31,809 bases of DNA from a virus: positions 1 through 31,809 of IMG/VR virus record IMGVR_UViG_3300017697_000059. One strand, given 5' to 3'. This document shows positions 1 to 31,809 of the stretch, in pieces. Numbering within the stretch: the stretch's first letter is position 1; each line of letters opens with the position of its first letter. Below the pieces are notes generated by a model. It did no database searches, had not been told where the DNA came from, and saw nothing but the letters and a program-made list of their open reading frames with translations. The position numbers were made by a program, and so were the translations under genes.

Positions 1-2040
1 ACAGATACCTTAGTAGGTGTTACAAGAGCTACACATATTTGGGCTGATACCACAGGAAGAAGATTTATAGCCATTGGAACAAACAAAGCTTTGTTTGTTT
101 ATTACGACGGTAAGTTTTATGATATTACTCCAATAGGAGGAGCTTTAACTTCATGCACGTTTACATCTACGAATGGGTCAGCTGTAGTAACAGTAAATAA
201 ATCTGGACATGGTTTAACAGAAGGTGATTTATTTTTATTCAGTAGTGTAACTTTACCAGGTGGAGGAGCTACATCTTTTACTACAGCTAATTTTACTAAT
301 AATACATATCAAGTAATTACAGCAGAGTCTGATACTTTTACAATTACAATGCCTGCAAGTGAAACAGGAACAGCAATGACAGCTGCGGGTAGTGCAACCG
401 TTACTCCTTACTTTGGAATAGGTGATGCTTTTCAAACAGCTGGTTATGGTTTTGGCACAGGTAGGTATGGTGGTGAAACTTTTCCTCTTGCTTCTAATAC
501 ATTAGATGGAGCTTTATTAAATGACTCTGCCGGAACAGGTGGTTCTGGTACAAGTATTACTTTAGATTCTACTACTAATTTTTCATCTGATGGTGGAACT
601 ATATTAATAGATAATGAATTAATAACATACTCAGGTAAAGCTGGAGCAAATCTTACAGGTATATCAAGAGGAGCATCTGGTACAGCAACTGCTGCTCATG
701 ACGATGGTGCATCTGTAATTGAAGCATCTACATATTATGGTTGGGGAAATGCCACTGATGAGACAGCTGTTATTTTAGAACCAGGTAATTGGTCATTAGA
801 TAATTTTGGTGAAATTTTAATTGGTACTATTCGTAATAATAAAACTTTTCAATGGAATCCTTCAGTATCAAATTCTTTAGGAACTAGAGCTACAGTCGTA
901 TCTGGAGCACCAGAAAAAAGTGTTATGAGTTTAATTTCTGATAGGGATAGACATCTTATAATTTTAGGGACAGAACCAACTATAGCAAGTGGTACACAAG
1001 ATAAAATGTTTATACGTTTTTCTGATCAAGAAAGTTTAACAGATTACACACCAACTTCAGTAAACACAGCAGGTACTTTACGAATAGATGCTGGAGCAAA
1101 AATAGTAGGAGGGGTAAACGCTGGCTCTTATAATTTAATTCTTACAGATACTGCTGCATATAGTATGCGTTTTATAGGGCCTCCTTTTACTTTTGGTATT
1201 GAACAAGCTGGGGCAAACTGTGGTTTAATATCACAACATGGCGTTGTAGCTGTAAATGGTGTTGTATATTGGATGGGCCAAGCTGGTGGATTTTATTTAT
1301 TCGATGGTACAGTTAAAAAAATACCTTGTTCAGTTGAAGATTTTGTTTTTACTACAATTGATGATGGAGATTTAGGTTTAAATTTTGATGCCTCCGATGT
1401 TATTTTTGCAGGATACAATTCTTTATTTGGTGAGATAAATTGGTTTTACCCAAAAGCGGGATCATTTCAAATAGATAGGGTTGTGACTTATAATTATTTA
1501 GAAAATTTATGGACAGTTGGTTCATTAGCTAGAACAACTTATTACGACAAAACTGTCTTTGATAATCCTTATGCTACTGATTTTAATGACACGGCAGTAC
1601 CTACTTTTCCTACAATACAAGGAGTTACAAATGTTAATGGTGCTTCTACATTATATGCTCATGAAATTGGTAATAACCAAGTAAACACAAGTGCTACTAC
1701 TCCAATAGTCGGTAGTATTCAAAGCGGAGATTTTGAAGTTACATCAGCTGGAGAAGGTGTTCAAGCAACAGGTGAGTTTTTCTTAACTATACGAAGATTT
1801 GTTCCGGACTTTAGAGCACTTACTGGTAATGCTCAAGTTACAATAAATCTAAAAGATTTTCCAAGTGATACGGAGGCTAGTAGTAGTCTTGGGCCTTTTA
1901 CAGTATCTTCTTCTACACAAAAAGTAGATACAAGAGCTAGAGCCAGAGCAGCTAATTTTAAAATAGAAAATACAGCTACGGATGAAACTTGGAGATATGG
2001 TACTTTTAGAGCAGATACACAAATAGATGGGAGAAGGTAA
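1..2040 (+). CDS. Tail nozzle / packaged-DNA stabilisation-like protein, 5' partial
   Basis: The frame is open from the first base of the window (it reads TDTLVGVTRATHIWADTTGR) with no stop until 2040, so the true start lies upstream and at least 679 codons are present. Visible landmarks are DRDRHLIILG near codons 315-324, WMGQAGGFYLFDG near 424-436, and a C-terminal WRYGTFRADTQIDGRR. This beta-rich, Gly/Thr/Ser-rich layout resembles proteins usually annotated in podoviruses as phage stabilisation proteins (P22 gp10 type), which close the portal/tail channel. The family call is from memory of such sequences; a different tail protein is possible. The next gene starts in the stop codon (TAATG). 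Confidence 0.6.
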   Translation, partial: TDTLVGVTRATHIWADTTGRRFIAIGTNKALFVYYDGKFYDITPIGGALTSCTFTSTNGSAVVTVNKSGHGLTEGDLFLFSSVTLPGGGATSFTTANFTNNTYQVITAESDTFTITMPASETGTAMTAAGSATVTPYFGIGDAFQTAGYGFGTGRYGGETFPLASNTLDGALLNDSAGTGGSGTSITLDSTTNFSSDGGTILIDNELITYSGKAGANLTGISRGASGTATAAHDDGASVIEASTYYGWGNATDETAVILEPGNWSLDNFGEILIGTIRNNKTFQWNPSVSNSLGTRATVVSGAPEKSVMSLISDRDRHLIILGTEPTIASGTQDKMFIRFSDQESLTDYTPTSVNTAGTLRIDAGAKIVGGVNAGSYNLILTDTAAYSMRFIGPPFTFGIEQAGANCGLISQHGVVAVNGVVYWMGQAGGFYLFDGTVKKIPCSVEDFVFTTIDDGDLGLNFDASDVIFAGYNSLFGEINWFYPKAGSFQIDRVVTYNYLENLWTVGSLARTTYYDKTVFDNPYATDFNDTAVPTFPTIQGVTNVNGASTLYAHEIGNNQVNTSATTPIVGSIQSGDFEVTSAGEGVQATGEFFLTIRRFVPDFRALTGNAQVTINLKDFPSDTEASSSLGPFTVSSSTQKVDTRARARAANFKIENTATDETWRYGTFRADTQIDGRR

Positions 2041-2204
2041 TGGCAAAAATAATTACAAACATACCCGATCCAAAAACAGAATATAGTGTAGAGAATCAAA
2101 GATTAATAAACCTAGCTTTAAATCAAATGGTACAAAAATTAAATACTTCTTACCAAGATGATATAAGTAAAGACACACAAACCTTTAACTGGTTTATATC
2201 ATGA
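2040..2204 (+). CDS. Small conserved-position phage protein, 54 aa
   Basis: This short frame starts at an ATG sharing its A with the stop of the tail gene (TAATG) and ends in a TGA overlapping the next ATG (ATGA), so it fills the gap exactly. The product begins MAKIITNIPDPKTEYSVENQ and ends FNWFIS. It looks like one short amphipathic helix (roughly residues 17-40, RLINLALNQMVQKLN) with no signal peptide or membrane segment. Both junctions are typical of translationally coupled phage genes, which is the main support. No function is recognised; its place among tail genes suggests a minor virion or assembly protein. Confidence 0.6.
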   Translation: MAKIITNIPDPKTEYSVENQRLINLALNQMVQKLNTSYQDDISKDTQTFNWFIS

Positions 2205-2542
2205 CAATACAATATAAAAACGCAGGTTTTAATTTATCTTCTACTGGCACTACCTCGATACTTACAGCTCCTACAAGTGGTAGATGTTTAATAAAACAAA
2301 TACAAGCACACAATGGATCAACTGGTGTTGTAACTTTAGTGACTCAAGTTACTGATACTAGTGCAACTGCTACTTTTAGAATAGATAATGCGTCTATTGC
2401 AGCTAATACTACAAGACAAATAATATCACAAACTTTGGTATTAGAAGAAGGTGATATTTTAAAAATGACTGCTGGTACAGCTGATGAGATACAAGGTATA
2501 GTGTCCTATGCTCTTGTAGATCGTTCTTTACAAAATGGTTAA
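2201..2542 (+). CDS. Small beta-rich structural candidate, 113 aa
   Basis: The start overlaps the previous stop as ATGA. The product is rich in Thr, Ser, Val and Ile with alternating hydrophobic strands (for example STGVVTLVTQVTDTS and TRQIISQTLVLEEGDILKMT), as expected of a single beta-sandwich or jelly-roll domain. The EEGDILKMTAGTADEIQG stretch resembles small marine phage proteins often labelled structural or head-fibre-like, but no specific family can be named. Its neighbours are tail genes upstream and two oxygenases downstream. A virion decoration or tail accessory role is inference only. Confidence 0.5.
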   Translation: MTIQYKNAGFNLSSTGTTSILTAPTSGRCLIKQIQAHNGSTGVVTLVTQVTDTSATATFRIDNASIAANTTRQIISQTLVLEEGDILKMTAGTADEIQGIVSYALVDRSLQNG

Positions 2543-2560
2543 TTTTTGTAAAATACAAGA

Positions 2561-3124
2561 ATGCAAATACACGAAGCTATTTATAAATTTGAAAATAGTA
2601 TATCAGAAAAAAATTGTAAGAAATTAATACCTTACATGGATAAAAAATGTTCTGTTAAGGCTCAAATAATTAATGATGATAAAGGACCAAAAATAGATAC
2701 AGAGATAAGGGATGTGTATTCACATTTTTTAAACCCTCATGATTACGGAGCTAAAAGTCACTTTACAGCAGTGGCTAATTCTATTAAAGGAAGTATACAA
2801 AAGTATATGAAATCTTTTCCTTTTGTAAGAAAATTACATATGTCAGATGTGAATATGTTAAAATACGAAAAAGGTCATTTTTTTAAAAAACACACTGATG
2901 CTAACACTCATTTACATAGAATGATTTCTATTATAATAAATTTAAATGAAGGATATGAGGGTGGTGATTTATTGTTTCATAATCCTTCTACATTAAAACC
3001 TTATTCAAAGTTACAATTAAAAACTGGAGATATGGTTTTGTTTCCTAGTAATTTTTTATATCCACACGAAATAACTTCTTTAACAAAAGGAGTAAGATAT
3101 AGTATAGTCGCTTGGTTGTCGTGA
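2561..3124 (+). CDS. Fe(II)/2-oxoglutarate-dependent oxygenase (prolyl 4-hydroxylase-like)
   Basis: The 187-aa product carries the complete metal-binding facial triad: H111 and D113 in KKHTDANTH, and H169 in LYPHEI. R179 in KGVRYSIVAW is the expected 2-oxoglutarate-binding residue. GGDLLFHNP before the second His and LKTGDMVLFPS are the usual beta-strand landmarks of P4H/PKHD-type enzymes. Such enzymes hydroxylate protein side chains or nucleic acid bases; the substrate cannot be read from sequence. The ribosome site is weak. The last codons overlap the second oxygenase start as GTGA, so the two oxygenases are probably translated together. The full domain is present with no truncation. Confidence 0.85.
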   Translation: MQIHEAIYKFENSISEKNCKKLIPYMDKKCSVKAQIINDDKGPKIDTEIRDVYSHFLNPHDYGAKSHFTAVANSIKGSIQKYMKSFPFVRKLHMSDVNMLKYEKGHFFKKHTDANTHLHRMISIIINLNEGYEGGDLLFHNPSTLKPYSKLQLKTGDMVLFPSNFLYPHEITSLTKGVRYSIVAWLS

Positions 3125-3780
3125 AAACTTTATTTGATACAAATAATTTTTGTGTAATAAAAGAAGCAGTTGATAAAAAAATAGTTCAATTTATCTACCA
3201 ATATTTTTTAAACAAAAGAAAAGTAGCTAAATATTTATATAGTAATTTTAAAAAGGTTAATCATTTTGAATGGGGTAGTTGGGAGGATACTCAAATTCCT
3301 AATACTTATTCTAATCATGGTGATCTTGCTATGGATACATTATTGCAAATGTGTTTGCCTCTTATGGAAAAGCACACAGGTGAAAAATTAATTCCTACAT
3401 ATTCTTACGCAAGGTTATATAAAAAAGGGGATGTACTAGCTAGACACAAAGATAGATTTAGTTGTGAAATATCTACTACATTAAATTTAGGTGGAGATAT
3501 ATGGCCTATCTTTATTGAACCTAATTCAGAAAAGGGATATGAAAGTGAAATGTATGGATATACACCTGGTTATACAAAAGGTAAAAAAGTAAATTTAGAA
3601 CAAGGTGATATGTTAATATATAAAGGTAATATATGCGAACACTGGAGAAATGCTTTCGAAGGAGAAATATGTGGTCAAGTTTTTTTGCATTACAATAATA
3701 AAGATACCGAAGGTTCAGAAAAAAACATATATGATAATAGACCACTACTAGGGTTACCTAAAAATTATGTTATAAAATAA
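3121..3780 (+). CDS. Second Fe(II)/2-oxoglutarate-dependent oxygenase
   Basis: I place the start at GTG 3121, which overlaps the previous stop as GTGA; a TTG nine bases upstream is less likely. The 219-aa product has YARLYKKGDVLARHKD with H109 and D111 as metal ligands, then CEISTTLNLGGDIWPIF, and the second His at H174 in CEHWRNAFEG followed by GQVFLHYN. This wording is characteristic of an oxygenase group common in marine phages. The basic 2-oxoglutarate contact is not certain; R176 is a candidate. It is not a simple duplicate of the upstream oxygenase, since sequence outside the catalytic motifs differs. Substrate unknown; a protein or sugar on the virion or host surface is possible. Confidence 0.83.
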   Translation: MKTLFDTNNFCVIKEAVDKKIVQFIYQYFLNKRKVAKYLYSNFKKVNHFEWGSWEDTQIPNTYSNHGDLAMDTLLQMCLPLMEKHTGEKLIPTYSYARLYKKGDVLARHKDRFSCEISTTLNLGGDIWPIFIEPNSEKGYESEMYGYTPGYTKGKKVNLEQGDMLIYKGNICEHWRNAFEGEICGQVFLHYNNKDTEGSEKNIYDNRPLLGLPKNYVIK

Positions 3781-3784
3781 TTTC

Positions 3785-3813
3785 TTGCAAACAAAAGGTA
3801 AATATAGGATATT
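3785..3813 (+). promoter_or_regulatory. Candidate promoter TTGCAA-N17-GATATT
   Basis: In the 39-base gap before the next gene, TTGCAA (3785-3790) is followed after 17 bases by GATATT (3808-3813). The predicted start of transcription, about 7 bases on, falls on the ATG at 3820, which has no Shine-Dalgarno at normal spacing. A leaderless transcript is therefore plausible. A TATACA at 3813-3818 is an alternative -10. Confidence 0.4.
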
Positions 3814-3819
3814 ATACAA

Positions 3820-4014
3820 ATGAAAACAATTCACTGTAAAACAGAAGAAATTTATAGAAACAAAAAAACTAATGTCCGTTATGCAACAAAAGAAGATGCA
3901 GAGCATGATATTAATAACCCTAATACTGATACTAAAAAAGAAGACGTTGTTACAGATGTAAATGTTATAGTTCCGCCAGAAGCTTTAAGTTTAGTAAGTG
4001 GTACGAAAGAATAA
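3820..4014 (+). CDS. Small hydrophilic phage protein, 64 aa
   Basis: The product begins MKTIHCKTEEIYRNKK and is strongly charged, with an Asp/Asn/Lys-rich middle (DAEHDINNPNTDTKKED) and a short hydrophobic tail (VNVIVPPEALSLVSG). No domain is recognised and there is no membrane segment. The stop overlaps the next ATG (TAATG), so it is coupled to the GT-B gene. The start has no clear ribosome site but lies where a transcript from the TTGCAA promoter would begin, suggesting leaderless translation. It may be accessory to the glycosyltransferases, on position alone. Confidence 0.6.
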   Translation: MKTIHCKTEEIYRNKKTNVRYATKEDAEHDINNPNTDTKKEDVVTDVNVIVPPEALSLVSGTKE

Positions 4015-4943
4015 TGTTACCTAGAGGGGGGACAGAATTACAACATCATTTTTTATCACATTATGTTGATAATGACTTGTTATCTAATTTTCAAATTTGT
4101 ACTTCTATTCCAGATAAAATACCCTTATCAAAAGATAAAATAAATATTCTTTGGCAAAAAAATAGTTACGATCAACCAAACATTTACCCTTGGTTTCAAG
4201 ATAAAAACAATCATGATAAATTTGATTGGTACATTTTTAATTCTCATTGGAACTATGAGAAATTTAGATATAAATTTGACGTACCCACACACAAATGTCA
4301 TGTAATTAAAAATGGAGTAACAAACTTTCCTGTTCTAACTCCTTACAAATATGGAGACATGGTACGTATGTTATTTCATGTAACTCCTTGGAGAGGTTTA
4401 AATGTGTTACTTGGTGCTATGCAACAATTAAAAGATTGTAATATTCATCTTGATGTATTTAGTAGTTGTAAAATATATGGAGAAGATTTTGAAAAAGCAA
4501 ATGAAGCATCTTTTGAACCTTTGTATGAGCAAGCGAGAAAGTTAGAAAATGTAAACTACATTGGTTACAAAGAACATTCATTTATACAAAAGTATATGTA
4601 TCGTTATCATATGTTTGCTTATCCTAGTATATGGGAAGAAACAAGTTGTAATGCAGCTTTAGAAGCAATGGCTGGTGGTTTATATTGTATAGTGACTAAT
4701 TTTGGTGCTTTATTTGAAACCTGCTCCGAGTTTCCTATATATGTAACCTATGATAAAAATATTCGTAATTTGTCCACAGCTTTTGCTCATGCTATTCGTG
4801 GTGCAGTAGCCACGATTCACGAGCCAGAGGTATCTGAACACTTACAAATGCAACAAGACTTTGTTAAAAAGTTTTATAGCTGGGATAAGAAAAAAATAGA
4901 ATGGACTAATTTTCTTAAAGGTGTACTAAATGCAAAAAAATGA
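4014..4943 (+). CDS. Glycosyltransferase, GT-B fold (GT1/GT4-like)
   Basis: The 309-aa product has the C-terminal nucleotide-sugar-binding half of a GT-B enzyme. HVTPWRGLNVLLGAMQQL (about 122-139) starts the second Rossmann domain, and the E-x7-E motif lies in EETSCNAALEAMAGG with E209 and E217. ENVNYIGYKEH precedes it as in GT4 enzymes. The N-terminal half is shorter than in bacterial GT4 proteins (about 370-400 aa), but LPRGGTELQHH keeps the usual glycine-rich opening. It probably transfers a sugar from an activated donor; the acceptor could be host surface glycan, virion protein or modified DNA. It overlaps the GT-A gene by 14 bases. Confidence 0.8.
   Translation: MLPRGGTELQHHFLSHYVDNDLLSNFQICTSIPDKIPLSKDKINILWQKNSYDQPNIYPWFQDKNNHDKFDWYIFNSHWNYEKFRYKFDVPTHKCHVIKNGVTNFPVLTPYKYGDMVRMLFHVTPWRGLNVLLGAMQQLKDCNIHLDVFSSCKIYGEDFEKANEASFEPLYEQARKLENVNYIGYKEHSFIQKYMYRYHMFAYPSIWEETSCNAALEAMAGGLYCIVTNFGALFETCSEFPIYVTYDKNIRNLSTAFAHAIRGAVATIHEPEVSEHLQMQQDFVKKFYSWDKKKIEWTNFLKGVLNAKK
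4811..4827 (+). repeat. CACGATTCACGAGCCAG, dispersed 17-mer family
   Basis: Found inside the GT-B gene, encoding TIHEP. A copy with one mismatch is at 19821-19837 (primase, again TIHEP in the same frame) and another at 28616-28632 (non-coding). Confidence 0.6.
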
Positions 4944-5760
4944 TTCTTTATATAACCCTGATGCCAACTGGATAAAAAATAACGATGTAAAGTTATTTGT
5001 AGCTACACCAGTGCATAGTAATGTTTCTATACATTATGCACAATCAATTTTTGGGTTACAAAGATTATGTCACGAGAAAAATATACCTATTACTTTACAT
5101 ATGATGCAATCATCGTTAGTAACAGCAGGTCGTAATTTATGTGTAGCTGATTTTTTAAACTCACCATGCACACACATGTTATTTGTTGATAGTGATATAT
5201 TATTTAAAGCAGAGTCAATTATTAAAATGATTGAAAAAAACCAAGATGTTTTAAGTATACCTTATCCAATGAAAAACATTTTATGGGAAAAAGTATTAGA
5301 TAAATGGAGAGGTATTCCATCAATGAACTCTCTACAAGCTTCAACATCAGGTAATGTATTTCCAGTTAAAATAAAAGGTGATGAAAACGATATAGAAATT
5401 AAAAATGAAATGATTGAGTTATCTCATTCTATGACTGGTTGTATGATGATAAAAAGAGAGGCTTTTAATAAAATGATAAAAAAATACCCCAATTTAACAA
5501 TAAAACAAAAATCTATGGTTGACGGAGAAACAATAACAAAAGATAATTTTTACAATTTTTTTGATACATATTATGATAATAAAACAAAATTATACTATGG
5601 AGAAGACTTTGCTTTCTCAAGATTATGGACTAAAATAGGCGGTAAATGTATGGCTTTAATTACAGAATACATAACTCATGTAGGAGAATATCCATTTAAA
5701 GGTAGGCTTATGGATGAAATGGTAGCTACGGGTCTTGATAAGCCAGAGAAAAACAGTTAA
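4930..5760 (+). CDS. Glycosyltransferase, GT-A fold (GT2-like)
   Basis: The 276-aa product has KLFVATPVHSNVSIHYAQS at the start, SLVTAGRNLCVADFLNS before the nucleotide-binding strand, and a D-x-D metal site at D87-S88-D89 in MLFVDSDILF. YYGEDFAFSRLW (E225, D226) supplies the likely catalytic acidic residues, and H250 in ITHVGEYPF is a plausible third metal ligand. Proteins with this wording are common in marine cyanophages and pelagiphages as putative glycosyltransferases. The start lies 14 bases inside the GT-B gene in another frame. Together the two enzymes could build a two-sugar decoration; donor and acceptor are unknown. Confidence 0.75.
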   Translation: MQKNDSLYNPDANWIKNNDVKLFVATPVHSNVSIHYAQSIFGLQRLCHEKNIPITLHMMQSSLVTAGRNLCVADFLNSPCTHMLFVDSDILFKAESIIKMIEKNQDVLSIPYPMKNILWEKVLDKWRGIPSMNSLQASTSGNVFPVKIKGDENDIEIKNEMIELSHSMTGCMMIKREAFNKMIKKYPNLTIKQKSMVDGETITKDNFYNFFDTYYDNKTKLYYGEDFAFSRLWTKIGGKCMALITEYITHVGEYPFKGRLMDEMVATGLDKPEKNS

Positions 5761-5789
5761 ACTATAGTAATAAACATTAGGAGACATAA

Positions 5790-6641
5790 ATGGCATTTCC
5801 AGTTTTAGCAATGGCAATCGGAGCAGGCATCGGAGCACTGTATACTAAATCTTCAGGGGGATCAAATCGGGACATGATGAAAAACATGTTGTTAGGTGCA
5901 GCACTTGGAACAGGTGCAGGATACGCAGCACCAGGAATGTTTGGTTCAGCAGCTGGAGCACAAGCAGCTGGAGCAGCTGGAGCAGGATCAACACAAGCGG
6001 CTGGATTATACACAGCAGCTGGTAATACTGCTTATGGTGGAGGCTTAGCAAAAACATTAGGTTTATCTGCAACTCAAGCTAAGATGGCAGGTGGAGCAGC
6101 ATTAGCAGCACCTATGATGATGGGTGGTGGGGGTAAACCAATGGACCCACAAGGATTTGATGAAGGAGAATATAGTTCTGAATATGATAAATCTAGAGAA
6201 AACTTACAAGGTTTAGGTGAAAGATTTGATTATGGAAACCAAAATCAACAACAATCTAATCTTTATAATTATCAACAACCTAATCAAAATTATGCTTATG
6301 CTACAGGTGGTATTGTAAACGTAAACACTATACCAAAATTTAGAGAAGGTGGTGTAAACTATTTACCTAGTAAATTAGATCATGATGAAAAAGATCAAAA
6401 TAATTATGTAAGAGCAGAAGGTTATATTGAAGATGCTACAGATATAGCAGACAAGGACAAAGATACAATGTTAGCTCAATTAGCGGATGGTGAATTTGTA
6501 AGTAGAGCAGATGCAATATTAGGTGCTGGTATTATGCAAGGAGCTAATCCAAAAGATTTTAAAGAAATGAGAAAAGAAGGAGCTAAGTTTTTTTACACAC
6601 AACAAGATCAGTTAAAAAGAATATATGACATGGTAAGCTAA
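5790..6641 (+). CDS. Gly/Ala-rich virion candidate with DGEFV motif
   Basis: AGGAG six bases before the ATG fixes the start. The 283-aa product opens with glycine-zipper-like hydrophobic stretches (VLAMAIGAGIGALY at 5-18 and LLGAALGTGAGYAAPGMFG at 34-52) and an Ala/Gly-rich segment to about residue 115. A Gln/Asn/Tyr-rich linker follows (150-170), then a C-terminal domain containing LADGEFVSRADAILGAG (231-247). The DGEFV-x-ADA signature recurs in marine phage structural proteins. The membrane-active-looking N-terminus and place before the internal virion genes suggest a tail-end or DNA-ejection protein; this is inference. It ends in an ATG overlap with the next gene. Confidence 0.55.
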   Translation: MAFPVLAMAIGAGIGALYTKSSGGSNRDMMKNMLLGAALGTGAGYAAPGMFGSAAGAQAAGAAGAGSTQAAGLYTAAGNTAYGGGLAKTLGLSATQAKMAGGAALAAPMMMGGGGKPMDPQGFDEGEYSSEYDKSRENLQGLGERFDYGNQNQQQSNLYNYQQPNQNYAYATGGIVNVNTIPKFREGGVNYLPSKLDHDEKDQNNYVRAEGYIEDATDIADKDKDTMLAQLADGEFVSRADAILGAGIMQGANPKDFKEMRKEGAKFFYTQQDQLKRIYDMVS

Positions 6642-6979
6642 TGATGCTTACTGATGACATCTGGGAAATACTACAACCAGCTGCGGAGATTGGAGATGGA
6701 GCTACAAGAGAAGATGTTGAACAAGGTCTCAAAGACGGAAACTTTTTTTTATTTGCTTATGGGAGAAGTGCTTGTTTAGCTTCAAGTATAAAGAACACTC
6801 TACGTATTGGTTTAGGTGGAGGTAATTTAGCAGAGGTGCAGAAGATAGTAGAAGACATTGAAAAATTTGCAAAAGATAGACATTATAATGCGATTGATAT
6901 TTTAGGTAGATCGGGTTGGCAAAAAGTTTTATCTGGTTATGATAAAAAAGCAGTTTTATTGCGAAAGGAAATTAAATGA
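6641..6979 (+). CDS. Small GNAT-like protein (T7 gp13-like position)
   Basis: The 112-aa product starts MMLTDDIWEILQPAAEIGDG and ends ILGRSGWQKVLSGYDKKAVLLRKEIK. The order of elements (strand with FFLFAYGRSACLASS, then IGLGGGNLAEVQKIVEDIEKFAKDRHYNAIDILGRSGWQKVL) fits the compact acetyltransferase-like fold seen in small phage proteins, including, as I recall, the T7 gp13 family. No conserved acetyl-CoA loop (RxxGxG/A) is visible, so catalysis is doubtful. It sits between two virion candidates with overlapping start and stop codons, so an assembly role for the ejection proteins is likelier than metabolism. Confidence 0.55.
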   Translation: MMLTDDIWEILQPAAEIGDGATREDVEQGLKDGNFFLFAYGRSACLASSIKNTLRIGLGGGNLAEVQKIVEDIEKFAKDRHYNAIDILGRSGWQKVLSGYDKKAVLLRKEIK

Positions 6980-7878
6980 GTTTTATATTTGGAGGAGGCG
7001 GCGGCGGTGGCGGCGGCGGTGGCGGTGCCCAAACTGGAACACAAACTAATATTACAAGAGAAGCTCCAGCTATTGAAGGTAGAAAACTTGCTTTATATGA
7101 TGAAGCAATTGAATTAGCAAAAAAACCTATAGAAGTTCCTGAGTATCAAGTAGCTGGCCCTAGTCCTTTAGAACAACAAGCTTTTAATTTAGCTGGGCAA
7201 ACAGGTACAGGTACAGCAAATCAAAATTTAGGTATTGCATCTATTTTACAAGGTAATCTTGGTGCTACACAACAACCAGATATAGAAGCTTTTATGAATC
7301 CGTACCAAAGATATGTTGTAGATGAAGTAAACAGACAAGCACAAATGAAGGAAAACCAAATATCTGCACAAGCTGTTGAGGCTGGAGCATTTGGAGGTGG
7401 TAGAGAAGGTGTACAAAGAGCTGAAAATGAAAACAGAAGATTAGGTCAGATAGGTCAATTACAACAACAAGGTTTTGGTACAGCGTTAACTGCTGCACAA
7501 TCACAACAAAAATTTCAAACTGATGCTGCATTAAGTGGAGGTCAAGCTTTAATGGGAGCAGGGGCTCAACAAAAACAATTTCAACAAGCAGACATTGCTC
7601 AATTAGGTCAAGCAGGTGGTTTACAAAGACAAATAGCTGATAAAACTTTAGCTGCTCAAAGAGCGACAGACGTAGCACGGGCCTACGAACCTTATCAAAG
7701 AATGGAGTTTGCTAAAGGTATTATGACAACATTACCAACAGCAGCTTCACAAGTAACTCAATCAACTGGTCCTGGATCTAATCCTTTTGCTCAAGCAATT
7801 GGTGCAGGTGTAGGTGCTTATAGTGCTTATCAAATGGTTGGACCAGGTGGTAAAGGAACTGCTGTGGGAGGTAATTAA
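6976..7878 (+). CDS. Internal virion / ejection protein candidate with poly-Gly N-terminus
   Basis: The 300-aa product opens MSFIF followed by twelve consecutive glycines. A helical Gln/Ala-rich body follows: FMNPYQRYVVDEVNRQAQMKEN (about 103-124), then EAGAFGGGREGVQRAENENRR and IGQLQQQGFGTALTAAQSQQ. This wording recurs in marine podovirus and siphovirus genomes for a virion protein near the tail genes. By position it corresponds to T7 gp14, the internal core protein that helps form the DNA-ejection channel. The C-terminus is hydrophobic and Gly-rich (NPFAQAIGAGVGAYSAYQMVG). Start and stop both overlap neighbouring genes by one to four bases. Confidence 0.6.
   Translation: MSFIFGGGGGGGGGGGGAQTGTQTNITREAPAIEGRKLALYDEAIELAKKPIEVPEYQVAGPSPLEQQAFNLAGQTGTGTANQNLGIASILQGNLGATQQPDIEAFMNPYQRYVVDEVNRQAQMKENQISAQAVEAGAFGGGREGVQRAENENRRLGQIGQLQQQGFGTALTAAQSQQKFQTDAALSGGQALMGAGAQQKQFQQADIAQLGQAGGLQRQIADKTLAAQRATDVARAYEPYQRMEFAKGIMTTLPTAASQVTQSTGPGSNPFAQAIGAGVGAYSAYQMVGPGGKGTAVGGN
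6991..7026 (+). repeat. GC-rich (GGN)12 tract encoding poly-glycine
   Basis: Twelve consecutive glycine codons, largely GGC and GGT, form a GC-rich microsatellite inside an otherwise AT-rich gene. Such tracts change length easily by slippage. Confidence 0.85.
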
Positions 7879-10592
7879 TGGCTGTAATAAACCCTTTTAC
7901 TATAGCTATAGCTAGGCAAGGAATTAAAAAAGGTCTTGGTGCTTTTGGTAAATATGTTGGTAGAAAAAAAGCTAAAGCTAAAGTAAAAACTGAAGCTCTA
8001 AAAAAAACAAAGCTTGGTGAAAAAGGTCTTGGTGCTTTTCAAAAAACAAAAGATTTTGCTTCTGGTAAAGGTTTATCGGGTTCTGGAAAATTTATTCCAG
8101 TAAGACAAGGAGTTGGTTATTCTGGTGTAAGAGGAGCAAGAGATATTGCTCAAATGGGAGTTGGAGCTTCTATACCTCTTGAAGGTATTCGAAGTGCAGC
8201 CCCTTTATTTACTGATGAAGATATGACAGCTCAAAACTATGCAGGAATTTTAGCTGCAGCTTTAGGTGCGGGTCCTGGTTTGAGGATGGGAAGAGCAGCT
8301 TTACAAAGACAAGCACCTGGAGTAGGTAAACTTCTTGGAGGTCGAAGAGGAGAAAAATTTGAAAAAAGGTATAAAACAGATAAGTTTGGAAAAGTTGTAA
8401 GAGATAAAAAAGGTAAAAAAATACCTATGAAGGATGAGTTTGATAGAGTAATTAAAGATAAATACCAATTGGATATGGACCCTAAAACAGCAAGACAAGA
8501 CTTGACTAGACAAGTAGGTGCATTTGGTATAATGGGGGCTACTCCTTTTGTTTTTGGTGGGGACAACGAAAAGGTAACAGAATATCCAGATACTTTACCT
8601 GGTGAAGCCGAAAAAGAAGCAGAGTATAATAAATTAACTACAGAGTTAAGTGGTCCTAAAGAAAAAGAGGCAATAGAAGTAATACAAAAAAGACAAGGCA
8701 CTAAAGCAGAATACTCTGAGCAACAAGCAAAAGATATAATATTACAAGCAAGAGAACAAGATGAAGCTAATAAAGTTAAAGGTCCTGAAGAAGGTCAAGT
8801 GCCAGATGAACAAGCTGAAGAACAAGCTACTGTATCTGGAGACGAACAACCTCCTGTTTCTGATAGTAAATTACCTCCAGAAGCTCCTGGTACAGGTGCT
8901 GACAATGAAACTAATTTAGAAATAAATTCAGAACAAGCTATTGAAGATGCAGATAATACTGCTAAAAACATTACTAATCCAGAAATAACTCAACCAAATA
9001 TTGTTGATTCTAAATCTCCTTCAGACGTATTTTTAGCAGCAGATGTTAAAGAAAGAGATTATAAGGGTATGGAATCTGCTATGTCAAAATATAGTGAATT
9101 TATTAAAACTGAAGAAGGTAAAACTCTTAACTATAAAGAATATATAAAAAGATTTAAAGATATGACTGGAGATGACGATCAAGCTGGTAATATTGCTTTA
9201 TTTAAATGGGCTATGGGGATGATGACTGGTAGAAGTAATCAAAATGGTTTAGCTGGTTTTATGGATATTGCTGGTACTGCTGGTCTAAGTTTAGGTGAAG
9301 ATTTAATGGCTATAAACGAAAGAACAAGAGAAGAGAATAGAGCTTTAGCTGGCTCATTTTTAGCATATGAACAAGATGCTCAAAAGTATTTATCTGGATT
9401 AAAGCAAACAGAATTACAACAATTATTAGGTTTTGAAGAAAAAGTTCTAAATGATACAATTGCTGATGAAGATAGAGTATTTGATAGACAATTACAAAGA
9501 CAACAAATTTATTTACAAAAAATGCAAATCATGAAAGAAATCCAAGATAGAAAACAAGACATGATGAAAGCAGGTAAATTACAAACTGTTATACTAAGTG
9601 ACCCAAACGGTTCTAGATTTAAAATTAAAAAAAAGGAAATGGGTAGAAATGATCAAGGTAATTTACTTGTTATTGATGAATTTGTAGATGGTGTGCCTAC
9701 TAATAGATTAATAAAAGAAGAAGAACAAGATAATATCGTAGCTCAAATAGAAACCGATCCAACAAGAGCAGGTAAATTATACAATAGATTAGAAGCTGCA
9801 AATACTGGTTTAAGATTTACAAAAACAGTAAGGGATATTGTAAGTTCTCAATCTGGTGTTGATCTTGGTTCAAGAGGTTATTTTGATAATGTATTTTCTA
9901 ATATTACAGGTTTATACAATGATTGGTCAAACACAAGTGATGTAGGATTAGGTGGTAAACTTAACAACGCTTCTGATGATCAGCAAGTAAGGGCAATGAT
10001 TAATGAAACTTACCTTGACATGGAGGGTTTAACTGGTAAGGAGAAAGAAAATGCACAAAAAGAATATAGAAAGTTAGTTAGTGGATGGAATAAAGATAAA
10101 GAAAGATCATCTGCTCAAGCTAAAAATATAATAAATGAAGGTTTAGATAGTAAGTATGTTCCAAGAGCAATAAGAAATAAATTTAAAGGTAAAAGTGTTG
10201 CGGATAGACAAAAAATAATAAGACAGTTAGCTGAATTAAGATTAATTGAAAATAGAATGAAATATATTGTTGCTAATGCAAATAAAGGAGAAGATAGACT
10301 TACAGTTGCTGACGTTAAAGATGCTGCAGAAAATACTAATATATTTGGTTTATGGGATTCAGAATCAAAAGTTGCAGCAAACTATGCAGCACTAGAGTTA
10401 CAATTAAATACTTCATATGATTCTTTAGCAAATGCTTTTATTATGGTCGGAGGTAATGAGGCTCAATTAGATACTCATAAAAACACAGCAAATTATATTA
10501 ATTGGCAAGCTCAAAAAAATAATAAAAATCAGCCTAAGCAAAAAGCAGATGTAGACACTCTTATAAATAGAATTTACAAGGCAAGACAATAA
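7878..10592 (+). CDS. Large internal virion protein candidate, 904 aa
   Basis: The N-terminus is Lys-rich and amphipathic (GIKKGLGAFGKYVGRKKAKAK), followed by a Gly-rich region with a hydrophobic patch (AFGIMGATPFVFGG, near 216). A long acidic, Pro/Glu/Gln-rich, probably disordered segment runs from about 235 to 385. The rest is mostly helical with many charged residues (for example VFDRQLQRQQIYLQKMQIMKEIQDRKQDMMKAG read as a coiled coil). No catalytic motif, including lysozyme or transglycosylase, was recognised. Size, helical make-up and place after the gp14-like gene match T7 gp15-type ejection proteins by analogy. It is joined to both neighbours by single-base overlaps. Confidence 0.55.
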   Translation: MAVINPFTIAIARQGIKKGLGAFGKYVGRKKAKAKVKTEALKKTKLGEKGLGAFQKTKDFASGKGLSGSGKFIPVRQGVGYSGVRGARDIAQMGVGASIPLEGIRSAAPLFTDEDMTAQNYAGILAAALGAGPGLRMGRAALQRQAPGVGKLLGGRRGEKFEKRYKTDKFGKVVRDKKGKKIPMKDEFDRVIKDKYQLDMDPKTARQDLTRQVGAFGIMGATPFVFGGDNEKVTEYPDTLPGEAEKEAEYNKLTTELSGPKEKEAIEVIQKRQGTKAEYSEQQAKDIILQAREQDEANKVKGPEEGQVPDEQAEEQATVSGDEQPPVSDSKLPPEAPGTGADNETNLEINSEQAIEDADNTAKNITNPEITQPNIVDSKSPSDVFLAADVKERDYKGMESAMSKYSEFIKTEEGKTLNYKEYIKRFKDMTGDDDQAGNIALFKWAMGMMTGRSNQNGLAGFMDIAGTAGLSLGEDLMAINERTREENRALAGSFLAYEQDAQKYLSGLKQTELQQLLGFEEKVLNDTIADEDRVFDRQLQRQQIYLQKMQIMKEIQDRKQDMMKAGKLQTVILSDPNGSRFKIKKKEMGRNDQGNLLVIDEFVDGVPTNRLIKEEEQDNIVAQIETDPTRAGKLYNRLEAANTGLRFTKTVRDIVSSQSGVDLGSRGYFDNVFSNITGLYNDWSNTSDVGLGGKLNNASDDQQVRAMINETYLDMEGLTGKEKENAQKEYRKLVSGWNKDKERSSAQAKNIINEGLDSKYVPRAIRNKFKGKSVADRQKIIRQLAELRLIENRMKYIVANANKGEDRLTVADVKDAAENTNIFGLWDSESKVAANYAALELQLNTSYDSLANAFIMVGGNEAQLDTHKNTANYINWQAQKNNKNQPKQKADVDTLINRIYKARQ

Positions 10593-13500
10593 TGGCTAGT
10601 GCACAACAAATAGAACAACTTCAATCTCAATTAGATTCTGGTGAAATTGATCCAAGACAATTAGATCAAGAACAACAAGATAGTTTAAAAGAATTAATTA
10701 ATAGAGGTGTTTTAACAGCTCCTGCTGGTGGGATAGCCCGTATGTCTGCTGACAGAGATATAGGTGAAACAGGTATTATACAACAAGGTAAAGATGCCAA
10801 TCAATTTGGAGGATTGAGCACACCAGTTGGTAAAGTAATGACAGAAAGATCCTCTTATGAAATGGTTGGTGATGTAATAGGTTCTTTTATACCTTATATA
10901 AATAACAGAAGAGCTATTGTAAAAGATGTAGTTAAAGGAATTTCTTCTACAGATTCAAAAGGAAATGTAGTACAACAAGCTTATACAAAACCAACTGGCA
11001 GAAATGCTTTACGTTTGGATAAATTTGATAAAGTCAATTCAAAACTTGCTGATGCTTTAGGTAAAGTTATTGGAAGAAGAGCAGGAATTGTTGGCAAAGC
11101 TTTTGTAAGAACAGCTTCTTTTTTAGAACAAACTGCAAAAAGGGGTACACAGTTAGTAAAAGCTGAAAGACAAGTTTTAAAAACAGGTGATGTCGGTAGA
11201 AGTATGTTAAGAGCTGGAGCTAGAACAGAAGCACAATCTTTATTAGGAGGATCAGCGGGTGCTGCAACTGGTTCTGCTTTGTATGATTTAGCTAATTATA
11301 ATGAGGACTTAACTGCAAACCTTACTATGGATGTAGCAGATTTAACAGAAGAGGGTATTAATTCAAATCCCTTTCCAATGCGTTTATTATCTCACTCAAT
11401 GATAGCAGCAAAAAACTCTTTACAATGGGGTGTTTTAGGAACTGGTATTGGGTATGCCGCAGGAAGAGCTTTTGGTAAAGGTAAAAAAGCCTTATTAGGA
11501 TTAAATACAGATTCTGCTGTTCAAATGGCTAAAATGTCAGCAGAACAAGGAGTTCCTTTATCTCCAACTGCTCTTGCAAGTGAAGGTTTTGGTGGTTTTT
11601 TATCAAGAAACTTTTTTAAGATATTTGGTGTGACACCTTATGTAGGAGGAGCGGGTACAAAAAAACTTAGAGAAACTGTTGCTGAACAAATGTTTCCAAG
11701 ATATTTAAATATGGCATCCTCTTTAAACCCTAGTACTGCTGTTGCTGGTATCGTATCAGAGTCTGGTCTAGGAGCAGAAGGTATATCTTTAATGACTAAA
11801 AACTATCATATGAATAGTGAGATTATAAATGCAAATTATGATATGCTTTTAAAAAATTCAGTTGCGATGGATCATCCACCTATTATTAAAAATACTAATT
11901 TAAAAAAAGCACTTAGCACAATGGGTGATGAAATAAAAGGAATGGATGGTTCTCAATTTAAAGCTTTTGCCGAACAGCAATTAGATGCAGCACCTAGTAA
12001 AGCAGTAAAAGATAGGTTAACTAATTTAATGATGATTAATAGTTTAAGTGAACTTACTGATCGAGCAAGTATGTCCATATACGATGCTGCTTTATATAAA
12101 AGATTTATATATGATACGATGGGAGACCCCAAAAATATAAAAAGTGTAGAAATGCAACAGCAGGGAAGAGTTATTTTAGATGCTATGGAAAAAGATTTAA
12201 GTGCAGCTGAAATGCTTGGTAAATTAGATTTAAATGATCCAGATGTAGCTAAATTTGTTAATAGTATGAATAAAGGTTCTGCTGAAGCAAATGAGATTGC
12301 AGCTTTAGCCTCATCAAAAAAATTAGCACAAGAACTTAGAAAAACTAATCAAATATATATGCAATTAGTAAACAGTGGTATGTTAGGAATGGGCAAAGCT
12401 CAAAAAGAAGGTGTTTTAGCTAATGCTTTAAATAATCCAGAAATGGTAAACAGCCAAGAAATATTTAATACTATATTTAATAACGCAATAAAAAACCAAA
12501 ATCCTCAAGCTTTAAAACAAATGAAAAAATTATTAGGTGTAGGTAGTGGTGAGTATAATGATTACGCTACTACTTTTATGGGTAAAATGGGTACAAGGTT
12601 TGTTTTTGATGCTTTTACTTCATCTTTTAATCAAGCTGCTAAAAAAGGATCTGATGTTTTTGATCCAGCTGTTGTTTTTAGAGAAGATTTATCTAAAGCT
12701 GATAAAATTATACCAGATATAATTAATAGCAAACCAGAATATCGAGCTTTATTTCCAAATAAAGAGTTAAATGTTACTTCTAATTATGTGGATGCAGATT
12801 TATTTAACAAATTAGAAAAAATTAGAAAAATTAGTCCAGAAGATGCAAAAAGAATAGAAGACTCTTTAAGTTCAAGTGTTTCAGAAATAAAAATTGATCC
12901 AAAAAATATTGATAGTTTTGATATTTCTAGGTTTAGAAAAAACTTAGGTATTGACACTGCTAATGGTAGAGCAACTTTAACAGAATTGTTTGGAGCAGAA
13001 CACACAAAAAATATAGTGGATTTAACAGATGTTTTAACTCGTTCTGTTGATATAGGTATTACAGACCCTTCTGCTTTTTTATTAAGAAAACTTACTTTAT
13101 CTGGAGGAGCAATAGGTGCTACTGGTGTTTTAGGTGGAGTTGCTATGTTTGGTGTAGGTGGTGGTTTACTTGGTGCTATACTACCAGCAGTTGCAGCTAG
13201 ATATTATGGTAAATGGATTGCTAACCCATCCACTACTAAAAAAGCTCTAGATTTATATTCCAAAGAAGAAAGAAGAGCTTTATTACAAGGAGATGTAGCT
13301 GGCCCAATAAAAACTTTTCCTTTTTCTGGTGGGAAAGAAGGAGATTTAGGTGGTTTTTTTGATCCAACTGAACCTTTAGGAAAATTTTTAGGACCCACAA
13401 GAACAAGAAACTTAACTATATTTTTAAATTCTGTAGTAGGTGAGTCTAAAGATAGTCCAAGTTTTAATGCTGATAACATTACATATGATGATATACAAAA

Positions 13501-13894
13501 TTTTTTACAAAATGAAGAAGGCCGTGTAACAATTCCTACTCCAGCAGCTTCACCCTTTCAACTACCTCCATCCGTAATGAAACAGATGTACCCAGAAGCA
13601 TTTGCTTTTAAAGAATTATCTGCGGAAGATAAAAAAACTTATTTAGAAACATTAAGAGCTGCAACACAAGGTGAAACTGAAGATGAAGAGTTTAATAAAC
13701 AAGTAAGTCAAATGCCAGAAGAACAACCTCAACAACAACCCGAGCAACAAGCAATAGTTCCAGAACAACAACCAACTGAGGTAGCTCAAACTCCTAATCA
13801 AAAAGTAAATTTATCTTCTAAATATTCATTTTTATTTCCACAAGATGCTGCTGGACAAGCTATCGCTCAACAACAGGAAGTTAAACGTGGATAA
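10592..13894 (+). CDS. Large internal virion / DNA-ejection protein candidate, 1100 aa
   Basis: This is the largest gene in the window. The N-terminus is Gln/Asp-rich with a helix-loop (SLKELINRGVLTAPAGGIARMS, about 30-51). A hydrophobic glycine-rich region follows near 275-293 (LQWGVLGTGIGYAAGRAFG), and a strong one near 832-875 (IGATGVLGGVAMFGVGGG and following) could insert in a membrane. The C-terminal 60 residues are Pro/Gln-rich and low complexity. Length and membrane-active segments resemble the T7 gp16 class, but no N-terminal transglycosylase catalytic motif could be found. Its end overlaps the next gene by eight bases. Confidence 0.55.
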   Translation: MASAQQIEQLQSQLDSGEIDPRQLDQEQQDSLKELINRGVLTAPAGGIARMSADRDIGETGIIQQGKDANQFGGLSTPVGKVMTERSSYEMVGDVIGSFIPYINNRRAIVKDVVKGISSTDSKGNVVQQAYTKPTGRNALRLDKFDKVNSKLADALGKVIGRRAGIVGKAFVRTASFLEQTAKRGTQLVKAERQVLKTGDVGRSMLRAGARTEAQSLLGGSAGAATGSALYDLANYNEDLTANLTMDVADLTEEGINSNPFPMRLLSHSMIAAKNSLQWGVLGTGIGYAAGRAFGKGKKALLGLNTDSAVQMAKMSAEQGVPLSPTALASEGFGGFLSRNFFKIFGVTPYVGGAGTKKLRETVAEQMFPRYLNMASSLNPSTAVAGIVSESGLGAEGISLMTKNYHMNSEIINANYDMLLKNSVAMDHPPIIKNTNLKKALSTMGDEIKGMDGSQFKAFAEQQLDAAPSKAVKDRLTNLMMINSLSELTDRASMSIYDAALYKRFIYDTMGDPKNIKSVEMQQQGRVILDAMEKDLSAAEMLGKLDLNDPDVAKFVNSMNKGSAEANEIAALASSKKLAQELRKTNQIYMQLVNSGMLGMGKAQKEGVLANALNNPEMVNSQEIFNTIFNNAIKNQNPQALKQMKKLLGVGSGEYNDYATTFMGKMGTRFVFDAFTSSFNQAAKKGSDVFDPAVVFREDLSKADKIIPDIINSKPEYRALFPNKELNVTSNYVDADLFNKLEKIRKISPEDAKRIEDSLSSSVSEIKIDPKNIDSFDISRFRKNLGIDTANGRATLTELFGAEHTKNIVDLTDVLTRSVDIGITDPSAFLLRKLTLSGGAIGATGVLGGVAMFGVGGGLLGAILPAVAARYYGKWIANPSTTKKALDLYSKEERRALLQGDVAGPIKTFPFSGGKEGDLGGFFDPTEPLGKFLGPTRTRNLTIFLNSVVGESKDSPSFNADNITYDDIQNFLQNEEGRVTIPTPAASPFQLPPSVMKQMYPEAFAFKELSAEDKKTYLETLRAATQGETEDEEFNKQVSQMPEEQPQQQPEQQAIVPEQQPTEVAQTPNQKVNLSSKYSFLFPQDAAGQAIAQQQEVKRG

Positions 13895-14117
13895 CATGAT
13901 GTTATGGAATATTTTACTAACCGTGCTTTTATCAGCAGTTGGTTGGGCATTTTCTAAAATGTTTAATGAAGTAAAGAGACTACAAATACTACTCAATAAA
14001 ACCAGGGAAGAGTACCTGCCTCGTGACGATGCACAGTCACAGACAAATCAAATACTCGAACATCTTCGTAGATTAGAGGATAAACTTGATCGTTTTATTG
14101 AGAAATCAAATGGTTGA
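13887..14117 (+). CDS. Small single-pass membrane protein with coiled coil (holin/spanin candidate)
   Basis: I choose GTG 13887 because AGGAAG lies six bases upstream; ATG at 13896 or 13899 would remove only the first residues. The 76-aa product has one N-terminal membrane segment (MLWNILLTVLLSAVGWAFSK) followed by a charged heptad-like helix (FNEVKRLQILLNKTREEYL, then ILEHLRRLEDKLDRFIEKS). This topology is seen in phage inner-membrane lysis proteins (Rz-like i-spanins, small holins) and other membrane anchors. It overlaps the next gene, also a membrane protein, by eight bases. Codons are somewhat richer in GC than in neighbouring genes. The lysis role is inference. Confidence 0.6.
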   Translation: MDNMMLWNILLTVLLSAVGWAFSKMFNEVKRLQILLNKTREEYLPRDDAQSQTNQILEHLRRLEDKLDRFIEKSNG

Positions 14118-14754
14118 GCCAGTCAGTGCGGTTCTTACGGGAATTGCTTTAGTTACCAAAAGTGTTGAGTTTGTTAAGAAAAATATTAGTACCTGTCAGG
14201 ATATTGGTGAACTAATTGGTCATGTAGAAAACGCCTTTGAAGGACAGAAAAAAGTTATAAAAGAAAGAGAGAAGTCTGGGGCCGATCCTTTTTCGACACA
14301 AGAAGTCGCTAAGGAAGTGATAAATGCTCGTCTTGCCCAAGAAGCCCTCTACGAAATGAAACAGCTGATTAACCTTAGATTTGGTCACGGGACATGGGAA
14401 TATATTCTTGAAGAACGTAAAAAACGTATAGACAAAAGAAAAAAAGCGATTAAAGAAGCACGGGCCAAGGCTATTAAAAAACAACAAGAAATTATAGAGT
14501 ATGTCAAATGGGGTTTTATTACCATAGCAACAGTAGCTTTTATAGGAGTATCAGTAGGAGTTACTTTAAAATTTTTTGTTACATTAAGTTCTCCTGTATA
14601 TGCTCACGAAGTAGAATATGATGACGGAAGTTGTCTCATTTATCGTCCCAAATACTATCTTATGTGTGTAAATGAATCAAGAGAATTAGCTGATACGCAA
14701 GTATATTTAGACTATTTAAAAAACCGTAGTGAGTGGCTTGAGGTAGAAGAGTAA
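14110..14754 (+). CDS. Membrane protein with helical N-domain and two-Cys C-domain
   Basis: The start is ATG 14110 (MVEPVSAVLTGIALVTKSVE), overlapping the previous stop by eight bases; an in-frame TTG further upstream is less likely. The 214-aa product has a helical charged region (60-132) rich in Lys and Glu, a membrane segment at about 134-157 (GFITIATVAFIGVSVGVTLK), and a C-terminal 57 residues with C175 and C186 that could form a disulfide if outside the cytoplasm. The opening MVEPVSAV-x-GIALV-x-KSVEF recurs in marine phages as a conserved hypothetical. Pairing with the coiled-coil membrane protein suggests a lysis or envelope-spanning pair, but this is not shown. Confidence 0.6.
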   Translation: MVEPVSAVLTGIALVTKSVEFVKKNISTCQDIGELIGHVENAFEGQKKVIKEREKSGADPFSTQEVAKEVINARLAQEALYEMKQLINLRFGHGTWEYILEERKKRIDKRKKAIKEARAKAIKKQQEIIEYVKWGFITIATVAFIGVSVGVTLKFFVTLSSPVYAHEVEYDDGSCLIYRPKYYLMCVNESRELADTQVYLDYLKNRSEWLEVEE

Positions 14755-14766
14755 ACATAGTATACT
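14738..14766 (+). promoter_or_regulatory. Sigma70-like promoter TTGAGG-N17-TATACT
   Basis: TTGAGG (14738-14743) and TATACT (14761-14766) are separated by 17 bases. The -35 box lies inside the end of the preceding gene. Transcription would start near 14773 and give an RNA of about 77 bases before the ATG of the 27-aa peptide. Confidence 0.5.
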
Positions 14767-14778
14767 ATATAAATAAAT

Positions 14779-14849
14779 CCGTTTAACTCATATGAGTCGG
14801 AAGTAGGTTTAAACCGAAGAAACGCATTATCTTGAAGGAGGTGATGTGT
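14779..14849 (+). promoter_or_regulatory. Structured leader: two small hairpins and a perfect Shine-Dalgarno
   Basis: Hairpin 1 pairs CCG (14779-14781) with CGG (14798-14800) and ACTC (14786-14789) with GAGT (14794-14797) around an ATAT loop. Hairpin 2 is the palindrome GGTTTAAACC (14806-14815). The CGG of hairpin 1 can instead pair with CCG at 14814-14816, so two alternative folds compete. After GAAGAAACGC comes AAGGAGGTGAT (14835-14845), a full match to the 16S anti-Shine-Dalgarno and the strongest ribosome site noticed in the window. Confidence 0.5.
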
Positions 14850-14933
14850 ATGAGTAAAATGTCTTTATGGTACTTTAAAAAAGAGTTGCAACAAAAAAAA
14901 GTAAAAAAAATAATTAATTATTTAAGGAGATAA
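14850..14933 (+). CDS. 27-aa basic peptide behind a perfect ribosome site
   Basis: ATG 14850 lies four bases after a perfect AAGGAGGTGAT. The product begins MSKMSLWYFKKELQQKKV and ends YLRR, and is almost entirely Lys-rich helix. Its last codons (AGG AGA) also form the ribosome site of the next gene, so the two are translationally coupled. A 25-base piece of this frame is repeated exactly inside the next gene in the same frame, where it also encodes KELQQKKV. It could be a leader peptide, a true microprotein, or a remnant of duplicated sequence; the strength of the ribosome site favours real translation. Confidence 0.5.
   Translation: MSKMSLWYFKKELQQKKVKKIINYLRR
14879..14903 (+). repeat. 25-base direct repeat, copy 1
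   Basis: This segment is identical over 25 bases to 15200-15224. Both copies are read in the same frame and encode KELQQKKV, once in the 27-aa peptide and once in the Lys/Gly-rich protein. Confidence 0.85.
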
Positions 14934-14936
14934 AAC

Positions 14937-15452
14937 ATGATGAAAAGTAAGGGTTACAGTAAAGGTGGTGCTCGTATGATGAAAGCCAGAGGTGGTAAAA
15001 TGGCTAAAGGATATTCTAAAGGCGGAGCTAGAATGATGAAAGCTATGGGTGGTAAAATGGCTAAAGGGTATGCAGTAGGTGGTGTGCTTACTGGTGCTAG
15101 AGTTGCTATAAAAGGTGTATCAGCATTAAGAGCTGCTGCTAAAAAATTAGGATATGGAGTTTCCAAATTAAAAACTTCTAGACCTGGTACAAAAATGACA
15201 AAAGAGTTGCAACAAAAAAAAGTACCAAGTCCAGTAAAAATGACACCTAAGAAAAAACCAGGTTATGGTCAAGGATTTTTAACTGGTGCAGCTTATACAG
15301 GTGCAGCTACAGTGGGTGCTCCTGCTTTGTTTAATAAAAAGAAAAAGAAAAAAACATCAGCATTTGGTACAGCATTTAGTAAAGCTAGAAAATCTGGTAA
15401 AAAAACTTTTACTTACCAGGGTAAAAAATATACAACAAAGGTAAAAAAATAA
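14937..15452 (+). CDS. Lys/Gly-rich repeat protein, 171 aa
   Basis: AAGGAG eight bases upstream sets the start. The N-terminus holds two near-identical 19-residue repeats, KGYSKGGARMMKARGGKMA and the same with M for R (residues 5-23 and 24-42), and a third partial copy KGYAVGG. A hydrophobic helix follows (VLTGARVAIKGVSALRAAAKK), then a very basic C-terminal half with a Gly/Ala hydrophobic stretch (GFLTGAAYTGAATVGAPALF) between Lys clusters. Lys/Gly repeats of this type are frequent in marine phages with no known role. The charge suggests nucleic-acid or membrane binding. It may be made in large amounts, given the leader upstream. Confidence 0.65.
   Translation: MMKSKGYSKGGARMMKARGGKMAKGYSKGGARMMKAMGGKMAKGYAVGGVLTGARVAIKGVSALRAAAKKLGYGVSKLKTSRPGTKMTKELQQKKVPSPVKMTPKKKPGYGQGFLTGAAYTGAATVGAPALFNKKKKKKTSAFGTAFSKARKSGKKTFTYQGKKYTTKVKK
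14949..15062 (+). repeat. 57-base tandem repeat, two copies in frame
   Basis: Two consecutive 57-base units (14949-15005 and 15006-15062) encode the 19-residue repeat of the Lys/Gly-rich protein. Bases differ mainly at third positions while the peptide is nearly unchanged, so the repeat appears to be kept by selection on the protein. Confidence 0.8.
15200..15224 (+). repeat. 25-base direct repeat, copy 2
   Basis: Exact copy of 14879-14903, inside the Lys/Gly-rich gene. Confidence 0.85.
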
Positions 15453-15468
15453 CTTGATAAATAAGTTT

Positions 15469-15530
15469 CCTATACTTATAGTAAAGTATGGGAAATCTTA
15501 TATCAAACATTCCATACTTTAAAGTATGGG
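15469..15530 (+). promoter_or_regulatory. Start-codon hairpin and 18-bp palindrome
   Basis: CCTATACTT (15469-15477) pairs over 9 bp (one G-U) with AAGTATGGG (15484-15492), placing the ATG at 15488 inside the stem. CCATACTTT and AAAGTATGG (15512-15529) form a perfect 18-bp palindrome. CCATACTTTA (15512-15521) can also pair with the start region TAAAGTATGG (15482-15491) over 10 bp, so the folds are mutually exclusive. No Shine-Dalgarno is seen before this ATG. Confidence 0.5.
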
Positions 15531-16165
15531 TACGTAGAGAGTTTACAACTAACCATAGAAAATATCATGGTGACTATCTACATGCTTTAGTGGTAGCTGT
15601 TACAACTATTCCAGATAGATGTCTATCCTTCCAAGTCATCTTTACTGGGTGTGAAGATGAAGACAATCGTTTGGAAAACCCCCACGGGGGGGCAATGTGG
15701 GCTCGACTTCCTATAACGTCTTTAGTATACGATGACCCACTGGATGAATGGCCTAACCCTATGCCAACTCATTTAGCTCAACCGTGGGATTGTTCTAGTA
15801 GAGATCATTCTATTATAAATATTAACAGAGTTAGTTCTAGTCCTTGGTTATGTAAAGTAGGGGGAGAATTTTATACAGGTAAATATCATTTTACTGTTGA
15901 TTATACAGGTAATGAGATAGCTGATGATCCAGCTCAACATAAGCAAAGTCATTTATTACATTTAACTAATGGTCCTTACAAAGGTTGCATGGTTGCTTTA
16001 CCTAATAATAGAGTAAGAGTAACTTCTCCAGCTATGTGGGTAACTGGTGAGGGAGCACCAGATTTTATACCTAGTCAATATACACATAGTGCTGAAGAAC
16101 ACGATAGCTATATGGATTGGGAACAAACCTTTGATAATTTGTATGCAGATAAAAAGAAAAAATAA
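15488..16165 (+). CDS. Conserved marine-phage protein of unknown function, 225 aa
   Basis: The product begins MGNLISNIPYFKVWVRREF and contains HGGAMWARLPITSLVYDDPL (about 66-85), HLAQPWDCSSRDHS (95-108), WLCKVGGEFYTGKYHFTVDYTGNE and HKQSHLLHLTNGPYKGCMVALPNNRVRV. I recall closely similar wording in cyanophage and pelagiphage hypothetical proteins, so this is a conserved family rather than chance. It has no catalytic motif I recognise, no signal peptide and no membrane segment; Trp, His and Cys content suggests a compact beta-rich fold. The start codon is buried in a hairpin. It overlaps the nuclease gene by 23 bases and precedes the replication genes. Confidence 0.7.
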   Translation: MGNLISNIPYFKVWVRREFTTNHRKYHGDYLHALVVAVTTIPDRCLSFQVIFTGCEDEDNRLENPHGGAMWARLPITSLVYDDPLDEWPNPMPTHLAQPWDCSSRDHSIININRVSSSPWLCKVGGEFYTGKYHFTVDYTGNEIADDPAQHKQSHLLHLTNGPYKGCMVALPNNRVRVTSPAMWVTGEGAPDFIPSQYTHSAEEHDSYMDWEQTFDNLYADKKKK

Positions 16166-16907
16166 AGGTTTTGTAATATCTGACTTTAGTATTGTACAAA
16201 AATATAAATATAAAAGTTATTCTAGGAACGATGAAGAGGTAAGAACTTACAATGTAAATGGAAAAAAGCATCCGTCTGTTACTACTATTTTATCAGCAAC
16301 ACAAAGTAAAGAAAAAATGAAGTCGTTAGAGCAATGGCGTAAAAGAGTTGGACAGGAACAAGCTACACGAATCACGATAGACGCAGCCAGACGAGGAACT
16401 GAGATGCACTTAGTTTTAGAAAAGTATTGTCAAGCTAAACCTTATTTAAATATTACACCACAAGGTAATCAGTCAAGATTAATGGCTCATAGGATTGTAG
16501 AAAATTTAGGTAAATTAAAAGAAGTATGGGGCAGTGAAGTTAATTTAATGTACGAAGATTATTGTCCTTCCTTATATCCAGATCCTAAAAAAATGGCTTG
16601 GGCTGGTATGACTGATTTAGTGGGGTTATATGATGATAAACCTACCATTATAGATTTTAAACAATCTAATAAATTAAAAAGAGAAGATTGGATTGAGGAT
16701 TATTATTATCAAATTGCAGCATATTCTATTGCTCATAAGGCGTACTATGGTGAGATAACACAAGGTTTAATTTGTATTTGTACAAAAGATTTTGTGTACC
16801 AACAATTTATAATGGATGAAAAAAAATTATTAGAGTACGAAAATAAATGGTTTGATAGAGCTTATGAGTACTATAAAAAGTTAAGTACCTCTTCTCCTAA
16901 AGTTTGA
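16143..16907 (+). CDS. PD-(D/E)XK exonuclease, Cas4/RecB-like
   Basis: The start is taken as ATG 16143 (254 aa), 23 bases inside the preceding gene. The product has the Cas4/RecB nuclease signature in order: H89 in GTEMHLVLEKY, D158 in WAGMTDLVGLY, D171-x-K173 in TIIDFKQSNK, and the Q190-x3-Y194 motif in YYYQIAAYSIAHKAY. These bind Mg2+ and cut DNA ends, a role used in phage recombination, replication or host DNA breakdown. The four-cysteine iron-sulfur cluster of cellular Cas4 is not evident. The 3' end overlaps the convergent SNF2 helicase gene by 37 bases, an unusual tail-to-tail arrangement here. Confidence 0.85.
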   Translation: MQIKRKNKGFVISDFSIVQKYKYKSYSRNDEEVRTYNVNGKKHPSVTTILSATQSKEKMKSLEQWRKRVGQEQATRITIDAARRGTEMHLVLEKYCQAKPYLNITPQGNQSRLMAHRIVENLGKLKEVWGSEVNLMYEDYCPSLYPDPKKMAWAGMTDLVGLYDDKPTIIDFKQSNKLKREDWIEDYYYQIAAYSIAHKAYYGEITQGLICICTKDFVYQQFIMDEKKLLEYENKWFDRAYEYYKKLSTSSPKV

Positions 16908-18274
16908 GCAGACATTTTCTTTTTTTCATTTAAAGCTTTTATTATAAACTCATCTATAGTTCCTTTAGTGACTAAGTCAATATAAGCAACACTATTTTTT
17001 TGACCATGTCTATGTGCTCGATCCTCGGACTGCTCTCTTAACGTCAAGTCATAACTATTACTAAAATAAATTACTGTAGTAGCTGCTGTAAGATTTAGTC
17101 CATATCCTCCTGTAGATGGATTACCTACAAAAAATCTTGTTTTAGAATCATTCTGAAAAGCCTCTACTGCTTGGTCTCTATCTTTAACATTAACAGCTCC
17201 GTAAATAGCTACTGTTTTATCTAAAGGATATTTCTTTCTAAGAACTTGTATTATCTGTTCTAAATTATGTATATAGTTTGCCCATATAATAACCTTACCT
17301 TCAGCCTCATCTATAATATTACATAACTCAGCTATTTTAGGTGTATCAAATGATTCCTTTTGACCTTTATCCGAAACAAAAAAACCACAAGTAACTTGAT
17401 GCAATCTTAAAAGCTCTGTTAATTTATTTGTATAACTTGCTTCTTTATCTTGAAAAATAGCTCTGGCATATTTCTTTAAACTTGTATAACATTCTAATTG
17501 TTCTTTAGACATGCCTAATAATCTTTTAGAGAAAACTTTTGGTGGTAAATCAAAACAATCTTCTTTTTTTACTCTTGATGAAAAACTTTTTATCTTACCT
17601 TCTAATTCTGATAAATTTGTAAAATACATAGGTATCATAATTTGTCTATTACCTTCATTACTTAAAGGTCTCATTGCACAATACCTTGCACGAAAAGCAT
17701 AATAACTTTTATAACCTAATAAACCAGGTTTTAAAAATTCACATTGACTATATAAATCTAAAGGGCTTTTTGTAGTAGGTGAACCAGTCATTCCTCTTTT
17801 ATATTTTACTTTTAAACTAATCTTAATTATATTTTTTGTTCTTTTTGCTTTATGGTTTTTAATAGTAGTGCACTCATCTACCGCCATAAACATAGTATCT
17901 TTTTTACTATCTATAAGTTTTTTTGCAACTCTTACACCAGACACATGAGACAAAGCCTCTACGTTCATAATGTACCAATTTAATTTACCTTTTTCATAAT
18001 AATCAAAATTATCTTTTTTATATATATGTGTTTTGTTTTGTGTTGAGCTGTGTATTTCAATTTCTTTCTTCCAATTGTGTGTAATACTATTTGGAACTAT
18101 TATTAATACTGTATCTACTTTTTTGTTATTATATAAATAAACAGCGTTATCAATTGCAACTTTAGTTTTACCTGTACCCATACCCATTAAGAACAAAAAG
18201 TACTCTTTTTCTGCACCTTTTATAAGGGCTTGTCTTTGATGTTCAAATGGTTTTGTTTTATAAATGTGTGTCAT
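16871..18274 (-). CDS. SNF2-family SF2 helicase
   Basis: The 467-aa product (from ATG 18274) shows FEHQRQAL at the front, Walker A GMGTGKT (31-37), LIIVPNSITHNWKKE (Ia), motif II DECT (133-136) in place of the usual DEAH/DEGH, TGSPTT (motif III, about 164-169), VIIWANY (IV), GYGLNLTAATTVIYFS (V) and QSEDRAHRHGQ (VI). It is an ATP-driven DNA translocase, probably acting in replication or repair with the adjacent nuclease. It is the only large minus-strand gene. The first ATG (18280) sits one base after the -10 box, so ATG 18274, where RNA should begin, is preferred. Upstream TTG starts are unlikely. Confidence 0.88.
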   Translation of the reverse strand: MTHIYKTKPFEHQRQALIKGAEKEYFLFLMGMGTGKTKVAIDNAVYLYNNKKVDTVLIIVPNSITHNWKKEIEIHSSTQNKTHIYKKDNFDYYEKGKLNWYIMNVEALSHVSGVRVAKKLIDSKKDTMFMAVDECTTIKNHKAKRTKNIIKISLKVKYKRGMTGSPTTKSPLDLYSQCEFLKPGLLGYKSYYAFRARYCAMRPLSNEGNRQIMIPMYFTNLSELEGKIKSFSSRVKKEDCFDLPPKVFSKRLLGMSKEQLECYTSLKKYARAIFQDKEASYTNKLTELLRLHQVTCGFFVSDKGQKESFDTPKIAELCNIIDEAEGKVIIWANYIHNLEQIIQVLRKKYPLDKTVAIYGAVNVKDRDQAVEAFQNDSKTRFFVGNPSTGGYGLNLTAATTVIYFSNSYDLTLREQSEDRAHRHGQKNSVAYIDLVTKGTIDEFIIKALNEKKKMSAQTLGEEVLNFL

Positions 18275-18281
18275 TATCATA

Positions 18282-18310
18282 ATTCTAGGATTTTTTGGTT
18301 GACATTGCAA
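18282..18310 (-). promoter_or_regulatory. Minus-strand promoter TTGCAA-N17-TAGAAT for the helicase
   Basis: Read on the minus strand, TTGCAA (18310-18305) is followed after 17 bases by TAGAAT (18287-18282). The expected transcript start is at 18275-18274, on the helicase ATG, which suggests a leaderless mRNA; no Shine-Dalgarno is present. Confidence 0.5.
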
Positions 18311-18332
18311 GAATTAAAAATTAGGGTATACA
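18305..18332 (+). promoter_or_regulatory. Plus-strand promoter TTGCAA-N16-TATACA
   Basis: The same palindromic TTGCAA (18305-18310) serves as -35 for TATACA (18327-18332), 16 bases on. An overlapping TTGACA at 18299-18304 is 22 bases from this -10, too far. The transcript would begin near ATTAACGGAGG, giving a short leader with GGAGG before ATG 18349. Confidence 0.5.
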
Positions 18333-18348
18333 ATTAACGGAGGTAAAC

Positions 18349-18936
18349 ATGAATCAAGAAGAAGTAAAACTAGAAGTTAATATTGGAGATGACGATTTAA
18401 AAGATTTAAAGTATTTAATTGAATCAATGGTGAAGAATGAAAAAACTATTAAAGATTTAGAATCAGCTCTCTCTGAATTAAAGCAACAACAGCGACAATT
18501 ATCTGAAGTAGATGTACCCACTAAAATGAAAGATATGGGTATGCAAGAGTTTGTCACTGATAAAGGAGTGAAGGTTAAAGTCAAAAGTTTTTACACAGGC
18601 TATATACCTACTTTAAAAGCTAGTGCTAAAAGTCCAGAACTAGCTGAACGTAGGGAAGCTTGTTTAAAGTATTTAAGTGAAAACGGACACGACTCCTTAA
18701 TCAAGAACGAGTTGGCTATAACATTTTCTAAAGGTCAAGACAACGAAGCTAAGAGTGTCAAGGCTGACTTAGAGAATAAAGGCTACCCCGTAACATTAGA
18801 TCCTTCAGTAAATGCAGCCACTTTAAAAGCACATATTAATGTGATTAAAAAAGATAATGGTGAATTTAATGATGAGTTATTTAATGTTTTTTATAAAACC
18901 GAAACTAAATTAACGAAAGGAAAGAATGATGAGTAA
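18349..18936 (+). CDS. Coiled-coil protein of unknown function, 195 aa
   Basis: GGAGG seven bases upstream gives a clear start. The N-terminal 55 residues are an acidic coiled coil (DDDLKDLKYLIESMVKNEKT, then LESALSELKQQQRQLSEVD). A mixed alpha/beta part follows (KGVKVKVKSFYTGYIPTLKA, GHDSLIKNELAITFSKG) and a C-terminal NAATLKAHINVIKKDNGEF. Proteins of this kind precede SSB-like and primase genes in some marine phages, but I cannot name the family. It is the first gene of the rightward replication operon and overlaps the SSB-like gene by 11 bases, so a role at the replication fork is likely by context. Confidence 0.6.
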   Translation: MNQEEVKLEVNIGDDDLKDLKYLIESMVKNEKTIKDLESALSELKQQQRQLSEVDVPTKMKDMGMQEFVTDKGVKVKVKSFYTGYIPTLKASAKSPELAERREACLKYLSENGHDSLIKNELAITFSKGQDNEAKSVKADLENKGYPVTLDPSVNAATLKAHINVIKKDNGEFNDELFNVFYKTETKLTKGKNDE

Positions 18937-19714
18937 AGTAGCAGTTAAACAAGAAAGTACTCCAGCTATTAATACAGATAGTTGGATTGAAGATGCTGGA
19001 ATGGGTATTGAGTCAGCTTCGTCTGATGAATTTAAATTACCTTTAATTAAAATATTATATTCTAGTAACATGCCAGATATAGAAACTACCGTGCAAGGTA
19101 CACCTGTAGCTGAGGGTTGTATTTTTAATCAAACAAGTGAGAAAGCTTATGATGGTAAACAAGGCTTTAGAGTTGTTCCTGTTTATTACAAAAGAAGTTT
19201 TAATGAATGGAAAGAAATGGAAGAAGGTAATAATAGACCTGTAGCCGTTCATAAGGATAAGCCCGCTGGTTTAAGTAGAAGTGGTAATAAAGATGTATTG
19301 CCTAACGGTAATTATGTTGAAGATACTGGTAACTGGTTTGTAATGGTCATTGACGATAACGATCATGTTATAGATCAAGGAATGATAACCATGAAATCTA
19401 CTCAAAAGAAAAAGAGTAATGAATGGTTACAGAAATTGAAAAGTAACATTATAGTTAAAGATGGTAAGAGTTTAATACCACCTGGATACATGACTGTGTA
19501 TAAATTAAATACACATAGACAGGAATCAGGTAAATATAAATTCTTTGGATGGCAAATTAAGTTTGAGAGTTATCTTAAAAAAGAGGAGACTATATCTCAA
19601 ACAAAGTCTTTTGCACATTTAGCCAAGGACTTTAATCTATACTACGAGGCTGAATCATTAGATGGTTCTGCTCCTAGTACAACTGAGAAAAGTAGCGACA
19701 AAGTACCGTTCTAA
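18926..19714 (+). CDS. Putative single-stranded DNA-binding protein
   Basis: The 262-aa product has a beta-rich central region (EFKLPLIKILYSSNMP, FRVVPVYYKRSFNEW, NWFVMVIDDNDHVIDQGMIT, PPGYMTVYKLNTHR, KYKFFGWQIKFESY) and a disordered Ser/Thr/Asp tail ending DKVPF. Bacterial and phage SSBs end in an acidic tip finishing Pro-Phe that docks replication partners, so the tail and the place just before the primase support an SSB function. No textbook OB-fold signature was recognised, so this is a functional inference. Two ATGs in tandem (18926, 18929) are possible starts. Its stop shares a base with the primase start. Confidence 0.55.
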   Translation: MMSKVAVKQESTPAINTDSWIEDAGMGIESASSDEFKLPLIKILYSSNMPDIETTVQGTPVAEGCIFNQTSEKAYDGKQGFRVVPVYYKRSFNEWKEMEEGNNRPVAVHKDKPAGLSRSGNKDVLPNGNYVEDTGNWFVMVIDDNDHVIDQGMITMKSTQKKKSNEWLQKLKSNIIVKDGKSLIPPGYMTVYKLNTHRQESGKYKFFGWQIKFESYLKKEETISQTKSFAHLAKDFNLYYEAESLDGSAPSTTEKSSDKVPF

Positions 19715-21297
19715 TGCAAGAACAATTGTTTAAACTTTTTGCTTCAGGCGAGAAGTCATTTGTAAAGCTTTCCCTTACGGGGGAAAGCGATACAAGTGGC
19801 AAGAAGGAAGCTAAATATATCACGATACACGAGCCAGTTACTTCTGATATTTGGAAAGACCATCTAGATGGTAAGTATGGTATAGGTCTAAGACCAGAGT
19901 TCGGGGATGAGTGTATGTGGAGTTGTATAGATTTAGATCCTGTTGATTACAAAAATTATTCTGCTCAAAAGTATGTAGATATTATTAATAAATATAATTT
20001 ACCTTTTGTGCCTATTTTATCTAAGTCTGGCGGTCTACACTTTTTTGTGTTTTTTACCGAAGCTATAAAGATAGACAAAGTAAAAGAAAAGTTACAAGAA
20101 TTTAATGAACAATATTTTATGGCTAATGAAATTTACCCATGTAATAAAACTATAAACATGCCTTATTTTAACATGAACGCTACTATGGAATTTGCTTACA
20201 ATAGTAATGGTACTCCAGTATTAGTTGGTCAATTTTTAGATATAGCTAAGAGCAAAGTAATTACACCAAAAGATTTTTTGAATTATAAAGTACAAGATCA
20301 TGAAGTAGAAAGAGATTGGAAACACTATCCTCCTTGCGTACAAAAACTAGTACAAGATGGTTGGGCTGGTAAAAATAGACATCAGTATTTATATAACGTC
20401 ACAGTTTTAGAGATTAAAAAAAGAGTTGGTATCAACTACGTTGATTTAGATGAAATCATGCAAGATAGAAATAGAACTATTTTTACTACACCTTTACCAC
20501 CTACTGAAGTATCTCAAATAGCAAAAAGTGTTCACAAAGATGGTTATGGTTATCAATGTCCCCCAAAGCATACTGAGTACCAACCCATATGTAATATGGA
20601 GATGTGTAAGACTCGTAAACTTGGTAGAGGAGAAGAAACTCCAGCAATTATAGATAAGTTTACAAATATAACTTACGTTCAAGATACTAAAAATGTATGG
20701 TTTGAATTTGATTATGAAGGACATCACATTACTGTAACTCCAGATGATATGAAGGACGAAAAAAGTTGGAGAGTTAAATTATTAAGGTACAGAGTATTTT
20801 GGTTGACCTTACCCAAGAACAGAAAAGGACCAAGTATGTATGAACTTTTAATGAAAGCTATAGTAGAAAAATCAGTAGAAAGTACAGATCATAAGTATGA
20901 GGACAGTTTAGAAGAAGAAAGGTACGAAGTATTAAAGAAGTTTTTTGAAAGTCATATAGAACAAGATAGGTTTGAAAAACTTAAAGATGGTTATGTGGTT
21001 CTAGATAGTAATACAAATATATGTTACTTTAAGAAGATAACCCTAGCTAGTTTTTTACAGAAGAGTGGTACAAAAAGTTTTAGCAATCCTATGGCAGCAT
21101 TAAATTTATTAGATTGTAAGAGAATTGATTATCATGAAGGTGAAAAAAACGTATGGACTGTAGAGATGCCAGAGTTTGTTAAACATAAAACAGTGAAGAA
21201 AAAAGAAAATAAAAAAGAAATGAGTGAGATGGATGACGAATACCACACAAAATTCAGAGCTTCAAAAGCACAAAGCTCTATACAAAAAAACGATTAA
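19714..21297 (+). CDS. Archaeo-eukaryotic-type primase (PrimPol-like)
   Basis: The 527-aa product has the AEP catalytic signature: D73-x-D75 in WSCIDLDPVDY, and S105-x-x-x-H109 in LSKSGGLHFFVFF, with an NTP-binding-like YGIGLRPEFGDE before it. After the catalytic core, WAGKNRHQYLYNVTVLEIKKRVG (about 217-239) resembles a PriCT-type helical region. A probable zinc site uses C282, H286, C293 and C298 (YQCPPKHTEYQPICNMEMCK) as seen near the middle of phage primases. It would make primers for the family A polymerase encoded downstream. The C-terminus is Lys/Glu-rich. The helicase gene begins inside its last 65 bases in another frame. Confidence 0.8.
   Translation: MQEQLFKLFASGEKSFVKLSLTGESDTSGKKEAKYITIHEPVTSDIWKDHLDGKYGIGLRPEFGDECMWSCIDLDPVDYKNYSAQKYVDIINKYNLPFVPILSKSGGLHFFVFFTEAIKIDKVKEKLQEFNEQYFMANEIYPCNKTINMPYFNMNATMEFAYNSNGTPVLVGQFLDIAKSKVITPKDFLNYKVQDHEVERDWKHYPPCVQKLVQDGWAGKNRHQYLYNVTVLEIKKRVGINYVDLDEIMQDRNRTIFTTPLPPTEVSQIAKSVHKDGYGYQCPPKHTEYQPICNMEMCKTRKLGRGEETPAIIDKFTNITYVQDTKNVWFEFDYEGHHITVTPDDMKDEKSWRVKLLRYRVFWLTLPKNRKGPSMYELLMKAIVEKSVESTDHKYEDSLEEERYEVLKKFFESHIEQDRFEKLKDGYVVLDSNTNICYFKKITLASFLQKSGTKSFSNPMAALNLLDCKRIDYHEGEKNVWTVEMPEFVKHKTVKKKENKKEMSEMDDEYHTKFRASKAQSSIQKND
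19821..19837 (+). repeat. CACGATACACGAGCCAG, dispersed 17-mer family
   Basis: One mismatch from the copy at 4811-4827. It lies in the primase gene at residues 37-41 (TIHEP), before the catalytic motifs. Confidence 0.6.
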
Positions 21298-22858
21298 GAT
21301 ATTTGGTCCTCCTGGTACAGGAAAGACACATACCTTAGTTGAAAGAGTTTTAAAAGGACACATAGCTAGAGGTGTTAAACCTATTGACATGGCTTTTATA
21401 TCTTTTACCAATAAAGCTGTTAACACGGCTGTGGACAGAACTATTAAAGCTTTTCCACAATATGATTCGGATGACTTTGCTAGGTTTAAAACATTACATA
21501 AATTTTGTAGACGTTACTTTGAGGAAGAAGTTTTTGATCCTAAAGCTTGTATGTTGGATTATGCTCTTCAAGCTAAGATCATTAAAACTTCTGATCAAAG
21601 ATTATCTGATGATAACTTTACTTATAAAGATTGGTCTTTAGGTGTTTATGATAAATCAAGAAACATGATGCAAGATCCAATTATTACATATAAAAGAGAA
21701 CAGTATAAGTTAGACAGTTTAGATATTTATTTAAGAAAGATTGATACTTATAAGCATTATAAAAAAGATAGTTTTATAGATTTTACTGACATGATTGAAA
21801 GAACAATAGACGAGGTAGACTTTCCCGAACTACAAGTATTAATATTAGATGAAGCTCAAGATTTTACACCTTTACAATGGAGTGTGTTATATAAATTAGC
21901 TCAGAAAGCAAAAAGAGTTTATCTTGCTGGTGATGATGACCAAGGCATATATAAATTTAATGGAAGTGACCCTAAGTATTTTACTAAGTATTTCCCGGGG
22001 CGTAAGGTTATACTGAGAAAAACAAGAAGGTTTGGTGAAGCTATACATCATTTTAGTCAAGTGATAAGAAGAGGTATAGTAGATAGTATAGAAAAAGATT
22101 ACCATCACTTAGAAAAAGATGGTTATGTGAAAAGATATTTAAATTTTGCAGAGATACCAATAGCAGAGTTACCTGGAACTTGGTATATATTGGGTAGGGT
22201 TAATACCACTGTTAACGAACTAAGAGCTTCTGCAAAGGACGCTGGCTTGTATTATTCAGATAACAAAGGTAATAAATCATTTGATACAAAACAATGGCAA
22301 GCTATAAAATCTTGGACAAGAGTAGCAAAAGGTGAGGCTATTACAAAGAAAGATGCTGAAAATATGATGAAGTATATAAGAGAGATCAAAGATCATAGTT
22401 TTAGGCGTTCTGGATTTTGGATAGATTTACCCGATACACAGACTTATGACTTTGATGGTTTATGTGATTGGTGTGGTTTAAATTTAAGTGATCAAGCTGC
22501 AACAAAACCTTGGTGGGAAATACTACTACGTAACTTTACACCTAGTCAAACAGAATACTTTTTACGTTTACTACAAAGATATGGTCAGAAGACTTTAAAC
22601 AATGAACCTAAGATAATTATAGATACAATACACAGTGTTAAGGGTGGTGAAGCTAACAACGTCTTATTGTTTTCCAAAACAAATTGGCCTGCCTCATATA
22701 CAAATAAAAAAAATGCAAGTGACAAGAGTGATGAGAAAAGAGTCTATTATACAGGAGCCACGAGAGCCAGAGACACATTACATATTTTATCTAGTAATTA
22801 CAGATACAATTATCCAATTGGTCAAGATTATTTAATTTATTTACAGGAGAGAAAATAA
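21233..22858 (+). CDS. UvrD/Rep-like SF1 DNA helicase
   Basis: From ATG 21233 (541 aa; GTG 21224 is an alternative) the motifs run in order: Walker A GPPGTGKT (25-32), AFISFTNKAVNTAVDR (Ia, 54-69), DEAQD (206-210, motif II), LAGDDDQGIYKFNGSD (III, 231-246), TIHSVKGGEANNVLL (V, about 465) and YYTGATRARDTLHIL (VI, about 505). It is a complete SF1A helicase, shorter than cellular UvrD (about 720 aa), so the 2B accessory domain is reduced. It probably unwinds DNA at the replication fork or during recombination. It overlaps the primase by 65 bases. Confidence 0.9.
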   Translation: MTNTTQNSELQKHKALYKKTIKIFGPPGTGKTHTLVERVLKGHIARGVKPIDMAFISFTNKAVNTAVDRTIKAFPQYDSDDFARFKTLHKFCRRYFEEEVFDPKACMLDYALQAKIIKTSDQRLSDDNFTYKDWSLGVYDKSRNMMQDPIITYKREQYKLDSLDIYLRKIDTYKHYKKDSFIDFTDMIERTIDEVDFPELQVLILDEAQDFTPLQWSVLYKLAQKAKRVYLAGDDDQGIYKFNGSDPKYFTKYFPGRKVILRKTRRFGEAIHHFSQVIRRGIVDSIEKDYHHLEKDGYVKRYLNFAEIPIAELPGTWYILGRVNTTVNELRASAKDAGLYYSDNKGNKSFDTKQWQAIKSWTRVAKGEAITKKDAENMMKYIREIKDHSFRRSGFWIDLPDTQTYDFDGLCDWCGLNLSDQAATKPWWEILLRNFTPSQTEYFLRLLQRYGQKTLNNEPKIIIDTIHSVKGGEANNVLLFSKTNWPASYTNKKNASDKSDEKRVYYTGATRARDTLHILSSNYRYNYPIGQDYLIYLQERK

Positions 22859-22926
22859 TGGAATTTATTATAGCGTATACAATTATATATACTTTTATAG
22901 GTTTACAAAATGCTGGAGTTTTTTAA
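22858..22926 (+). CDS. 22-aa hydrophobic microprotein candidate
   Basis: The ATG shares its A with the helicase stop (TAATG), and its own stop shares a base with the next ATG (TAATG again), preceded by CAGGAGA 12 bases upstream. The product, MEFIIAYTIIYTFIGLQNAG then VF, is nearly one hydrophobic helix. Exact fit between two genes suggests translation, but a 22-codon frame could be a spacer that carries ribosomes to the next gene. Confidence 0.4.
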   Translation: MEFIIAYTIIYTFIGLQNAGVF

Positions 22927-23099
22927 TGAGTAAATTTGTTATAAATTATAAAATGGAGTTTAAGACTAGACCTAGCAAACATGAAGTAGAAGGTAAGCTA
23001 TGGAATTTGTTAAGTAAAGGTTTTACTTTAAGAACAGTAGAAGAAAACGATTATTATGTAACTAGAAAAGAAGTAAGGGAGAAAAAAAATGTCAAGTAA
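22926..23099 (+). CDS. Small basic phage protein, 57 aa
   Basis: The start overlaps the preceding stop by one base and the stop overlaps the DUF3310 gene by 11 bases. The product reads MSKFVINYKMEFKTRPSKHE then VEGKLWNLLSKGFTLRTVEE, a strand-helix-strand pattern (about residues 3-13, 18-31, 33-47) with a charged tail. No family is recognised. Many phages carry small alpha/beta proteins of this size near nucleotide metabolism and polymerase genes. Its tight coupling to both neighbours is the evidence that it is real. Confidence 0.55.
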   Translation: MSKFVINYKMEFKTRPSKHEVEGKLWNLLSKGFTLRTVEENDYYVTRKEVREKKNVK

Positions 23100-23295
23100 G
23101 GTATGGGATAAAGGTAGTGATCATTATAAAGATTTTAAAATACAACCTTCTAAATTTGTTAACGCTAATGAACTTTTGTTTGCAGAAGGTAATGTTATAA
23201 AGTATATTTGTAGGCATAAACTAAAGGGCAAGAAGGAAGATATTATAAAAGCTATACACTATTGTGAAATGATAATAGAACGTGATTATGAATAA
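23089..23295 (+). CDS. DUF3310-family protein (nucleotide-kinase-associated)
   Basis: The 68-aa product matches the DUF3310 core: SDHYKDFKIQPSKFVNANEL followed by LLFAEGNVIKYICRHKLKGK and EDIIKAIHYCEMIIE. The family occurs alone in many phages and is, as I recall, also found in T7 gp1.7, a nucleotide kinase. Here only the short helical core is present, so catalysis on nucleotides is not assured. GGGAGA precedes the ATG at good spacing. It lies directly before the polymerase region, fitting a role in dNTP supply. The stop overlaps a following 36-codon frame. Confidence 0.8.
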   Translation: MSSKVWDKGSDHYKDFKIQPSKFVNANELLFAEGNVIKYICRHKLKGKKEDIIKAIHYCEMIIERDYE

Positions 23296-23398
23296 TTTTC
23301 AAGGTACAATCATAAGCAAAGATATTTTACTGGCTCTCAGTGGTCATTTAAACGGGTTTTTATCTCAAAGCCTTACTCACAGGGGGTTTTATGAGTAG
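23288..23398 (+). CDS. 36-aa ORF bridging to the polymerase gene
   Basis: This frame starts eight bases before the end of the DUF3310 gene (ATG in GATTATGAATAA) and runs eight bases into the polymerase gene, filling the gap exactly. The product begins MNNFQGTIISKDILLALSGH and ends THRGFYE. No domain is recognised and the ribosome site is poor. The DNA also carries the polymerase ribosome site (AGGGGG) in its last part. It may be a real microprotein or a coupling ORF. Confidence 0.35.
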   Translation: MNNFQGTIISKDILLALSGHLNGFLSQSLTHRGFYE

Positions 23399-25265
23399 TT
23401 TACAGTTAGTTTTTAATCTAAAGAAGAATATTTGGTCAGCGCCAGTGGATTATAAGGATTTATCTGATGCTAAAGAGATAGCAATAGATTTAGAAACTCG
23501 AGATGATGGAATTAACGAGAATCTCGGAGCTGGTTGGGCTTTAGGTAAAGGTAAGATAGTTGGCTTTGCAGTAGCTACCGAAGGTTGGGAAGCTTATTAT
23601 CCTATGGAACACCTTGGGGGTGGTAATTTAATTAAGGAACAAGTGTTACAGTATATGCAAGATGTGTGTGCTTTACCTTGTCGTAAGATATTCCACAATG
23701 CACAGTATGATGTAGGGTGGTTGAAGGCGTATGGTATTGACGTTCGTGGGGAAATTGTCGATACCATGATCGCTGGAGCATTGATAGATGAGAACAGATA
23801 CACTTATAGATTAAACGCTTTAGCCAAAGATTATCTTGGTGAGATAAAAGCTGAAACAGATTTAAAAGAAGCAGCTAAAATGTTTGGTGTAGATCCAAAG
23901 GCTGAAATGTGGAAGTTGCCAGCTGAGCACGTTGGTTATTATGCGGAACAAGATGCACGTCTCACGTATCTTTTATGGCAGCAGTTTAAACACATTTTAC
24001 AAAAAGAAAGTTTAGAAACAGTTTGGGAACTTGAAAGAGATTTACTTCCTTCTCTGTTAGATATGCGTTGGAAGGGTGTACGTGTAGATGTAGAAGGAGC
24101 TCATGCTTTACAAAAACACTTTGTCAATAAGGAAAAAACTTTATTATCTAAAATGAATAAATTAGTTGGGAAAGATATTGACATATGGGCAGCTCGTCAG
24201 ATTGCTTGGGCTTATGATAAATTAAATGTCGACTATCCTAGAACAGAAAAATCAAAAGAGCCTAGTTTTACACAAGGCTGGTTAATGAATGATACTAATG
24301 AATTTAGTAAATTAATTGTACAGGCTAGAGAAGTTAATAAGTTTCATAATACTTTTATATCTAGTATTTTAAAGTACGAACATAAAGGTAGGATACATGG
24401 AGAAATAAATCAATTGAGATCAGATAATGGAGGAACTGTATCTGGTAGATTATCTATGTCTAATCCTAACCTACAACAACTACCAGCTAGAAGTAAAGAA
24501 TTTGGTCCTATGATAAGAGGTTTATTTTTACCAGAAGAAGGAGCGAGATGGGGAAGTTTTGATTACTCTCAGCAAGAACCACGGCTCGTGGTACATTATG
24601 CTAGTAGTATCGGGGCTGGTTATGAAGGTAGCCAAGAGTTAGTTGAAGCCTATGCAAATGCAGATGCAGACTTTCATCAAACTGTAGCAGACATTTGTGG
24701 TATAGCACGTAAGCAAGCTAAAACTATTGGACTAGGTTTAATGTATGGTATGGGTAAGCATAAATTATCTAGTATGTTGGGATTAGATTATGAAGAAGCT
24801 AATGCTTTGATTGCTAAATATAATAGTAAAGTACCTTTTGTAAAACAATTGTCTGATAGATGTATGCGTAAAGCAAATGAGACTGGTGTCATAAGAACGA
24901 AGAAAGGTCGTAAGTGTAGATTTAATATGTGGGAGCCAAAAGATTTTGGTGTGTACACGCCAGAGAAGTTTGAAAATGCTGTAGCTAAATATGGTAGAAA
25001 TAATATTAAGCGTTGTTATACATATAAGGCATTAAATAGATTGATACAAGGTTCTGCAGCAGATCAAACAAAAGCAGCTGTTGTAGCTTGTAAAGATAAA
25101 TTAAATAAATTACCTATTTTACAGATACATGATGAACTTTGTTTTAATGTTTACGAAGAAAAAGAAATTGAGGAAATAAAGGCTGTCATGGAAAATTGTA
25201 TGGACCTTAATGTTCCGAGTGTAGTAGACGTTGCCCTTGGTAAAACTTTTGGGGAAGCTACTTAA
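23391..25265 (+). CDS. Family A DNA polymerase with 3'-5' exonuclease
   Basis: The 624-aa product has an intact proofreading domain: D33-x-E35 in AIDLETRD, N103 and D107 in FHNAQYDVGW, and Y184/D188 in YYAEQDARLTY. The polymerase domain has motif A D391 in GSFDYSQQEPR, the O-helix R440-x3-K444 to Y452-G453 in RKQAKTIGLGLMYGMG, and motif C H580-D581-E582 in QIHDELCF. The residue equivalent to E. coli Pol I F762 is Leu448. There is no 5'-3' exonuclease domain, as in T7 polymerase. It is the replicative enzyme, working with the upstream primase, helicase and SSB-like protein. Its 3' end overlaps a convergent minus-strand gene by eight bases. Confidence 0.95.
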   Translation: MSSLQLVFNLKKNIWSAPVDYKDLSDAKEIAIDLETRDDGINENLGAGWALGKGKIVGFAVATEGWEAYYPMEHLGGGNLIKEQVLQYMQDVCALPCRKIFHNAQYDVGWLKAYGIDVRGEIVDTMIAGALIDENRYTYRLNALAKDYLGEIKAETDLKEAAKMFGVDPKAEMWKLPAEHVGYYAEQDARLTYLLWQQFKHILQKESLETVWELERDLLPSLLDMRWKGVRVDVEGAHALQKHFVNKEKTLLSKMNKLVGKDIDIWAARQIAWAYDKLNVDYPRTEKSKEPSFTQGWLMNDTNEFSKLIVQAREVNKFHNTFISSILKYEHKGRIHGEINQLRSDNGGTVSGRLSMSNPNLQQLPARSKEFGPMIRGLFLPEEGARWGSFDYSQQEPRLVVHYASSIGAGYEGSQELVEAYANADADFHQTVADICGIARKQAKTIGLGLMYGMGKHKLSSMLGLDYEEANALIAKYNSKVPFVKQLSDRCMRKANETGVIRTKKGRKCRFNMWEPKDFGVYTPEKFENAVAKYGRNNIKRCYTYKALNRLIQGSAADQTKAAVVACKDKLNKLPILQIHDELCFNVYEEKEIEEIKAVMENCMDLNVPSVVDVALGKTFGEAT

Positions 25266-25440
25266 TATAATTATGGTAGCGTTTTTTTACTTGCTCCTGG
25301 TCATGTACAATAATCTTTTTTTTTAAATTAGAAATAGCTTTATCTAAATAAACCATTTCATTAGTGTAAACACCATTTTTTTCGTACATGTTAGTCCACA
25401 AATGCTCCAACTCTACCTTTGCTTTTAATAATTCAGTCAT
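25258..25440 (-). CDS. Small minus-strand coiled protein, 60 aa
   Basis: The product begins MTELLKAKVELEHLWTNMYE and is helical and charged (VYLDKAISNLKKKIIVHDQE toward the end). On the minus strand the ATG is preceded by AAGAGG four bases away and by TTGACA-N17-TAATTT, so expression signals are complete. It lies between the polymerase and methyltransferase genes and is transcribed away from the methyltransferase, the usual layout for a small regulator next to its target. No DNA-binding motif is recognised, so a regulatory role is only a positional guess. Confidence 0.6.
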   Translation of the reverse strand: MTELLKAKVELEHLWTNMYEKNGVYTNEMVYLDKAISNLKKKIIVHDQEQVKKRYHNYIK

Positions 25441-25456
25441 AACACCTCTTACCTAT

Positions 25457-25485
25457 AAATTAGGTTATTTAACCCTATATGTCAA
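25457..25485 (-). promoter_or_regulatory. Minus-strand promoter TTGACA-N17-TAATTT
   Basis: TTGACA (25485-25480 on the minus strand) is followed after 17 bases by TAATTT (25462-25457). RNA would start near 25450, immediately before AAGAGG and the ATG at 25440. The -35 box is seven bases from that of the divergent methyltransferase promoter. Confidence 0.5.
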
Positions 25486-25492
25486 TATACCC

Positions 25493-25521
25493 TTGCAATC
25501 TCCGATAAAATAACATATATT
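25493..25521 (+). promoter_or_regulatory. Plus-strand promoter TTGCAA-N17-TATATT for the methyltransferase operon
   Basis: TTGCAA (25493-25498) and TATATT (25516-25521) are 17 bases apart; TATAAA at 25521-25526 is an alternative -10. The transcript would begin near 25528, just where a GC-rich hairpin starts. Confidence 0.5.
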
Positions 25522-25528
25522 ATAAATA

Positions 25529-25567
25529 GTGGGCGACACTCCAATGTACTTATTCACAGTTGCCCAC
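25529..25567 (+). promoter_or_regulatory. Hairpin at the 5' end of the methyltransferase mRNA
   Basis: GTGGGCGAC (25529-25537) pairs with GTTGCCCAC (25559-25567) over 9 bp with one G-U, closing a 21-base loop. It stands out for its GC content and ends six bases before AAGGA, the ribosome site of the methyltransferase. It could be an mRNA stability element or a protein-binding operator. Confidence 0.45.
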
Positions 25568-25586
25568 ATAACAAGGAAAAAGAAAC

Positions 25587-26543
25587 ATGAAACAAGAAAA
25601 GAAAATAAACGTATTATCATTATTTGATGGCATGAGTTGTGGTCAAATAGCATTAAAAAAACTAGGTGTACAAGTGGGTGATTATTACGCAAGTGAAATT
25701 GATAAGTATGCAATTAAGGTTGCTAAAGAAAACTTTCCTAACATAGTGCACTTAGGTGATGTTACTAAAATACATGCTACTTATTTAAAGATTGATTTGT
25801 TAATTGGTGGTAGTCCGTGTCAAGGATTTAGTAAAGCTGGCAACAATTTAAACTTTGAAGACCCAAGAAGTAAATTGTTTTTTGAGTTTGTACGTATTTT
25901 AAATGAGTGTAAACCTAAATATTTTTTATTAGAGAATGTTAAAATGAAGAAAGAATCAGAGGATATTATAACTCAATATTTAGGGGTTAAACCTATTGAG
26001 ATAAATTCTTCATTAGTGTCTGGACAAAGTAGAAAGAGATTATATTGGACAAACATACCTAATATCACGACCCCCGAGGATAAGGGTATTGTTATTAGAG
26101 ATATTCTTGAAGACGAGGGTATAGCTGATATGGTTGTAAACCAAGGTAAACATTTATACAAAGCAGATATAAAAAAATCTCATTGTCTTATGGCTAGAGA
26201 TTATAAAGGTTTTGGTAATCAGTCTATGACTGGAGTCAGAAGAGTTGGTACAGCAGTAAATATAAATGGTCACGATATACTAAAACGTGTATATGCTGTT
26301 GAAGGTAAGTCTCCTACATTAAATACTTGTACGGGAGGAAACCGTGAACCTAAAATACCAGTTACAGAAAAGTTATGGCGTAAGCTTACACCTTTAGAAT
26401 GTGAGCGTTTACAAACTGTTCCAGATAATTACACGGGTTCGGTGTCCAACAGCCAGCGATACAAGATGTTAGGTAATGGTTGGACAGTAGATGTAATTGC
26501 ACATATATTTAAATCAATGAAAAAGGAAATAGACGATGAGTAA
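25587..26543 (+). CDS. DNA (cytosine-5) methyltransferase, orphan
   Basis: The 318-aa product has the C5 methyltransferase motifs in order: I LSLFDGMSCGQ (10-20), IV GGSPCQGFS with nucleophile C78, VI ENV (116-118), VIII QSRKRLYW (147-154), IX RKLTPLECERLQ (265-276) and X LGNGW (295-299). A target-recognition region lies between about 165 and 255. It methylates cytosine using S-adenosylmethionine; target sequence unknown. No restriction enzyme is beside it, so it more likely shields phage DNA or tunes phage or host expression. It has its own promoter, a 5' hairpin, and a minus-strand small gene transcribed away from it. Confidence 0.92.
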   Translation: MKQEKKINVLSLFDGMSCGQIALKKLGVQVGDYYASEIDKYAIKVAKENFPNIVHLGDVTKIHATYLKIDLLIGGSPCQGFSKAGNNLNFEDPRSKLFFEFVRILNECKPKYFLLENVKMKKESEDIITQYLGVKPIEINSSLVSGQSRKRLYWTNIPNITTPEDKGIVIRDILEDEGIADMVVNQGKHLYKADIKKSHCLMARDYKGFGNQSMTGVRRVGTAVNINGHDILKRVYAVEGKSPTLNTCTGGNREPKIPVTEKLWRKLTPLECERLQTVPDNYTGSVSNSQRYKMLGNGWTVDVIAHIFKSMKKEIDDE

Positions 26544-26709
26544 AGGAATGTATTTATACTATGTAAGACACAAAAAACATGGTGTGAAAACATTAGAAGC
26601 TAAAAATACTTACAATGCTTGTAAGAAATTTGCTTCTCTTTTTAACCTTAACAGTATATCTGGTATTAGTGCTTATACCATAACAAAAAAGGAGACGAGT
26701 GATGCCTAA
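26536..26709 (+). CDS. Small basic phage protein, 57 aa
   Basis: The ATG lies eight bases inside the methyltransferase gene and the stop overlaps the following start. The product begins MSKGMYLYYVRHKKHGVKTL and continues EAKNTYNACKKFASLFNLNS then ISGISAYTITKKE. A strand-helix-strand outline resembles small sensor-like or DNA-binding proteins, but no family is recognised. Its end carries the AGGAG ribosome site for the next gene. Translational coupling with the methyltransferase suggests it belongs to the same functional unit. Confidence 0.55.
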   Translation: MSKGMYLYYVRHKKHGVKTLEAKNTYNACKKFASLFNLNSISGISAYTITKKETSDA

Positions 26710-27031
26710 AGATTTAAGAGGATATTATAAAGTTAGAAGCCATCACGATTTATTTCGTGATTTAAAAGATATTTTAGCTAACGTACACGTAACAGATGTT
26801 CGAGGTAATCCTACGGAACAAGCTGGAGATCATGGGGATGTTATAAAAGCAATAGAAAATATGTATGCAGATTTTGACAGTACAGGTAGAGATTTTTTAT
26901 TTGAGGAATTGTTAGCTAGAAAATTAGTTAAACTTAAAATACAATATCAATTGTCTCAAAGAGATAATGTTGTCGAAAGAAATACAGCAGAAGAAGCTGC
27001 TGGAGAGGTGATGGGTAATGACGAAGGCTAA
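26702..27031 (+). CDS. Hypothetical helical protein, 109 aa
   Basis: AGGAG eight bases before ATG 26702 decides the start; a GTG three bases upstream is in frame. The product begins MPKDLRGYYKVRSHHDLFRD and contains a helical middle (GDHGDVIKAIENMYADFDST, then FLFEELLARKLVKLKIQYQL) and an acidic tail. No catalytic motif or known domain is visible. It overlaps the PP-loop gene by 14 bases and is translationally coupled to it, so it may be a partner or regulator of that enzyme. Confidence 0.6.
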   Translation: MPKDLRGYYKVRSHHDLFRDLKDILANVHVTDVRGNPTEQAGDHGDVIKAIENMYADFDSTGRDFLFEELLARKLVKLKIQYQLSQRDNVVERNTAEEAAGEVMGNDEG

Positions 27032-27890
27032 AGAACTTATACGTAGAACAGATAGAGTATCGGGGTTTGATCTTGATACACCTGGTTGCATAAGTTTTTC
27101 TGGCGGTAGAACATCGGGTTATATGTTGCGTCAGATCCTAGACTTTTATGGTGGTACCTTACCTAAAGATGTGCGTGTTGTATTCTCAAATACAGGTAAA
27201 GAGATGAACGCTACATTAGATTTTGTACGTGATTGTGAGATAAATTGGAACGTCAAGATAGATTGGGTCGAGTGGCACGAGTCTAAAAAGTTTGTAATGG
27301 TAAACCATAACTCCGCATCACGGAACGGGGAACCCTACGATAAACTTATTACTAAGAGAAAGTTTTTACCAAACCCAGTAACTAGATACTGTACCTCAGA
27401 ACTTAAAATAAAAGTCATGAAAGATTTTATGTTATCTATAGGTCATAAGTATTGGGTTAATTATGTAGGCTTACGATATGATGAGCCTCACAGAGTTGCT
27501 AGATTGTCAAGAGCCAAGGATAAAGAAAGATGGGATAGTGAAGCTCCTTTACACACAGAGAAGAAAACAGTAAAAGATGTAGCTAAATTTTGGGAGAACA
27601 ATTCATTTGATTTAAAGCTACCAGGTATTAATGGTAAAACACCACTTGGTAATTGTGATTTATGTTTCTTGAAGGGTAAGAATACTATCATGAATATAAT
27701 GAAAAACTATCCAGAGAAAGCACAATGGTGGATGGATCAAGAAAAGAAACAATTAGGTACTAAGTCAAAAGATGGTTTTAAGTTTAGAAGCGATAGACCA
27801 GATTATAAAACTATGTTGGAGATAAGCAAAAGCCAGTTAGATTTATTTGATTTTGATAAATCAGATGACGCTTGTTTTTGTCACGATTAA
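27018..27890 (+). CDS. PP-loop ATPase, PAPS reductase / adenine nucleotide alpha hydrolase-like
   Basis: The 290-aa product has the PP-loop SFSGGRTSGYML (26-37; SGGRTS replaces the classic SGGxDS), a following VRVVFSNTGKEMNATLDFV strand-helix, and RYCTSELK (C125) as in PAPS reductase-family proteins. Further cysteines C213 and C216 (GNCDLCFLKGK) and C286 and C288 (CFC at the end) could hold an iron-sulfur cluster. The family activates substrates by adenylation; members include sulfonucleotide reductases, tRNA thiolation enzymes and the phosphorothioation protein DndC. The catalytic Cys of assimilatory enzymes (ECGxH) is absent, so sulfate assimilation is unlikely. It shares an operon with the DNA methyltransferase. 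Confidence 0.75.
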   Translation: MTKAKELIRRTDRVSGFDLDTPGCISFSGGRTSGYMLRQILDFYGGTLPKDVRVVFSNTGKEMNATLDFVRDCEINWNVKIDWVEWHESKKFVMVNHNSASRNGEPYDKLITKRKFLPNPVTRYCTSELKIKVMKDFMLSIGHKYWVNYVGLRYDEPHRVARLSRAKDKERWDSEAPLHTEKKTVKDVAKFWENNSFDLKLPGINGKTPLGNCDLCFLKGKNTIMNIMKNYPEKAQWWMDQEKKQLGTKSKDGFKFRSDRPDYKTMLEISKSQLDLFDFDKSDDACFCHD

Positions 27891-27928
27891 GAATAATTTT
27901 GTATAACCCACATTTAAAAGGAGATATA

Positions 27929-28135
27929 ATGGATAAAACAAAATGGAAGAGTATAACTTTGAACGTGGAAGACTATCATGCAGTGCGTGGTATTTCTTTC
28001 AAGAAGAACAGAAAATTTTCTGGGACTATCACAAAGTTAATAAATGATTACATAAAAAATGTAGCTGAAGATCAAAGCCTTAACTATGAAAAGTTTAAGA
28101 AGGAAATGATTAAAGTTAGTAAAAACGGAGGTTAA
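27929..28135 (+). CDS. Ribbon-helix-helix-like small protein, 68 aa
   Basis: AAGGAG five bases before ATG 27929 fixes the start; an upstream in-frame TTG has no such signal. The product opens MDKTKWKSITLNVEDYHAVR, a beta-strand then helix, followed by a turn (ISFKKNRKFSG) and second helix (TITKLINDYIKNVAED), the outline of CopG/Arc/MetJ-type DNA-binding proteins. Such proteins act as dimeric repressors. Palindromic promoter elements elsewhere in the window (for example at 18305 or 25480-25498) are possible targets, but nothing links them directly. It precedes the zinc-binding and HNH genes. Confidence 0.6.
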   Translation: MDKTKWKSITLNVEDYHAVRGISFKKNRKFSGTITKLINDYIKNVAEDQSLNYEKFKKEMIKVSKNGG

Positions 28136-28138
28136 CGT

Positions 28139-28366
28139 ATGGATCTAGTCAGATCATATATTATATGCGACCATTGTAGTGGTAACGGATACCAAGTCAT
28201 TAGAAAGTTAAGACGTGTAATGCAAACACAAACTTGTTTCTGGTGTAAAGGTGAGGGTCATACAGGTTCTGCATATGAAACAAAGAAAGGACAAAGGTCG
28301 GAAGAAAAGTTTAGCAGCTCGGATAAAAATGAGAAGCTTTACAAATCAAGAGGTCTTTATTCCTAA
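28139..28366 (+). CDS. CxxC zinc-binding protein (DnaJ zinc-finger-like), 75 aa
   Basis: GGAGG seven bases upstream sets the start, three bases after the preceding stop. The product contains two CxxCxGxG-type half-sites, CDHCSGNGYQ (10-19) and CFWCKGEGH (33-41), which together form a DnaJ-like zinc-ribbon. The C-terminal 35 residues are charged and probably disordered (KKGQRSEEKFSSSDKNEK). Such small zinc-ribbon proteins are frequent in phages without assigned roles. Its last 92 bases overlap the HNH gene if that gene begins at 28275. Confidence 0.65.
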   Translation: MDLVRSYIICDHCSGNGYQVIRKLRRVMQTQTCFWCKGEGHTGSAYETKKGQRSEEKFSSSDKNEKLYKSRGLYS

Positions 28367-28613
28367 TTCTACATACGCTAGACATAGACTAAAAGATAGA
28401 ATTATCATGGAGGGTTTACTTACTTACGTGTGTGCTATATGTCGTATAGAACCTATGTGGGAGAGTAAACCCTTGACTTTAGTGTTAGACCATATTAATG
28501 GTGTAAACAATGATAATAGATTACAAAATTTACGATTTTTGTGTCCAAACTGTAATTCTCAAACAGATACATTCAGTGTAGGGCATAAGAGAATGAGAAA
28601 ACGAGAAACATGA
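28275..28613 (+). CDS. HNH endonuclease
   Basis: The HNH core is clear: zinc-binding C53 and C56 in YVCAICRIEP, the catalytic D72-H73 in LVLDHINGVNNDNRLQNLRF, and zinc-binding C90 and C93 in LCPNCNSQTDT. The group cuts DNA as a stand-alone or homing nuclease; it may also act in packaging. The start is uncertain: ATG 28275 gives 112 aa with 92 bases overlapping the zinc-ribbon gene, while ATG 28329 gives 94 aa and still keeps the core and the preceding STYARHRLKDRI helix. Neither has a good ribosome site. As a free-standing HNH gene it may be a recent arrival. Confidence 0.85.
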   Translation: MKQRKDKGRKKSLAARIKMRSFTNQEVFIPNSTYARHRLKDRIIMEGLLTYVCAICRIEPMWESKPLTLVLDHINGVNNDNRLQNLRFLCPNCNSQTDTFSVGHKRMRKRET

Positions 28614-28615
28614 CG

Positions 28616-28632
28616 CACGATTGACGAGCCAG
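28616..28632 (+). repeat. CACGATTGACGAGCCAG, member of a dispersed 17-mer family
   Basis: One mismatch from the copies at 4811-4827 and 19821-19837. This copy is non-coding, in the 40-base gap after the HNH gene. Confidence 0.6.
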
Positions 28633-28653
28633 CCATAACTAAAAAGGAATACT

Positions 28654-28884
28654 ATGGCTAATAAAAAAGAATACTTTCTTGATTGTTTACAAATGTTAAA
28701 AAACAATCTATCAGACGAAAATTATAAAATAGTTACAGGGGTAATAAGAGCTGTTAAATATGGTTATGATTTTGATTATTTACCTGGTTATGATTTAGAT
28801 TTAGAAAATGATATTCAACATATGCGTAAAACTAAATATAAAAATAATGTTATTAAATTTAAGATTATTAGTGGTGATAAATAA
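28654..28884 (+). CDS. Hypothetical protein, 76 aa
   Basis: AAGGAA precedes the ATG by seven bases. The product begins MANKKEYFLDCLQMLKNNLS, mostly helical, then VTGVIRAVKYGYDFDYLPGY and DLDLENDIQHMRKTKYKNN. No domain, membrane segment or metal site is recognised. The next small gene starts within a few bases of its stop, and both precede the gene upstream of terminase, so they may belong to a late-regulation or packaging unit; this is positional only. Confidence 0.55.
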   Translation: MANKKEYFLDCLQMLKNNLSDENYKIVTGVIRAVKYGYDFDYLPGYDLDLENDIQHMRKTKYKNNVIKFKIISGDK

Positions 28885-28885
28885 A

Positions 28886-29104
28886 TTGTCTGATTATACT
28901 AAAAGGATGACTAAAAAGTTTAAATGGGAAGATACTATTTTTGGAGAAGAGATAATAGATCCTAAACACATGACTCCAGATGAGAGACATGCTTTTATTG
29001 ACGGAATTTTTGAAGATTATACATATTATGCGAAAAAGAGTTCAATACATGCTCTTCAATATGGTAAACTTTTAAGTGCGTTAGTAAAAACTTATGGCCA
29101 CTAA
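28886..29104 (+). CDS. Hypothetical protein, 72 aa
   Basis: The product reads MSDYTKRMTKKFKWEDTIFG then EEIIDPKHMTPDERHAFIDG and YAKKSSIHALQYGKLLSALV. I choose TTG 28886, one base after the preceding stop, with GGTGAT seven bases upstream; ATG 28907 has AAAGG too close to serve. The protein is two or three helices with many charged residues. No family is recognised. The stop overlaps the next gene by 11 bases. Confidence 0.55.
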   Translation: MSDYTKRMTKKFKWEDTIFGEEIIDPKHMTPDERHAFIDGIFEDYTYYAKKSSIHALQYGKLLSALVKTYGH

Positions 29105-29579
29105 ACAACAATTTCAACCACCTTCTAACCATTTTTTAAAAACATTAGGTTATAGATTTTCAAGAATTTTATTAAACTATGATAATATGTATTCTGAAAA
29201 TTATTTATGGAGAGCTGTTGTAGTAAATGCTTTAGAGGACACTATGATAAGAAGAGACGATAGAAAATCATCTACTTTAAAAACTAATGCTCATAATTGG
29301 GTTTTAGGTAATAGTTTTGGTTATGATAGAATATGTCATTGGGCTATGTTAGATCCAGAACAGGTAAGTAATGCTTACAAAGAAGCTCTTAAAAAAGGTA
29401 ATATTATATTTACTAATAAACATTTACACTGGCACCTTTACAATACTTTATCTAAAAAACATAAAAATTGTTTAGATATAAGAATTAAAAATAATATTAA
29501 AAAAGAGATGCGTTTTTTACGTCAAAAGGTTGTAAGTGAAAAAGGTGAGTTAATTGAAAATGTTTGTAGTGTTTTATAA
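29094..29579 (+). CDS. Hypothetical protein next to terminase, 161 aa
   Basis: The product begins MATKQQFQPPSNHFLKTLGY and has a helical core: LWRAVVVNALEDTMIRRDDR, then AHNWVLGNSFGYDRICHWAM followed by LDPEQVSNAYKEALKKGNII. The pattern of a buried Trp-x2-Val-x2-Ala-x-x-D helix followed by A-x-x-W and C-x-x-A-x-LDP-x-x-V recalls small phage proteins encoded beside terminase genes, some proposed as late regulators, but I cannot name the family. The second half is basic. It is followed by a perfect 10-bp inverted repeat. Confidence 0.6.
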   Translation: MATKQQFQPPSNHFLKTLGYRFSRILLNYDNMYSENYLWRAVVVNALEDTMIRRDDRKSSTLKTNAHNWVLGNSFGYDRICHWAMLDPEQVSNAYKEALKKGNIIFTNKHLHWHLYNTLSKKHKNCLDIRIKNNIKKEMRFLRQKVVSEKGELIENVCSVL

Positions 29580-29610
29580 AAAAAGAGTGATGAGGGGAAA
29601 CTCATCACTC
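29578..29610 (-). terminator. Rho-independent terminator on the minus strand
   Basis: GAGTGATGAG and CTCATCACTC form a perfect 10-bp stem with a six-base loop, and on the minus strand it is followed by TTTTTTT. On the plus strand the hairpin is preceded by A7 and has no T run, so it should stop leftward rather than rightward transcription. Confidence 0.7.
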
Positions 29611-29648
29611 AACTAACGGATTTGAAGGATTATATAAATACAATCTTC
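29578..29648 (-). ncRNA. Candidate minus-strand small RNA, about 70 nt
   Basis: A transcript from the minus promoter at 29683-29655 would start near 29648 and fold into two hairpins. The first pairs TGAAG-ATT (29649-29642) with AAT-C-CTTCA (29631-29623). The second is a perfect 10-bp stem GAGTGATGAG / CTCATCACTC (29610-29585) with a TTTCCC loop. Seven Ts follow (29584-29578). Promoter, compact structure and Rho-independent terminator are all present in about 105 bases with no protein frame. Its target is unknown. Confidence 0.45.
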
Positions 29649-29654
29649 ATTATT

Positions 29655-29683
29655 AAAATATGCAATTATAAAGGATAAGTCAA
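29655..29683 (-). promoter_or_regulatory. Minus-strand promoter TTGACT-N17-TATTTT
   Basis: On the minus strand TTGACT (29683-29678, five of six consensus bases) is followed after 17 bases by TATTTT (29660-29655). The only minus-strand product it could make before the terminator is the candidate small RNA. Confidence 0.4.
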
Positions 29684-29800
29684 ATGAAATTTAAAGAACA
29701 ATTAAAAATTACTATTTTTCTACTATATAGTTCTATACAAACTTTTTTTAAAAACATAAGTGTAAAAATAGCAAAAGTTTTGGGAAAATGGGAAAAATAG
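29684..29800 (+). CDS. 38-aa ORF before terminase
   Basis: AAGGA lies eight bases before the ATG. The product begins MKFKEQLKITIFLLYSSIQT and ends with KVLGKWEK, giving a basic N-terminus, a short hydrophobic stretch and a basic tail. It starts one base beyond the minus-strand promoter, so the region between 29580 and 29927 is not empty. No homology is recognised. Low complexity and base bias mean chance cannot be excluded, but the ribosome site is good. Confidence 0.4.
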   Translation: MKFKEQLKITIFLLYSSIQTFFKNISVKIAKVLGKWEK

Positions 29801-29869
29801 CAGAAACACTAGTGTTACAGAGAAAAAGTTTTAGGAAAGTTTTAGGAAAATTCCTAAAGTTTTGGGAAA
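29775..29869 (+). repeat. AAGTTTTRGGAAA iterons with an inverted repeat
   Basis: Four copies of AAGTTTTRGGAAA lie at 29775-29787, 29826-29838, 29837-29849 and 29857-29869; the middle two are 11 bp apart, one helical turn. Between copies 3 and 4 lies the perfect inverted repeat TTTAGGAA-AA-TTCCTAAA (29841-29858). The cluster ends 58 bases before the terminase small subunit gene, a typical position for a packaging recognition site; an origin or operator is also possible. Confidence 0.55.
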
Positions 29870-29919
29870 AGAGAGGACCGCAATGCTGGAATTTATTTTT
29901 TAATAATAATTACCTATAG
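29788..29919 (+). CDS. 43-aa ORF across the iterons
   Basis: The frame overlaps the 38-aa ORF by 13 bases and ends nine bases before the terminase small subunit. The product begins MGKIAETLVLQRKSFRKVLG, is very basic, and repeats the KVLGK wording found at the end of the 38-aa product because both cover iteron copies. There is no proper ribosome site. It may be only a by-product of the repeats. Confidence 0.25.
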   Translation: MGKIAETLVLQRKSFRKVLGKFLKFWEKRGPQCWNLFFNNNYL

Positions 29920-29927
29920 AGATATAT

Positions 29928-30467
29928 ATGCCACAAGTAAGTAAACAGATGAGAACTATTAAAGATTTAACAACCAAACAAAAAACCTATATTGATATAT
30001 TAGTTGCTAATTGGGGCAACATTACAAAAGTAGATGCTTTATTACAAGCTGGATACAAAAGTAAAAGTAAAGATGCAGCAATGGTCATGGCTAGTAAATT
30101 AACTAACCAAGATTTAAATCCACACGTTTGTAGATATCTAGAATATAGATTAAGTAAAGAACAAGAAAAATATGAAAAAGATAAATTAAGAAGATATAAA
30201 ACTTTTGAAAGGTTACGTGATGGAGCAGAACAAAAAGGTCAATACACTGGAGCAATTAATGCAGAGTTTAGATCGGGTCAATTAGCTGGACAATTTGTTG
30301 ATAAAAAAGAAGTTTTACACTCAACTTTAGAGGGTATGAGTAGGGAACAATTAGAAAATAGACTAAAAGAATTAGAAAATAAGATAAATGATGGGGGTAC
30401 AATCATTGATATTACGCCAAGTAAAAAAGAAACCAAAAAGGTTAACCGAAAAAAAAATTTGGAATAA
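29928..30467 (+). CDS. terS: Terminase small subunit
   Basis: The 179-aa product has the small-terminase helix-turn-helix layout: LTTKQKTYIDILVANWGNIT (14-33), KVDALLQAGYKSKSKDAAMV, then MASKLTNQDLNPHVCRYLEY, followed by a coiled coil (about 72-100, LSKEQEKYEKDKLRRYKTFE) and a flexible basic C-terminus. The AGYKSK-x2-AA and LNPHV pattern is the one used to recognise the family. It binds the packaging site and recruits the large subunit, which is not in this window. The ribosome site is weak (AGAGAT). Iterons lie just upstream. It overlaps the nuclease gene at its 3' end. Confidence 0.75.
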   Translation: MPQVSKQMRTIKDLTTKQKTYIDILVANWGNITKVDALLQAGYKSKSKDAAMVMASKLTNQDLNPHVCRYLEYRLSKEQEKYEKDKLRRYKTFERLRDGAEQKGQYTGAINAEFRSGQLAGQFVDKKEVLHSTLEGMSREQLENRLKELENKINDGGTIIDITPSKKETKKVNRKKNLE

Positions 30468-30855
30468 ACTTAACCTTTTTCAAAAGCAAAACGATTACGC
30501 TCATTTTATGAGAATAGAAAGCTCCACAATCAACGGAATACCTGATGTTTATTGTGTTTATGAAGGATATAATTTTTGGTTAGAATTAAAAGCAAACCAA
30601 GCTAAGAATAGTGGGTTGTCAAAGTATCAAACTGTGTGGCATTTAAAACATAAGAGAGCTGGTGGTATTTGTTTCATTATGAACTGGCCCCTCTTGCATG
30701 AACCTCCTAAAATTCTCGAAGTCCGTGAGCCCGGGATCGTAGTTCCCGTTCCCGTAGTTCCCGTTCCCGTTCTCACAATTTCAAATTGGATCTACCTGGA
30801 TGGCCAGCAGCCAGCAACTGGCCCTGCGGGAAACGGCAGTTCCCGTTCCCGTTAA
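30388..30855 (+). CDS. PD-(D/E)XK nuclease (VRR-NUC-like) with repeat-derived tail
   Basis: The catalytic region is compact: E44 in MRIESSTING, D53 in GIPDVYCVYEG, E66-x-K68 in FWLELKANQ, and Q81 and W84 in LSKYQTVWHLKHK. This matches VRR-NUC or Holliday-junction-resolvase-like phage nucleases. The start could be ATG 30388 or 30391 or TTG 30406; all overlap the terminase gene. The natural domain seems to end near FIMNWPLLHEPPKILEV; the last 40 or so residues (PVPVVPVPV, then GNGSSRSR) are encoded by GC-rich GTTCCCGTTCCCGT repeats and look like read-through into repeat DNA. It may trim or resolve DNA for packaging. Confidence 0.75.
   Translation: MMGVQSLILRQVKKKPKRLTEKKIWNKLNLFQKQNDYAHFMRIESSTINGIPDVYCVYEGYNFWLELKANQAKNSGLSKYQTVWHLKHKRAGGICFIMNWPLLHEPPKILEVREPGIVVPVPVVPVPVLTISNWIYLDGQQPATGPAGNGSSRSR
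30739..30853 (+). repeat. GTTCCCGTTCCCGT repeats in GC-rich DNA, first cluster
   Basis: A 15-bp unit GTAGTTCCCGTTCCC is repeated in tandem at 30739-30753 and 30754-30768. The core GTTCCCGTTCCCGTT occurs exactly at 30757-30771 and 30839-30853, and with one change at 30742-30756. Between them lies TGGCCAG ... CTGGCC (30801-30823), a 6-bp inverted repeat. The surrounding 350 bases are much richer in GC than the rest of the window. Confidence 0.8.
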
Positions 30856-30877
30856 CCCCAGAAAACTGGGGTTTTTT
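30854..30877 (+). terminator. Strong Rho-independent terminator
   Basis: AACCCCAG (30854-30861), loop AAAA, CTGGGGTT (30866-30873), then a run of six Ts (30872-30877). The 8-bp perfect stem and T run make this the best forward terminator in the window. It closes the terS-nuclease unit. Confidence 0.9.
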
Positions 30878-30980
30878 AAACCGTTTTCCAGCTCTGCCAG
30901 CCCGCCAGCTCCGGAAACGCTTGCACAAAAACCCAGAAAACGTGGACTTTTGCTTATTCTTTCCCAGGAGGTTTTTTTTG

Positions 30981-31009
30981 TTGACAGCTGCAGCTCACTG
31001 GTTTACGCT
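30981..31009 (+). promoter_or_regulatory. Promoter TTGACA-N17-TACGCT
   Basis: A consensus -35 TTGACA (30981-30986) is followed 17 bases later by TACGCT (31004-31009), a partial -10. It sits after the terminator and 29 bases before the next ATG, whose leader contains ATAACTAACGGAG. The rest of the 182-base gap (30878-30980) is GC-rich with CCAGC words and no gene. Confidence 0.5.
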
Positions 31010-31037
31010 TAACCCATAACTAACGGAGAATATAAAA

Positions 31038-31319
31038 ATGATACAAACACTATGCGAAACACAATTTTTAGAACATGTGCGTCAGCACTCACGCTGGAAG
31101 CAGTTCAGCTACGAGGCGTGGCAGTTAATTTACGAATGGGAGACAGAGATCAACCCAAAGGTAGAATATGACCCTATAGGCTTTTGTTGCGACTATTCAG
31201 AATACGAGAGCTTTAAGGACCTTCAAGAAGAGCACGAAGTTGAGTCGTTGGATGACCTAAGGGGCAAGACTTGGGTAGGCGATCTTCCAAAGGGCCGTCT
31301 ATTAATTAGGAATTATTAA
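31038..31319 (+). CDS. Small acidic early-type protein, 93 aa
   Basis: GGAG nine bases upstream fixes the start. The product begins MIQTLCETQFLEHVRQHSRW and contains FSYEAWQLIYEWETEINPKV and PIGFCCDYSEYESFKDLQEE. FSYEA-x2-LIYE followed by FCCDYSEYES belongs to a small acidic protein family I recall from many phages, function unknown. By my count it has 19 Asp/Glu against about 10 Lys/Arg, so a DNA-mimic or anti-host role is conceivable but not shown. The gene is visibly richer in GC than the structural genes. A terminator and a host-like promoter precede it. Confidence 0.65.
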   Translation: MIQTLCETQFLEHVRQHSRWKQFSYEAWQLIYEWETEINPKVEYDPIGFCCDYSEYESFKDLQEEHEVESLDDLRGKTWVGDLPKGRLLIRNY

Positions 31320-31320
31320 T

Positions 31321-31428
31321 ATGATATTATTTCTATGTGGGCTCTTCGCCTCTTACATGGTGGCACCTAAGTTGGTGTCACTTGTAGGTTTTGTTCTTTT
31401 AATCGTGGTTGTGGGTTTAATATTTTAA
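31321..31428 (+). CDS. 35-aa membrane microprotein
   Basis: AGGA nine bases before the ATG and a one-base gap after the preceding stop support translation. The product reads MILFLCGLFASYMVAPKLVS then LVGFVLLIVVVGLIF, two short hydrophobic stretches around Pro-Lys, enough for one hairpin or a single long membrane helix. Phages often encode such tiny membrane proteins early (superinfection exclusion, membrane disturbance) or for lysis. Function unknown. Confidence 0.6.
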   Translation: MILFLCGLFASYMVAPKLVSLVGFVLLIVVVGLIF

Positions 31429-31434
31429 AAGCCC

Positions 31435-31449
31435 GTTCCCGTTCCCGTT
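31435..31449 (+). repeat. GTTCCCGTTCCCGTT repeat, second cluster
   Basis: Exact copy of the 15-base core at 30757 and 30839, immediately after the 35-aa gene. GC-rich DNA with CTGGC words continues to about 31525; read in reverse it contains TGGCCAGCGCAGCCAGC, close to TGGCCAGCAGCCAGCA at 30801-30816. Confidence 0.8.
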
Positions 31450-31527
31450 TCGCCTGGGGTTTTGTTTTTTTGCAGACAAGCTGGCTGCGCTGGCCAGGGG
31501 ACGCACGGGACGGAAATGAAGCAGCGT

Positions 31528-31555
31528 TTGACAAGAAACAAAAAAGTAGTATAAT
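31528..31555 (+). promoter_or_regulatory. Perfect consensus sigma70 promoter TTGACA-N16-TATAAT
   Basis: TTGACA (31528-31533) and TATAAT (31550-31555) match the consensus at all twelve positions with a 16-base spacer. The -10 runs into ATTAACGGA, also found after the -10 at 18327. It would drive strong transcription by host polymerase on entry. Confidence 0.85.
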
Positions 31556-31582
31556 TAACGGATAACTAACGGAGGAAAAAAA

Positions 31583-31809
31583 ATGGAAGAAGATAAAAAT
31601 ATCATCTACTCTTGTAAAGAACATGGGCTAGATGTCTACCGAGAGATAAAAAATAACTCACGAGTACCGAAGACGCATATATATTGTTACTTTCCACCCA
31701 TCAATGAGGGGAAGCGACAAGTTCACGAGAAGATGTGGGTGAAGATTACTAAAGGTAATCGGAAGAAAGGACAAGGTCTATTGGACAACAAACCAAGACA
31801 TAATTACCA
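31583..31809 (+). CDS. Early-type protein, 3' partial (DUF2314-like wording)
   Basis: ATG 31583 follows CTAACGGAGG at good spacing and a consensus promoter, and the frame stays open to the window end (75 codons). The product begins MEEDKNIIYSCKEHGLDVYR, and HEKMWVKITKGNRKKGQGLL then DNKPRHNY closes the visible part. The MWVKIT-x-G-x4-G-x-G-x-L-x-N-x-P pattern resembles DUF2314-type or similar small phage proteins, a weak match made from memory. Its promoter suggests high expression at the start of infection. Confidence 0.65.
   Translation, partial: MEEDKNIIYSCKEHGLDVYREIKNNSRVPKTHIYCYFPPINEGKRQVHEKMWVKITKGNRKKGQGLLDNKPRHNY

Follow-up and report, generated by a model that had tools for sequence, protein, structure and literature searches.

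In phages with TET/JBP-plus-glycosyltransferase base modification, the gene content comprises an oxygenase and a glycosyltransferase (GT). Collagen follows a logic of hydroxylation and then sugars, as outlined in part of PMC9546862, and on the viral side the GT-A enzyme A197 of the archaeal virus STIV is suggested, in the portion of PMC10551542 that deals with it, to glycosylate the capsid protein. In HTVC023P-type pelagiphages, oxygenases and ‘ferrochelatases’ lie side by side and are discussed as haem/iron regulation in the corresponding sections of PMC9599517, while a passage of PMC11561400 lists phrog2954, under the name ‘ferrochelatase’, among potential metabolic genes and gives it as enriched in seasonal phages.

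The window analysed here, the 31,809 nucleotides at positions 1 to 31,809 of IMG/VR record IMGVR_UViG_3300017697_000059, is such an HTVC023P-type pelagiphage, whose hosts are the ocean's commonest bacteria. No DNA near-identical to its positions 1-12000 was found in the phage collection. The original prediction, made from the letters alone, placed two oxygenases and two GTs of one shared route among tail and ejection genes. All four enzymes, two 2OG oxygenases, a GT-B and a GT-A, are confirmed within a virion gene block with the following features:

1..2040, + strand: virion structural protein, open at the window's left end, left anchor of the block; phrog_3287 ‘virion structural protein’, E 1.3e-71
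2040..2204, + strand: s54, small block protein; phrog_32936, E 9e-15; position conserved in GT-B loci
2201..2542, + strand: s113, small protein at the left edge of the variable slot; phrog_1276, E 3.2e-8; position conserved in GT-B loci
2561..3124, + strand: oxy1, prolyl-4-hydroxylase-like 2OG-Fe(II) oxygenase, inserted in the slot; PF13640
3121..3780, + strand: oxy2, second 2OG-Fe(II) oxygenase-like protein; phrog_2954 ‘ferrochelatase’, E 8.6e-45, a label we judge wrong
3785..3813, + strand: promoter-like element TTGCAA-N17-GATATT, with 6 nt between the end of the second hexamer and the s64 ATG
3820..4014, + strand: s64, member of a conserved family of 61-83 aa (64 aa here) ahead of GT-B; candidate acceptor, scaffold or GT subunit
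4014..4943, + strand: GT-B, GT4-like glycosyltransferase, its start overlapping the s64 stop (TAATG); PF00534; phrog_2170
4930..5760, + strand: GT-A fold glycosyltransferase overlapping GT-B; phrog_1574, E 4.1e-31, function unnamed in PHROGs

The predicted setting is right as far as the virion block goes, given the phrog_3287 neighbour on the left, which shares 46-56% identity with proteins of phages 023Pt_psg01, HTVC027P and HTVC023P. The ejection genes are not demonstrated, as the genes right of GT-A (5790-13894) yielded no informative family match in profile searches. Relatives were surveyed in samples of the best 80 of 547, the best 80 of 594 and the best 80 of 597 loci; because most records, including many IMG/VR contigs, are fragmentary, absences are soft.

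The oxygenase tandem

The expectation of two different Fe(II)/2OG oxygenases is borne out. Oxy1 matches PF13640 (E 5.6e-17; 62.9 bits, above the curated cut-off of 27), and its HxD...H...R residues H111, D113, H169 and R179 are invariant in 15/15 aligned relatives, with R179, the 2OG-binding Arg, ten residues past the second His. Oxy2 alone has no Pfam match. Its ‘ferrochelatase’ label is judged wrong because ferrochelatase profiles do not match (none at E<=1 in Pfam among 45 oxy2 members, none in NCBIfam among five oxy2 proteins), the HxD...H iron triad H109, D111, H174 is present in 43/43, and the AlphaFold (AF2) model, at a mean pLDDT of 95, confidently shows the double-stranded beta-helix of 2OG oxygenases. 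The closest folds include SnoN (Z 17.5 over 195 residues, 3.3 A), P. putida P4H (Z 16.0) and PHD2 (Z 16.0); ferrochelatase is absent among the Foldseek/VIA matches listed, an absence that proves nothing alone. At position +10 after the second His, oxy2 has Cys184, and the invariant R98, R176, Q186 and R207 are candidate 2OG anchors; the 2OG-anchoring residue differs between oxygenase families. From model and alignment, oxy2 thus looks like a second 2OG oxygenase rather than a ferrochelatase. If so, the ‘ferrochelatase’ genes in the relevant parts of PMC11561400 and PMC9599517 would be members of oxygenase pairs, and a name used in ecological work would be corrected. A keyword search found no publication making this correction, which means only that those words never co-occur in the literature searched.

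Oxy1 and oxy2 had been described as fused by a GTGA overlap. The overlap exists, with the GTG start of oxy2 inside the GTGA that contains the TGA stop of oxy1, but the reading frames merely overlap and there is no fusion.

In their distribution, the oxygenases look like an insert in a variable slot between s113 and s64. Of 77 evaluable GT-B loci (best 80), 15 have an oxy1-like gene in the slot, all of them among the 18 evaluable near loci, defined by a GT-B identity of at least 75%. Across these same 15 loci, oxy1 identity is 37-47% against 75-88% for GT-B, making oxy1 far more diverged than its neighbours. Oxy2 is in the slot in none of the 77 evaluable loci; it occurs in 12/80 GT-B loci (best 80), each time (12/12) upstream of the virion protein and outside the slot. 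The pairing itself is common: of the 77 oxy2 loci that could be evaluated (best 80), 73 have an oxygenase upstream of oxy2, with a gap of <60 nt in 58. Six of 19 GT-carrying records have no match to PF13640, phrog_61, phrog_81 or phrog_2954, and HTVC033P and 023Pt_psg01 carry oxygenases without GTs. Among the few loci of a two-sided sample, 11/12 with GTs and 2/3 without had oxygenases nearby (p 0.37), numbers too small to rule out an association.

A conserved promoter-like element accompanies the insert. The promoter predicted after the oxygenases is upheld in that the TTGCAA-N17-GATATT pattern, picked after viewing the sequences, is kept in 16/21 near loci vs 0.6 in shuffles, and in 0/34 far loci; it gains nothing from a generic promoter scan of 1900-6300, which returned 21 promoter-like sites vs 25.1 in shuffles, no excess.

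The s64 and glycosyltransferase genes

The predicted 64-aa protein is present and conserved, and both GT assignments stand. GT-B matches PF00534 (E 2e-11; 44.2 bits, above the cut-off of 26.4), and the glutamates of its EX7E motif, E209 and E217, are invariant in 31/31. The AF2 model of GT-A (pLDDT 83) has a GT-A fold, and D87 and D89 of the DxD motif, together with E225, D226 and H250, are invariant in 42/42. A weak match to the Anp1/Mnn9 family PF03452 recurs in 42/44 GT-A members at E<=1 (best 2.1e-6), the window protein scoring 15.5 bits, under the curated cut-off of 28.8. The best solved folds for GT-A are STIV A197, LH3, mimivirus R699 and COLGALT1 (Z 15.4-17.3), followed by Mnn9 (Z 15.1-17.3 for the set including it), the COLGALT1-type entry 9u7h (14.2) and next rows at 13.2. 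The LH3 match spans chain residues 293-536, a stretch that corresponds to the accessory domain and lies outside the N-terminal GT domain. A fold match alone gives no function. Sequence searches of solved structures gave nothing useful for GT-A or GT-B, and the s64 family had a best E-value of 0.009 against PHROGs among 36 members. The idea that s64 supplies a missing first strand of GT-B was dropped, as T4-like GT-B homologues likewise begin near the GG loop.

Across relatives, these three genes look like a conserved triad, a module apart from the oxygenases. The s64 family precedes GT-B in 79/80 loci (best 80), the 80th being cut at GT-B, and in all 69 of these loci whose sequence continues far enough past GT-B, GT-A comes next (69/69). 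A sample anchored on the virion protein (30 evaluable of the best 80 loci) had both GTs in 22, neither in eight and discordance in none (Fisher 1.7e-7, for loci that are related and not independent). In the phage collection, 15/15 GT-B records also have GT-A, 14 by accession and Rhizobium phage RHph_I1_18 by organism tally, although the two genes lie apart in several records despite co-occurring. Genome contigs contained 17 GT-A loci, of which seven are weak (20-28% identity); judging by synteny or identity, the other ten, at 44-50% identity, look like phage contigs found within MAGs or a single cell. The Chelatococcus neighbours yielded no lead.

Candidate functions of the two modules

What might these genes do? 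The GTs and s64 travel together and the oxygenases track the GTs in neither direction, which argues for two modules rather than one pathway. The single hydroxylation-then-glycosylation route originally drawn over all four genes finds no support in this pattern; such coupling could still operate in this one sublineage. Our best explanation, offered tentatively, is a glycosylation cassette, s64-GT-B-GT-A, acting on a virion protein, beside a separate oxygenase tandem that likely hydroxylates protein. Late in infection, the cassette would build a short glycan on a co-produced virion protein, each enzyme contributing one sugar. The tandem occupies varying slots within the block, here the one between s113 and s64, and a promoter arriving with it may restart transcription of the cassette; the oxygenases would hydroxylate protein independently of the GTs, with virion and tail-fibre proteins as first candidates. 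The GT pair lies beside virion genes throughout the lineage (HTVC023P, HTVC027P and the GT-B loci), and virion-protein decoration, one of the outcomes foreseen, is the leading reading of the GTs; base hypermodification, also named at the outset, is weakened for the lineage.

That alternative, in which phage DNA is protected by sugars that the GTs add to a (methylated) base after its hydroxylation by an oxygenase, seems unlikely. The window does encode a C5-cytosine methylase (25587-26543; PF00145, E 1.8e-50), but this occurs in only 2/21 relatives, compared with 19/21 for the GT pair, and the thymidylate synthase family (PF00303) is found in 0/21. The distant GT-B/GT-A carriers DLP_6 and Cr30 have a Tet_JBP domain ~1.4 kb and ~6 kb from GT-A, respectively, among replication genes, and T4-like relatives keep the same GT-A family among replication genes, which points to DNA, not virion protein, there. 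The relevant passages of PMC5349666 give no restriction-digest outcome for DLP_6 DNA. However, neither oxy1 nor oxy2 matches Tet_JBP, nor does any of 19 relatives; Ochrobactrum phage OC has both GTs, yet none of the thymidylate synthase, Tet_JBP or C5-methylase families; and the GT pair here sits in the virion block, not the replication region.

We likewise regard as improbable that the GTs modify a host-surface or lipid-linked glycan, leading to superinfection exclusion or receptor change. The best NCBIfam matches of GT-B are exopolysaccharide (EPS) and LPS GT4 transferases, all far below cut-off, and the Cr30 homologue lies among sugar-nucleotide genes, adjoining those for UDP-glucose 4-epimerase, heptose kinase and phosphoheptose isomerase, which counts against a virion-protein role. 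However, HTVC023P and HTVC027P have no annotated sugar-nucleotide gene beside the GT pair, and the lineage-wide neighbours are virion-block genes.

Quite doubtful is a coupled, collagen-like reaction in which the oxygenases create hydroxyl acceptors on protein that GT-A and GT-B extend. Oxy1 is prolyl-hydroxylase-like by PF13640, phmmer weakly links it to PiuC-type hydroxylases and prolyl 3-hydroxylase, an oxy1-like gene fills the slot in 15 of the 18 evaluable near loci, and the best GT-A folds include a collagen hydroxylysine galactosyltransferase and the mimivirus collagen glucosyltransferase; against this, a 2OG oxygenase is undetected in six of the 19 GT-carrying records, oxygenases also occur without GTs, and the window, itself a fragment, holds no (GXY)6 collagen-like run. 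Glycine-rich (GXY)6 runs, considered as a collagen-like acceptor in 21/80 oxy2 loci and 4/80 GT-B loci (best 80 each), were not used as evidence: the 22 ORFs in oxy2 loci vs 10.8 in shuffled proteins are a twofold, partly composition-driven excess. Very unlikely, in our view, is the full version, in which the oxygenases hydroxylate Lys/Pro of a virion protein (s64, s113 or a fibre) and the hydroxyl then receives a first sugar from GT-A, in the manner of COLGALT1, with GT-B supplying the second. In relatives lacking the insert, the same GTs would act on plain Ser/Thr, so that the insert would switch or widen the acceptor; if true, a bacterial virus would run a collagen-type pathway on its own particle.

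Comparison with known systems

Finally, we would like to place the two modules, a putative virion glycosylation cassette and an oxygenase tandem, in the context of described systems. In its putative role, the triad is like the phage-coded GTs of mycobacteriophages, which reportedly glycosylate virion proteins. TET/JBP-plus-GT phages share with the window the combination of oxygenase and GT, and distant GT-A homologues lie near Tet_JBP in DLP_6 and Cr30; they differ in the Tet_JBP domain, which oxy1, oxy2 and the 19 relatives do not match. COLGALT1, LH3 and mimivirus R699 resemble GT-A in fold, but at 10-13% identity, with no collagen-like run in the window and no obligatory oxygenase partner. 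STIV A197, also a virus-coded GT, is the best solved fold for GT-A (Z 17.3 over 163 residues, 2.4 A), although it comes from an unrelated virus. Closest are HTVC023P and HTVC027P, which have the same gene block, the same GT pair, GT-A being unannotated in their records, and oxygenase/‘ferrochelatase’ neighbours; in the sections of PMC9599517 on these genes, neither the triad nor the slot nor the promoter is described, and oxy2 is not recognized as an oxygenase. Our analysis names in this widespread marine phage lineage a compact, strictly linked glycosylation triad, and with HTVC023P and HTVC027P as cultured carriers and HTVC033P as a cultured non-carrier with oxygenases, virion glycosylation becomes directly testable.

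Four enzymes and the identity of the second oxygenase

Profile matches, structural models and invariant residues bear out the two oxygenases and two glycosyltransferases of the original prediction, and the GTG start of oxy2 lies, as claimed, within a GTGA that contains the oxy1 stop.

2561-3124, + strand: oxy1, 2OG-Fe(II) oxygenase; PF13640 match above cut-off, HxD...H...R
3121-3780, + strand: oxy2, 2OG-Fe(II) oxygenase-like protein; GTG start
3785-3813, + strand: promoter-like element TTGCAA-N17-GATATT, a conserved pattern
3820-4014, + strand: s64, 64-aa protein
4014-4943, + strand: GT-B, glycosyltransferase; PF00534 match above cut-off, EX7E
4930-5760, + strand: GT-A, glycosyltransferase without a named family; GT-A model, pLDDT 83
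15488-16165, + strand: protein matching phrog_3704 ('ferredoxin')
27018-27890, + strand: protein matching phrog_424 (PAPS reductase-like)

The oxy1 motif is kept in 15/15 relatives, E209/E217 of the GT-B EX7E motif are invariant (31/31), and D87, D89, E225, D226 and H250 of GT-A occur in 42/42. The oxy2 family, phrog_2954, is named 'ferrochelatase' in PHROGs, a name also used for oxy2-type genes in PMC9599517 and PMC11561400. This identity failed every test applied: 0/45 members matched the Pfam ferrochelatase models at E<=1, 0/5 proteins matched NCBIfam ferrochelatase, and the AlphaFold model (pLDDT 95) resembles 2OG oxygenases, among them SnoN (Z 17.5, 195 residues, 3.3 Å), BesD-type hydroxylases and halogenases (Z about 16.6), P. 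putida prolyl-4-hydroxylase (Z 16.0) and PHD2 (Z 16.0). H109, D111 and H174 are invariant (43/43); over this HxD...H motif the profile of oxy1 aligns weakly with that of oxy2 (hhalign probability 65, E 6.1e-5). Because the usual 2OG-anchoring arginine is absent from its usual place, we treat oxy2 catalysis as presumptive.

Of the 77 oxy2 loci that could be evaluated, 73 have a second 2OG oxygenase directly upstream, 58 of them at <60 nt; two others have an oxygenase downstream only, two have none, and three further loci were not judgeable. PMC9599517 describes its 'ferrochelatases' in the same oxygenase neighbourhood; one limited literature search found no published correction of the phrog_2954 name. 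Glycine-rich (GXY)6 runs occur in 22 ORFs of the oxy2 loci L086-L165, and 21 of these ORFs, which may encode tail fibres, are situated 3-8 ORFs upstream of oxy2.

A glycosyltransferase triad beside a variable slot

Among the best 80 of 547 GT-B loci, 79 have a member of the s64 family ahead of GT-B (the remaining locus is truncated at GT-B), and GT-A follows GT-B in 69/69 with at least 600 nt beyond. A second sample, anchored on the neighbouring virion protein (best 80 of 597 loci), avoids selection by GT-B: with at least 3.5 kb downstream (n=30), 22 loci carry both glycosyltransferases, 8 neither and 0 only one (Fisher 1.7e-7, overstated by the relatedness of the loci). GT-A is likewise present in 15/15 named-phage GT-B records (14 by accession, 1 by organism tally), some of them T4-like with the two genes far apart. 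Second GT-A-family copies occur within one phage in G014 (record of L055) and HTVC027P (3508-4158), and a 105-aa ORF separates s64 from GT-B in several near loci (L006, L015, L016, L019 and L021-L025).

The oxygenases, judged by gene content, form a separate and apparently mobile module. In the same GT-B sample, 15/77 evaluable loci have an oxy1-like gene in the slot that separates the small protein s113 from s64, all within the 18 evaluable nearest; in these 15, oxy1 is 37-47% identical to that of the window, whereas GT-B is 75-88% identical. Slot oxy2 was found in 0/77, and oxy2 lies elsewhere in 12/80, always upstream of the virion protein. Across 21 long relatives, searched as whole records, 19 carry both glycosyltransferases, six of these without a match to PF13640, phrog_61, phrog_81 or phrog_2954; the two lacking them, HTVC033P and 023Pt_psg01, both have oxygenases. 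The 15 virion-anchored loci long on both sides, few as they are, give no sign of linkage (oxygenase near in 11/12 with glycosyltransferases vs 2/3 without, p 0.37).

For the predicted promoter, a generic scan gave no excess, but the TTGCAA-N17-GATATT pattern, picked after the sequences were seen, recurs in 16/21 loci with GT-B at least 75% identical, window included (14/18 distinct stretches), vs 0.6 in shuffles, and in 0/34 more distant loci. It is missing from the three near loci without slot oxy1 (L010, L011, L013), and also from L009 and L012 despite oxy1; the element appears to accompany the oxygenase insert. Its second hexamer stops 6 nt ahead of the s64 ATG; if used with a start at the usual distance, it would yield a leaderless s64 transcript.

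Lineage and the glycosyltransferase acceptor

We place this virus, a record with a window of 31,809 bases, in the HTVC023P-type pelagiphage lineage because HTVC023P, HTVC027P, HTVC033P and 023Pt_psg01 are the named phages closest to its oxy2, glycosyltransferases and virion protein; the phage collection held no near-identical DNA. L177, a Pelagibacteraceae single-cell contig (AG-919-D18), carries the whole block with GT-B, GT-A and an oxygenase, consistent with a SAR11 host. PMC9599517 already reports oxygenases, 'ferrochelatases' and glycosyltransferases from this lineage; the available text of that paper does not describe the triad, GT-A as a partner, the slot and promoter, or an oxygenase identity for oxy2.

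A virion protein is our tentative first choice of acceptor, slightly short of probable; it is favoured by the constant position of the cassette next to virion genes and by the closest folds of GT-A. DNA ranks lower: the window encodes a C5-cytosine methylase (25587-26543, + strand, PF00145 E 1.8e-50) and the T4-like relatives DLP_6 and Cr30 carry Tet_JBP proteins and GT-A amid replication genes, but within the lineage thymidylate synthase occurs in 0/21 relatives, Tet_JBP in 0/19 and C5-methylase in only 2/21 searched. DNA hypermodification is possible in DLP_6 and Cr30 themselves, judging from that gene neighbourhood; their Tet_JBP domains (KU682439.2 27833-28279 and KF301602.1 59584-60027, respectively) lie close to the GT-A homologue, in proteins annotated 'SNF2 DNA repair'. 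Host glycans, also ranked below, would fit the weak likeness of GT-B to EPS/LPS enzymes in NCBIfam and the sugar-nucleotide genes neighbouring its Cr30 homologue. For a virion-protein acceptor, the GT-A fold comes closest to STIV A197 (Z 17.3), for which capsid protein glycosylation has been suggested (PMC10551542), LH3 residues 293-536 (Z 17.3), mimivirus R699 (Z 15.8), which glucosylates collagen (PMC9546862), COLGALT1 (15.4) and Mnn9 (15.1), ahead of the next, unrelated matches at 13.2.

Follow-up and report, generated by a model that had tools for sequence, protein, structure and literature searches.

The stretch of DNA analysed here (31,809 nucleotides of a virus record, hereafter the window) probably encodes a trans-acting small RNA (sRNA) of about 70 nt that would repress a small regulon of phage genes by covering their Shine-Dalgarno (SD) sequences. 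The anatomy of the locus, its complementarity to several SDs and the joint change of both sides of that complementarity from phage to phage can be read directly from the sequences. The genes of the window are those of a phage (virion structural protein, primase, DNA polymerase, methyltransferase, PAPS reductase and glycosyltransferase among them) and its source appears to be an ocean virus of SAR11-type bacteria. On the plus strand, the divergent neighbour of the sRNA locus is the gene for the terminase small subunit, terS (29928-30467; phrog_641, E 0.0022), and the closest cultured relative found, Pelagibacter phage HTVC023P, has a TerS with 57% identity. Relatives of the window were gathered by a terS search; the same search in bacterial genomes found none, and hence no prophage forms were seen. 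Three spaced AAAGTTTTGGGAAAA-like repeats, kept in relatives, lie between the sRNA locus and terS (29765-29870, plus strand) and are candidates for terminase-binding sites (cos/pac) or for an origin.

The initial annotation described, on the minus strand, a TTGACT-N17-TATTTT promoter, two hairpins and a run of seven Ts, and all of these elements lie where it placed them. The putative sigma-70-type promoter occupies positions 29683 to 29655 (-35 box TTGACT, 29683-29678; -10 box TATTTT, 29660-29655); it is followed by a 5' hairpin (hairpin A, 29649-29623; one bulge, one G-U pair), by an unpaired linker of 12 nt, AAUCCGUUAGUU (29622-29611), which forms a seed complementary to SD regions, and by a predicted intrinsic terminator (29610-29578) that would form the 3' end of the sRNA. 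The terminator, with its perfect 10-bp stem and six-base loop (29610-29585) and its T7 tract (29584-29578), is as first described; hairpin A, for which a stem of 8 bp with one bulge had been proposed, does fold with a single bulge, but its stem is longer, with extra G-U and A-U pairs. The terminator hairpin also faces leftward, as had been stated: T7 is on the minus side, the plus side carries no T tract, and no minus-strand protein gene that would need a terminator is present to the right. The fold of 29655-29578 has an energy of -22.3 kcal/mol (z -6.9; none of 200 shuffles is as good), and a perfect 10-bp stem with a loop of 3-8 nt followed by at least six Ts occurs a single time in the window, whereas none of 100 dinucleotide-preserving shuffles contains one. 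The promoter match, 9/12, is by itself not above chance (79 such sites in the window versus 86 expected), and it is the recurrence of the TTGAC box, in place, in diverged relatives that supports it. An alternative minus-strand promoter, TTAATA-N16-TATAAT (29656-29629; 10/12), from which the RNA would start at the linker, was rejected; it is kept only in the closest relatives (L028 and L030). With its predicted promoter and intrinsic terminator, the locus has the form of a free-standing gene. The best reading is, as the initial annotation had it, a dedicated RNA of about 70 nt that is read from the minus strand, away from terS. It is further supported by relatives that keep promoter, linker and terminator hairpin in place; from this we infer that the locus is transcribed.

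The opposite strand of the promoter region holds a short plus-strand reading frame (29684-29800; ATG 29684, possible RBS AAAGGATAAGTCAAATG) that is conserved in the closest relatives L001 and L002; as an explanation of the region, a small gene starting there was set aside, as it does not overlap the linker. Rfam covariance models gave no match to 29578-29683, either at the gathering score or at E values up to 10, and no match at the gathering score among 16 related loci. Elsewhere in the window, a glutamine riboswitch (RF01739, 59.8 bits; 14778-14828, plus strand) lies upstream of a 171-aa gene (14937-15452) with no PHROG match.

The linker was overlooked in the initial annotation, which proposed no function for the RNA. 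It is the perfect complement of AACUAACGGA, a sequence that occurs only twice more in the window, each time as the SD of one of the genes that closely follow terS (ATG 31038 and 31583). The reverse complement of the linker, AACTAACGGA, is found in three copies, one in the RNA and two at SDs, versus 0.03 expected. Predicted target site 1 (AACUAACGGAG, 31018-31028, plus strand) is the SD of a 93-aa gene of unknown function (gene A, 31038-31319; phrog_9974, E 1.7e-6), whose orthologues in relatives also carry the cognate SD. Predicted target site 2 (AACUAACGGAG, 31564-31574, plus strand) is the SD of the gene with ATG 31583, which extends past the end of the window. Cofolding gains 14.2 kcal/mol at each of the two sites and leaves both sRNA hairpins formed. 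Because a perfect TTGACA-N16-TATAAT promoter (12/12 consensus match) lies just upstream of site 2, the mRNA of this target should start near the complementary site. A possible third site (18333-18342, plus strand; 10 bp with one G-U pair, gain 11.9 kcal/mol) is the SD of the gene 18349-18936, which precedes the primase gene; the orthologue in G005 has AATGGAGG in place of AACGGAGG of the window, in step with the G005 linker, and in the G004 orthologue the SD does not follow the linker change. The main predicted targets are small genes downstream of terS that lie 1.4-2.0 kb from the sRNA locus on the plus strand and match it over only about 10 bp, which is not the arrangement of a cis-antisense RNA. 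Between the small genes after terS are G+C-rich CCCGTTCCCGTTCCCG hexamer repeats (30734-30853 and 31427-31449), in a genome that is otherwise AT-rich; GGGAACGGGAAC repeats are present in the relative L038 too.

From phage to phage the linker sequence varies, and the SDs of orthologous targets vary in step with it (AACUAACGGA, CCAAACGGAG, ACCAAUGGAG, UUCAACAAAGG and AUCAACAUUGGG are examples). Cognate sequences are ACCAATGGAG in L040 and CACTAACGGA in L041 (four SD sites each), ACCAAACGGAG in L031 (three or four), AACTAACGGA in L028 (three), TTAAACGGAG in L032 and L033 (two and three), CAACAAAGG in L046 (two), ATCAACATTGGG in L068 (three) and AACGAAAGG in L078 (seven); in L042, pairing of the linker CUUCGUUUAAG with CUUAAACGGAG includes one G-U pair. 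In every target copy the distance from the SD core to the start codon is normal. For the orthologous gene whose product begins MGFDLYG (gene C), most phages have an SD that matches their own linker; aactaacggag, ccaaacggagg, cttaaacggagg, accaatggagg, caacaaaggag and atcaacattgggag are all found at this gene, each with a matching linker. In permutation tests, which ignore relatedness among the phages and use linkers delimited by eye, a pooled scan of 19 loci of relatives gave 45 cognate sites of at least 9 nt versus a permuted mean of 17 and a maximum of 41 (0 of 20,000 permutations reach 45), the duplex energy at gene C was -15.5 kcal/mol for cognate and -10.6 kcal/mol for non-cognate pairs (0/20,000), and genes A and B gave weaker results, still below 0.01 (21/20,000 and 113/20,000, respectively). 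The match of gene B to a Crp-type HTH lies below the threshold. Exceptions and weak cases at gene C are L030, L034, L036 and L037; cognate pairs are also weak for gene B of L030 and in L034 and L037, and L089 shows no cognate pair within the 3.5 kb of sequence examined. A genome-wide search for 9-mers common to SDs and non-coding sites was abandoned as too noisy in AT-rich genomes, and 10-mers and coevolution were used instead. Linker and targets have thus changed together, and the linker looks in this respect like the seed of a trans-encoded sRNA.

The layout of the RNA is conserved as well. In many relative contigs a TTGAC box and a spacer are present at the same place on the minus strand, followed by an anti-SD linker and a terminator-like hairpin; another hairpin often precedes the linker. 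The TTGAC box is unchanged in all 13 aligned relatives and usually lies 17 nt before a TAnnTT-like hexamer. In hairpin A, L028 and L030 have an A-U pair where the window has the G-U pair, and some relatives that have diverged further have a weaker hairpin or lack it. Of 22 RNAs, 21 have a significant hairpin 3' of the linker. Most RNAs have a tract of five or more Ts within 72 nt, in some cases inside the hairpin loop and not after the stem; the tract is missing or short in L031, L032, L040, L041 and L042. Stem sequences vary widely yet remain paired: among ten stems compared in register, nine pair positions have 3-5 pair types each, with no mismatch. The comparison was made by hand with arms chosen by their pairing, and is so supportive of the structure and not independent of it. 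In 9 of 13 cases the minus-strand fold is more stable than the plus-strand fold, by up to 14 kcal/mol. RNAalifold predicted no pairs on a MAFFT alignment of 13 RNAs because the hairpins differ too much in length and sequence to be aligned. In a second, more diverged group (L077, L078, L089, L098, L104 and L116), a linker of the type CCUUUCGUU is likewise followed by a terminator-like hairpin.

Joint change of several SDs would also be produced if the linker were one copy of an RBS or leader module that is repeated on the plus strand and that recombination keeps uniform within each genome; the copy next to the hairpins would then be vestigial, and the minus strand would give no functional RNA. 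Phage leaders are often duplicated, and the two target leaders of the window are 83% alike over 29 nt. However, the copy between the hairpins has no plus-strand promoter, and mostly no credible plus-strand start codon comes after it. In phage after phage this copy is flanked by structured arms and accompanied, on the minus strand, by a TTGAC-N17 box and often by a T tract; moreover, the arms diverge yet still pair. We give this explanation only a small chance of being correct.

A trans-acting regulator of phage mRNAs is most likely because the linker both matches and coevolves with phage SDs. Host RNA polymerase would start at TTGACT-N17-TATTTT and stop at the strong intrinsic terminator, yielding an RNA in which the short anti-SD linker stays exposed between two hairpins. 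The linker would form about 10 bp with the 5' leader and SD of several mRNAs from phage genes downstream of terS, and possibly also with the SD of the gene ahead of the primase gene. It would cover the SD and the few nucleotides before it, close to where the mRNA is predicted to start. Pairing over an SD normally represses, and from established knowledge of sRNAs the likely consequence is a block of translation initiation, ribosome loading being prevented and translation of the targets lowered. Since the sRNA and target 2 of the window both have host-type promoters, the RNA would be expected to accumulate, and its accumulation probably shuts off or caps early genes. Hfq dependence is common, but not universal, among trans-encoded base-pairing sRNAs; the T7 tail of the sRNA is compatible with it, and Hfq may have a part in the circuit. 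Alternatively, the RNA may be real and act mainly on host mRNAs, as several phage sRNAs do (PreS on dnaN, DicF on ftsZ; PMC12197685), or may activate its targets by 5'-end protection, which would fit with pairing close to the predicted mRNA 5' end. We regard this as improbable, as it is phage SDs that the linker tracks, and repression is the outcome expected of pairing that covers an SD.

A further alternative, which would leave the layout unexplained, is a DNA operator, a stoperator-like asymmetric site for a phage-variable regulator just downstream of several promoters, of which the copy in the sRNA gene would be another instance. Operators coevolve with their repressors too, and -10-like boxes stand a short way upstream of the target copies (for target 2, TATAAT by about 8 nt), which places these copies where a repressor could act. 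The normal placement of the SD core relative to the start codon argues against such a site, as do the orientation of the sRNA-gene copy, which is opposite relative to its own promoter and between two hairpins, and the retention of G-U compatible differences (CUUCGUUUAAG versus CUUAAACGGAG in L042), which RNA pairing tolerates; together these points make an operator quite improbable. Least probable of all, and very much so, is that the hairpin is a mere terminator or RNA 3'-end stabiliser for the plus-strand gene 29094-29579, which ends where the sRNA terminator begins: the hairpin does start 5 nt after the stop codon, as hairpins directly follow the stop in relatives, but the T tract is on the wrong side for this, and the linker, its coevolution with SDs and the minus-strand promoter box would be left unexplained.

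Among cultured pelagiphages, HTVC023P has a candidate locus after gp20, on the minus strand from about 10,900 to 10,800, with a linker, UUUUUUGUUAGUU, and a terminator hairpin with T10. The linker complement, AACTAACAAA, recurs upstream of four genes, namely gp23 (the gene C orthologue), gp24 and two others. This linker is AU-rich, a complementarity of 9 bp is also reached by 23 of 80 other genes, and the HTVC023P version of the sRNA is plausible but weaker than the case of the window. The gene just upstream of the candidate, gp20 (10921-11319, minus strand; MN698239.1), has an end that reads as winged-helix-like by eye, and the HTVC023P sRNA could derive from the 3' end of gp20. In HTVC027P (MN698241.1), TACCTTTCT lies beside a strong hairpin at 20269-20330, between gp39 and the large terminase gene, and its complement, AGAAAGGTA, is present at three SDs in the genome; this motif is possibly a divergent version, although a weak and doubtful candidate. 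The published infection RNA-seq of a phage of the HTVC023P type used HTVC027P (PMC12753301), and because the candidate in that phage is doubtful, this transcriptome does not settle the question of the sRNA.

If the linker and its targets do form a circuit, then a post-transcriptional circuit can be recognised from sequence alone, with linker-target coevolution as the evidence. The finding names candidate regulated genes and would explain the SD extension common to one group of small genes, and its signature, several SDs of one genome matched by the linker of an intergenic RNA, could guide the search for such RNAs in other phages. Tentatively, and with considerable doubt, each phage lineage may have a private translation code, in which early genes share a lineage-specific SD extension read by one sRNA. 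The whole early set would then be silenced at once, and only in its own lineage. Because the linker matches its own lineage only, a resident phage could also use its RNA to switch off the early genes of a sister phage on entry, and would in this way confer superinfection immunity.

No description of a small RNA in pelagiphages came up in a literature search, and the systems most similar to the one proposed here are from other phages and bacteria. The C4 RNA of P1 and P7 is a structured antisense RNA in which short unpaired segments cover a phage SD, but it arises by processing of the leader of the operon that is its sole target, whereas the predicted sRNA would be encoded by a separate gene, with promoter and terminator, and would have several targets. 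In bacterial anti-SD sRNAs with a CU-rich motif, such as the RNAIII loops of staphylococci, an unpaired segment pairs with SDs; there the motif is fixed and generic, whereas here the flanking seed is private to each phage lineage. Like sar and sas of P22 and OOP and aQ of lambda, the sRNA would be a short phage RNA that base-pairs with phage mRNA, and sar in particular blocks translation initiation of ant (PMC12197685). Those RNAs are encoded in cis, each opposite a single target to which it is perfectly complementary over a long stretch; in contrast, a single locus here matches, over about 10 bp, several separate SDs located kilobases away. Short seed pairing with mRNAs encoded elsewhere is shared with VpdS of VP882, PreS of lambda and DicF of Qin, all three of which are described as Hfq-associated; the targets of PreS and DicF are host genes, and those of VpdS are RNAs of both host and phage (PMC12197685). 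Unlike in these cases, the predicted regulon here consists of phage genes, and coevolution of linker and SDs is visible across phages. What is new here is that a trans-acting RNA would combine a regulon of phage genes with a seed private to the lineage.
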